From Plectrocnemia conspersa (lineage: Eukaryota > Arthropoda > Insecta > Trichoptera > Polycentropodidae), in the NCBI GenBank assembly GCA_009617715.1, contig VTFK01000344.1, positions 496,001 to 560,000 on the forward strand: a stretch of DNA of 64,000 nucleotides. Direction: 5' to 3'. Shown here piece after piece: positions 1 through 64,000 of this stretch. Positions within the stretch are counted from its first letter, which is position 1; each line of letters opens with the position of its first letter. Both the position numbers and the translations under genes were made by a program. The notes beneath the pieces were generated by a model. That model ran no database searches, was not told the DNA's origin, and saw nothing but the letters and a program-made list of their open reading frames with translations.

Positions 1-414
1 AACTAGGATACAGATACGGATACGTTCTGTACTCCCTATTGTAAATATATTTTCCTGAATCCTCTCCAATAAAAAGAAGTACTTTGTTGTGCTCAGACAA
101 TGAAGCGATATTTGAGGACGCTTTGAACTAGCGTATCGTATGCAATGCAAATCGTCAATCAATTGTTAAAGCTAACAAGACCATTCGAGAAACCGAAGTT
201 TGTTCACGAAGAAGTTCATGACAAACATTGACAAATGCTTTTTGAAAATTGATATAGACTACAATCTTCACGAGTCTGGAAACGATGAAGTTTTATGCGA
301 GGACACTGACAATAAATAATTTTTATTTTTATGTTCTAATTGTTACAATAAATTTGTATTTTTCAGTGAAGTTATATTTTCACCAGTATATTCAAACCAC
401 TTCTGATATAAGAG

Positions 415-740
415 CATTGGACAAAGTATACTCAAATCGAAATTTTATAAATATGAGGGCGCAAAAACAATTATCGCTTCTCAGAAGTCAAAAATTCACA
501 TCAAAAGCAATAAAATCGTGCCGTTAGCATTGCAGTGGAAATGCTTGATTATTTAACATTCATAGTTCTTTTGGACTATAACAATATTACGACCAATAAT
601 AAGAGAGAAACGAATGAAGCATATCTAAACCGAATTATGATCAATAGGGGAGTACAAAAAACAATTATCACTTTTCAGAAGTTAAAAATCCACGTCAAAA
701 GCAATAAAACCATGCCGTCGCAGTGGGAACCGACTTAGTA
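415..740 (+). repeat. Two partial copies of the fold-back family (module D)
   Basis: Two direct copies about 200 bases apart (roughly 422-537 and 627-733) share AACAATTATC, CAGAAGTCAAAAAT-like and AAAAGCAATAAAA. These are arm sequences of the palindromic module seen complete at 48777-48961. Confidence 0.7.
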
Positions 741-779
741 GATTTATGAAAAAAAGCAAATACTCCTTAACAGGACAAC

Positions 780-905
780 AGGCGCGTACGGTGAAATAAT
801 TCAGGCGCGTACGGTGAAATATATTCCTTTTCACTCGCTCGCGTGTAGTGACGAGAGTGAGTGAGAAGAAGTGGGCGTGCAGAACGCGTGTAGCACACAC
901 CCTTA
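780..905. repeat. Short direct repeats and GC-rich repeat piece
   Basis: CAGGCGCGTACGGTGAAAT occurs twice (780-798, 804-822). The following GCGAGTGA-rich stretch is related to 56055-56125, where CTCGCTCGCGTGT and GACGAGAGCGAGTGAGAG recur. Confidence 0.6.
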
Positions 906-2969
906 CTCATTCTCGCTCACTGTAATTATTCCTGACGTACATAAAAAATATAGGGATAGTTATTTGCGATTGTGATAGAAAAGGTGGACAAAGAAAAGGA
1001 ACAATATATTATTGAAAAACATGTAATATGAAACCGGTACTCCGTGTAGGAGAAGGCTTTGAAAAGTAGCATACTTTTAGATATGTTATAAGATTAAGAA
1101 TAATAAATTAATAATAACTATGTTTAGGTATGTGAATATTGTGGGCTGACTAACTTGTGTTTAAAGCAAGTAACCAATACAAAATTAATTATAAAATATC
1201 TTTCCTAAGATTAGAGCCAATCTATCTATCGCAAGTGCAGGTAGTAGCTTGTCAACAATGAGCGTTGGTCTTCGCTCAAAGCAACTGCAGCGCATTCAAT
1301 ACAATTAGAAAGAAACTGTTCTGAGGATTTATGTTTATATCACCTATATAATACAATATATTAAAACCATACATGTTACTTTTAATTTATTTCATGATAA
1401 AGTTTTTTTAAATTGGGTATTAAATTCTAGTTTATTGACGGTTCTCACTTATTTTATCAATACTTATAAAAAAATATTTTGTTACAAATTTTAATGAGAG
1501 TAGCTGATTGGTTTTGAAAAAAAAGTCGAGTGCAAAAGAATAAAAGAAGTTAACTACGTTTTATTTTATTGTAACTAGATTAAGATAAAAAGAAAACATG
1601 TAGTCCTAAATTAAGATGAAACACAAAACATATAGTCCTTAAGATAAGAGAGGAGTTGTATAAAAAAATGGTGGATCGGTCAGATACATGTTCCAAGTAT
1701 ATGAGAAGCCAAGTGGCGGCAGACGCTGAAAACAGAGTAGAGAATTTGCGCAATGTAAAACGCATTCCAGTTGGAATATTGACGACGCCCATTAGATGGA
1801 AAGACGCAATTCCGCCGTTCAGCTCCGAGGTCGTCGAGCGAAAAGGGCGAAAAAAGTTGGGGGTGAGGAAGGGGGGGGCGGAGCGCCGTCGCGAAACAGC
1901 GCGCACGAGAACACATCGACGCGTACCTCCGCCGGGTCGCAGCCGCGGCGCTCCAGTTCGATGCGCTTCTCCATTTGGCGTGCGTCGGTGATGCGCCGGG
2001 TACAGCGTGTCGCAGTTCTCGCCGAATTCGTCGAGTTCACCCGATCAGCCGAACAACTCTCAGACGGCCGCGTCGCCGTTGAGCGCCGGCAGCGCCGAAC
2101 CGCACAGCTTAGCTAATGGCAACACCGGTCGTTTCGCGCCATGCGACACGGCAACAAACTCGGCGTTCGATATCAATTTATTTACTACCAACTTGACAAC
2201 ACTAGTTATCTTTGATACGCATATATTTTTTAATATTCCTCCCAATTAATAACAAAAAATACAATTCAAGTTATTCAATCGTTTCGGCTGACGTATTTAT
2301 TTCATTTTTATATTAGGGGGAAAATCGAAAAAGATAAATAGTAAACCAGCGAGAAAGTACATTGGAAAAAATAGATAATTAATAAAACTGGTCTTTATGA
2401 CCAACAATTAATTTTACTTAATTCAAAAAATAAACAGCATACTACCGAAGCAATATGTATTGTTATTTGAATCGTACATTTTCAACAACTTATTCAAAAT
2501 TAAACAAATAACGAATATTTTTAATTAGAATAAATAATAGCTAGATTCCCACAATAAAGTGTTCTAGGGCCGATACTCTATTTCAAGAGTGACGACGTGT
2601 GGCCCGTCGGGGGGTAATTTATAGCTCGCGGAGGTAAACAAAATTGTTAACTTTTAGTGTATATTCTTATGCACATCAAAAAAATCCATAATGCTAGACT
2701 AGTATTAATGAAGTTATCTTAACTTTCATGAAAAATTATTATATATTCGTGTTAAGAAACAATCCCAACGTTGAGCTGATCTGGCGTGGCGTGGCTTCCT
2801 CCACAATTTTGATCATATTTTAAACTTTACAGGCACGTAGTTTTCGCCTGACAATACAAAATAATTGTCTTTACAGTATAAATGTAGAAGTAAATATCAA
2901 AGAAATAGATATGTTTTATTTTATATAACGCCGTATTTTGGCGTCATTCCTATTGTCATGTGGAAGCAT

Positions 2970-3590
2970 TTTCTTTGTATGCCTTGTACGGATCGTGTTC
3001 AAGCAGGCGTACCTTTATTGTACGGACTGTTGCGAGTATTCACGCGTAGTTGTGCGATTCTCATGATTCGGGCCAGTATACGCGCGCCATGTCAGTGAGA
3101 CGCATTTTGTAAACCATCGACTAGGATTCCCATTTCTATTAATATATTTTTCCATGCATCTTCGCGTAGATTAATATTCCAATAATCAAGGCTTTTTGAA
3201 TCCAACAATACTTTATGAGACTCGTGTGGTGTGATGGCAGCACCGGTGCGGGGGTGAAGACAGTAGTAACGTCCGGTGCAGCAGGACAAAAGACACGCGC
3301 AACCCAGCACCTAATGCTGAATCGTAACTTATTGTTCCCGTCCAAACCACGTGTACACAATTTCTTTTAAGTGCGACCAAAAACCAACTGTGTACCGATC
3401 GCCGCAAGCCAGCTCGCGTGTACAAATATATACACGTAACGACAAGTATCGACTGCGCGACACGAGTTACGCGTGCTTGAACACGCGTAGCTTGGAATGC
3501 ACAGTCTGTACAAGGCATTGCGACAAGTACCGACTGCGCGTTCCGAGTTACGCGTAGCTTGGAACGCTCAGTCTGTACAAGGCATACGTT
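2970..3590. repeat. GC-rich region with direct and inverted repeats
   Basis: Two direct units start CGACAAGTAYCGACTGCGCG at 3440 and 3521, 81 bases apart, and both end GTCTGTACAAGGCAT. The first has an 11-base insertion. GCCTTGTACGGATCGTGTTC at 2980 is an inverted relative of the unit end. The origin is unknown. Confidence 0.6.
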
Positions 3591-3811
3591 TATACCGACG
3601 CGCGTACATTCACGATATGATTGCCCAATATAATATAATAATATGTCATTTCTGATTAATGTTCATAATTGCAACATAGTTTTTATATTAAAAAACATTT
3701 TTTTTAATTACATTTTTTTTCGAGTATTTATAAAATTGTGTCAATTCATTTATTTTATTTGTTTAATTATGGATTTCTTACTTTCGCTTTAGTTGAATAC
3801 GGAAACCTACA

Positions 3812-4546
3812 ATGACCTCGAGTAGAAAAGATGATGAATCAAAGAAGTAAAGGATAACAGAAAAATTTAGTTTTCGTGTAATTTAAAACAAAGCCTTTAT
3901 ACTTGTTATGCAATGAATATGTTGCTATCTTGTAAGAGTATTATATTCAAAGGTAAATAAGTTTAATATGTATAAAGGACAATTTCGGCAAGACTAAGTA
4001 AATAATTTAAAAGGAAGATTTTCTGCACAAAGTCAGTTATTTACTAAAGCGGTTCAAGATGCAACGTGTTATACAAAAGTTAGTTATGCAGTAGGCATGA
4101 TATTCAGATGATGAAATGGTTAAGGAATGTATGGAAAGCGTTGTTGAAATTCTGTGTCCAGAAAAGAAAAAGGATTTCATAAAAATAAGCCTATATTGTC
4201 AAACTATTGCTAGGCGTGTGGGCGACATTGGAAAACATATCGAAGAAAAATTTAAAAATCGAGCATTTGAATTTATTTATTATGCTTTAGTATTGTATGA
4301 AAGTACAGATACCGCCCAAGTGGCGATTTTTATAAAGGGTGCCGATATAAATTTAAATGTAACAGAAGAAATAGCCGCACTGTATCCACTAAAGGACTCG
4401 ACTCGTTCATAAGATTTGTTTAGATCAGTTTTGTACATCGACATTAAATCGCTTTTCGTTAAAACTCAACAACCTATCGAGATAGATGGTGCTCCAGCAA
4501 TGATTGGGAAAACTCATAGTTCAAATATTATTTTTGTCTTAACCTA
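3812..4546 (+). pseudogene. Decayed hAT-family transposase (GTF2IRD2/ZBED-like)
   Basis: Reading across several stops, the order of hAT transposase landmarks is kept. A start MTSSRKDDESKK comes first, then fragments resembling the NLKGRF and SQLFTKAVQ region. The longest open part (4116-4412) reads MVKECMESVVEILCPEKKK, then FIYYALVLYESTDTAQVAIF and NVTEEIAALYPLKDS. After a stop at 4410-4412 the same frame continues DLFRSVLYID and DGAPAMIGK. The ESTD and DGAPAM elements belong to the DDE catalytic region of hAT transposases. The Asp expected before ESTD is replaced by Tyr. Multiple stops mean it is dead. No terminal repeats were identified. Confidence 0.8.
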
Positions 4547-5091
4547 ACTTTTATATTTTTTTTGGATTTATGCGTTATTTACTTTTCTATAATTATTATG
4601 TCTCGTCCGTTTTTTTAGTACTGTCTTTATTAAAAAAATATTATGTTTTGCTCATGCTACTATATGTATAATACATATAATGCGTAATTTATAAAAACAA
4701 TTAAATATTTTTTGCCTTAGATTTAATTTTTTTATAAATAAAATAAATACATCATTGTTAAAAACGGGCCATCAGTAACATCAATTGATTGTAAATACGT
4801 AATAGTTTATAATTAATTATATGGATTTTACCGATTCCCAAACTTTCAGTCTGGTGGTTAATACTCACTTGTAGGTATTTTTTGTATCTAGTCGATTTAC
4901 TGTCTGTACCGTCAGATTATAACGGAAGATTAAAAAAATGACAGAAATATTTAAAACTATTTTACTGAACAATTATTTGTATTTTGTAAAAAATGTGATG
5001 CAAATTTTCAATTAAAAAAAAGTTTTACCATTATAGACATGGTGCTAGTTTGTTAACTATAAAATAAATATTACAATATTTATAACTTGAA

Positions 5092-5190
5092 TTAGCTCTT
5101 TTAGCTTCTTCGTAGCTTCTGTAGCTTCTCATATAGCTTCTCACTTCAAGTATAGAGCGCTAGCGTGCGCTACGGCAGAGAACTGTCATC
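5092..5190 (+). promoter_or_regulatory. HYPK 5' flank with repeated TAGCTTCT
   Basis: The octamer TAGCTTCT or a close variant occurs four times between about 5100 and 5141, just upstream of the HYPK start codon. A GC-richer stretch follows with the palindrome AGCGCTAGCG and then the ATG. Proximal promoter or 5' UTR is inferred from position only; no TATA box is obvious. Confidence 0.35.
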
Positions 5191-5698
5191 ATGAGCTCCG
5201 AACAGAACGGCGAATGCGAGGGACCTGAAGGAGCGCAGGTGAAGCGCCAGGCTAAGCACGATAGCGGAGTCGCAGACCTCGAGAAGGTCACCGACTATGC
5301 GGAAGAAAAAGAGATATCCTCGCAAGACATCCTCGGGGTTAGTAATACATGCGTTCTCATTTTCTCAGTCACATTACCATGTTTTCCATGTTCATAACTA
5401 ACATGTTATCAATTTATCATTCAATATTTCAGGCCCTGTCGTTAATCAGGGACCGTCGATCGAAAGAAACTATGGAAAAAGCGGAACGCGATAAGGAATT
5501 ATCCAAAGTAACAATTTTAAAAGAACATGTAGATCTAATAGTGAGTATTATTTACCGAATCCCCAATGTGCGAATATATTTTATTAATAAATAATGTTTC
5601 AGGTCAAAGAATTGGAAATATCACGGTCAGTCGCCGAAAGAACACTTCGAGAAAATCAAGGCGATGTCGTCGCAGCTTTAACGGCGTTAATAGATTAG
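5191..5698 (+). CDS. HYPK: HYPK (huntingtin-interacting protein K), NatA regulatory subunit, three exons
   Basis: Exons 5191-5337, 5433-5540 and 5603-5698 join in phase 0 across GT-AG introns (donors GTTAGT and GTGAGT) to encode 116 residues. The human protein is of similar length. The stretch KHDSGVADLEKVTDYAEEKE (about residues 22-41) is the family signature. It is followed by a charged helical segment rich in Lys and Glu, then a C-terminal UBA-like domain ending in NQGDVVAALTALID. In other animals HYPK binds the Naa15/Naa10 acetyltransferase at the ribosome, tunes its activity and acts as a chaperone for polyglutamine proteins. The ATG at 5191 was chosen because it is the first in the exon and gives the expected N-terminal length. 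A polyadenylation signal AATAAA lies at 5938-5943. There are no frame breaks, so the gene looks functional. Identity rests on my recognition of the family signature, not on a search. Confidence 0.93.
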
Positions 5699-5937
5699 CT
5701 TTACCAAATTATTAAAACAACTCAAAAAGACATTCTTATCGACGCCGATAAACAACTCCAGTGAAAATGTTTACAAACTGTTCCATATTCACCTAAGCAA
5801 TGTCGCAAAATATTTATTTGTACAACAATGTGAATGTAAATAATTGGTTTTATCCATTAGTATGGTACATACTGTAAATATGGACTTAATCACATATTTT
5901 AAACAACCTAAGTCACTTGTTTGTTTATACGTTTTTT

Positions 5938-5943
5938 AATAAA
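5938..5943 (+). terminator. HYPK polyadenylation signal
   Basis: A canonical AATAAA lies 240 bases after the HYPK stop codon and is followed by T-rich sequence. It fits a short 3' UTR. Confidence 0.5.
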
Positions 5944-6164
5944 TGTAATATACTTACTTTATTATTTTTATTTATGACCTAATCTGCTCTTAGCAATATT
6001 TTTTTATAATTAAAATCAATAACGATTTTTTAATAATTTTATCATTGGAGACAAGTCAAGTATTATATTCGACGCTCACTCTCGTTTTTTGTCGCCAATT
6101 AAAATTTGCAATAAATCGAAGATCCCCATTGCGTATTCCTAAAGATTTTGTTAAATGCCTTCTT

Positions 6165-6925
6165 CACCCATTGAGCGGTATCGCCATAGATGTATGGTGG
6201 TCGATCTTCCACTATTTTGAGGTACCTCAGATAGTTATATTTACATATATAACTGAAGAAATAATAAAAATAAAAATTTTTATAATTTCTAAATAAAAAA
6301 TTTTTTATATTCATATAATATTTTTTTTAATTTGATTTAATGTAAATGATTTTTACAGAAAATGATACCAATAAATTAAAGAGTACGAAATAAATAAACA
6401 TAACAAAACATATTTTATATTAACTTAATAATAAAGTAATGAAATAAATAAATATTAAAACATATTAATGCAAAGAAAAAATTTTACTATAAATGCAATA
6501 CAAAATAATAATAAATAAATGACAACAGAAATAAATTAACTCACTCCCATATGTATACTAAAAAATGCAGGGCTGTGGAGTCGGAGTTGGAGTCGTGGTG
6601 TTTTGGCCGGAGTTGGAGTCGGAGTCGGAGTCGTGAAAAATGAGCAACTCCGACCATTTTTTTAAATTAGGAAATTTATGAATTTTTAATTGCGTAATAA
6701 TGAATGTGTATAGCGTATGAATATTAAACGTGTAGAAAAACACCAAAAATACCTGATAAAATTAAACTTTTTTGAGTCGGAGTCGAAGTCGGAGTCGGAG
6801 TCGGAGTGGAGTCGTGTTGTTGGTAAATATCGGAATCGGAGTCGGAGTCGTGTTTTTTTTTAACGACTCCACCGCCCTGAAAAAATGTATATAAATTAAC
6901 TCACTACTCAAATCGATGAAAAATA
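6165..6925. mobile_element. TTAA-type repeat copy 1, interrupted by the hAT MITE
   Basis: GAGCGGTATCGCCATAGATG near 6172 and the following 380 bases match the element at 24136-24645 in order, down to ATAAATTAACTCACTACTC after the MITE. Its left TTAA flank has decayed and its right boundary is unclear. Confidence 0.65.
6568..6879. mobile_element. hAT-type MITE with perfect 8-base target duplication
   Basis: The left end begins CAGGGCTGTGGAGTCG and the reverse complement of the right end begins CAGGGCGGTGGAGTCG, 15 of 16 matching. The interior is rich in GAGTCG repeats. AAAAAATG flanks it on both sides (6560-6567 and 6880-6887), the 8-base duplication expected of hAT insertion. It has no coding capacity. 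It sits inside another repeat, a relative of which at 24136-24645 lacks the insertion. Confidence 0.9.
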
Positions 6926-7089
6926 ATTGAATATCTTTATTAACTTTGTGAGAATGTTCTATCAAAACTTGTATACTAAAAAGAGCTGCTCTTGTTCCCT
7001 TTGTGGAAACCAAACTCTTGTCTATGCATAATTCAACCAAATATTGAATTATGCGTAAGAATATCTTTAACAAGTGGCTCATTAAACGC

Positions 7090-8155
7090 TACATTTAGAA
7101 AACGATATTCTAAAGGACTTTTTTAATGTGTCTAATTTGCAAAAGAGTTTTTTCCAATGAATCCATGAAACCTGCAAAATTGAAATATCACTTAATAAAA
7201 ATTCATGTTGGTCAAAATGATGAAGATATAGCATATTTTCAAGAAATGAAACACCGATTTTTATTAACAATTGTTAATTTTTAATTTTACTAACAGTTTT
7301 AAGCATGTTTTCAGCCGCATCCAAGTAAAATGATGACAGATTACACGCCTCTTGTAACATTTCCTTACTTTTTGCATGTGCAAGGTAATGATATTATTAG
7401 GAAAATTCCTTTAAGCAATACCACAGTGCAACGACGAATTGATGAAATGGCCGAGGATGTGGATGCAACATTGTGTAGTTTTTTATAAACAACCCAATTC
7501 TCTTTACAACTCGATGAGTCAACTTTACCAGGAAATGAAGCTATACTTTTAGCATATGTATGATATACGTATACAAGAAGAAAACATTCGGCAAGAATTA
7601 TTATTTGCTAAAAAAATAATAACTGATACTAAAGGGGAATCTATATTCAATGTATTGAGAAGTCTTTTGAAGAAAAGGAAATTCCTTTGAATAATATAAT
7701 ATCAGTTGCTACTGAGTGTGCTCCAACTATTGTAGGGTGCTATCGCGGCATTATTTCAGTAATTATACTCATAGATTTTATGGTCCGAGCCTTTTCCGTG
7801 GTACAACTAATTATAGAATTCTTTAAAAATAAATTGGCATTGTGTTTCACTTTTAACGTAGAAGCCCATTTTTTCTTCAACAGTAAAAATGCTTTATCGC
7901 GAGTCAAACTGGTCTTTTTTATGATGATATGCATTAATCCTTCTAATTATAGATCGAGGAGTGGTTATGTTGATAAACTCGACATTTTAACAAAAAAATT
8001 CTAAATAAATCAGCAAATTACGTACAAAATGTTTTTCTTAAATTTCTTATTTTCTGTTTTTTTTTAATGCCACTGAATCATTCCAGCACCTTAAATTGTG
8101 CTGGATTATTCTAACTCCTCCCAGGAGACAGTAGCGCCCACTTTGGGAAGCACTG
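7090..8155 (+). pseudogene. Decayed hAT transposase of the ZBED5-like lineage, 5' end missing
   Basis: The first part reads CLICKRVFSNESMKPAKLKYH plus LIKIH, a BED-type zinc finger with the CxxC and HxxxxH ligands. Next come IPLSNTTVQRRIDEMAEDVD, FSLQLDESTLPGNEAILLAY and then EEKEIPLNNIISVATECAPT in another frame, all typical of this lineage. Stops and frame changes break it throughout. The right end has a hAT-like terminal repeat whose reverse complement begins CAGTGCTTCCCAAAGTGGGC, ending at 8155. A matching left terminus was not found, so the element is 5' truncated. It is a different lineage from the copy at 3812. Confidence 0.8.
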
Positions 8156-8163
8156 GCTTACAC

Positions 8164-9789
8164 ACTCACATATTTGAGAGTGAAAGATAATAATTACATG
8201 AAAATAACTAAATCAATAATGTAATTCATTACTCATTTGATGACTTAATAAATTAATATATTACATCATTACTGTTTTTTTTCTTTGAACAATTTGACAT
8301 CTTTTATAGAAAGTCCCTGAATTCTAAAGTGATTTTATCTATCGTATTTCATGGAAATTGTTTATCTTTTTACACGAAAACAATGTAATCTTTTGAATGT
8401 ATTTTTCCTGTAGAAATATATAATATGTATTCATATTTATGGTTGACAATTCTTTAAAATAAAAAGTTCTTTTAAAAAAAGGAACTTTTATATCATATTC
8501 AAACATGTTTTGTATCATATTTATGAATTAAAACGAAGACCTAAAATATTATTTTTCACACAGAAATATGTATACTTGATTCTTGCAGTCGGTAATGAGA
8601 ACGTTTTTTATTTATTTACTTTTTAAAAGTGACTTTTAAAAGAATTAAATCACAAATTTAGTTGGACTTGTATGAAAATGTATATTATATTTTTATGCAT
8701 ATGCTTTTCACTCATGTACTGAAAACGGTTAAAGTAGAGCATTTGAGTTTTCTTAAAAGTAAATAATGTCGTATGACAAAGGCTGCAAGAATTAAGTAAA
8801 TTTCTGTAAATAATAATGTTTAAGGAAAAGTTTTTGATTTTAATTTTTATATTATTTTAATATCTATTATAAAACATTTTTGACCTACTTTACTTTTTTC
8901 TTTTTCTTTCAAACGGAGTTACGAATTAGTCATTACTTTTAATAGCCGCCTCTTGAAACATTATGGGGGATCAGGCTGGCTAATTTTCCTAGCCGAGATT
9001 TTTATGAAATCTACTTATAGAAAAAGTTTCACGTCAATGTTATACCTTAAAATGTCATTAGTTTTTTTGATAGCAAAATGGTTTTTGAGATCGGTGGCTG
9101 AATGTTGTGCTTTTGTAGCCAGTTAGATGCCAGAAAAACTATCTGATACAAAATGTATATAGAAAAATTCAGGTGTCAGTATCAAATGAAGAAAAGTTGT
9201 AGACCCTTGCAGTTGTGAAAATCGAGTGATTCTGATCTTTGATTTCTCGTCTGTTAGCTGAGTCAAATTTGCGACTCTTTAAAAACTGTCCAGTAATTCG
9301 ACAAAACTTGAATAAATGGGAGTGAAGGGCTAGATTAGAGTTAATCGCGTCAGTGCTTCTCTTCACCACCAATCCATCCCTTGTGTATATGTTGTATGGT
9401 GGCTGTCCTATAATTACAAATAACAGTTCAAACAATGTTTATTCAAGGCGAAATCATTGTCACTTTGCAGATTTTTAATCACTATTGTTAAAATCCATTA
9501 ATATTTATCGATAGATGATGGTTATGTATGGTGATGCATATACATGTCACTCCAGTGAGTGTACGATTGGACCGAAACAATGTTTTTCTGTAGGAGATTT
9601 TACGGCCAGGTCTGGCACACAAGTATTAGTCCATTGCAATTGTTGAAAGCATTGTAAAAAAAAATAGTCCTATTTCTGTAGAAATGCATATATTAGTGCC
9701 TGCCATACACTTTTGCAGCGCTTCCTAGGAACAATTATTAAGAAGAAGAGTTTCCTACAACCGACTGAAAAGCAAGAGAGCGAGTAAGA
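8164..9789. other. Intergenic, no gene seen
   Basis: AT-rich sequence without open frames that resemble genes. The right part may belong to the decayed mariner that becomes recognisable after 9790. Confidence 0.4.
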
Positions 9790-10240
9790 AATGGCGCAAT
9801 ACCATTTAATCAAAACTGAAGATTTTCTTTGTGAACATCGAAATGTACTTTTGGAGCACTACATGCCATGGGGAAATACGGTTACTGGTTCGACATATGC
9901 AGATCTTGTCATATTCGACCTTCATATGAATCAAAAATTACAAGTATCTTGCACTTTCAAGTACAAGTATTTTATTGCAACATAACAATGCTAAGCACCA
10001 TACTGCTCTTTCAACCGTTGCAACTTAAAAATGACAGCCATATTCGTCAGATCTCGCCCCAATAATTTTTAATATCTTTGGACCACTCAAAAAGTTATGG
10101 GAGGAAAAAGGTTCATAACTGGTAAAGAGCTGCAGCGGCAGTGCACTAGTGGCTGTGCATTCACCTGAAAGATGAGCTCGAAAACTTGTATTTGACTCTT
10201 TGGAAACTACATACAAAAATAATTCAATATATAATAAAAT
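9790..10240 (+). pseudogene. Decayed mariner-family transposase (3' part)
   Basis: Across frame changes the sequence reads MPWGNTVTGSTYADLV, then NAKHHTALSTVATLK, then FGPLKKLWEE-like and KELQRQ-like pieces. In mariner transposases these correspond to the VNxxxY region, the DNARPHTA catalytic block and the HLFGPLKE block. Stops interrupt each segment. No terminal repeats were resolved. Confidence 0.65.
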
Positions 10241-11328
10241 AAAACATATTTAAAGGTTTTATTTGACTCGCTATCGTAATATATATAACAATTTGAGAAG
10301 TAACTAATACCTTTCATTAAAACTACTAAGAACAAATATGTCAATGAGAATGTACTTGAGGTGTAATTTAGACATGTTGATTAAAGCTGAATATATGGAT
10401 TAGGTACTGGATATATGTATTATATAACTTTATTTACTCTTAGCGACATCTCTTGTACAGATTTGAAATTTTATGTACTAACCAATTATTGTTACAATAA
10501 AAATAATATAAATAATGACTGTTCAATCTTGTAATAAAATAAGTTTATATTTTTCTTCTCATGAACATGTTTGTGAGTTAGTGATTAGCCGCAGACTTCT
10601 TTGACTGCTTACTGATCTATGCTCTGTCATGATCAAACGTTAACAGGCTTTCTGCGTTTTGATCATTTCATTAACGAATGTTTCTAAACCAGGTCAGGTT
10701 TATCTCATAACATTGGACTAGTTAATATCATATACTTTAACATTTCAGGCTTGCTTCTATTAAATTTCTTTGACAATTTCTCCAATATCTACAATTTATT
10801 TGAATTGTTTATTTTTTTAAACTCTAGACTATTTAACTTTACCGATATAAAGCAAAATATATTTTTTTATATAAATTGTTTATGTATGTTTACTGCGAAA
10901 CATAAAATATACTCATAAACAACCGTATTTAATTATTTTTCAGCATTCAGCCGAACACAAAGATATAAGCAAGTCGTGTCGTTATTTCCATACCAATAGC
11001 AACAGTTTATTCTATTGCAATAATATACATAGTTAGATAAACATTATGCGCGCGTGTTAGTGTAATGCCTCTATATGCGTACTTTAATACATTATTATCT
11101 TTCGTTATCTACTTGAATAGTACGCATTATCTCAAAACATCTGCGATACTATTGGATCGTTTCTACTTTCAAACTAATTATCTTCACACTTATCTCGCAA
11201 TTAAATCGTGACATATTTTTTATTGACAACGAGTCTATCAGAGCAGTTTGTTGGTTCAAGTCATGTATGCTCGTGTAGTGAAATAACGTGTAGTCTTCTA
11301 TGTGTGTGATTTTTTCATTTCTACACAG
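10241..11328. other. Intergenic upstream of the PPxY protein gene
   Basis: AT-rich. It should hold the promoter and any 5' UTR exon of the gene starting at 11334, but no clear core promoter or donor stands out. Confidence 0.35.
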
Positions 11329-11333
11329 ACAAA

Positions 11334-14300
11334 ATGGGGCCGATCAAGTGGTGGATGTGTTTATTGTTGTTTAGTTATGTAAAACCGTCAAATGAGTACA
11401 ACTGGAACTATATAACCATCAGAAACGAGACGGTTCCTGGTGAGCAAACAAAATATTTACAGATAGATGTCTTTAGCTTAATTTATTTAAGTAAGATTTT
11501 TTATATACACATTATATATCATCTATACTTTTGTGAATTTTTATTTCATAGCAACTGAAATTTGATATATGTATTTTTTATGATAAATCACAATACAAAT
11601 TTACTAATTTTACAAAATATTGTGTGAACGATATATATTTTTAATTTCCGTTGTTAGTTCAATTATTAAGATAAAAATAAGATAAAATAATAATTAAAAA
11701 TCAATAATCCTTTTCAATTATTCTAGATTATATGGCCTTTCCGATTAATTATGATCCCCTATGCCCAGGTTTGTACTTCTATATACTTTTTGATAGGTTA
11801 TAATATATAATAAGTTATAATATAAGTAGTGAGTTAACAGTAATTTACTTGTATTATGAGTTTCTTACGTTTCTTATATTATTGCGTTCAACTTGTTTTG
11901 GATTCTGGAGACTGTTCTTTTATAACCGTCTTTGATGACTGATTCGACAATAGCATTCAGTTTTTTTCGGATAGTTTATGAAATCAAGATACTTGTAATT
12001 TGATTTATGTACAGAAACAAAATCAAAGGATTGTTATTCGTTGAAATAAATTAAACTTAAAAAAACTGATTTTCTTTGTACAACATTGATATATTATATT
12101 TTTTTGTTAAATTTAAAGGTATTGGTGAAGAATGTGATTCTTGCTGCCAATCCCAAGAACAAAGAAATGTTATTTGTTATAATAGCAAATGTCAAGTTTG
12201 TTATGAAGATAATTGGAGATGCAGGTAAAAAATAATTTATATTTGTCTAAAGATTTTTTTTCGCATTATAAAAATAATACGAGATATGTTTAATTAACTA
12301 TTATTTTTATTTATTTATATGATCTTATCCTAAACATTAGTTTAAAGAAATTACAAATAAGATATCTGTAAAACAACAATCTCTGCAATTTTAGACTGTT
12401 TATTTAATTTTTATACAAACATCTCATATTTACAAGATTTTATTTTATCTTAAACATTTTATTGTAAGAGTTTAAATGCATTAAGATAAAAATTTGAGAG
12501 CAACATATCTTCCGTATATAAATAAGTAAAACAGAAAGTCAAGAATTAGCAACTCGATAACCTTAAATTATTCTAAAAAGTATTCTACGAAAGAATATTA
12601 TTTCAAGTACCTACTTGTAATGAACAAATGGTATTTATTATTAAAAAACATAATTTAATAATTACATATAATAAATAAAATAACTAGTATATCGAGTGAG
12701 TCACAAGGCTTAAATTACTGAATAATTATAAAGATGTGTGCAAAGGATGACCCAAGAAGGAATAAAGAAGTGGAGATTAAGAAAAATCATGTTTATTGAT
12801 AGAATATTGTGTTAATATATGAATACCTAATATATTTTCACCTTATTAGATTTCAAGTTAATATAGGTTTAGACCATATATCCAGTATAAGCGATGCTAC
12901 TATGAAGTAAAGTTGCCAGATCTCACACTTGTTCAAAATATTTAACGGCCGTCTCAAACCCATTCAGATGACAGGTTGCAGCTTGTTTTAAAAAATTAGC
13001 TCATTGGTCGTAAAAGTCCAGTAAGAAACCAGGCTAATCCAATTACATCCCCAGACCACCGTAACTTGCCGTGGCAGCAATAAGTGGGCGAGCACCAAGT
13101 CTCCCTCACGGGAAAACAAGTACATTCATATTTAGAATATTACATTTATGAAAAAATCATGTTTGTGATCTGCAGGATTCAACATTTTAAGTTTATTGGT
13201 CAATGAGGTCCAAAAGGTTAGTGACCGCTGTTATAGTGTGTTAATATATAAATGCAGTTAAAGCTTGTGGTATGGACTACATTCGTTCCTTGAGACTGTT
13301 CGTAACCCGAAACAATTATTCGCAAAAGAATCAATGTAAAATGGTTTAATCCGTTCGACACCGAGAAAATGGTCCTTTATTACAGAACTTCGTGTTGAAA
13401 TCATATAAAAAACAATAAAAATTAATAGTTTTAACTAAGCAGGAATTGTAAGTAACAAAAAAAAATACAAAATAAACTATTTTTTTATTTCAACTCACAA
13501 AAAAGAAAAATTAAACACTGAAAGAGGACTCTTCTTTGATGAAATCGTTTTCTGTCTCATTAAAAATCTCTTCAATTAGATCAGATTCTTCTTGCATTTT
13601 ATAATTCTGCAAAATAATAAATGGCATTATCATTGAACATGTATGTGTAGAAGTGAATTGACAAAGACCTATCTTTCCATGAAAATTTGCGCCACGCAAC
13701 ATTTCGTTTCGAACAAGAAATATCCTCTCTTTATTCATCAGTCTCTGAAGAAAGTATTTCCTCAGTCACCGTATTTTGCTGCTAATTATGAATCTGTTCC
13801 AGTTATCACTGCTGTGGTTCTAAACCTATAGACCAATATCATCTACAATAGTCACAGACTTAGTCACCCTCAGTGTCAGATATGCAGTAAGGCCACAATT
13901 TACTCCAGGCTGACTTCATAATTATGTGAGTCACTTGCCTCCTGAACTTAAGGCATATATTAAAATGTTTTTTTTTTCCATTATTTTATGAGTGTTAATT
14001 ATGTGTCAAAGGTCACTACAAAAACTATAATGCTTTGATGTAGAGTCTCCTAAATTTTATTAATGAAAGAAATTAAAGAAAAAAATGCAAGTCATTTAAT
14101 GAAATACTACAAATCACAATGAAATCTAAATATTAAAAAAAACAACCACTAACTGGCTAACTATTGCCCCCCCCCCCCTGAAAAAACTGAAATTTGGTCA
14201 ATAGGAATCAATATTATTAACTGATAGGGGCTAGTGAATTTATATACTGCTTAAAAATGTCTATGAAATTCAATTTGACAGTTGCGAAACGTCCATTTGC

Positions 14301-16572
14301 TGTCCAAACCTAAATGTAACCTAATGAAAGTTTTACAACTAATTATAGTTTTAGAATTTCATTAGGTCAACTCTAAAATACAAACTAAACCAACTCAACT
14401 TTCAGGGTAAAATTGGCGACAGAAGAAGTACAAACAGACGTCGCATCTCACATATTGCTCCATAGTTTGTCTAATAATAAATAAATAATATCATAACTAT
14501 CCTTACCAATATTACTACGGACTTATAATATGGGAGTATTGGTCAAAGTATATTTAAACCGAATTTTGGTCAATAGGAGTCAATATTAATAACTGATAGG
14601 CACTAGTGAAATAATACGCCACTCTAAAATGTCTATGAAACTCAATTCTCCAGTTGTAAAATGTCCATTTGCTGTTCAAACCCAAACCTCACCAAATGAA
14701 AGTTCTAACACTAATTATAATTTTAGAACTTTCATTAAATCAAGATTAAAATACAAACTAAGCCAACTTATCTCTCAGTGGAAAATAAGTGGAAGAAGTA
14801 AGACAGATGTTCCATCATGCATTTTGCTCCATAGTTTGTTTTAAAAATATGATAGATATCCTTACCGTAATATAGTAGGTAGTGACTCTGATATGAGAGT
14901 ATTGGTCAAAGTATATTCAAACCAAATTTTGGTCAAAAGGAAGACGCTAAAACAATTATCACTTCTCAGAAGTCGCTCGGTAACGAGCGTTCCCACCGCG
15001 ACGGCGACTCACGATTTTATTGCTTTTGGCGTGGATGTTTGCCTTCTGAGAAGGGATAATTGTTTTTTGCGCTCTCCTATTGGTCAAAATTCGGTTTAGA
15101 TATGCTTCATTCGATTATCACTTATTGTAAGTCGTAATATTGCTATAAAAAGTCTTAATATGAATGCTAGATAACCGAGCATTTCTACTGCGCCGGCACG
15201 ATTTTATTGTTTTTGACGTGAATTCTAAACAGGAGCGTTATTTGTCAAAAATTGATGTCATTTAATGAAATACTATGAATCTTAATGAAATCGAAACATT
15301 AAAAAACGACCACTGATTGGCCAATTTTTGCCTCCCCTAAAAAAAGCTGACATAACGTCCCTGGCAGGAACTGCTTATCTAAATCTGTAGGATGAACAGG
15401 TCCATAACAAGAAAACAGTTTAGTGACAATTATTTTTATTGAAGGTATTTTCAATTATTGTCATTGTTTAGTTAAGATTTTTATTCCTTTTGTAACATTA
15501 GCTTCCTGCGAAACTGGGTACCTCTTATTACTCACCTTCTGAGATTGGCAGAGCATGTGCCTATTTGTGAACCAAAATTCTATCTGCAAACTGAGACATT
15601 TTTTTCGTTGGGATTTTTGTTTGTAACTAGAGTTGCTTGACAACCGAAGTTCCACTGTATTTTTAATGTATTCTCATTCGTCAAGAATATTCTAGGTTCA
15701 AATATTTATTACCTGTTGTTAACAAATACATATTTGTGTATCTATACTATTAAAAATATCCTATTTATTAATGATTCAATTCAATATAGATAAAAACTCA
15801 ATTTTCAGTGTCAAAACCCATTACGAATTTGCAAGACTCAAAGATGGCATTGCAATTATCCTAGTTTTTCCTATACATTAATGATATTACAAAATATCTT
15901 TAAACATATTGATTTATTCTTGCTAATGTAACTAATCCTAAAACATTTAAATGAAAATTATTACAGCTCACACGTGCAAAACCAAAACTTATTATTAACG
16001 GCTACTCAAATAGCAATGTCGGCCGCTTTAATTCTTGGTATTGTGACAATATTCGCACTCTTCTGGAAAATTTGCGCAGGAAACAATCAAACGTAAAACT
16101 CTACTATTTTATATTTATTTTGTACTACTTTATTCTAATTTTAATTAAAACAAATTTACTAGTATATTTTCAAGACGACATAACCGACCAGGAGAACGAA
16201 ACAGCACGAGAAGTGGAAGATCAGTAGATGCGTTACAACAAATTGTGTCCGAGAGACTACGAGATGCCCCACCTCCATACAGCCGATCGATTCTACCACC
16301 TCCTGGAGACACTCCTCCTCCATACATTGCATTACCAAGTCCGGGCAATGTCAATCTCTGTTTTGTAAGTATCGGTATGCATGTATATTAAATATATAAT
16401 CATTTATTTATTTCGATTGTGCTTCTCACAGGATCCTGACTATAATGCAGCACCGCCTAGCTATAATACAATAGCGACTCAACCGACTCCAGTGACGGAA
16501 AATGAAAGTGATAAAACGGATACTGAAACTAATGAAAACTTACCAGCTGTTGAAAGAACATTGCATATGTAG
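11334..16572 (+). CDS. Type I single-pass membrane protein with Cys-rich ectodomain and three PPxY motifs, six exons
   Basis: Exons 11334-11439, 11727-11768, 12119-12224, 15967-16092, 16175-16364 and 16432-16572 join in consistent phase into 236 codons without a stop. Residues 1-20 look like a signal peptide. Asn31 is an N-glycosylation sequon. Eight cysteines (48, 55, 58, 59, 69, 74, 77, 84) could form four disulfides. Residues about 99-118 are a transmembrane helix followed by Lys. The cytoplasmic tail is basic and then carries PPPY at 159-162, PPPY at 174-177 and PPSY at 198-201, with an acidic Thr-rich end. PPxY motifs bind WW domains, so an adaptor for Nedd4-type ubiquitin ligases is a reasonable inference. 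The architecture resembles WBP1/VOPP1 or Shisa proteins, but I cannot assign a family. A good acceptor sits at 11327-11328, five bases before the ATG, so a 5' UTR exon probably lies upstream. Confidence 0.85.
14080..15350. repeat. Modular fold-back family cluster inside intron 3 of the PPxY gene
   Basis: Module A (14080-14178, ending in a 12-base C tract) is followed by module C twice (about 14240-14470 and 14600-14835), a palindromic module D at 14925-15095, a partial inverted D near 15195-15240 and another A at 15250-15345. Each module is recognised by its copies elsewhere, for example CCTAATGAAAGTT and AGCAATAAAATC-type arms. Confidence 0.75.
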
Positions 16573-16715
16573 TATTAAAAAATATAAAAACCAAAAATGT
16601 TATTCTGCGTTTAATGTTTATGGCTGTTATTTATTTTTATGCAGAACACTGTGATTTAATGAGTTGTTGGAGAAAACAAATTAAATTATTACCTTATATA
16701 CCTTTGAATTAAAAA

Positions 16716-16726
16716 AATAAAATAAA
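16716..16726 (+). terminator. Polyadenylation signals of the PPxY membrane protein gene
   Basis: Two overlapping AATAAA hexamers lie about 145 bases after the stop codon at 16570-16572, in an A-rich tract. They would give a short 3' UTR. Confidence 0.45.
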
Positions 16727-17049
16727 AATAATATCCAAATTAACCTTTATTATTAAAAATTATTTGTAGAATAGCTTATATTCTGTCTATTCTGATGAAA
16801 TCGTATATAAATCTCTAGTCATAATTTTATCATAAATAATTTTCTAGATTCGTTTAATTAAGGATACTATACGCCTTCTTTCCATATATATATTTCCTCT
16901 TTTTATGACCCTAAATTTATTCACTCTATCCTAGATTACCAGTAGTCCGGATTTTTGATTTCTTGGTTCCACCTGGATTTACTTGGTTCCACAATAATTA
17001 ATCTCAGGAAGCTATATAATCTCTTTTGCTTTAAGTTGTAATGTTGTCG

Positions 17050-18400
17050 TTCCTTCAGTTCTGAAGTCACTCGGTTTGATACTCACTAGCTGTGTGCTGA
17101 TCTAGAAGTAAGACTATTTGCTTCACTGTTAATTGGCTATTTTACTTCGCAATACATTCAACTACTGCCGAAGCGTCTACAGTAGACGTGAACTGAGCAA
17201 CTTGAGTTATATAATAGACGATACTACATAACTCACTGTGCTTTGGAACTTTTTAGTCCATACATATATTTGCTGGATTGACAAACATGCATCACCATAC
17301 TGAACTTTCTTTCATTTATCGATGAATTTCAATTGGTTTATATGTTTATTTTATATTAGCATATAAAAAACGAATAAGAGCACTGCTCCACTTTGGGGCA
17401 AATATAGTAGCCATTTTATGTTACTGCTGTACCGTGTAGACATCAATATGTGGTTCTTTTAATTCTTATATCACCTGGTGTTACATCCACTTTGCAGATA
17501 CGGTGTCGTGTGCTGATTCTTGACTTATCTCCAAAAGCCTTCAAATTATGCAATGGTCACTAAATTCACCGTTTCGTAACTTTATTATTAGTCCACTCGT
17601 ACACTTACTGGAGTGATAAACATGCATCACAATACTGAACTTTCATTCATGGATTTCACCTTTTCACTACTCCAAGAAACGACTTACTTTGTAATATTGT
17701 TACTATTTTATGTTACTAATTTAATGTTTTTTTCAATCCTGAAATCACCTAATGTTATACCCATTTTGCAGATATTTTGTGGAACTACAGAATATCATGA
17801 ACAATGCGGTATGCTGATCCAAAACTAAGACTAATTCAGATACTGTGACTCGTCACTTTCATTTACAATGCCTTCAAATTCTGTAATTCGTTCACTGTGC
17901 AAAGTTGATTCTCCTTTACAATGCCTTAAAAAATTTTAATGCTCACTACTCTCGCTGTTTCATTACTTATAGTCACTTGTATACTTTCTGGAGTGGCAAA
18001 CATGCATCACCGTACTCAACTTTAATTCGTTAAGGAATTTCAATGGGTTTCACTTTATTGCATGTTGCAAATACGGCGAACATTTTAAGTTACTACTGTG
18101 ACTTACCTATTGTGTTTTACACACTTTACAGATTCTTTGTAGAACTGCAGAACATTGTGAACTACAATAATTCTAACACTGTGACTCGCCAATTCTCATT
18201 TGTGTTGCCTTTAAAATCTGTAAATCTCTACTCCACTCGTACACTTAGTGGGGAGACAGACGCATCGCCGTACTAAACTTTTAATCATTAATGAATTTTA
18301 ATGGGTTACACTACCAAAAAAAAGAATGACTGCCTCCACCTTGGTACATGTTACGAACATTTCATGTTACTACCTGATTGGTATTGTTACTTGTCAGCCA
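17050..18400. repeat. Decayed tandem array, units about 260-380 bases
   Basis: The phrase ACATGCATCACCATACTGAA or a variant recurs at about 17285, 17623, 17999 and 18258. Each is preceded by an ACTCGTACACTTxxTGGAG-like segment and followed by a GAATTTCAATGGGTTTCAC-like segment. Units are divergent, so it is an old satellite-like array just downstream of the PPxY gene. Confidence 0.7.
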
Positions 18401-18518
18401 CATTTCATACCGCTAATGATTATATTTTCTTCTTATTGCATGGCTTATATATTATATGTACACCTCGTGCTTACAATATCCATATAAATAAGATAAGATA
18501 AATCAAGACCGATGATTA

Positions 18519-19499
18519 TTAACCCTTTGATGGCGGATGACACCTATAGAAGTCATCAAGAAAATTGCTAGTATGCATTGAGCACCTATAGGCGTCATGA
18601 ATCATTGAGCCTTGTAATATGTTTTTTTTGTATAATTTAAATTTGAAAAAACTTTAATTTATTTAAATAATATTTAAATAACTTATGGCATAAATAGGTG
18701 GTCCCCCACATATTAGTAAATTTCAAAATGGCGAGCAAAAATATCAGCCGCGGTGAAATGGTTCAAGACCATGCAGGTTCAAGATATGCGATTGTTCTCT
18801 TCTTGATAGCTCTCAAATCCAAAATACAGCCTATGATACTTATTAGATCTGCATCATTTTAAGAATAATATGTATTACTAAATATTGTGAAGAATAAAAT
18901 AATATGGATATCACATATGTATGAAGCAACTTTCGTGCATCACCTGTGTAATGTATATTTGTAATCCTTATCAAATCGAATTGCTACTAATTATACTTTT
19001 ATTGTGACAATATAATTTTTACATTATTTTTCCACTATTTATGATTCTTTTTATTTGACTTTTTTTTATTTGACACATATGTATCATATCTATTTAAAAT
19101 GGCATTATAAAATGACAAAATTAAACATCTTATCAATGTCTTATTAAGATAAGATAGTATTTTAAAACTATTGTATTCATAAAAAATTTAATTATTCTAA
19201 ACTATATAAAATAATGGAATATGCATATAAATAAAATATTTAATTAATAAAGCATAGTTATTTTATTTAAATTATTTTACCCATTATTCAAGGAACGTTT
19301 AATCTGAAAGATAAATAAAATAATATTATAATAACCTTGGACATTTTACTGGTTTCTTGCAATAAAATGTTTATCGGAGTCATGGAACATAAGGTAATAT
19401 TTAATAAAAAAAAAAAACAGTTTAAAGTTATATTATACTTTAATTATGGATGATGCAATGAAGATAAAAATAAAAGTGTAATTCACAATAACATTTGCA
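18519..19499. other. Intergenic AT-rich sequence with one piggyBac-type end
   Basis: TTAACCCTTTGATGGCGGAT near 18521 looks like a lone TTAA-type terminus; no partner was found. Nothing else is recognisable. Confidence 0.4.
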
Positions 19500-21400
19500 T
19501 TAAGTTTGGTGAATATAACATAAAATTCATGTTATACTGTAAATTGTCGGCCTGTCGCCACGTCGTCGGCAAACGGACCGACAATCGCACACTGCACCTT
19601 ACATCCTGGTTATTTGGCCGTGCAATACTACCACTGTTCCACAGTCGATCGAGTTAAATGCAAATATGATACGGAGTAGAGCACTATGCAAGATGAAATA
19701 AATTCATTACTTTTATCACAGAACATTATGGCTTATATTTTACAATAAATTTAACAAGAACTAACATGTTCGCAAAGACTTTATGAATCTTCTGTTATTT
19801 AATTTTGGATGTGTCATAAAAATTAAAAAATGTATTGTCAAAATTAAGTGTCCACACGCACTGCAAATAAAAAGTACATTTCATTATACATTTTTTATCT
19901 TATTAAAAAAAGTTCAGGCAAATAACAAAATTTATTTACATTTAGTCATCAACACTATAATTTTATAACACATCTGTTCCCCTAAACAGATTAGATAGTA
20001 TTACAATTTACAGATCCTCATAGCAGCAATAAGTCAAAATTGAATTATAACATCGAATACGGAGCGATGGAAACAGACATAAATACAAAAATGAAATGTA
20101 CTTAAAACGTGATACATAAAATCGATTAAGAGGCTAAATAAAAAAATCAACAACAGACCACAAAAGCTGTTTAAATATATATAAATATATATCGATTATA
20201 ATTTTGCACAAAAACAATTTATAAACATTATCGACAAAATTGTGGACATCAGACGGGAAAAAAAGCAATTAAAAAAACAGTGAAATGACATAGAACAATT
20301 ATAAATCTCCTAATACAAATAACTAATTACAATATACAAGGATTTCACTCGACACCCTTTACGGCTTGAGCCGCTTTTCCTTCTTTAGAGATCATTTAAT
20401 GTGACCGAATTGACCAAATTATAAAAAAAAAACAAAATAAAAAAAACACTACCTATTAACAATGGTAAAAATAAAACGAAAGACGAAATCGATTCGAAGC
20501 CAACCGGTCACTTGAGAAGAATACGAAAAACAATGACAAAACTAAAACATAAGACGGAGGAACTTGAGAATGCAACTGAAAAGTTCCACTTATCACAAGA
20601 TTGTTCAATCCATGAACTCAATCTGGAATAGGACTTTATACATGTATATTAATTTAATGCCAGTTTCGTAATAAAAATTAATTTTTGTACATCGATACTG
20701 ATCTTGATATTTGATACACGATTGAAAGCAATTTTTCATATCGACGAATTTAATAAGAAATGCTTTTATTTTATATATACACTAACTAAATCAGTTTCGA
20801 TCAAAGAACTTGGCACATTTTTTTCCAATATACATTAAGAAAATTTGGTCTCACTGAATTATTTGTAATTTCATTAACATTATGAATCAGCGTTCTACTG
20901 ACATTATTTATATACCACAGTTCAGGTTCACACAAATGGTCTGGTGGGATTTGTGAGATTCTACATTTAATTAATAATTAACTAGTGTAACATTACAATA
21001 ATTTTATTCGTTACTTAGTCCATACTGTACTTCATCATTATAATTTACATTGCTTAAGTGAAATAAACGTTTGCTACATAATCATACACACAAGAATGTC
21101 TCTTCATTCAATTTATTCCACTGAACACATTTGAATCGCTTTTTAATCATAGTCTCATTATCTTTTACAGTCATATCAAATATTTTCGTATTGTTACATA
21201 CTTAGTTAGGAAAATATTTGAACATTTACTAGTTTATCGCTCGGACAAGAGCATCTCGTCGATAGCCTGATCGACATTTTCGTTCACAAATCAATAACTC
21301 TTGTACGCAACATATAAGACTGTAATACAAATGAGAGGATATTGATTTATTAATGAATATTATCACAATATTGGTTTAAAAATGTTTTGAGCACATGTGC
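19500..21400 (-). other. Probable long 3' UTR and 3' flank of rdx
   Basis: This is AT-rich sequence without open frames or recognisable transposons, directly after the rdx stop codon at 21401-21403. A possible polyadenylation signal in the minus direction is at 21346-21351, only 50 bases after the stop, and other TTTATT hexamers follow. The true 3' end cannot be fixed from sequence. A GC-richer patch at 19555-19640 lies at the far end. Confidence 0.4.
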
Positions 21401-24400
21401 TCACGCCTGCTTTACTCGCTTGCGAGGGGGTCCTATCGGAGGAATTTGTTGCTGTTGCGTTGCTAAAGCTCGAAACGCTTCTGCGATTAAATGCGGATGT
21501 GAATTAATCATATTTTTCCAGCCTATGGTATCCATGACATCAGTAGCATGACTTCTGGAATAAACAAAAAAAGGGTAAAACACTTTTAAATGCCGTTCAA
21601 ATGCGATTCATTAAAACGTATTGAACGAGAAGAATGAAACCCCTACGTGTTGATGAAGTCTATGGTCTGGGCCTTGAGCTGATCCGCCGAATGTAAGTCT
21701 GCTAAGATCAAAGTATCAGCCGCCGTATCCACCGACAGGTTCATACATAACGCCTCTTCGCACATAACTTTTAACCTTTCTAGAGCATACTGAAACATAA
21801 AGATATAAATTAGCACATAAAACCAGAGTATATTCAACAGATTAAAGCTAAGAATATATACCTTATCAGCCGCTGCTAATAAATCGTCTGCCATTTTGTC
21901 AAGGTTTGGTGCCCGACCAGTATAAATAAACCGTAACATCTCTCGTAATACTTCATGATCGACGTCCGTAATATCTACTCTATTTCTTTTCCTCTCTTCC
22001 ATTTCGTGTTCAAACATGGCTGCAAAAACAGGACTGCGAGCTGAAATTTTATTAATAAAGTATGTTATTCATATGCTATTTATTTATATATATATATTTA
22101 AAACAAGAAGGAGAACTCACCGGCTAAGATGGCTTTGTGCGCTTGGAACTCTCTTCCGCCGACGGCTAGCGTGACGTCCGAGAAGCGCTCGTTGTCAAAC
22201 AACACTCCCAAGTCGTCGGACAATCTGCACTCGGGAACTTTAAACTGAACTATATTTGACTGTCCACTAATATTTATACTGTCCGCTACCACTGAAACTT
22301 CGCAGAATATCGTGAGCTTGTCTTCGGGCAGAAGGCCGTTCGCCTCGTCCAGGAGGAAGTCTCTTCTTATGAACTTCTTGAAGCCCCAGTCTTTGCCCTG
22401 AACGAACCGATACGCCCGCTGCGACTCCATCGCTTTGGTTTCTTCCCGCTTAGCGTTCAATATGGAAAATTTAAACTTCGCCCGTACTTCAGATTTATTA
22501 CAAGACACTAAAAGAAGGTATAACGAGAGGTAGTCTTTGCTTTCTTCGTCCAGCCCTTTGGGGTTTACTCTGAGACACCATTTTAATTTATCACTCGCGC
22601 CCGCCGAAAACGTCGACGACTTGAGTACTTCGCCCATCTCCTCTCGGCAAAAACTAAAGTTGTTTATAGTCCACATGTAACTAAATTTAACCACTTTCAC
22701 CTGAAACAAAAGAGACAAAAGGAGCATTAGTTTTTTATATCAGTTTTCATCGATCTGAAACGCCCGATTCGAATTTCGCAACGTTCTCGCGTAACAGAGA
22801 AAGTAAGAAAGTTGGAACATTTCATCGAGGAGAAAGTCCAGGGGGCCCCACGTGCGCAGGTTACGCAACAGAGGGGAAGCGGAGGGCCTACGCGCGGGGC
22901 CAAGGAACCCGACCAAGGCTAAGGACCTCGTCGGGCTATCCAAGGTGGGAACGCGATTAGCAAACGCCGGACGCGAGTGCGCGTGTCGAAAATATACGAC
23001 TTCCTAGGGTTAGCAGCTCGAATTAATCGACAGCGGGGTTTGCCTCGAAAGCTCGAGAGTTGAATAGCCTCCGAGTTATCTATGTACAAACAGAAATAGT
23101 AAGAGTTCCACGTTCGTCTCTTGAGGTTAACTCTTATCGGGACATTAGCACTTGAAAGTTACGCTGAGGAAATCTGTCGCGATCCCACGCGGTCGAGTAT
23201 GAATCATAAATCGTTTCATACAATGTATTAAAAAAATTGAAGATCTGACAAAAGATGAAATTTGCAAACTGCAGAACAATATTCACGATAATAATCGTAA
23301 GTGTGCGTACGTTATCTTAATTATTTTATACGACAAAGATGGTTTAATTAATAAAATAGAGAAAGCTATTGTTGTTATATTATAGCACAGTTAATTATCA
23401 TTCGAGAAAATGATATTAAATTATTTATCACCAGTAATATCAAGAGAAATTACCCATCGAAAATAATCAAATAAAGTCATAATATTGATTTTTTACTAAA
23501 TAAACTAAATTAAGCAGTTGTTTATTTTTAGAGATGTATTACTATGCAACTAATCGTTTTGTTTTATTTCTCATATACAATGTACATATCTTAAACTTAC
23601 TCTTAGATTTCTTTGATTGTTTATGGAAATGAACGATCCTCATGGTTAACTTTAATATACGAGGATAATTTTATGAAGCAGTGATTTTATATTATAGTTC
23701 CTAATTTTCCATCGTACAATATCGTACTGTACTAAAAATAACCGTTTGACTGCCGAAATCCGATAAATCGAAAATCGCCGGATCAAAGTCATCATTTAAA
23801 AAAGAATCAAATACATTTCAAGGATGTAATGCTTTGAAAGTTTAAGAGAAAAATAACACTTTTTCTGAACATATATTTTTTATTATGCAATACTTAAAAC
23901 CAGGAGCGGCTAATCCAAATGATCTTGCGGGCCACTTTGGAAATGCATGATAAATCCGCGGGTCACATATACAGTAATATATCCCCATATTAGATTTAGA
24001 TACACTATAGACATTTTTTTGGAGTGAAAAATTGAAACATAATAATATAATAATAATGATACTAAACGTACATTGTAAAGAATCTCGCGGGCCGGAAAAA
24101 TGTTCAAGGCGGGTTGTTGGCTACCCCTACTTTAACCTATGAGTGGTATCGGCATACGGTGGTCAATTTCCACAGTTATGAGGTACCCCAAATAGTTATA
24201 TATTTACACATAACTGAGAAAATATAAATAAAAAATATTATATTTTTAATTTGATTTTAAATGATTTTTATACAAAATAATATCAATGAATTAAAAAGTA
24301 CGAAATAAATAATAACATAACATAACAAAAAAATATTTTGTATTAATTGTATGAAAAGTATTGAGAGCATCTGAATTAATTAAAAAATCCACAAAAGCCG

Positions 24401-27400
24401 AATAATATGTGTAAAATAAATTAACGAAATTTAATAATATAATATAAGTGTTAAAATAAATTATTAAAACATACTAATACAATAAAAGTAGTAAAATAAA
24501 TAAAGCGATTTTTCCAAAAAATGAATATATGGAAAGAATATTAATTATGGAAAAATACGTGAAATTAACTTATTCCCGTAAGAATACTAACAATGTATAA
24601 ATTAACTCGCTACTCACTAATCCAAAAAGCTCGGCAACTAAAGGGTTAATACCATTATTTTAAAGATCCTCGTTTCAGTTCAGTTTGTACTATTACGCGG
24701 TTTATTTTTATATTTAAGGTAAATATGTCAAACAAACTGTCGATTACAACATAAAATTATAGCAGTATTTGATTAGATAATAGAATATAAAGGATGCTCT
24801 AAAATCAGGACGACACACGTTAAATCAGATATTATGCAAGTCATTGAAGATTCATCAAAGAGACTTGCTCCTCCAAGGCATTTAAAACGCATTGGTAAAG
24901 ATATTTGAACACATGTGATTAAGTAATGTGAATTTGTACTCGCGGTTCTTTATTATTAAGACAGAAAACCCATAAGGGGGGGGGGGGGCAAAAATTGGGC
25001 AGTCAGTGATCGTTTTTTTAATATTTCTATTACATTAAAATTTATAGTATTCCATTAAATGACTTATGTACATTTTTCTGGCCAAATTTAAAGGAAGGCA
25101 AATCCCCCCCCCCCCTTTTTTTTGCAACAGATAATTCAATCCCAAATTGCATTGTCTCTAATCGTACGAGTCTCTTTTAGCGACACAGATCATTCTATAT
25201 TATCCATGCCTCCAAAACACCCTTTTTAACCCTTTGAACGCGTTATTCAAAAATATAATTTTATTGTTTTTTTTTTGGAAAATGCAAATTTTACCTTGAT
25301 ACTGTGTTTAAATGTTCTGATTTTTTAATTTTTATTCATTTAAAATGATATTTTATGTTTATTCACAAAAAAAAGCTTTTTCTTGAAAAGCATTTTTTTT
25401 ACTGATTTTTGCGTAAAGAGATAAAAAAATCAATTGGACGACTTTTAGTCGCTTTCCGCGTTCAAAGGGTTAAGTCCAAATCCTGGAAACAATCGCCAGA
25501 ATACTTCAATTTACTCTCAAAACAACAAACAATAACGGCAGTTAGCTTTGCGAAATAAATTATTACCAGTTAAATTCACTCTGTTATTATTTGACTCACC
25601 TTTGACGAAGATATAACAGTTTAGCAGTCATTAAACCCGATATTAGCCGCCATAATCGTAATCACATGTTCAATATTTATCGGTGAGTGAAATTTAATTT
25701 TCCTCATCTACATTACTCGTAAATTAAAATAAAATAATACTGACTTACATATCTTTTACTTCAGCCGTGTGCTGAAGGGTTAGATTTGTTTTGATAACTT
25801 TTTTTACCCATCAGATGGCATCAATAAGAAAAGGGGGAGTTTCACAGCGACACAACAATTTATTATTTTTTATGTGTTTATTTCAGTATGATTGAGATAG
25901 CTGAAGATGCATTTAGCATATGAAAATACATCTATGTTATTACAGCTCCAACTCAGTATGGTCTGTATGCTGATGAAAGGTAAGTAGAATAAGCGACCCA
26001 TGACTTTTGTAATTCAACTATTCGCCGAGGTCCCCCGGGCGAGGTTGTTGCGCCTCTGCGAAACAGTAAAACGCGAGGTTAACTCTTTAACCGCTTCCAG
26101 AGCCGAGCTGATGTCCGCCAACGGAAGGTCGACGAACGAGCCAAGTGATGAACTCTGGCGCTCGTCGTCACGCGCCATGTGTCGCATCGTCATGTCGTCT
26201 TCGGATTCGGATCTATCGAACGACGGCGAGGTTGTGGACCGCGGAAGGCTATCGACACCGAGGAAGAGGAGGAGGTGGCAGGGTTGATCGGCGAGATAAA
26301 TCTCGCGTGCGATGACATAATAGTTCAAGGTCGGCCATTTCACTCGGCGCCGCGTTTAAATGGAAATCCGAAGAGGTTCCGCGAAGGCCGCGGACGGCCA
26401 GGGAGCGGTCGTCAACCCGAAGCCGACTACTAGAAACAAACGGCGAGATAGCACACAGGGTCTTTGAACAACGGAGAAGCGAGGAGCGTCAGTAAAAAAC
26501 GCAAATGGACACTCTCGAGTGAGTTTTGCATAGCGGAATATAGAAAAAACCCAGTGGAATACAGCATTTTCTAGCAGAGATGGTACATTCATAGGCAATT
26601 TATTAGATAAGATAATCTATAGTAGAAAGATTCCTACAAATCTTATACATTCCATTCTCATTGAGATACCTAAATAGTCCATTAAATCCTTTTTGTGAAA
26701 AATACTAAAAATTAGAGCGCTACATCATCATTAGTTCGCTCGTAATAAAATTCAAGAATCATCTTTCACTTAGCGCGCCTCAATTTATAAGCCATCATTA
26801 TTAAGAACGTTGAATGAGATGCTTGAGAAATTGAAATATACATATTCTTTTAATTTAAAGACTCAGCGTAAATTTCAGCGTACTACCAAACATACATATA
26901 TAGATATCAAAGCAGGGGATAGGGGAAAAAAGAAACGGGTGTGGGCTGGTGGTAGGTAGTAGGGGGGTGGAAAATAGCAGACAGCCCTAAATACGGCATT
27001 CGTATGCGAATTTCGTGCAAGACACTCTTTTAACACATGTTTACGGCTGAAGCTAGATCGTAAACTGGAACGAGATGTCCTCTCGGCGCCGCCGCTGTAG
27101 CTTCGGTGCCAGAGCTTAAAGCTCGTCGAAGCTCTTTTTGTGCCGCCGCCGAGGCAAGTGCCCCCGAAAGGTTTATTTTTAATTTGAACCGCATTCGTCG
27201 ATATGAGAGAGCGTTTTGCAACGGAGAACGAGGCGAATCTGCAATAAGGTCGATCGATAGAGGCACAAAGCCTCGGATACTGTTGATATTTGGCGCGTGA
27301 CTGTGTAAATCCAACATGCCACTCGACGGGTTGATCGATTACACTTTCAAGACGTGATTTAAAACGTAATAAATTCGGTGTAATAGAGACGCGATTGTAG

Positions 27401-30167
27401 TCATATTACGATCTCACGGTCACGGCGTGCCGATTTGAAATGTGTTCGAATCATTGACATTTTTCACCAAGGAAAAAAACGAGGGGGCGCCGATAATGTG
27501 GGCGCGATCGGACCTCGTTCATAACCAGAGAGCAATCAACGGACAGTCAAAATTATAAAATTCTTAAGTATGTGTACACATACCTAATTGAAAATAAGGA
27601 TAATTGCGCGTGACGTCAAAAGTAGGAGAAAAATTATTTTAGTAACGAGCCATAGATTCCATATTTAGGTGATCAATTAGGAGTGTTGAAATCACCAGCT
27701 TCATCAATCATTATCATATTCTGCAGTACATCATTATTACGAAGCAAGATTAATCGATTGCAAATTAAGTTGTACACATATAAGCTAGCATGTGCAATTA
27801 AGGGACATGGATTTACAAAATATTAGGTATTACTAAGAAATAGGGATTCTGTGTTGACACAACTCGGGAATTCTCGGCTTTTGTGCCGTCTCGCGTCCCG
27901 GCATATTATGATCTTATACTGAAAAAGTTGTCTGAAATCTGAAAATGCGCTAAAATCAAAAACGTAATAAAGAAGAAATATTTAACAAAGCTATTAGGGA
28001 AGTTATATTAGAACAAGTTAAGAATCAAATACTGCATAATTAATGAACGATTTCAATAATATGATAACTAATAAACCACAAATGAGAAAGAAAGATAAAA
28101 AACTAATGAAAGTTTAAATGACTTCAGCAGTTGAATCTAATGATCACATACATAGATTATGAATTAAAAAATTGTGTAAATTCAATGCGTTGAAGAATGG
28201 ATGGACTGAATTGTATTAATGTTCACTGAAAAACTTCTCTCACATACATAAATTCTGAATTAAGAAACCGTGGCAAAAGTTCTCGATTAAATTAAAAGCG
28301 CTAAAAAATAAACCGACTGAATTTTATTTATGATCACAGAAAAACTTCTCAAGTAAAGCGAAGCAATGATTAATAAGATCACATATGTACATAGATTATG
28401 AACCCTCATTACAAGTGAATTTGAAAAATCTCTTTTACATTATTTTTTGTCTCGCTGTATACAGTGACATCAAATTTTTAGAAACAAAAAATTTAGTAAT
28501 TACATTTTTTCAGTGAAAACATATTTTAGAGCGAATGTCATTTCAGGTATACACAGAGAAAATCTGAAGTAAATATCATATAACATGGAGTGGAATTGAT
28601 TTATTAGATTCAATGCTAGGGTATTATAGAATACATATTTAGAAGTAAAAAGTGGTATCCTACTTATTTTTCATACAATTAATTTAAAATGTGTAAATAG
28701 TTTTGGAGAAAAAGTAGCATAACATTCCACTCTCGGATTTTAAACTAATAATTTTAGAATCATAAAATCAGATAATCTTTGAAATAAATTGTAGAAGATG
28801 AGATCAACCATTTGCCAGAGTGGAAAAATGTGTGAAATTTAATTGCATTGGAAAATCACTCATAAGATGTAAAGAGCATCTTTGCATAAATAGAAATAGA
28901 AATTGTTGTATTGATTGATTTAAATATAAGTATCGTGTGACTTAAAGCTAATAGTAGAGACGTAAACTCAAACTTGTCATATCTTTCTCAATTATGAATA
29001 ATGATAAAATGGATAGCTCTCGAACTGACTGTGTTAACGCAAATAGTTATATAGATTCTGAATCAAGAAACTGTGTCAAAGATTCTTGAGTAAATTCAAT
29101 GCGTGGAGAAGAGCGTCACAGAAAAACGTATCTTAAGTAAAGCGAAAGAAACAATGAAAATGCGTAAATTTAAGGTGCTATAGATTAAATTGACTGAATA
29201 TTACTAATGGATACAGAAAAGCAAATTTGAAAGTAACCATATAAAGCAAGTTTATAAATAATTTGAACGATAAAATGCTGATCTTCGTATTTCATAGATA
29301 ATCTTTACTCAAACCATACGAGAAAACTTATAAAAGAAGCACTGAATAATACACGAGAGGTGCACTCTGAATTAGCTCTATATAAAGTGATCTAATAAGT
29401 AGAATATCATCAATACATGTATTCGACGAAAACTGCTTTAAACGAAAGATATACATGTGATGCATTTAAAGCAGCCCTAAGATCAAATTTATGTAGTATA
29501 TGAATAAGAACAACTAAAGAGGAGTATTTAGAGCTACTTCATAGATACGATTTAAACTTCTCTCGAATAAAATGAACAAGAATATGAATTCTACTAATGA
29601 TCCTTGGAGATCTTTTCTCAACAGAAGCGTCGAAACAACGCCATTGAAGCAAGATTATGAAGAAAATGAACGAGAAAGACATTCAGAACTGCAGAGTTTT
29701 GTGTGGAGAATGCTCTTCTCCAACTATACGAGAAAACTAAGAATAAGTCGACGGATTAAACTAATCACAGGAAGACTTATCTTGAGAGAAGCACAGAAAG
29801 ATGCACAAGTGTGGTTTTCGAGAGATACGGACTAGAAGAGCCACCATCGCCGAGCAAGATAAAACCGAGAGATTCGAGGGTCACCGTCGCGCGGCCATTG
29901 ACGCCGATTTTTTCCCCAGTTTCTACTCTACGTACATACATACACACACAGAGCGTTTCGTCATTGCGCATTGGAGTCATTGAACGGGATGATATTAGAT
30001 CGTGACAACGCGGTGCCGGTGGAACAACGGTTCCGATCAATGAGAGAGAATTCAACGCCCCGCGGTGCGATGACCGTGTGGACACTCACCTGTGTGAAGC
30101 ACCAGTTTTCTGCAACGGGGGTGTTCCCGTCCTGTAGTGGTGGACTTGGTACGCGGCTCACGGCCAT
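21401..30167 (-). CDS. rdx: roadkill/SPOP: MATH-BTB substrate adaptor of Cullin-3 ubiquitin ligase, five coding exons
   Basis: Coding exons, 5' to 3' on the minus strand, are 30167-30090, 22700-22121, 22040-21862, 21789-21647 and 21551-21401. They give 376 residues; human SPOP has 374. The N-terminus [10 protein letters not shown] with [10 protein letters not shown] is the SPOP start. The MATH domain spans about residues 28-160 and keeps the substrate-pocket residues in DYLSLY, FKFSIL, RAYRF and KDWGFKKF. The BTB domain (about 185-295) contains the [15 protein letters not shown] core. A BACK-like region follows, and the protein ends in PPRKRVKQA, a nuclear localisation signal. Known role: it recruits nuclear substrates such as Ci/Gli to Cullin-3 for ubiquitylation and limits Hedgehog signalling. 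All junctions are GT-AG and phases agree. The first coding intron is 7.4 kb. The last acceptor is a tandem CAGAAG; the downstream AG was chosen because it yields the conserved FINTHATDV. Confidence 0.96.
21551..21557 (-). other. rdx: Tandem NAGNAG splice acceptor of the last rdx exon
   Basis: The minus strand reads TTCCAGAAG at the intron 4 end. Use of the first AG adds a codon and gives FINTSHATDV; use of the second gives FINTHATDV. Both keep frame. Confidence 0.7.
23901..24129. mobile_element. hAT-type MITE with decayed target duplication
   Basis: The left end CAGGAGCGGCTAATCC pairs with the reverse complement of the right end, TAGGGGTAGCCAACAACC. Both sides carry GCGGGCC motifs inside. 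The flanks CTTAAAAC and CTTTAACC match at 6 of 8 positions. It lies in the large rdx intron, immediately beside the TTAA element at 24136. Confidence 0.65.
24136..24645. mobile_element. TTAA-flanked piggyBac-type MITE, copy 2 (about 510 bases)
   Basis: TTAA occurs at 24132-24135 and 24646-24649. The left end reads CCTATGAGTGGTATCGG and the reverse complement of the right end reads CCCTTTAGTTGCCGAGC, an imperfect inverted repeat. There are no open frames. Confidence 0.65.
24976..25115. repeat. Module A repeat bounded by G and C tracts
   Basis: The unit starts with 13 G (24976-24988) and ends with 12 C (25104-25115). Inside are ACATTTTTCTGGCCAAAT and AGTATTCCATTAAATGAC. Related copies lie at 14080, 15250, 39230, 40318, 48180, 52490 and 59620. 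Confidence 0.75.
25230..25469. mobile_element. TTAA-flanked piggyBac-type MITE with perfect 13-base inverted repeats
   Basis: The ends are CCCTTTGAACGCG and CGCGTTCAAAGGG, flanked by TTAA at 25226-25229 and 25470-25473. It is 240 bases long, AT-rich inside, and lies in the rdx intron. Confidence 0.85.
26010..26510. promoter_or_regulatory. CpG-rich island in the rdx intron
   Basis: A sharp GC-rich and CpG-rich block in AT-rich surroundings, open in overlapping frames on both strands. One plus-strand frame (26000-26287) is Ser/Arg-rich and ends [10 protein letters not shown] do not recognise any product, so a regulatory island or alternative promoter seems likelier than a gene. Confidence 0.3.
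28932..29041. repeat. Solo arm of the fold-back element at 61922-62212
   Basis: AAAGCTAATAGTAGAGACGT through GAACTGACTGTGTTAACGC matches the reverse complement of the left arm at 61922-62046 along its whole length. Confidence 0.7.
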
Positions 30168-30249
30168 GCCGCCACCAGCCGGGTGCAGGTTGGATGAGAC
30201 GCGCCCCGACTGCTGGCCGCCCGTCGGGCACTCGCTCGCCACCGGCAAC
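30090..30249 (-). other. rdx: rdx first coding exon including open upstream segment
   Basis: An acceptor (TTTGTCCTCAG) ends at 30250, so the exon starts at 30249 and runs to the donor GTGAGT at 30089. The 82 bases before the ATG at 30167 are in frame and without a stop, reading PVASECPTGGQQSGR and then SSNLHPAGGG before MAVSR. The segment is either 5' UTR or the end of an N-terminally extended isoform; Drosophila rdx is known to have longer isoforms. No in-frame ATG is present in this exon upstream of 30167. Confidence 0.7.
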
Positions 30250-30627
30250 CTGAGGACAAAACGGAGACAAATATTAGTAAAATCACAAGAATCGATACAA
30301 CACTTTAAACAATATGGTACATGATGAGGAATTCGCGAAATCTCGACGTGGTCTTATCAGTCAATCAACCAATGCGTTGCGCTGGGTGCGGTGGTCGTTA
30401 ATTAATTGCGTATCTGTTCGCTGGTCACTTATAGAGCAGACGCGACGTTCTATATTCAAAACTGTTTATAACCTCCATATATTGTTTTTGCGTGCGTAAA
30501 AGTGCAATACGGCGTGTACGTATATATGTACATACATTGATCGTATGCATAAGATCACTTTATTTTAGAAGATATACTCGAATTTAAAACTTTTAAATAT
30601 CTATAATAAGCCGTTTTATTTTATTAT

Positions 30628-30801
30628 CCTTTTCACCGCGGATGTTTGCCCTGGTGAACAACATTCACACTGAATGTTCAACAAATATTTAAAAAAAAAA
30701 ATACTTTAATGTAAATTGACATGTTTATTCCCTTTTATAAATCAAAACTAAGTGTTTATGTTCAATTTTTTTAATTCATTAAAACAGCTGCAGTGAAAGG
30801 G
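30628..30801. mobile_element. TTAA-type MITE, 174 bases
   Basis: The left end CCTTTTCACCGCGG pairs with the reverse complement of the right end, CCCTTTCACTGCAGC. The right flank is TTAA (30802-30805) and the left flank has decayed to TTAT. Confidence 0.6.
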
Positions 30802-31181
30802 TTAAGAGCCCTTTCACCAATGAATTTAATATTTAACAAATAATTGTAAAAAGTAATTTTCAAAAATATTTTTGGCCCATAATATAAATGATTTAATATT
30901 TTTAATATATGACTTAGAATCAATGATGTTGTTCGATTGTGAAAAAAATGTCGAATGACTGATCAGAAATGCACTCTTAACCTTTTGACTTCCATGCGTA
31001 CATTGATTGCTTGAAAATCTGGAGGCCAAAGTAAATATCATGGGCATTCATTATTTTATAAAATTTTAAATACAGGATTTGATATATAATATTTAATTTA
31101 ATAACTATATAGTCGCTTAAATAAAAATATTTTAACGACTACCGACCATTTTATGGCATAAAAGCATCAATATTTATTATA

Positions 31182-31570
31182 CTGAGTTGATGCAAAAGTT
31201 TTAATGGTTTTTTTTTTATATGAAATAAAAACAATTTTTTATTGATTTATTCCATCGGTTCTTGCAACATTCTCCCACCGTTCTATCAACTTTTTTTAAT
31301 ACCATTGAAGTAAAACTCCGTTGACTTTTATGCAAAAAATGCATTAAGGGATGTTTTTACCTGCTCTATTGCATCAATATTTTACCATTAAAAAAAATTT
31401 GCAGTGATCTAAATAAATGACAATCGGAAGAAGCAAGGTCTGGAGAATAGAGTGGGTGTTTGATAACATCCCAATTCAATTAATTTAGCTTATGTTGGGT
31501 CATCACCGCCACATGTGGTCGCGCGTTACCGTGATGTAATAAAAACGTCAAAACTTTTGCATCAACCCAA
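31182..31570 (-). mobile_element. Internally deleted mariner element with TA flanks
   Basis: TA occurs at 31180-31181 and 31571-31572. The ends are inverted repeats: left CTGAGTTGATGCAAAAGTTTT without its last base, right TTGGGTTGATGCAAAAGTTT when reverse complemented. On the minus strand broken pieces of the C-terminal half of the transposase remain, including a HLFRSLQ-like remnant and KTSLNAFFA. At 389 bases it has lost most of the roughly 1.3 kb expected of a full mariner. Confidence 0.8.
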
Positions 31571-31809
31571 TATATATGTATATGGCATCTTTATATTCAT
31601 TAGCTACTTTTTTTATTTATATTTTGATAAAACTACTTAAATGTTCTATATTGTTTACTTACTTTTGTGTAATTATATACAGAAAAATAAAATCGTTCGT
31701 ACCAATTTTTTTTATTGTTTTACTACTGAAAACAAACATTTGCAATGAACAAATTTTTCAATATATAAAATACGACGACCAGCCTGCTTCAAAAACATTC
31801 ACACTAGAC

Positions 31810-32231
31810 CAGGGGTCGGCAACCTTTTGAGACGGAAGAGCCAAAAGTTACAATTTACAAAATTTCCCAGTTTTTAAAGAGCCAATAACATTTTTATTTT
31901 AATATTATGGTATTTGTTTATTTGATTTCTGATTTAAAATAATAGCTTTAAATGTGAAATAATATTTATTCATATAACACCATTCATATGCACCAATAAC
32001 TAAACAAACAGAACAGTGTTGCCACATTTCAAAAATGTCAGCTGTCCACCTATTCTCACTGTTCTCTGTTGAGTGTTTTTATCCTGTTTAAAGTTTTTTT
32101 TTGCAGTATAGTATTTTTTATGAGTTTTTAAAATAAAATAATTATTAATATTTGCGCATGGAACTGGAGAGATGCATCTTGACGTCAAAAGAGCCACATG
32201 CGGCTCGCGAGCCGCAGGTTGCAGACCCCTG
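31810..32231. mobile_element. hAT-type MITE with perfect 8-base target duplication
   Basis: The left end is CAGGGGTCGGCAACCT and the right end is AGGTTGCAGACCCCTG, an inverted repeat. CACTAGAC flanks both sides (31802-31809 and 32232-32239). The perfect duplication implies a fairly recent insertion. The interior is AT-rich, with GCGGCTCGCGAGCCGC near the right end. Confidence 0.92.
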
Positions 32232-32352
32232 CACTAGACCAATACTAACATACAAAACAAATAAATATAGGGCCATGATAATTTTTTAGTTGTATAAACT
32301 GAAAGTCATATTACGACGACCGACCGTCACATGGCAGGCAGTCAAAGCGTTA

Positions 32353-32655
32353 AATATGAAACAGAATATACAAGAAATACTGAAATATGCACCGCAAAAA
32401 CTAAAGATCGATCCACACATCCTTGAAATTAAAAATGTTGAAAATAAATTTAAGGCAGGATTCAAAGATTTTGAAAATAGTGAAAATATCACACTAGTTT
32501 TTTCAGATTCCTTTCATAAAAATATCAATATAGAAGAAATCGCAAGTCAAGTCTTTACAATATTTAAAGCAAATCAGAATGAACTAGAATTGAAAATAAT
32601 CAAACATCAGAATGATTTATATTTAAAATACAAAGATTGTATTTGGGATGTATAA
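32353..32655 (+). CDS. Hypothetical protein, about 100 residues
   Basis: An open frame (from 32290 if the first ATG is used, or from the ATG at 32356 within it) ends at 32653-32655. It begins exactly where the TTAA of the adjacent mobile element ends. The product is rich in Lys, Asn, Ile and Glu and includes KYAPQKLKIDPHILEIKNVE and ENITLVFSDSF. No family is recognised and there is no signal peptide or membrane segment. In such AT-rich DNA a frame of this length may be chance, or a remnant of a gene or an inserted element. Confidence 0.25.
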   Translation, partial: NMKQNIQEILKYAPQKLKIDPHILEIKNVENKFKAGFKDFENSENITLVFSDSFHKNINIEEIASQVFTIFKANQNELELKIIKHQNDLYLKYKDCIWDV

Positions 32656-32789
32656 AATTATTTGAGTGATGAACATATTGATATATTGTATGTTTGCGAT
32701 TATCTGATTAATAATATTTCATCTAATGTAGAATTAACTGTTTCTATTATTTATATGATTATATTTTATCTACTGAAATGTTTAATTAA

Positions 32790-32963
32790 CCCTTTTAGTG
32801 CCAAGCAAAAATTTTGTTTTGTGTGAACAAAATAAAATCTAGTTTATACAAGTAAGTACCCAAAAAGCAAAGAAAAAATATTTCATAATTTTACAAAAAA
32901 ATATATACAAAACTAGGAACGTACACGAAAGTGGACACCGGCGCCCTTACGGCATTCAAACGG
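32790..32963. mobile_element. TTAA-flanked MITE, 174 bases
   Basis: The left end CCCTTTTAGTGCC and the reverse-complemented right end CCGTTTGAATGCC match at 10 of 13 positions. TTAA lies on both sides (32786-32789 and 32964-32967). Confidence 0.7.
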
Positions 32964-35900
32964 TTAAAAGCATTCTTTATTTGGGAACTTTTGCATATTG
33001 GTAGATCGCGATGGTATTTTATATAGAGAAGTAGACCGTCGATATAATGATAGTATTTAGTAGAACAAGACTACTACAGTGCAAATGTCAAAAAAAAATA
33101 TAATTTGTTCAAAAGTAATTACTATTTTCCCCCCGCCTCTTCCTCAAATTAGGCATAAAAATAAACAATGCAAACCATAAGGAACGTAAATTTCAATGAC
33201 AATAATTTATAAAATAACATCATTGCGACCAATAAAAAACCTATGCCATTTTTTTCAAAGTATAATAACTGTAAGTAAGCAATCCAATCATCATCATTTT
33301 CTTTGAGGGTAATGGTAGTTTAGGTGAATGAGTAACATATAATATTTTTGTACGCATACAATACCCAAAAAAATTCACTATGCTGAGAAATGAACTTATT
33401 TCTAAGCTGTGATAAATAATATCGGATACATGGATTCTGAATTAATATACTGTCTTGAGTAACGTAACCTTCGAGTACTGAAACCTTAAAAATGGGATCA
33501 AGGATCGGAATGGTGTACAAAGTAACTCAATTAAAATTTGAGTATTGGGAGGAAAAATTGGAGTTCAATTCATTAGGATAATTTTTAAAACTATTATTAA
33601 AATAATAATAATTTTAGGGTACTAGTGTAACCCGCTTAGGAAATATATAGACAATGTATCCAAATAAAATCATATTCGGTTCTAAAAATTTTTATCACCT
33701 CAAAAAATATTATAAATTATGATTCCGAGCTGTGAACGCATCATCGCGCATGTGTCTTTATTTACTGAATCCGCAAATTTAAATGCCTTACGATAAAAAT
33801 GACGATAATGATTGTCCGTTATTTTTTTTAAATGAATATACTAAAAGCTATGCGGATTTTATCTCTTGATAGTACTCTATATATTAAAATATACCATTCG
33901 CTTCAAAAGATCTTTATATATTATTATTTTAAAGAAACACAAATTTTCGAAAAAACACTTTCTTTTATCAGTACAAGTATTTTATTTTAAATACTTTTAC
34001 TTAAGCATAAAATCCGTTAGTGCGCTTATCTTATCAGAGAAAGTGTATGAAGGACATGATTATTGCAAAGTAATGGATCCCACAATCGCAAGGATTTAAC
34101 GGTATTCGCTGATAAGCAGAGTGCTTTAAAAAAAAACGACCACATCAATACAAATCTTGAATCAACAATAAAGTAGGTATATAATGGTGTCGAGTCAAGA
34201 CCGATCGAGCACGTAATTGCTAGTAATCGTAGTAAACTTTTATATAAAAACCTTATTGTTACGAGCTTATAGCAATTAAGGTAAATCTAAAGTATCATTA
34301 CTGTGTCATCGTCGAGATTACTAAGACGGCATTTACAATGTAAAAAATGCTCGTATTTAGGTCGATTATCTATCTTTAATAAAGTTGAATATTCAAACAC
34401 ATAATGTTGAAAATGTACGATATGCCTTGAATTGAGAATGAATATGATTTGCACATACACGTTTATATAATTTGACAACGCTAGAAAGCATCAGAGGCAT
34501 TGTAAATTGAAATTGAACGTTTGACCTCTCTCTTAATAACAACCATGGGCGTATGAATTAAGGAAAGCCACTTTCCAATTGCTCGCGTTAGTATGCACGC
34601 ACGAAGGGAAAAACTGAGCTATAACAATTTATTTTCCATCGGGGAGTTCATCATTTGATACGTTTAGAAAGCACGCGCGGAGAGAGAAACTCGGATGAGT
34701 GAAAACGAAGCTTTTCGGCGATCGTTTTCGCAACCGTAAACCGTTGTTATGTCACAAGTGGGTCGAGCACTACTAAAATGATGTAATCACCTCGTAAATA
34801 GCATACACAGGTCGCACTGTATTCTGCAGCACGGACACAGAGTCAACATAGTGCAAGAAAACTGCGATGACCGCACAGTTTCAAAGGGTTGGATTTTACC
34901 GGAGCGACTTTAGCACGCGATGGTTCAAGTTAAACTGGCAGCTGGGGCTCAACGTCGTCGGAACGACCCCCCAGTAGGTAACAGCCCCACAGAAACAAAC
35001 GGTAATACCTCACCGCCAAAAAAAAAATTACCTTGGCGCTGATACCTGGACACTGCCAAAGGTACACCCACGCTCAAACACCGCAACGAAGCAAATTAAC
35101 AATTATTGTTTTTTGACGTTGCACGTCAACGCTTTCGTCACAGCCATATATTGCATTATTAAATCAAAGTGTAAATAATTGATTTTAAAAAGCAATCAAT
35201 CTTTCTAGGGTCTGGGTGTGCGCCATTATGATCCCAAATGCAGCGTTTTATGTGCATCGATAAAAAAGTCTAACATCACGGTGGTCCTACCGCAATGATC
35301 CACATAACAGCACCCTTTATCAATGTCAAGACTCAATGATGCATTCATACACCCACCGAATCAATTTGAACATATTCAAAATTGATACGACCGCCTTGAA
35401 TGACAAGCGGACAGCCCTAAAAAAGTATATACCCACTAAACGATCTTCGATACTATCTCGCCACCCACGAGCTTCTGCTACTGGGATTTTAGTATATAAT
35501 CCTGCGCATAAAAAAGGGTTGAATACCGAAATATTATAATAGGTAAAACCCTCTTTATAAGGCAATAACGATAATTTTCAATTATAACAAGAAGTGAGTC
35601 ATGGAGTAAAAGCAGCACAAAATAAGTGAATCATATGTGTCATACTATTTGCAATTACGGAAACTGGGACGCAAAAAAAGACACGCATAATGTCCTAAAA
35701 TTATATACAAAAAGTATGATTCAACAAATAAATACAGATTCGGATTAGTGCGTGATGTGTGAGCGTCCCCGGGAGCAAGTCTCTCAGAAGCGTCCCTGTT
35801 TCCAGCATCCGACCATAATGCACAATTAATTAATTAAGCCGTCGCGGGTGGCCAGACCATGATGAATGATGCGCTGCCCGGGAAGAAGGTTTTTTTACAC

Positions 35901-36589
35901 AAAAAATGACCTATATATAAATTTAATCTATAAAAAAAGTCGTGAAAGAATCAAACGATTTATATTCCACGTGCGAAGACATGAAAATGTTACGCGAGAA
36001 GATTAAATATAAAAATGGCATAATTAGCATAAAAATGACTTTATAAACTCGTTATCTGCTTTGCGGGCCAATTAACCGTCATGTGAACGCATTTTTCACA
36101 ATTAATGGTAGCCGCCTTTCGTTTTGCTTTCTCTGAATGCGTCAGTCGTAGATTATCTCTATGTGCAGAAGATAGACGTTGTAGATTTATGATAGAAAAG
36201 TATTTACATACGCGCAGAGTCAATTAAATTGTGTTTTCGCCATTGAATGTCCTTTGAATGTGTGTCCGTTATAGGAGGTCCGGACCACCCCGGGCGGGTG
36301 TCGCGAGCCATATACAGGGATCGTCAAAGGGTCTTTCTTATGAGCTCTCCGATTTACGTGTATGTATAATGTATAAATGAAAGGTTCAGGATAATTAATA
36401 AATTCAATTTATATTTTATAAGAGTGAAAATAAAAATGTCTATTGCATTAAATGTGAGTTCCGGAATAATCAGTGCGACAAAATTTAAATATATACTAAG
36501 AAGCACAAACACTACAAAATCTATGAAGTCGCACTTTTTCATAAATGGGTCAGACACATCTGTGCATCCTGTGCCGTTCCCCTCCACAG

Positions 36590-36970
36590 ATGTACCATTT
36601 ATTGGTGAACTATTAAAACTATTTGTTATAAATAGGTGTACGGATTTTACAGTAAATATCGAGTAGAAATAAATAATAATAAATTAAATCCGATGTGAAT
36701 TGAAGGCGTTAAAAATATTTTAATGAAACACACATTGTTAATAAAAAATAATATGAAGTCACATCTCCACAGAGGTACCTGTTTTGACAAGTACCATTTA
36801 TTGGTGAACTATTAAAGAATATATATAAAACTCTTTTATATAAGACATGTGTTATATATTTTGACAAGTACAGATTCTACACTGTCAATGTTAAATAAAT
36901 GACAATAAATTACATTTGATGTGAATCGAAGGCGCTAAAAATATTTTAATGAAACATTGTTCAAACTAAA
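36590..36970. repeat. Two-copy direct repeat, period about 205 bases
   Basis: ACCATTTATTGGTGAACTAT occurs at about 36592 and 36793. AATATTTTAATGAAACA follows in both (about 36712 and 36937). AATCCGATGTGAATTGAAGG-like sequence precedes the latter. The copies have diverged by indels. Confidence 0.6.
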
Positions 36971-37068
36971 ATTAATTACATAAGAGACTATAATGCTTTG
37001 TTTCATAATCATGATTTTTTGTGAATAAATTATGAAGAAATGGTGCTTATTACTTAGATGACATTTGA

Positions 37069-37107
37069 TCTGCTACCAATAAAAAATTTCAGTTGGTAGC
37101 AGATCTA
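37069..37107. repeat. Perfect 13-base hairpin
   Basis: GATCTGCTACCAA and TTGGTAGCAGATC are separated by 13 bases. It might be a small MITE end or an RNA hairpin; it sits just before an unrecognised 72-residue frame at 37116-37334. Confidence 0.5.
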
Positions 37108-37930
37108 AAAAAGTTATGAATTTTTTTTATTATAAAATGGATACTAATGTGCTTCATCGCGCAGAAGTCGTAACTAATTTAGGTGTCTATAGATTGCATC
37201 AGCATCAAAAATCATGCAATATAGCCTATGGGGTTTGTCTTAATAAAGGAGCTCGAGGACACTGTGTGGCTTATATAAACACTTTTGATAAAAAAGAGGG
37301 AAAAATCTTTATTACATACATAGAAGGAATATAAATATTAAGCATTTTGACTTATGTATGCTGGTATATGATTTTTATGGTGTACTTGGAAAAGCACTTA
37401 TTTAAGTTGCTGGTAGTGAATATTCACAATTCTGGAATAACTTCGTTTTTGAATGACCCCTAATCTCAAGTGTATAACTCCCCAATCCGACGTTTTAATC
37501 ATCTGTCATAAAGTATTGATTTTGTTCTGATTTATATATTAATTAATTGTTTTTATACATATATGTATTATTTTTTTCTATGCAAGGTGCATTGGCGTAA
37601 AGCAGTATTTAAATAAATTAATAAATTTCAATATTGGTCTGCCAAGTCAGGGGTGAAAGTAAGTAAGCTAAGACATTATGATTAAAATATTTTTTTTTTA
37701 ACGTATTCGTGAAACGCTGCGAACGTTGAGAATGGAACTGGGCATTTCTGCCTTATTTTATAACGCTTCTGCATCAAACAGACAAAGGAAACGGCCATTC
37801 TATAATACAATTACAATTTTTATGAAGTGGTGCAGATGTGAAGGCATTCGATAGATTGCTCTCAATTTTTTCAGAAAAAGCTGATTTTATTCTTTATAAG
37901 TATCGCTCTGATTCGTAGCTAATAGTTTAA

Positions 37931-38154
37931 CCAATTAAACGCCAGTGATTTACCGGCGAGTCACTTATTGATTATTTTTTTAGAACAAATTATTTTTTTA
38001 AAACAAATTTAATTATTAAAAAAAATCGTAAAGATTATTTTACTAGCATCATTTATCATTAAACCAAATATTTAATATATATTTTCAGTAAGAGATACTG
38101 ACGCGTGAAGATAAATATCAGGTGATTGCCTAATTAGTCGCAGGCGTTTAAAGG
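37931..38154. mobile_element. TTAA-type MITE, decayed
   Basis: The left end CCAATTAAACGCC follows TTAA at 37927-37930. The right end reads GGCGTTTAAAGG, followed by ATTA. The inverted GGCGTTTAA ends support one element of 224 bases. Confidence 0.5.
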
Positions 38155-39224
38155 ATTATTATCAAAACATTATACTTTCATATTATTCCCATGGGTTACT
38201 GTGAAGAATTTTCTTAGTATAAATAAATAAAAAATTTGCTACGAAAAATATAAGCCCATAAAATGTAATGCAAACATATTTGAGAAAGACACGATGAGAT
38301 GCTGATTTTCAGTTGAATATTTAATTTAAGCTAAATAGTTTTGTAGATTGAAACAATTTGAGAACACACGATGCGCTAAACTAACACCCTCCCTAAAAAA
38401 AAGAGAAAGGAAGAAAGCAAATAAGAATTCGGAATAGGGACAAAAGGCATTAGATAATATGTACATAGAGCAAACTGAAGATGTAGTCAACATAGTGGAT
38501 TTTGATTTAAATTAATAAATATAATTTGGCATTATTCATGCCTGATTTACAATAATATGATTCATAGTCAATGCTTGTATGTACACATCAGTGTTTTGAA
38601 AGCAAATATTGATTAGATCCGACAGTTTGTAACCTCTGAAAGGGAATCGCCGCGGGTGGCCCAGACGACAGTGATATCCCTAGCACATATACGAAGTCAA
38701 CAAACACCGCAGATGTTACCGCCGCGTATTAATATTTTTAATATACACAACCATCGCGTGTTTAATGAGCGAAAAATTTGTGTTTGTCCGATTTGGCGGC
38801 GAGACTTTCGTCTTCGACTGGGGTGGTCATCTTCACGAGAAGAAAAATAAATCGCGCAATATCGCTGCAATCCGGTAAAAGGGAGTCGGTCGCTTCGCGA
38901 AGGAGGCCGATAGAAAACCGTGATCGGCAAAGGTGAAACTAGGAAGTGAATATGCACAAAAGAGAAACTATAAGAAAGGCGAGCGTTACCGAACTCGACA
39001 GGAGAAATTATCTTTTACGAAAAGTGTTTCGCTCGAGAATCGAGCGTTGCGAGTGAACGAGTGACATAATAATATGAGCGCGCGAGAAATCGCCACCTGT
39101 GTCTAAATTTAAGAAAGACAATGTTTTTGAAACAATGAGAACCGAAAAAAAATTATGAAATGGCAATATCGAACAATTCACAACTATAGTGAATAAAAAA
39201 AACATGGACGTCATTCGGCTTTTA

Positions 39225-40400
39225 CCACGGGGAGGGGCAAAAATTGGACGGTCAGTGATAATATTTTTTTTATATTACGATTTCATTATGATTCATAGTA
39301 TTTTTAATTAAATGACATGCATTTTTTTCTGGACAAATTTAAGTTGACCCTGTTTACAATCCACGTCAAAAGCAATAAAATCGTGCCTTCGCGTAATCTA
39401 GCGTTCATAGTAAGACCTTTTATAACAATATTACGTCTTATAATAAGCGAGAATTTAATGAAGCACACCTAAACCGAATTTTAAACAATTGTCATTTCTC
39501 AGAAGACAAAAATTCACGTCAAAAGCAATAAAATCGTGCTATTGCCGTTGCGGTGGGTCTGTTGTTTGTTTGTTTGTTGTTTACGCGCACTCCTATTGAC
39601 CAAAATTCGGTTTGAAAATACTTTGACCAATCATATTAAAAGTCTGTAGTAATATTGGTTAGGATAGCTATCATATTCTAAAACTATAATAAATTTTAAA
39701 ACTTTTAAAATAGGTCAAGTTGAGTTTTGCTTAATTCGCGTAGGTTAGGTTTTGGTTTAAACAGCAATTGCACGCTTCGCAACAGTTAAATTGAATTTTA
39801 TATGTTTGTACTTTTTCTTTCACTTATTTTCCCTGAGAGATGAGTTGGCTTAGTTTATATTTTGAGCTTGACCTAAGTTCTAAAACATTCATTAGATCAA
39901 GTCAGACCTAATAAAAATTCTAAAACTATTTAATTCGTGTAGGTTAGGTTTGGGTTTGAACAACAAATGGTTCTAAAACATTCATTATTTGGATTAAGAA
40001 ATTTTTAAAACTATAATTATTTTCAGAAAAATGTATTTAGAAATGTATATCTCTGGTGAACATATAACATTTACACATCGCATGTAAATAAATAATGATT
40101 ATATGCAAACGTACAGTTGAAAGATAAATGATATTTTCACCAGTAAATTTACCGGTGAAAATGTATTCCGATATGATTTCACTGAAATGGCGTATTTAAA
40201 AATATTTTTTCGGGATAGATTCGAGACTATTTTTATTAAGATTTTATTTTAGGTATAACCCAAGAATTTCTGGTTTATAATCAGGAACGTCATTCCAGCT
40301 TTTGCATGTGTGTGTGTGGGGGGGGGGGGTAGCGGTCGATTTCATTAAGATTCATAGTATTTCATTAAATTACATACATTTTTCTGCTCAGATTCAATAG
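39225..40400. repeat. Modular fold-back family, copy in inverted order
   Basis: The order is A (39230-39350), D (39360-39640), C (39640-40000, with GTAGGTTAGGTTTGGGTTTG), B (40030-40210) and A (40318-40400, starting with 12 G). Orientation is opposite to the copy at 48180. Confidence 0.7.
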
Positions 40401-40948
40401 CGTTCTCGGTTTTTAATTCATAGTTAGAAAAACAATCGTAGGAAGAATATTGTATATTGAACTGCTAAATATATATATTGTTATACTAAGCAATCGCTAT
40501 CGAATAAGGAACTGAACCTATGTACCTTCGTACCAATATTATAACAAGAGACCTCGATATATGTATCATATTAAATGATATTATTACCGTTAATACAATT
40601 GAAGGTTATTTTTAAAAATAACTATGGATTGCTAAATGAAGTCGCATTTTGAGTTATATGTAGCAGATATACCCATTAACCTCACCATTCAAACATGCAT
40701 AATTACTTTCCCGGGACTACTTTTAAACGCGCCACGTTGTAAATATCCAACGTTTTACATACATCACAATATTGATTAATAAATAATTAACATTATGTTA
40801 TTATTCCCTCCGCCAATGCGACCAAAGTATAATATAACCGTATTCTAAATACAACAAATAGGCATAGAAAGCGGCATATTGATAAATTAAAAAAATAGAT
40901 ATTATTATAAATATAGATATATAGGTATTTTGTTCAAATATAACTCAC

Positions 40949-41650
40949 ATGTTGAAGCGATTGCGTATCGGACGCCCGCGAAGGGCTTTTCCCCTTCGCG
41001 AGGGTTCCGCCCTAGGAGCCGTTCGAGCGAGGGTCGCACTGTCGGAGGAGGCACTGCACACCAAACCAAGGACTTTAGAACATGATGATATTAAAAGGAA
41101 TAAAAAAACAGAAAAACACCGCACCACAATACATATAGCCTCGCCGACAGAGAGGACTCGCGGTGGGCGGCGGCGACAGTCGCCCGTGGGCGGATCGATT
41201 TCCTAGTTAAACGGTACGTCCTCGCATCGCCGAACGTTTTCGCGACAATAAAAATGACGGACGTCCAAAACGATTGTGCCAATATTGTAAATTTAGAAAT
41301 AAGCGATGTCGCCTTGACTAAAATTCGCGCGCGACTGCAGCGGCGGCGGTGGTGGCTCGCGCGCGACACGCGGAAGGAGAGAGAGAGAGAGAGAGCAGGG
41401 CTGTCGAAAAAGAAAGATCCGACAGACGAAAGAAGAGTTTTTAAAATGAATGAAGAAAAAAAGAAAGTACGGCGTGGTTCTTGTTACAAAAGCGACCTCG
41501 GGCGCGCGCGTTACAATTTTGGCGTAGGTACGATTTTACAAAACGTGAAAGTCGCGCGAGCGCGCATCGGAGAGTGTGCGACACTTTCAAAACGCCCTGA
41601 GCGACGTTCGGTCATCGTTATCGCCTCTCGATATACGAGAGACGATTATA
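40949..41650 (-). promoter_or_regulatory. CpG-rich island, candidate rdx promoter and 5' UTR exon
   Basis: The block is GC-rich and rich in CGCG and TCGCG. On the minus strand it ends at a strong donor (CAACAT before GTGAGT, intron from 40948). This is the orientation needed to splice to the rdx acceptor at 30250. A (GA)n tract lies near 41377-41396. An alternative is a plus-strand gene: a 145-residue frame starts at 41254, but it is low complexity and unrecognised. Confidence 0.35.
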
Positions 41651-42189
41651 TATTAAGTCATATGTTTAAGTACCGAGATTACATCAAATAATCACTCCTA
41701 CAACACTCGTTTCAATCATCCACCGTCTTGTACTTCAAACCTGGTTGAGGCAAGTTTCAAGCATAATACGTTGAAATGGACCAAAATAGAATAATATGGT
41801 GTTAAGCTAAACATGTATTATATGTTTGTATATTCATATTTTTTGCATAGTTAATCCTTAAGACCCTGCTCAAAACCAAAACTGGATGCAAAATCCTAGG
41901 CGGCAATCAATGTACTCACACTACGAAATTTTTATAATTAGAATATTAAATCTTAGTACCATAAAATATTCCTAACAAACACTCGTACACAGTTTCCACC
42001 CATCTTTACGAAATCAAACACATGATAATAATACATGCAGATATTTTTCATAGTTCATACATAATTATTTTTTAATTTATTATCTTGACATATTTTTCCC
42101 CATACATATCATAAATTATAATTTGTAATAGTTATAGCAATTAATTATTTTTATGTTCATTGGCAGCAGTTCCTATACGTATATTTATA

Positions 42190-42284
42190 AGGTGACCAGA
42201 TTTTGAAAACATCAAAGGACACTAAAAAAAGGGTCATCTCGGACATGATTGTCTGAGGAGGACAAATGGTACGTCTGGTCACCT
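42190..42284. mobile_element. Very short TA-flanked MITE (95 bases)
   Basis: AGGTGACCAGA at the left and TCTGGTCACCT at the right are perfect inverted repeats, flanked by TA at 42188-42189 and 42285-42286. Tc1/mariner-type targeting is inferred from the TA. Confidence 0.65.
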
Positions 42285-42358
42285 TAATTTAAATAAATAA
42301 CATTAAAAATTTATTCAATTTCACTCGATCCTACTTCATCGTAGAGGAAACATAAATA

Positions 42359-42661
42359 TACAAGATCAAACACTATTTACATATATATTCTTTTAGTATT
42401 TCAATGTCATCACTTTGATACCGAATAACGTTTTATTTGTCTACTCTTTTCCATGGTGTTAAATTTTCATACTATGGACTTCTTAAGGACAATAAAAAAA
42501 TCAATTAAATACAAGATCAAACACTATTTACATATATATTCTTTTAGTATTTCAATGTCATCACTTTGATACCGAATAACGTTTTATTTGTCTACTCTTT
42601 TCCATGGTGTTAAATTTTCATACTATGGACTTCTTAAGGACAATAAAAAAAATCAATTAAA
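42359..42661. repeat. Near-perfect tandem duplication, 151-base unit
   Basis: The unit starting TACAAGATCAAACACTATTT at 42359 repeats from 42510 with only one extra A near its end. High identity implies a recent duplication or an assembly artefact. Confidence 0.9.
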
Positions 42662-44139
42662 TAAACAGAATAATCTGTTTCTCAATATATTTTTTCAAGA
42701 GGTGTTCAAATTAAATATTTTAATAAAAATCAAAATTAATTGATATCCATTTTATTTGCACATGTGAAATATTTGGAGAGAAAAATAAAGGTATAAAAAT
42801 TGAATTCAGATGTGTTCACTGACAGGTAGAATCTATATTTTTTGACCTCTTGATGTTTAATGATGGATTCTGTAGTATCTACCCGCATAAACTACCGCAA
42901 ATTATACCACTATCTATAAAATGTTTTTTTTTTCATATAAAATATGTAAATCGTCGTGAAAAAGCCATAAAATATATGGTAATTTTAATTTGCCTTACAT
43001 TAGATTTATTTTAATTCAACAACGACTGAAGTTTAATATGGTTTAAATTTTATTTAGATAAAAATAAAACACATTTCAGATTTAAGGTACTTAAAGTAAT
43101 TTACTGGCCAATCGTAGAACTTCAGCAATATTTTCGAGGTGAATTTATTTAATTTATCAGAATCATCATCTTCAACATACGATTTATTGGTTTCAGTTAC
43201 CATCGTAATGAAATTCTTCTTAGTCTATTTATTGGTCAAGGAATAACTCATTAAAGTCGGCGAATTCTAAATTTACAAAACCTTCTCCCAATGCAGCTGT
43301 TAAATTTTAAATATGTATATTATTAGTTGTTTTTTTAAAAACGTAAATTGTCACATTGTTCTCCAACATGCATTTAAAGTTGAATGGTTTTGCAATGTGT
43401 TTTACACAATTTAAAATTGTAAATATTTTCATTATTACTCGCACAATTAAACGTTAAATATATACATACAATTACAATATATACATATATATAAAAAAAA
43501 ATTTTTTACTTGACTGCGATAAAGCAAAACCGCGTAAATATATATTTCTAAAATAATATTTATATATAATCAGCATAAAGCATTTAGAAACACTTGTTTG
43601 AAACATATTATTTATAACTAAAGAATCGTGATTATTTTTATCAGCATAGTAGTTTTAAAATACACCGTTATTTTCAATTATTCGATTATCAAATATATTG
43701 GTAAAGATATAAGTGGTTATTGAAATTTCTGTAATTCCAGAGTTTTTTATCTACATTATTAAATTTCTGGGTATTAGTTATCGCGGGCGTGGCTATTAAA
43801 AATAAAGATAAAAAGAGAAATTTTGCAAAGCAAAAAAATATAGATAATGCAGCGGTATATCTAAGAAAAAATGACTACCTGCGTTGTTGTAATACAAAAA
43901 GACAACCGTGATATTTTTGTGTATATATTCAGATTGGACTCTTTACGTAAACAAATCTGCGTTTATTTCTATATAATCTGGCAGTAGATATGAGTTCCGA
44001 GAAAAAAATCCGCGAATCGACGCTAACTTATAAATTATTTTACGGTTAAATAATTTAGCGATTCGTTATTTTTAACTGATATATTAGTAGCAATTAAGAA
44101 AAAGCGCAAAATGTATGTAACTTTATACAAATATTACGA

Positions 44140-44780
44140 CTTACAATAAGTGAGAATTAAGCCCTTTTTACAATATTACAATTTTCAAGAATTGAGAATC
44201 AAATGAAGCACATTTAAACCGAATTTTGATTAACAGAAGAAGGCAAAAACAATTATCATTCTCAGAAGTGAAAAATTCACATCAAAAGCAATAAAATCAC
44301 GTCGGCACCATTATTGCACAGAATTGTTTTTTCGCATTCTCCTATTGGTCAAAATTCGGTTTAAATGTGCTTTATCTGATTCTCAATTATTGAAAATCGT
44401 AATATTGTAAAAAGTTTAGATATGCTAAATTCTTTAATATGAACGCTAGTTAATTCTAAAACTAATTCTAGTTTTAGAATTTTCATAAGGTAAGGTTTGG
44501 GTTTGAACAACAAATAGACGTTTCGCAACTGTCAAATTAAGTTTCATAGACATTAAAGAGCGGCATATAATTTTACTAGCGCCAATCAGTCAAATTATAT
44601 ATTTTCGCTAATAAAAATATATAGTATATATCTACTAGTATTTTAAAACACAGAAAAATACACACTGTAACATTTATACAGCGCATGTAAATAAACAATG
44701 ATAAGTATTGAAATCGTATAATTTTACTAGCACCTGCCATATAAATTATATTTTCACCTGTAAAAATATATATCTACTGG
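44140..44780. repeat. Modular fold-back family copy
   Basis: A palindromic D module spans about 44140-44420, with ATTTAAACCGAATTTTG on the left and CAAAATTCGGTTTAAATG on the right. Module C (GGTTTGGGTTTGAACAAC) and module B pieces follow, including a duplicated TTTTACTAGC segment at 44568 and 44718. Confidence 0.7.
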
Positions 44781-44799
44781 CAAAAATGTTAATAAAACA

Positions 44800-47640
44800 G
44801 AAATGAATTTAATATTATTTTGTTGTGACAACACTTGACATATTTTTTTAATTTAAAAATGCTGTCATTGAGGTCGTGTAGTACAAAAAATACTGTGGCA
44901 TGAAAATGGCATGAAATGCATTTTTCTGGCCAAATGCAAACATCTGGTTAAACCCATAGTGTATTTACATAAAATTAAACGATTAAAGAGAACGACGTGC
45001 AACACCATAAGACTTGTCAGTGTAGAAAACATATTTTCATATATAAAAAATAATCCAGATTCCAAAATAAATTGTTGAGCTTATGTTTATCTAATATTTT
45101 ATCCATAATCTGAAGCACTAGCCTCCGATCATTTTTGTAGAGACTGCGCGTGAAAACCTTGAACGTATGCATTCATCTACATCTGCAAGCACGGAGGTAG
45201 GAAATAAACGCACTTGAGGTCGCGCTAAATGCGGTAACGTACATAAATACTAAAAAAGCTCCGAGCTCATAAAGGGGGTTGAAGTAGTAGTGACGCGAGG
45301 GTGCCTGTCTGTACAAGGGGGGCGAGTCTCGAGATTAGAGTTTGAGCTCACCGGAGCGTCAGAAGAGATGAATTCATAGAGCCATCGCTTAATGCAGCAA
45401 CGAGATTAACGAGACGAACGACAAAGCCCTTGCCGTTTGCATTGCATTGCACCAAGAGTCATGACGATAACGCCATGACCCGCAACGTCTACTTTGTGGG
45501 CGTTTTAAATCAACAACGAAGGTTTTCGCAACATGCAACGACGCGAACAACGTGTTATTTGTTAAATGGGTTAAAAATGCATCACAGTATATATGTATTT
45601 ATAATATGTACGATGTAGCAACGTATCAATTCTACAGCAACAATGGATCGCAGCCGAGATCTTGTTAACGTGATGGATTACAGATTAGAATAGATGGATG
45701 GATCTAGCGAAGAATACCTCCGGTTCTTCAATAGCGACATTAAAGCATGACAAATGATTGCGGCTACAATGAGATTGATCAATCATTTGCATCGATACTC
45801 ATACTACAATAACTTTGAATAATTTCGGTTTGTTGGCGCGTTCAAAATTCATCGTTAACTTTTGCGGTAGTTACGTCACAATGAAGCATATACACGTTCC
45901 ACTCGAACCGATCTGTCCGGCGAGGTTACCGAAGCCGATTCGCTAACGTTTGCATTGGGCTTTGTATGAAATTATCATTTCCTAGGTTACCCAATAATAA
46001 CAGCGACCGTTCCGCGTTCGCTCGGTATGCGGCGAGGCAAGGGCGACTCGCTAACGGCCGAGGGAGGTCGCAACACTAGCACCGGCTATCCGAGCTAGGA
46101 AGACAAAATCGCGACCTCAGATCGAGCGCTGTTACAAAAGGTGTCAAGAAGAAGTATAAAAGAGTTAGACGAAAAGGTCGCGCGAATAACAATGAAAAAC
46201 GTTTGTCTTACGCTCTGATTGTGGCGTGAAAAAGTAGCGTCATACATTGCACGGAGTGTGCCATAAAATCGCAGAAAATGTATACAAAGCTATCAAAGTA
46301 GTTTATTGCGAATAATCATGTTATTTTATTAATAACTATAGCTTTTCTCTATTCGCGTATCGTGTCGAGTCAGTTTCTTTTCAACGATTCGTTACAAATG
46401 ACAAACGATCTGCAGATCATGCAGCACTCAAAACGATCAAGTAATACATGGCACAGTTAAAACTCACCGATCTCGATCGAGTTTGAAATGTTACTGTTGA
46501 ATTTGGTAATGGCATCAATAATAAAACTTTTAAACGTATTTCAAACAGAGTAGAAGTTTCAGCAACCGATCGATAGTTGTTATTGTTTGTTTCTTCTCGC
46601 GTACGAAGTAAAACTATGTTAGGTTTTATCTTTTGCATACGTAGCATATATCGATTGCTTGAAGTGTAAAATTACTAACTTGTCAGGAGAAACAAAAAAC
46701 TTATTAGAGAACTTGAAAATAGGAAAATAAAACAATATCTTAAGTTTGTTTAATGTGGATTTCGATTAAAGGTACAATATGACACTGTTAAGTCATTTTC
46801 ACCCAGAAGCGGAGTTAGCAAATATGTGTTTTTACTATGATTCAACTTTGTTCATTGCTTAATATATATAAACAGTTATATATAAAATTTAATGCTACGA
46901 AAATTTTACCTGTTAAAAACCGATTGTTTTAGGTAAGCTCATATTGTAATGTGCGTGTTCATTACACCCGTACAAAGCGATGACGCGTTCACAGTTCGCA
47001 ATCTGTTTCGTGAAAACTTACTCGATGCTTTGAAAATAGTCGTAGTAGACCGGTTCGCAAAATCTATTAACGCGTGTTTACATTATTATGGGACACACTG
47101 TGTGTATAGTACGTGCGACCGAATCCGGCCAGCCTTGAACGCGAATATAATTTTGCACGGAGCAACGCCGACCAGCTAAGTCTTCAGGGTTCCGCGACCA
47201 CGGTCAAACGGGTTCGTCGCACTCCCTCCCGCTCCCTCTCGCGGGAGGTGTACCTACTCGACCGCCGCGAATAGATCGAATTTCGACGATAATAGGGTTT
47301 AAAAAGTGGCGAACACGTCAAAGAGCGACCGAGGCCAGTTACGAACGCCACACACACACCAGGGCCGCATGTTCGGGCACCACCTATTAACCTTGCCGCG
47401 ATTTACTTCTAAAATTACCGACAAATTCGTGTGACGCACACGTTCCGCGAAATTTGAACAAGCGTAGGGTTCAATTCGAACACAGCAAACAAACGTACAC
47501 GTGTATGATGATTAACGATTGAAGTCATATTAACATATTACACCATAAAGCAGTGAATCTGTAAGAAAAACTCTCGTACGGTGAGCTCCGGCGTCATGAA
47601 ATATGCACAGCTTACTATATAAATGCAACTATATTCCGTT
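44800..47640. other. Intergenic, GC-richer in part, no supported gene
   Basis: Patches at 45120-45480, 45890-46150 and 46960-47480 are CpG-rich and may be regulatory or hold untranslated exons. A minus-strand donor (GATCG before GTGAGTTT) lies at 46462-46468. No protein is recognisable. Confidence 0.3.
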
Positions 47641-47648
47641 TATTTTAA

Positions 47649-47887
47649 CAGAGTCACTTTGAGGTCAATCCATTTCGTCATTATTCATAAATGAAAAATA
47701 GTTGGTGTATTTTGTTATGTTTAAATAGTGAGTTATAAGCTATTAAAATCAATCATTCAACAGTCGTTATCATTTACGTAGCGACGTCCGTGCGCTGCGA
47801 ATGTCGGAATAACTTTCTTCGACGCAAGCGGTCCAATGAAATAACGTTGTGAAATTAAATAAAAAAATAAGCCTCAAAGTGACTCTG
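47649..47887. mobile_element. MITE with 16-base perfect inverted repeats
   Basis: CAGAGTCACTTTGAGG at the left is matched by CCTCAAAGTGACTCTG at the right. The flanks are TTAA and TTGA, suggesting a TTAA-targeting element with one decayed flank. It is 239 bases long, with a GC-richer middle. Confidence 0.7.
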
Positions 47888-48179
47888 TTGAAAGAAACGA
47901 AATATTCAATTCATATCGTCATTTCCAATATGAGCGAATTGAAAAATTCAAAATTGGTATAACATACGCATACATATACAGTGGGTTAATTTATCTAAAT
48001 AAATGTAACTTGAGGTGTAACACTACTAGATTATTTTCAACTACTCAAATATCGAATACTAATTGATATTAATATATTTGTAAATACATGTCATAAAAAC
48101 AATATATTTTTTTTTAAAATCTTCCGTTGTAAGCTGACAATCGTAAACCCAATGCGTTATAATCAGGGACAACATTTAA

Positions 48180-49090
48180 GGGGGTAAGGGGGGGGCACCT
48201 TGAATTTGGCCAGAAAAATGCATGTCATTTAAATAATTAAATCGGAGTATTAAAAAACGACCACTAACTAACCATCTTTTGCCCCCCATTTATCTCGAAA
48301 ATAATTTTGAAATACGTCATTTCAGTGAAATAATATCGGAATTCTTTTTCACCAGTAGATATATATTTTTACCAGTGAAAATATAATTTATCCTGCAGGT
48401 GCTATATACATGTTAATGTGAATACGTATTTTCACTAGTTAAGTCCAAATACATTGTTACTAATAGATATATATTTCTACTAGCAAAAATATATTTCAAC
48501 TGATTAGCGCTAGTGAAATTATTACTGCTCTAAAATATGATAGTTACGAAACGAACATTTACTGTTCAAACCCAAAACTAACCTTAACTTGACTTTAATG
48601 AAAGTTCTAAAACTAATTATAGTTTAAGAACTTTCATTAGGTCAAGTCGAAAATACAAACTAAGACAAGTCATCCTAAAAGAAAATAAGCGGAAGAAGTA
48701 CATCGACAGACGTCGAGTCTCACATATTGCTCCATAGTTTGTTTTCAAAATATGATATAATAGTCAAAGTGTAATCAAACCGAATTTCGTTCAATAGGTG
48801 AGCGCAAAAATAATTATCACTCCTCAGAAGTAAAAAATTCACGTCAAAAGCAATAAAATCGTGACGGCGACGGCACGATTTTATTGCTTTTGACGTAAAT
48901 TTTTGACTTCTAAGAAGGGATTATTGTTTTTTGCGCTCTCCTATTGGACAAAATTCGGTTTAGATGTGCTTCATTTGATTCTCACTTATTTAAAATCGTA
49001 ATATTGTAAAAAAAAAGTCGTAATATGAACCTAGCGTTCATATTATGTACATTTTTAGCGTTCATATTACGGCAAAAAATATAATTAATG
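48180..49090. repeat. Most complete copy of the modular fold-back family (A-B-C-D)
   Basis: Module A is at 48180-48290, B at 48300-48540 (repeated CACTAGT- and CCAGTGAAAATAT-type phrases), C at 48545-48725 and the palindrome D at 48777-48961 with flanking sequence to about 49090. There is no coding capacity. Confidence 0.8.
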
Positions 49091-49099
49091 AGATATAGG

Positions 49100-52000
49100 T
49101 TCTAGGTTCATATTACGATATTACGTTAAAATAAAAATAGCATATGCTCAGAATAAAAATATAGGACGATCATGTGAATTAAAAACATATATCATTCATA
49201 AATATAAATAGGCAATAAATAATTTATTTTAGAAATATATTATGAAGTATATCGCTCGCGCTAAAACTGTTGGGACAGGTTAGGTGAGCGAGCGAGCGTT
49301 GGTTAGAACATTGAACACCCCATGAATACGCAACGAATATATTATTATTATTTACGTAATTCCGCATGAGTAAGAAATAACTTATTCTGCGGTTACAATT
49401 TGATACATTAAAATTTGAATACGTATACATTTAAAAAATATGATAAATACACTAAAATATGTATTATTAAATTTTAAAAGAACTAATAAGAAAAAATAGA
49501 AGCATGTTAAATGAAATCAAAAATAATAATTATACATATAGTGATATGATATATATATGTATAATATGTATTATTTATTAACTTAATTTTATTTGATTAA
49601 TCCTATGCATGTTGCATTAATTCATTAAAAAAATATTTTTATTTTTTTAGTTGCATGTAGGACGCGAAGGAATTCAGAGCGACGAACGAAGCGGGAATAA
49701 CAACAGAGCGGCGACGGAGAGCACGCTTGGTTTGTTATGTTGACATCTGACAAACAATGTTGCGAGCCCAACCAATCAAGCTGGCACTAAAACATCTTGA
49801 TAATGATAATGAACTGTCGCCATGCGAATGACAGATCGACCAGTTGTACCAATCTTCAGTGTAACAGCAATAACAACACTATACGATAAAACTATTGTCA
49901 ACTAAAATGAAAGATTCCGACTATCTGTCATATTCTTACCATTTAATATAAATACTGACAACAAACATATTAAAATTCTGACCCGAAAAATACGAGCCCA
50001 AGAAATTTAATATTAAAAATAATAGAGCAGTAAGTGTTTCAAACTTTAAAGCAGTACAAATTTTAATTATATTACCATAATAAATTACTTAAAACTAAAC
50101 ATTATTCGTATTAATTTAAAAGAGATAAAAGATTCAATATCAGGCATTAAGAAAGTCCACTGCTGTTTTTTTTTTCATTATTTTTGTGACCATGAATGAC
50201 CGTTATTAAATACATATAGATAAGAATATTAATTTAGCAAAATAAAAAATGGATAATGCAGTTGTACATCGTATAAAAAAGTCACTATTTGCGTTGATGT
50301 AATTTTTGGTGTTTATAGGGATTAAAATATTTTACTACAAATGGAATTAAACACTGCCAATATGCGATTCAGGCATGACATTTCTGAGATCTAAAAACTA
50401 CTGTTCAATCATAAACTGGCGTAATAGCACAGACGTGAGCATCATCATCTCAAATTATACAATAATGAGTCATTAAAATCGAATTTGCATCACGATCAAA
50501 CGCTCGTGATGATGATTTATTTATATTTATTCATCAATCGTATATATTTATATATGGTTATAAATAAAATACTAATCATAGGTCAGACAACGTATATAAA
50601 TAAAAATTATTATAAATATAACACAAAATCGGTCGTTAGCGATGTTCATACTTTGCAAACGAAGATTATCGACGAAGGTCGCCCGATAGTGTATCGCGAG
50701 CGATAACGATTCTATGAATTTTTAAAGTATCCACACATTGATATAATTCACTTGTAGTACATCGACTGCAGAGATGAAGCTCAATATAGATTGCAGCCTC
50801 TCGCAACAATCCAGTCACGGGTGACCCCAAACGCTGTCATCGTTTCGATTGTAACTTTCATATTTTTGTACGTGGGACCCGCACAGCACGCTTCACATGG
50901 ACCGAAAAAAATGAGAATCTGTCTAGAAACGGAAACGCAGCAAAGACCGGCTGACGTGTGTGGATCATCATCATAATCGTTAGGAAAGTGACTGATGATT
51001 AAACGCATCTAATTTGGCACGCCCTCGATATATCAAGTCGAAAGAGAAAAACCCCTACGAGATAATCAATCAACGGGCGTATCTGAAGATTTGCGATTAA
51101 ACTTTCGCGGAATAAAAAATAAAGAGTTCATGCGGAGAAGCCTAATTCATAGATAATGTATCCAAGCTTAGAAAACGATTGCCGCACGTGTTATTTGAAA
51201 CATTTTATGTGTTTTAATGAGCAACAGGACATCAAGAATCTATTCAAATACAACGAGGAAGAAAAGTTTGATATAAATGATCGATAGAAAATGGTTCATA
51301 GTTGAGCTCCACGATCCAATGAAAAGCACGAGTTAGTCGATACGATCAGGAAGTTGAGTTGCAACACCGCTTTCTACTTGGATTCTGACAAGAGTCCAAC
51401 ACGATCCGATGCATATTCACATGTCAAAAGTCGACTTCTTCGGACACGTGAAACAATCGCAGAGCGTCACGGTCCACGGGCAGCAGCGGAGGCAAGTGAA
51501 GGGTTGATAGCCTCGGCGTTAACTGATGCAAAGACTGTTGTAGTCGAGAGTTGCATAATGCAACTGTTGCGTCGGCACACGTGCTCGGTCGGAGAGGGGC
51601 GCCGCCCACTTACGGCAGAAGAGGAGACCACTCGCGGGGTTTCACCATGTCCGATGATGAATCAGTGTCACGCCGGGATGAGCATGTGACCAGCCGAAAG
51701 ATGCACCAGTGCAGTGCGGCACGTGGACGCGTGCCGTTGACCCGGCGTGTTGCAACCGAATTAGCGCATTCACCCGGCGCCCGTGGAGCAGTTGTGACCG
51801 CGTGAAAAACACGCGACAAGTATTTACCTACCACCTACCCGATTGAACTTACTCAGTACAACGTTAATAATATTTTAGCACACCTGCCAAACTTGTTAAC
51901 GGCTCGTAAGAATCGGCTTGTGTTTTACGACGTGAAATTTAACTCAATGTGCATATGTATGCGATCGTGGTTAAATGTGGTGATCGAGGTTCGAATTCTG

Positions 52001-52480
52001 GCATCGAACGCGCGAAATTCTGTGCCGTCTAGTGACAAGTGGGTAACCTATTTCTATGGGAATAAATGCTACAACATAAATTTTCATCGTCGATTTACCA
52101 TACGCTCGAAAATAGCTGATAAGTTCGTAGCCCATGCAGAAATATTGATTGCTCCTGACTTATAGAAGTGTATACATCTAATGAGCATACGCATATGATT
52201 TGAATGTGCTTAAAGCCTGAACGTAAATTTAACCCTATACACTCCAAAGTATATTCAAAAGTTTTCAGATAATTTCTCATTAATTATGTTGCAGGTTTTA
52301 ATACATACATATATAAGAAGATTTGACATATATAAGAAGATTTGAATTATGATGATTCTTTAATACATATATTGGAAATTTATTTAGCAAATTAATTTCT
52401 CATATTTTTTTGAAATAGTTTTGAAAGAGAGCCAAATATTTTTTCTTATTTTTTTTCGTATTCTTCAAAAGTTTTTGCGG
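49100..52480. other. Intergenic, GC-rich patch at 51350-51800
   Basis: AT-rich sequence surrounds a CpG-rich block at 51350-51800 that is open in several frames on both strands without a recognisable product. It could be a promoter or untranslated exon. Confidence 0.3.
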
Positions 52481-52489
52481 TTCTCATCT

Positions 52490-53060
52490 AGGAATGTCAT
52501 TTAGGGGAATTTAGCTAGAAAAAATGTCATTTAATGAAATACTATGAATTTTAATGAAAACGACCCTAGACTGGCCAACTTTTGCCCCTTTCCCTGGAAA
52601 CAGCTGAAATAACGTCCCAGATTCTAAACCAAAAATTCTCAGGTTATCCAGAAAATCCAGAAAATAATTGTTAAAATATATCCTTTCAGTGTAATCATAT
52701 CGGAATAAATTTCCACCGGTAAATACATATTTTCATCAGTGAAAATCTGCAGTAATATTTACATACGTATCATTATTTATTTACATGTTACGGTGAATGT
52801 GAATCTTTCAGTGAAGTTATATTACTCACTAGTGAAGTCCAAATACATTTTCACTAGTAGATACATATATGTATTATATTTCTACTAGCAAAAATATAAC
52901 TTAAATGCTGTTCAAAAATCTTTTTATGGAACTCAATTTGATTGACACCATTTGCTATTCAAACCCAAACCAAACCTAACCTAATAATAGTTCTAAAACT
53001 AATTATAGTTTTATTGTTATCGTTACCGAGCACGATTTTATTGCTTTTGAGATCTCTTCC
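52490..53060. repeat. Modular fold-back family, 3' truncated
   Basis: Module A (ATGTCATTTAATGAAATACT) is followed by B and C. The copy breaks off within D after CACGATTTTATTGCTTTTGA at about 53050, where an inverted copy of the 55 kb repeat begins. Confidence 0.65.
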
Positions 53061-53345
53061 TCCGGATTGAAATTCATCATATATGATGTAAATAATGGTA
53101 AAGTAAAGTAAGTTTCATCAAGAACATTTTCGAATATTTGTAATTGTTCTAAACTAAAGCTTCGTCTAAAATATTTTTATAAAATTTATATTTGATATTT
53201 TGACATGGATAACACTATTGGAACATAAGTACAGTATAAATAATAATGTATTACTGCAGAAATACACAAGATGTTCACAACGATATATTTTTAATTACAG
53301 ATGTTTGTTCGTAACATAAGAAATGTCTCTTCCTAAGCTGTTACA
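53050..53345 (-). repeat. Inverted copy of the 55.07-55.49 kb repeat
   Basis: GAGATCTCTTCCTCCGGATT through CTCTTCCTAAGC matches the reverse complement of 55070-55495, including AAGCTTCGTCTAAAAT and the palindrome TCATATATGATG. Confidence 0.75.
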
Positions 53346-54978
53346 TGAGAAAAGTGGAGAATATATTATGGAAGCAATATGGTTTTTAAAAATACGAAAA
53401 TTTTTACAAAACAGCTCTGAATTCGCAATCCTTAGTTTTCAACAAAATTTATCATGATTCAAATATATGCTTTCACACCATATGATATGTCGTCTAATAA
53501 ATTTTGAACTTACGTTCAAAAGGATTTGGGAATTATATAAACATAACTTTTGATGAGAGCGACATAAATAGGAATGATTCCTAAATCCTCACACTAGACA
53601 ATGTTGATGTTAAGAGACAGCTTTAATACATGTGTGCACTCGTCTTTAAAAACATTGACCAACTCGAGGTTTCTACAGCTCGATCCAGCTACGCCTGTGG
53701 TTATTTTCGTTTGTCGAGAGGAGAGGAGAGTGCGTCTCGTCGGTTTTCTTCTTTATGCATTCCCTCGGGTCGATCTCCTCCAAGGTTGTTGCGATCCTCT
53801 CGCAAAAAAAACGAAAAGAAGCAAACCTACAGCGCGTACGTGATGAAAATAGCGAGCGCGTGCACGGAATGAAGTTTTCTCACTCGACCAACTAGAAAAT
53901 GGTCGTTCTAACTGGAATTATTTCGGTGGCGTTTTCACTTCGACTTCGTTAGAAGAACGCCTCTTTATATTTGCTTTCGAAGTGAAAAGACTCGGGTGTG
54001 TGCGGTATGTATGATGGTCGCTGTAAATTCATAACGTTGCTTTCACCTTCTGTCAGAAGCTAAGCGTAAGCGACTGGAGAGTGCTTTCGTTTCAGATGGC
54101 TATTTTGGTTTTCTTTCCAATTTCGTAACGCGCGCTGTTACGTTGTCGCATTGCGTAACGTGAAGAAAACTGGCGGCTATGTGCGAAGATTCTCAATTGC
54201 GCCGTTATCAAGTTCACGGTCGCATCTATTCAAATCCGGTCCGCTAGCCAGGTCAGCGGTCGTCAAACTTTTTCTCCGAGACTGTCGCGAGCACGATCGC
54301 TTTCACTGCATAAAACCATCTTTGTGATTTATCTACATTGTAAGCGCAGTTTTGAAAATTGGCCAAAGTCGGCGACAGAAGCAGTTTCGCGTTTTGGAAC
54401 GGTTCCAATTCAAATTTAAGCACTAATTATGTTGAATTTCTTTAACCTCTGCATTATTGAGATTCTTATTATGAGAGTGCTTCTTTAATTCTAACGAGAA
54501 TTTGTTACAAGTGAATTGTGTAATGCTCATTTCTTCACACATCTTTGAAATTATCACGTACGATTCGACCGCGAAAGTTCGTCCACCTCTCTCGATAGTT
54601 ATGCAACGGCAGCTGTATGCGCCGGAAAGAGAGAGATTCTCGCAGACTCCCGTCATATCTCTGCGTGTGTTTTACGGAAACGTTACACTTTAATAAATTC
54701 AAAACGCACGCTCCAATTTGTATTCAGGTGAACCGTATCGCTTTGGTCGGCAACCTCCGACCCGCGGGTCAATAGGTGACCCGCATATGTAATTTAACAG
54801 AAACCCTGCCTACCCATGGGATTTCCACTGGGTTGATCAATATTTTAACGGGGAGCTAGCAAGGCGTATCTCTGTCGCTGCCGCGACGTATAAACTTAAC
54901 GCTCTATTGATCACAAAATGTTTGCAACCAACTTTTTTTAATATCGTGGAAAATTCCGTGACTTTGAGAGCTATTTAA
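53346..54978. other. CpG-rich island and flank, no supported gene
   Basis: From about 53690 to 54330 the sequence is CpG-rich with many CGCG and TCTCG motifs, suggesting a promoter region. At 54750-54800 a hAT-like end (TCGGCAACCTCCGACCCGCG) is recognisable. Confidence 0.3.
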
Positions 54979-55069
54979 CTCTTTGAACTCATATGTCGAG
55001 GTGAACCCGACATTTTTTTTTTAATAATTTAGAGCTGTTTTAATTTCTTTTTACTTCAAACATCAGGTC

Positions 55070-55495
55070 ACGGTTTAGGAAGAGACATTTTTCATGTTAC
55101 TAACTGTAGTTAAAATATCGTCGTTAAAATCTCGTATATTTCTGCAGTAATTAGTTATTATTTATACTGCAAATTCGCAAATCGTCAAAAACAAAAATTA
55201 TATAAAAATTTTAGACGAAGCTTTAGAACAATTACAAATATTCGAAAATGTTCTTGATAGAACTGACTTTATTTTAATACTATCTACATCATATATGATG
55301 AATTTCAATCCGAAGGTAGAGATCTTTCAATCGTCAAAAACAAAAATTATATAAAAATTTTAGACGAAGCTTTAGAACAATTACAAATATTCGAAAATGT
55401 TCTTGATAGAACTGACTTTATTTTAATACTATCTACATCATATATGATGAATTTCAATCCGAAGGTAGAGATCTTTCAATGAGTTATGCAGATTT
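55070..55495 (+). repeat. Repeat containing a perfect 149-base tandem duplication
   Basis: The unit TCGTCAAAAACAAAAATTAT and onward at 55182-55330 is repeated at 55331-55479 with no difference that I can see. Each unit contains the palindrome CATCATATATGATG. An inverted relative lies at 53050-53345. Confidence 0.85.
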
Positions 55496-57139
55496 CAAGC
55501 GACAGTAAATTTAATAATTATTACTAAGTTTTAAAGCCAGATTAAAAAATAATAATCTCTAAAATATTAATATTTTAACAACTCAGGTGGTCAATTTTTT
55601 CACGGCGTACCGCTGCAGTATTTACAGCCCAATTGTATTATTTAATTATCTCTATATTATTCATAACAGACACAACCATAACAAATCATAGCCGACAAAC
55701 ACAACAACGTGAAAAAACACTTTGTAATTGCCGAAATTACAGAAATCGCTCATACTTCAGAGTTAAATTGTGCAGCTGTGATCTTTCTCAGTGTCTGCTA
55801 TTGATTTTTTCTCTCTTAACCTTTCCCTTACTGTGCCAAATAAATCCGTGCGTTACTGTGCTGTATAGTTTATAGTATATACACATGCTAAAATGAGTGA
55901 TTTCAAATCGGAATATTCATAAATATCGCTTTAATTATTCATAGTTGAGGTCAACATGTAATAATTTAAATTTAATTGCTGAAAATAGAAATGGCAGAAA
56001 TAGCCGAATAGATAGGCCCGAGAGCTATTGCTCTGCACCCGCACCAGACCCGGTCGGTGATTCGCTCGCTCGCGTGTTAAGCGACGAGAGCGAGTGAGAG
56101 ATAAGAGTGGCGTCCCGCACGCGTGACATTGCTAAATTCAAGCAATAAAATCGTTCCGTCGCCGTCGCATTGGAACGCTTACAATAAGTGAGCATCGGAT
56201 GAAGCACATCTAAACCGAATTTTGACCAATAGGAGAGCACAAAAAACAATTATGTCTTTTCAGAAGTCAAAAATCCACGTCAAAAGCAATAAAATCGTGC
56301 CGTCGCCGTCGCAGTACGCAGTGCGATATACGCAATAGATACGGGCTTCTTTAACCTTTCATTTACTGTGATGTACACTGAGTGTACATGTTCAATTAGG
56401 TGAATATATTATAAATATGCCAAATAATATTTTATTATTCCGCGATACACTTACTTATTAAAGTAGCAGTCAAATATTTTAAATATTTTTTTTGTGAAAA
56501 ATTATCAATTTCTGCATTTATGCAGAATAATTGCGATAATCGATGGATTTTTTTATGATGTAAATACATCAGTAACTTTTATATGTACATCATCACTGTA
56601 GGCATACAATCTTATAAATATGTAATTGTGCTGAGCTTCCACTGTCGGACGGGCTCCCTTCAAAATTGAAACGCTCTACGTTCAAATTGTTACTATATTA
56701 ATCGTATTGTTTTGTAGGTTGATTTGAAAACAAAAATATTTCATTTTTGTTTTGTTTGCTCGCTTGATTTCCAGTCCAAGGTAATGAATTATTTTGTTTT
56801 TGATTGGAGGCTTTGGCTGTCGACCAATGGAAAAATCAGCATTTAAATATAAAACAAAATAGCCGGTAGCAACGTGACTGTTGTTTATAAATTATTGTTT
56901 ACTTAATATACATATTCAGATTGCAAATTAACTAGTGCAATATAAATGAAGTAGGAATGTTTGAAAAAAAACGAGTTCTGTGATAGACTCTTCTCTACAA
57001 GTGATTATTATCACATTATAAGATCAACTGAACTAAATTTATGACATGACTTAAAAAGTATTTTTTTGTTGTATTTATTGATGTTGCTTTTAATATCAAA
57101 AAAACTCGTTTCAACCTCACCAAAAATATATAAAATAAT
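55496..57139. other. Intergenic with fold-back family copy at 56150-56330
   Basis: The D-module arms at 56150-56330 include AACCGAATTTTGACCAATAG and AAAAGCAATAAAATCGTGCC. TTAACCTTTC ends near 55816 and 56352 look like lone TTAA-type termini. A GC-rich repeat piece at 56055-56125 matches 830-880. No gene is seen. Confidence 0.5.
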
Positions 57140-57261
57140 TATTACGTGACGTACGCGGAAAATGCGACAATTTGTCATGGAAAACAATCTCGCGTGGCCT
57201 TAGCGGCTAAAGTCAAACACAGAGTATACGCAATCGACCGAACGGATATCGCCAAGGAGTT
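57140..57261 (+). promoter_or_regulatory. CpG-rich 5' flank of the gene at 57262
   Basis: The sequence rises from AT-rich to CpG-rich (ACGTGACGTACGCGG and CTCGCGTGGCC) just upstream of the start codon. It contains a CRE-like TGACGTAC. Promoter or 5' UTR is inferred from position and composition. Confidence 0.35.
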
Positions 57262-57713
57262 ATGACGGCGACCGCCGCGACCGTGGAAAAGCCACAATTT
57301 TCCACATTATCACGTCTCTCGAAAGCAAACAAAAAATTACGCGACCTCTACCATATTATGAAGATAAACAAAAAGCGAGAAACGCCCAAAAGCGACGCAG
57401 CCGTAGAGCCACCCCAACAAAACCAAAGTCGTATCGAACGTTCCGTTCGTCGCCAGGTATAAACTTCGGTATTTGACGGCTAAAAAAGCTCTGATCACCT
57501 TCGAAATCACATGTGCGTATTATATACGTTTGGCTGTCTATAATACACGCGGGCTAAGCCCCTCGATATCAAGATAGTCGAGATTGAAAGAAACTGGTTT
57601 TTGCACCTTTGCTACGGCCGCGACCAGGTAAAACGGGAGGATGTATAATAATAATGCATTTTCATCCTCTTCAGGTAAAGGCGTGCGAGACAAACGCGGC
57701 CCAGGACAATGGC
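57262..57713 (+). CDS. 5' coding exons of an unidentified gene running rightward (partial)
   Basis: Exon 1 (57262-57456) starts with ATG in a CpG-rich stretch and encodes 65 residues, ending CGCCAG before the donor GTATAA. A pyrimidine-rich acceptor (TTCATCCTCTTCAG) opens a 39-base exon at 57675-57713 in the same phase, adding VKACETNAAQDNG before a consensus GTGAGT donor. The two exons encode 78 residues that are basic and hydrophilic, with LSRLSKANKKLRDLYHIMK likely helical and a Pro/Gln-rich stretch after it. There is no signal peptide or membrane segment. I do not recognise the family. Later exons were not found and may lie beyond the window. The in-frame stop just inside the first intron argues that splicing is needed, or that the product is only a 66-residue peptide. 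Confidence 0.5.
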
Positions 57714-58689
57714 GTGAGTAATTTGTATGGGAGAAGAATTCAGTATACCTGATGCGATATAGCGCAACTCCTTTCATTTTGTTTTCATGTTTGGACTGGA
57801 GAGATTTCAAACATTGTAATATAATACACAGGATGTGACAGAAGAACTATTCTTTTCGTAGTAGTTAAAATGTAATTTTCTGTTCAACAAGAGCACCTTA
57901 AAAAGAACGATGTAAACCTAAGATAAAATTCAATCGTATGGGACGATTCAATTCTCGCCATATGCATTCAATGGAAAACAGATAAAAGTAAATACTATTA
58001 ACTAAAATACATATAACAATAAAATATCAGTCAAGAATTTTATAATAAAGACATTTTTTAAAATGCTATTGATAGAATATGGTTATAATACCATTTATAA
58101 AACATGTATCAATATAATTTATGTGTGTTGAAAATTACTGTCACAAAACAGAAACTGCTGTTGAATTTCGTAGTCACCGCAATAAAAGTCTGAAAAGATG
58201 AACTGTTAAATGAAACGTTTGCCAGATAAACATCGGAAACGAAATTGGTGTCAATATAGTAAAAATATCTACATTAACCCTTTCAGATGTACTAGAAACA
58301 GTTTTTATCAATAAATTATAATATACTATAATATATGCATTTAAAATTTTATTTAACTTTTACTGGACATAAACTTTTTTCTTATGAATCCACTGCGGTC
58401 TAATTTATTTAATTACAAAAATACTTATTTATAATTTATTTAGCGTATACCTTATATTCGTTCCAGATGTTGGGACCACTACCAGAAAAAAAAAATACCA
58501 TAGAATGCAATGAGAAAAGAAAGAATGTTTCGCTCCTTGTAAATAATATTTAGTTTAATTGTTTACTATAATAATTCACACAACACCAATGGTTCTCAAC
58601 ATATTTTTAATCGCGCGGAATTGTGGTATGATATTTTTCGAAGCAATTATCAACATGAAAATATGATTTCGTCGTAGTAGGAACGCAAC

Positions 58690-59660
58690 GAAATCATAAC
58701 CGAGCGTTCCAACTGCGACGGCGCCGACACGATTTTATTGCTTTTGGCGTAAATTTTTGATTACTGAGAAGTGATAATTGTTTTTGCGCATTCTTATTGA
58801 CCAACATTCGATTTGAATACAATACTCATATTAAAAGTCTGTAATAATATCGGTAAGGAGAGCTATCATATTTTTAATACATAGTGTAATAAAAGTACAG
58901 ACAAACTATGGAGCAATATACGAGATGCGACATCTGTGGGTACATTTTTTTTTGCATATTTTCCCCTAAGAGAAATATTATGGACTTGAGCTAATTAAAA
59001 AATTTTTATTAGGTTAGGTTTGGGTTTGAACAAAAAATGGACGTTTCGCAACTGTCAAAATGTTTCATAGACATTTTAGAGCAATATATAGTTTCACTAG
59101 CGCCTATCAGTTAAATTATATGTTGGCTAGAAGTAATACATATCTATTGGTGAAAATGAATTTGGACTTCACTAGTGAAAATATAGAACTTTCATTAGGT
59201 TAGGTTTGGGTTTGAGCAGCAAATGACGGTTTCGCAACTGTTAAATTGAGTTTCATAGACATTTTAGAGCAGCATATAATTTTACTAGTGCCTATCAGTT
59301 TCGCAGTAGAAATATGTATCTACTGGTGAAAATGTATTATGACTTCACTAGTGAAAATATAACTTCTGAAAAATACACATTCACTGCAACATTCATACAT
59401 CGCAATTGAATAAATAATGATGAGTACGTAAATGTATTACTAGTTATGGAAAAGTTGAAATCATATAATTTTACTAGCACCTCTGCCATATAAATTATAT
59501 TTTCACTGGTAAAAATATGTATCTACCGGTGAAAATATATTCCGATATAATTTCACTGATATGACATATTTTAAAAAATATTTCGGGATAGTTTTTTTTT
59601 TTGAGGAATATTTCGACTTTGTTAAGATTCATGGTATTTCATTAAATGACATGCATTTTT
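58690..59660. repeat. Modular fold-back family copy, inverted order D-C-B-A
   Basis: Module D is at 58720-58860, C at about 58900-59060 and again at 59185-59260 (ATTAGGTTAGGTTTGGGTTT), B at 59090-59560 and A at 59620-59660 (GTATTTCATTAAATGACATG). Confidence 0.7.
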
Positions 59661-59669
59661 TTGGCCAAA

Positions 59670-59815
59670 TGAGGGGCAACTGGCCACCAATATCGTGCGA
59701 TTTAACGCCATTGGAACACCTAAAACCCAACATCCACCAAGTTATAGCCGAGATACCGCCTGAATTGTACGAAAAAGTCATCAATCGGCTGAATTACATC
59801 AAAAGATATCTTTAA
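59670..59815 (+). pseudogene. C-terminal remnant of a mariner-type transposase
   Basis: The frame reads ISCDLTPLEHLKPNIHQ then VIAEIPPELYEKVINRLNYI before a stop at 59813-59815. The CDLTPL block and the RVIAEI-like helix near the C-terminus are characteristic of insect mariner/IS630-type transposases. The piece between them, usually FLWGYVK-like, has been lost. Confidence 0.65.
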
Positions 59816-61921
59816 TTATAGACCTATAATGGGACTCAAAATATATTGAGTTAAAAACAGTGATTTAATTTATTTAAAGAAAATATGTAAAAAAAAACTT
59901 TAGTTTGAGAACCATGGATATCAATTTACACGTCTAGGTTTAGAGCGGCTGATACGTAATCTGTAATCCAAGGATGGATTAACAGATTTTACGACGAATT
60001 CTAGTAATTTAACAATTCCGGATAAAATGGTTAGGAAATACTAAATCTTTTCACCGTAATATATTGATAGAAGTATATTTGAGTAACTCATGAAATAAAA
60101 TCGTCAAGTCATTTAAAATAGCTTAAAAAATAGAAAATATAATGGGGATGACATAGATGGACTTCTAAATTTTAAATTAATCCTTTTCTTTCGACACATT
60201 AAGTTAGTAAAAAAATAATGAACAACATATTCTACTTATTGTATCGCTTAAGAAACAGATCGATATTTCTTTAACATATAAGCGATAATAAAAAATGACT
60301 CAAAAGAAACACCCAGGTAAAAATAAGCGTATAATCGTTGTTGAGCTTTTCGAGTTTGAAGTGAAAAGGATAGACAGGGTCACATTGAGAAAACTACGAT
60401 CCGTCTCTCGCAAAGTATGCAACACAAAACAGTCTGGCCGAACGGAACGCGGGTAACCATAAAATCGCGAGACTGCCGGTCGTTATGTCAACTTTGTCAA
60501 TTAACGAGGTCGCAAAGAGTCGACTTAAATATTAGATATGTTTCCTTAATAACGACTGGTAATGTCTATTGATAAAATCGGCAACCTTGGCGAGTGTCAC
60601 GATAATGGAAATGCACGATAATATAAAGAGCCATCTGTACATATAAGTACTATTAAAAAAGATGCCCCAGTACATTGCGATACAAGTCGTGTTTGTTTTA
60701 TTGTACTTTTTCATAATTTATTGAACTAACCTTGCGCTGTAAAGACACGAAAGGTTATTAATCTCGATAATGCTATTTATTTCAATATACATATATGCAC
60801 AACGACAATTATAATACTATGCAAATACAAATAGGGTTGCATATAATGCGTTTAATTAACCTTTTGTACTCCCCTTTTGGCTTATTATAACAGCGACTTA
60901 TAACTGACATTGCAAACATAACTCCAGTATTGACTAGACGATATTAATATGATATTGCATGAAAACTAAGTTTTCTTTATGGCATAATTAAGTTTGTTTT
61001 TAACATTGAGAGCTCATTTTTAACTTTATGAACAAAAAGAGTATAGTTCAAAGACTCTTAGAAACGATCGAATCGTAAATGAATTTGTAACATTCTTAGA
61101 AAATCGTATCAAAAATGTGTTAGAACAGGTGGACACCCTATTGGCAAGGACGATGCGGTTATTTCAGTCGATATTGCTAACGAGAAGGTCGTCTCGTGTA
61201 CGAATGAAACGTGCGAGTGTAACGTACGAATCCTTCTCGTATAACAAATAATATAACATTATGTACATTAAAATAATTCGATGAAATAAATTGGGCGTAT
61301 CGCACGAGTTACGTTATGCCATTATTATCTATCTAACCTTGCGATTGTGCGACTGTCGTTATGCACGAATATTTTGAGAATGCTGCACTCACACGATACA
61401 ACAATATGCATAAACGAAAATCGAAACGACGATCGTGCCAGGTACTCGGCGTGTTCGGAGATAATAAAATACCTCTCAAAATCTCGTATTATATGAACAA
61501 TAAGTACACACGCCCCAGAGTATGCATCTGTGAAAACATAACAAACGGATAATTGAAAACAATCACCGTAATAAAGACACAATAGTGTCATTTAAGCGTA
61601 TATAAACTTGACATTGAAACATTTATGTTTTTCACCTCCCCGGAGACTCGTAAAGTTATCTCTGAGGCGAGACAGAACGAATTAAGACTCAGTGTGTGTT
61701 TACGATTGTATTTATCCGATTTAAGTTTCGTTAGACGAGGCTCCTCACCATTCAATAGCAAATCAAAGGAATTTTTGAGCATTGTCATATCCACGCTGTC
61801 TATTGACAGAGGAATAGAGTCGCTTTCACAATTTTTTATCTCAGTAGCGACACAAACTTTAGAAAATAGCTATAGTATACAATATTACAGACACATGGGC
61901 TGTAAAAGTCTATACTCAATT
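59816..61921. other. Intergenic or intronic, no supported exon
   Basis: CpG-richer patches at 60340-60530 and 61140-61760 could hold exons of the gene starting at 57262, but no exon with matching phase and splice sites could be established. Confidence 0.3.
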
Positions 61922-62212
61922 TGCGTTAACACAGTCAGTTCGAGAGCTATCCATTTAATCATTATTCATAATTGAGAAAAAAAAATAGGAGTTTGGGTTT
62001 ACGCCCCCTACTATCAGCTCTAAAGCACACGATACGGATATACGTTCGATATATAAAATAAATATAAAAAATGTAGTACTGTAATTTCTATAAATTTATT
62101 CGAAATACGAGCATATCGAACGTAAATCCGTATCATGTGTTTTAGAGCTAATAGTAGGAACGTAAACCCAAACTTTCCATCTTTCTCAACTATGAATAAC
62201 GATAAAATGGAT
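61922..62212. repeat. Fold-back element with arms of about 110 bases
   Basis: The left arm (61937-62054) and the right arm (about 62110-62212) are inverted copies around a spacer of roughly 55-60 bases. Examples are TTTACGCCCCCTACTATCAG against CTAATAGTAGGAACGTAAAC, and ACGATACGGATATACGTTCG against CGAACGTAAATCCGTATC. Confidence 0.8.
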
Positions 62213-63334
62213 AGAACTGAGAAAATGTCGATTTACAGCGAGAATATTTTTAAAAATTCACGAAATCGCTGAGAACATATTAATTTTAAGAAATAAATAT
62301 AAAGTTTAAAACATGTATTGATCACACACTATAAGAAAAAAACAAGCTGATAATAAATCATACTAAAACTCATTATTTTTTTTATTAATAACACAGATAA
62401 AATATTTAAACTAAAAATGAACAATGAAAACCAAATAAAGGATAATTGCTATTGGAATATTATACAGATTCAATACATTCTCCCAAGTGCTACTGTTTGG
62501 GATGTAGTGCCAAATATCGAATTGCTCATCTTAAATATATGCAAAATGGAAGGAATCTTTAAAGACAGCGGAAAATAATATTTTCAATATAGTAATTATT
62601 AAACTAGAGAAGATTAAATTAACAAGAAATCTATTGATTCAGTAAGCTGCTTGTTACATCAATCGTCAAATGATTGTAATTATCAGTAAATATAAAATAA
62701 TCGAAGTAGTTCATGTATGCTTCATATTTAACAATATTGGGTATCATTATATTTGTTATGTTAACCAAATAGATTTTTTGAACTGCAAAACTCATGGTGG
62801 AAATGAGATTGCAAGATTTTGTTGAAAATATTTGCGTTGACATTCAAGACGCTTGTATACAATTTCTGCATAAAGGAATAGAAAATTATTCATTAATGAT
62901 GTTATAGCAGTACCAACTTTTTGTGATCCAGAAATTTTATGTAGAACCTCTGCTCATAATATCAGTGAGCTAACTAGTGATTTCATTGTTTCATGTTATC
63001 TATACAGATGAATAATAATTTAATAATGTGGGTGACAAAAAACGTTCAATATAAAATACCGAGGATTAATTGGTAGTAAAGATTTAGTAAACGTATTCGA
63101 ATAAAACGCTAAGGTTCCATTTAATCACTCATATTTTATTTATTTTATTTTATATATAGTATATATAAATCGGTGATACCTGAAAAAAACAGGTTTTAAT
63201 TCCATATGGATCTTAGTATCTGGGAGAACGAAAATAGTGATTTTTATTTAATTATAATTCTGATCGAATATCACAGATTAGGTTTTCCTAAATTTTCCTA
63301 TTCTCGTGTATTATTAATTAAAATATTTACCCTC
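62213..63334. other. AT-rich sequence without a gene
   Basis: Nothing recognisable; short open frames are as expected by chance. The right edge may include decayed N-terminal parts of the Tigger-like element. Confidence 0.35.
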
Positions 63335-63563
63335 GCTGTAACGCATTACTGTTGATTATTATAATCAAAAAAGAGCATGGATGGATAGAGATCTTCGAAG
63401 ATTGGTTCAAACTAAAGGTGTTCCTGAAGTGAGATATATTTTAAAAAGTATAGGTTTGCCACAGAAAGTAGTATCGTTAATAGACAATGCTCCTTCTCAT
63501 CCGAATGCATGGTTGCAATTTTTTTACAAAAATTACTCTTGCCGAGTAAAATCAATGGCTTAA
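63335..63563 (+). pseudogene. Tigger/pogo-like DDE transposase fragment
   Basis: The frame reads YYNQKRAWMDRDLRRLVQ, VPEVRYILKSIGLPQKVV and SLIDNAPSHPNA. The last contains the second catalytic Asp of the DDE_1 superfamily (Tigger, pogo, Jerky) in its usual LLDNAPSHP setting. The frame then loses similarity and stops at 63561-63563. No terminal repeats were seen. Confidence 0.75.
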
Positions 63564-64000
63564 TCACTTTTAGGAAAATTTACATAACGTGAAAATATAT
63601 GTAATTGATTCTATAAAATTAAAAATGTTTTGAAAATATCATTCGGGAAAACATTTGATCGTGATTCAAATGATCCGGGATTTTAATGTTAGAATGGTGT
63701 GGATATCGTTTCTCTTGTCATTAAAACAGAAGATACAAATGATACTAATAATTTCATTAGTCACAAAACGGCACTGACTTGACTGGACTACATCGGCCAA
63801 AGGTGATATACTGGTATATTATATAACTGCACCATAAAATAATATTATCATATCTTAATATGATTAAGACGCATTTTTTTTGCTGTGACGTAATTTATCA
63901 ACCGCAGGAATCGAGTCATATGAACGTTTATATATTAATATTAATTTAATGTAAACAACGGTTTAATATTTGAGTATCTTTATCAACCATGTAAGGTGAA

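What the first reader, a model, noticed from the sequence alone, without database searches (positions are those of the whole stretch)
48180..49090. Dispersed modular repeat family with fixed order A-B-C-D and no coding capacity
The same four modules recur at 14080-15350, 39225-40400, 44140-44780, 48180-49090, 52490-53060 and 58690-59660, in the same order or its exact reverse, with partial copies at 415-740, 24976 and 56150. Fixed order with variable truncation suggests one mobile unit of 1 kb or more, probably symmetric about D. I cannot match it to a known superfamily. It is the strongest candidate here for something undescribed.
Basis: seen in the sequence. Interest (0 to 1): 0.75.

Follow-up and report, generated by a model that had tools for sequence, protein, structure and literature searches.

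The report
Composite hAT transposon bounded by MITEs
The repeats are old, non-coding jumping DNA of a known class (hAT), built unusually: a tiny transposon sits at both ends in the same orientation and carries palindrome-rich passenger DNA along with it.

Summary
The repeat is real: nine places in the window (about 6.3 kb) carry it, and all six long copies have the order A-B-C-D. It is not symmetric about D. D is itself a palindrome, and module A returns at the right end in the same orientation (17 of 18 genome loci with an A after D). Copies from the window's own 393-Mb genome gave the termini: CAGGGACGTCATTT...AAATGACGTCCCTG with 8-bp target-site duplications (8/8, 8/8, 7/8; 3 of 10 copies with both A modules). 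These are hAT hallmarks. Module A also moves alone: one ~190-bp copy has its own duplication (7/8). Both A copies touch the same inner 8-mer, ATTCTAAA, as expected if one A insertion was duplicated around B-C-D and the block then moved by its outer ends, as a macrotransposon. The D core also sits inside a second hAT family. Shown: termini, duplications, direct A, shared 8-mer, D sharing. Inferred: the one-insertion origin and the transposase supplier; no partner transposase and no A-free E-B joint were found. New variant of a known kind; copies about 11-12% from consensus.

The parts
48164..49133 (+). copy c4 (the named finding): left terminus, A, B1, B2, C, D, extra palindrome; right A lost
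48164..48177 (+). left hAT-type terminus CAGGGACAACATTT; the 8 bases before it (GTTATAAT, 48156-48163) are the candidate left target-site duplication, with no right partner found
48204..48290 (+). module A body
48303..48540 (+). module B, two diverged half-units B1 and B2
48538..48742 (+). module C with hairpin at 48587-48647
48749..49015 (+). D core, near-palindrome (arms a and b)
49014..49133 (+). extra palindrome of the D-tail motif, only in this copy among the window copies
14070..15363 (+). copy c1; left A decayed, B-C repeated, D, E, right A
15222..15229 (+). ATTCTAAA at the inner junction between E and right A
15230..15363 (+). right module A of c1, ending ACGTCCCTG
39203..40392 (-). 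copy c2, with left A and right A (39203-39352)
44156..44938 (-). copy c3, truncated after D; A short
52489..53050 (+). copy c5; left terminus TAGGAATGTCATTT, A followed by ATTCTAAA (52621-52628), B, C, tip of D
58649..59669 (-). copy c6, with a second B-C unit; ends near the centre of D
357..724 (+). fragment p1: piece of B, then D arms in direct instead of inverted order
56140..56315 (-). fragment p2: D arm b flanked by the D-centre motif
24965..25115 (-). A without B, C or D nearby; termini decayed

Best explanation
The family is a non-autonomous hAT (class II, cut-and-paste) element of about 0.8-1.3 kb in an insect genome. Its two ends are two direct copies of one ~190-bp hAT MITE (module A). 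A supplies the outer termini CAGGGACGTCATTT / AAATGACGTCCCTG, and the passenger B-C-D-E lies between. A hAT transposase supplied elsewhere takes the left end of the left A and the right end of the right A, and moves the whole block with one outer 8-bp target-site duplication, i.e. as a macrotransposon. Both A copies most likely descend from one insertion of A that duplicated the 8-mer ATTCTAAA; a tandem duplication, re-replication or circle step then put A on both sides of the passenger. D is a 270-bp palindrome that is also the core of a second hAT family (X-D-Y), and it has been exchanged between the two. Variable truncation is decay, some of it at the palindrome. Shown: termini, duplications, direct A, one A moved alone, the ATTCTAAA junctions, D sharing. 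Inferred: single origin, duplication route, trans-mobilisation, D exchange by recombination.
For: 8-bp duplications exactly outside the CAGGG...CCCTG-type ends: L058 TGCCAGTC 8/8 (820 bp), L048 TATATTTT 8/8 (1174 bp), L060 7/8 (780 bp). The rate of identical random 8-mers is 7.5e-5. Right A in direct orientation in 17 of 18 loci with an A after D, among 39 loci fetched. A alone with duplication CATAAAGC/CATAAAGT, 192 bp (L116; 1 of 20 A places fetched). Of 41 aligned A 3' ends, 18 are followed by ATTCTAAA (0-2 mismatches) and 23 by unrelated bases (4-7 mismatches); of 12 A copies preceded by the E tail, 10 have ATTCTAAA within 1 mismatch; background 0.18%. X-D-Y: ends CAGGGCTTTTTT...AAAAAAGCACTG and duplication GTTTTAAT 8/8 in L062. 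D boundaries are sharp in both families, with mixed types L034 and L054. hAT dimerisation domains abound: 150 matches scored of 1748 candidates. Maize Ac composite insertions form and are described as having the structure of a macrotransposon (PMC4270019, passages).
Against: Only 3 of the 10 copies with both A modules mapped show the duplication. L040 has recognisable ends and none; in the other 6 I did not recognise both ends (L055 has an 8/8 8-mer pair, but not next to a CAGGG end). L063 has an A after D in the opposite orientation, about 600 bp off and next to an inverted B, probably another copy. L113 looks like a lone A with both ends but no duplication (3 of 8). No transposase gene with these termini was found among 30 fetched loci, which reach only about 1.5 kb to each side. 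The A-free E-B joint predicted for the ancestor was not found among the 40 best-scored of 1521 candidates: four nominally cross it, three fetched are E-A joints, the fourth adjoins an A match and was not fetched. Left and right A of one copy are not closest to each other. Other X-D-Y copies give weaker duplications: L054 6/8, L069 5/8, L067 2/8, none paired in L052, L057.
Confidence: 0.78

Rival explanations
1. Composite by two independent insertions: two A MITEs landed on either side of B-C-D-E by separate events, and the pair was then mobilised.
For: A moves alone (L116), so independent insertions happen.
Against: The inner 8-mers would then differ, but both are ATTCTAAA (18 of 41 A 3' ends and 10 of 12 E-preceded A copies).
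Confidence: 0.08
2. Non-autonomous rolling-circle element (Helentron/HINE or Helitron) with palindromes and no target-site duplication.
For: Palindromes, inverted subterminal TTGGCCAG pair in A, internal repeats; similar anatomy is described for HINEs (PMC4067079 and PMC7492417, passages).
Against: 8-bp duplications and CAGGG termini; passages in those papers report no target-site duplication for such elements.
Confidence: 0.02
3. LTR-type or TRIM element: direct terminal repeats A, with lone A copies as solo LTRs.
For: Direct repeats at both ends and a lone A.
Against: Left and right A of one copy are 0.74 and 0.69 identical, against 0.82 between the right A of two copies (two copies only); no TG...CA ends; duplications are 8 bp next to CAGGG ends; the lone A has its own hAT termini. 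Primer-binding site and polypurine tract were not tested.
Confidence: 0.02
4. An ordinary non-autonomous hAT family whose ancestor happened to have long, partly duplicated subterminal regions (A at both ends), with lone A a later internal-deletion product rather than the founder.
For: Deletion derivatives are the usual source of MITEs (general knowledge); A carries both ends; the A-free E-B joint was not found.
Against: Reducing A-ATTCTAAA-BCDE-ATTCTAAA-A to one A would need recombination between the two A copies; it does not by itself explain the 8-mer at both inner edges.
Confidence: 0.1

Closest known systems
hAT superfamily MITEs / non-autonomous hAT elements
   Same: CAGGG-type terminal inverted repeats, 8-bp target-site duplications, no coding capacity
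   Different: ends are two direct copies of one smaller MITE; long internal palindrome; no matching autonomous element found in the 30 loci looked at
Maize Ac/fAc composite insertions and macrotransposons (PMC4270019, passages read)
   Same: hAT termini of two elements flank carried DNA, outer 8-bp duplication, described as able to move as a block
   Different: those are recent events of kilobases with a known Ac; this is a ~1-kb old dispersed family in an insect
Coral CMITE tandem arrays and CMITE-IN (PMC2872659, passages read)
   Same: a MITE insertion creates a new mobile unit; MITE plus spacer can be tandemly repeated
   Different: piggyBac-type with TTAA duplications
gadMor-hAT-1784 of Atlantic cod (PMC12368964, passages read)
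   Same: hAT-derived MITE with tandem and inverted internal repeats, no ORF
   Different: its inverted repeats are terminal (~600 bp); here the palindrome is internal and the terminal repeats are direct
Foldback4 of Drosophila (PMC2955051, passages read)
   Same: modules, palindromes, variable internal repeats and truncation, no ORF
   Different: palindromes at the extremities; here at an internal module

Membership tests
hAT superfamily | 8-bp target-site duplication | tested here: met
   L058 8/8, L048 8/8, L060 7/8; 3 of 10 copies with both A modules. Definition: PMC2874221 passage
hAT superfamily | short terminal inverted repeats (5-27 bp), CAGGG type | tested here: met
   CAGGGACGTCATTT / AAATGACGTCCCTG: L058 with 1 mismatch in all, L048 and L060 with 1 at the left and 3 at the right end; the CAGGG motif as hAT-typical is recalled, not from a call
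hAT superfamily | autonomous partner with BED / DDE / hAT-dimerisation transposase and the same ends | tested here: inconclusive
   domain abundant in the genome, no matching ends in 30 loci of ~3.2 kb
hAT macrotransposon / composite insertion | two elements' termini move the DNA between them with one outer duplication | tested here: met
   A-BCDE-A blocks of 780-1174 bp with one outer 8-bp duplication (3 copies); A alone has its own (1 copy)
hAT macrotransposon / composite insertion | block moves under a hAT transposase | not testable with these tools
   needs a transposition assay
Helitron / Helentron (HINE) | no target-site duplication on insertion | tested here: not met
   8-bp duplications
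LTR retrotransposon / TRIM | terminal repeats identical at insertion, so left and right of one copy are closest | tested here: not met
   0.74 and 0.69 within copies against 0.82 between right repeats (two copies only)
LTR retrotransposon / TRIM | primer-binding site and polypurine tract | not tested
   not computed
Foldback element | long inverted repeats at the extremities | tested here: not met
   A after D is direct in 17 of 18 loci; the long inverted repeat D is internal

The most novel reading that the evidence does not exclude
A single MITE insertion turned palindromic DNA, which may never have been mobile on its own, into a dispersed family: the MITE was duplicated around its neighbour and the pair became a self-contained, high-copy macrotransposon. 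The palindromic core then served as an exchange cassette between two hAT families with different ends. This would be an animal, long-term evolutionary counterpart of the maize Ac composite insertions.
Probability: 0.55. Interest if true: 0.55.

Novelty: new variant of a known kind. Interest (0 to 1): 0.42.

Why it matters
It gives a route by which new transposon families arise without a new transposase: one MITE plus one duplication makes neighbouring DNA mobile. The ATTCTAAA signature at both inner junctions makes that history testable in any genome assembly. It also shows that an 'unclassifiable modular repeat' becomes an ordinary hAT element once the true termini are found, which bears on how unclassified repeats are annotated.

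Tried and rejected
Rejected: symmetry about D (right A is direct in 17 of 18 loci). LTR/TRIM. Rolling-circle HINE: my working idea, because window copies alone showed no duplication; overturned. A as a G-run-ended MITE (inverted-end alignment reached by 1, 44, 58, 55, 186 and 935 of 1000 shuffles in six copies): the G-run lies inside the CAGGG terminus. Window-only duplication test for c1, c2 and the lone A: no better than random pairs.

Led nowhere: exact-pattern scans of viral contigs (0 hits) and prokaryote genomes (0; 22 hits to an 18-mer in bacteria and archaea, taken as chance and not followed up); phage blastn (none); translated D arm (none); short-sequence search of papers (3 unrelated); one window frame as host clue (none). 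Searches of papers listed no paper whose title or start of abstract describes this family; they cover open-access papers only, and Repbase/Dfam could not be searched.

Selection to bear in mind: the 39 loci are the best-scored matches to the c4 query, so rich in D; the 20 A places are 20 of the 40 scored, whose query (15222-15364) itself begins with ATTCTAAA, though 36 of those 40 matches start at query base 17 or later. The E-end list was filtered for ATTCTAAA (at most 2 mismatches) and its B-start pattern contains the last three bases of the 8-mer; one search is the count without that filter. Rows: one of the 12 E-preceded rows (L118) looks spurious but is kept in the 12; palindromic double hits were reduced to the better strand; one search counts some D cores on both strands.

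Full report
WHAT WAS CHECKED. Repeats of this family cover nine places and about 6.3 kb of the 64 kb (interval sum). Iterated profile searches give the order A, B, C, (Ct), D in all six long copies, three on each strand; A is short in c3 and only the tip of D is left in c5. The 'exact reverse' is therefore strand only. None of the 17 stop-to-stop frames of 110 aa or more lies in a copy.

ANATOMY FROM THE WINDOW. B consists of two diverged half-units, B1 and B2. B1 units match across copies at 0.67-0.84, B2 units of c4, c5 and c6 at 0.79-0.85, and B1-B2 pairs are mostly 0.54-0.72; the B2 units of c2 and c3 are too decayed to fit either group. The duplication thus predates dispersal. D is a near-palindrome (-73.9 kcal/mol, z -14.9, 0 of 200 shuffles as good). 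Its b arms match across copies at 0.82-0.90, while a-b pairs within a copy are 0.58-0.78, so the arms are not being homogenised. The a arms are more ragged, 0.49-0.78 among themselves, and do not form a clean group. Module A occurs at the left of all six copies and again, in direct orientation, at the right of two (15230-15363 and 39203-39352). The element is thus A-B-C-D-E-A and not symmetric about D.

The window is part of a 393-Mb assembly in 959 contigs. The host is an insect by inference: rdx/SPOP exons with best hits in moth, mosquito and bee, and a CpG observed/expected of 1.33. The c4 query gave 134 matching pieces from 40 scored of 8832 first-look candidates; module A gave 40 scored of 2662. 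Copy number is therefore at least in the tens, and probably thousands by inference. I fetched 39 loci. Among them 14 have a left A and 18 have an A after D: in 17 it is in direct orientation; in L063 it is inverted, about 600 bp from D and next to an inverted B, so probably another copy. Eight have A on both sides.

TERMINI. Five loci carry D inside another repeat, X-D-Y. Its ends read CAGGGCTTTTTT and AAAAAAGCCCTG in consensus; in L062 the right end is AAAAAAGCACTG and the 8-bp duplication GTTTTAAT stands on both sides. Elsewhere it is weaker: L054 6/8, L069 5/8, L067 2/8, and no end pair was found in L052 and L057. That led to the same kind of end on A: CAGGGACGTCATTT at the left and AAATGACGTCCCTG at the right. 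In three copies the eight bases outside the ends are duplicated: L058 TGCCAGTC (8/8), L048 TATATTTT (8/8), L060 GGTTTATT/GATTTATT (7/8). Ten copies had both A modules mapped. One of the other seven (L040) has recognisable ends but no duplication; in six I did not recognise both ends. Of 12 distinct end pairs found by the scan, the three with a duplication are the three whole elements; the other nine pair inner or unrelated ends. The finding's own copy begins at 48164 with CAGGGACAACATTT; its right end is lost.

A MOVES ALONE, AND A CARRIES THE HISTORY. Of 20 A places fetched as ~300-base stretches, 9 run on into B, and L116 is a complete 192-bp A with duplication CATAAAGC/CATAAAGT, 7/8. L113 also has both ends but no duplication. 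In a pass over all 63 A matches, 41 had an aligned 3' end: 18 are followed by ATTCTAAA (12 exact, 5 with one mismatch, 1 with two) and 23 by unrelated bases (4 to 7 mismatches), with none at 3. Of 12 A copies preceded by the E tail, 10 have the same ATTCTAAA (within one mismatch) just before A. The background is 0.18%. So left A touches ATTCTAAA-B and right A touches E-ATTCTAAA. An 8-bp duplication made by one A insertion into E-ATTCTAAA-B, followed by duplication of the block, gives exactly this; two separate A insertions would give two different 8-mers. Six further junctions agree, though they were picked by a query that contains the 8-mer. The predicted A-free E-B joint was not seen in the 40 best places of 1521 candidates. 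Four nominally cross it: three fetched are E-A joints, and the fourth (C51) starts where an A match ends and was taken as an A-B joint without fetching.

D AS A SHARED CASSETTE. The D core (about 270 bp) has sharp edges in both families...TGATAT|GAGAGTATTGG on the left, AATATTGT... on the right. L034 joins A-B-C-D to Y, and L054 combines X on the left with E-type sequence on the right. Exchange by recombination at the palindrome is inferred.

AGE. Copies diverge from majority consensus by 0.122 (D core, 81 rows, palindromes partly counted on both strands), 0.114 (C, 25 rows) and 0.106 (A, 37 rows). The family is old, which may explain why the window alone showed no duplication.

PARTNER. hAT dimerisation domains are common (150 matches scored of 1748 candidates). 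In 30 loci of about 3.2 kb, A-type sequence occurs in 6, not more than the density in the window (9 places in 64 kb) would give, and no locus has a matching pair of ends around a transposase. The supplier is unknown.

COMPARISON. hAT elements are defined in the passage read by short inverted repeats and heterogeneous 8-bp duplications (PMC2874221). Composite insertions with Ac termini, described as having the structure of a macrotransposon, are known in maize (PMC4270019). A MITE that founds a new mobile unit and tandem MITE arrays are known in corals (PMC2872659). Repeat-rich hAT MITEs are known in cod (PMC12368964). Modular foldback families are known in Drosophila (PMC2955051). Of all these papers only passages were read. 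The present family works like a hAT macrotransposon and meets the hAT tests that could be run. What differs is the combination: a high-copy family bounded by direct copies of one MITE, with an internal palindrome shared with another hAT family.

VERDICT. Real, and classifiable as a non-autonomous hAT; a new variant of a known kind. The one-insertion, composite origin is the interesting part and is inferred from a strong but indirect signature.

Noticed in passing
21643-22739 (-): Exons of a roadkill/SPOP (MATH-BTB) gene, up to 96% identical to a named insect protein; 7 of the 9 repeat places lie upstream of it on its strand.
   Followed up: partly
7633-8004 (+): Open frame that looks like a hAT-type (ZBED/SCAND3-like) transposase remnant; the likeness is recalled, Pfam gave no match.
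   Followed up: no
42358-42663 and 55180-55480: Two tandem duplications of 151 bp (99%) and 149 bp (100%), two copies each, much younger than the dispersed repeats.
   Followed up: no
53050-53348 and 55063-55480: Inverted paralogous segments that look like a coding exon with flanks; one starts exactly where repeat copy c5 ends.
   Followed up: partly
28924-29075, 47606-47698, 61909-62259: A second dispersed repeat family; its copy at 61947-62214 is a 75% inverted repeat.
   Followed up: no
49451-49651: Inverted repeat of about 200 bp, 66% identical arms, next to the named copy.
   Followed up: no
8001-20000: CpG observed/expected falls to 0.76-0.88, against 1.21-1.64 in the other 4-kb steps of the window.
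   Followed up: no
L052, L057, L062, L067, L069: Second non-autonomous hAT family (X-D-Y, 733 bp in L062) sharing the D palindrome.
   Followed up: partly
own genome, start of module B: 36 of the 40 best-scored places match the first ~44 bases of B (with ATTCTAAA) at 98-100%, far closer than the ~11% divergence elsewhere: a younger subfamily, or selection of the best of 1521 candidates.
   Followed up: no
357-724: The two D arms stand in direct instead of inverted order, as if one arm had been flipped.
   Followed up: no
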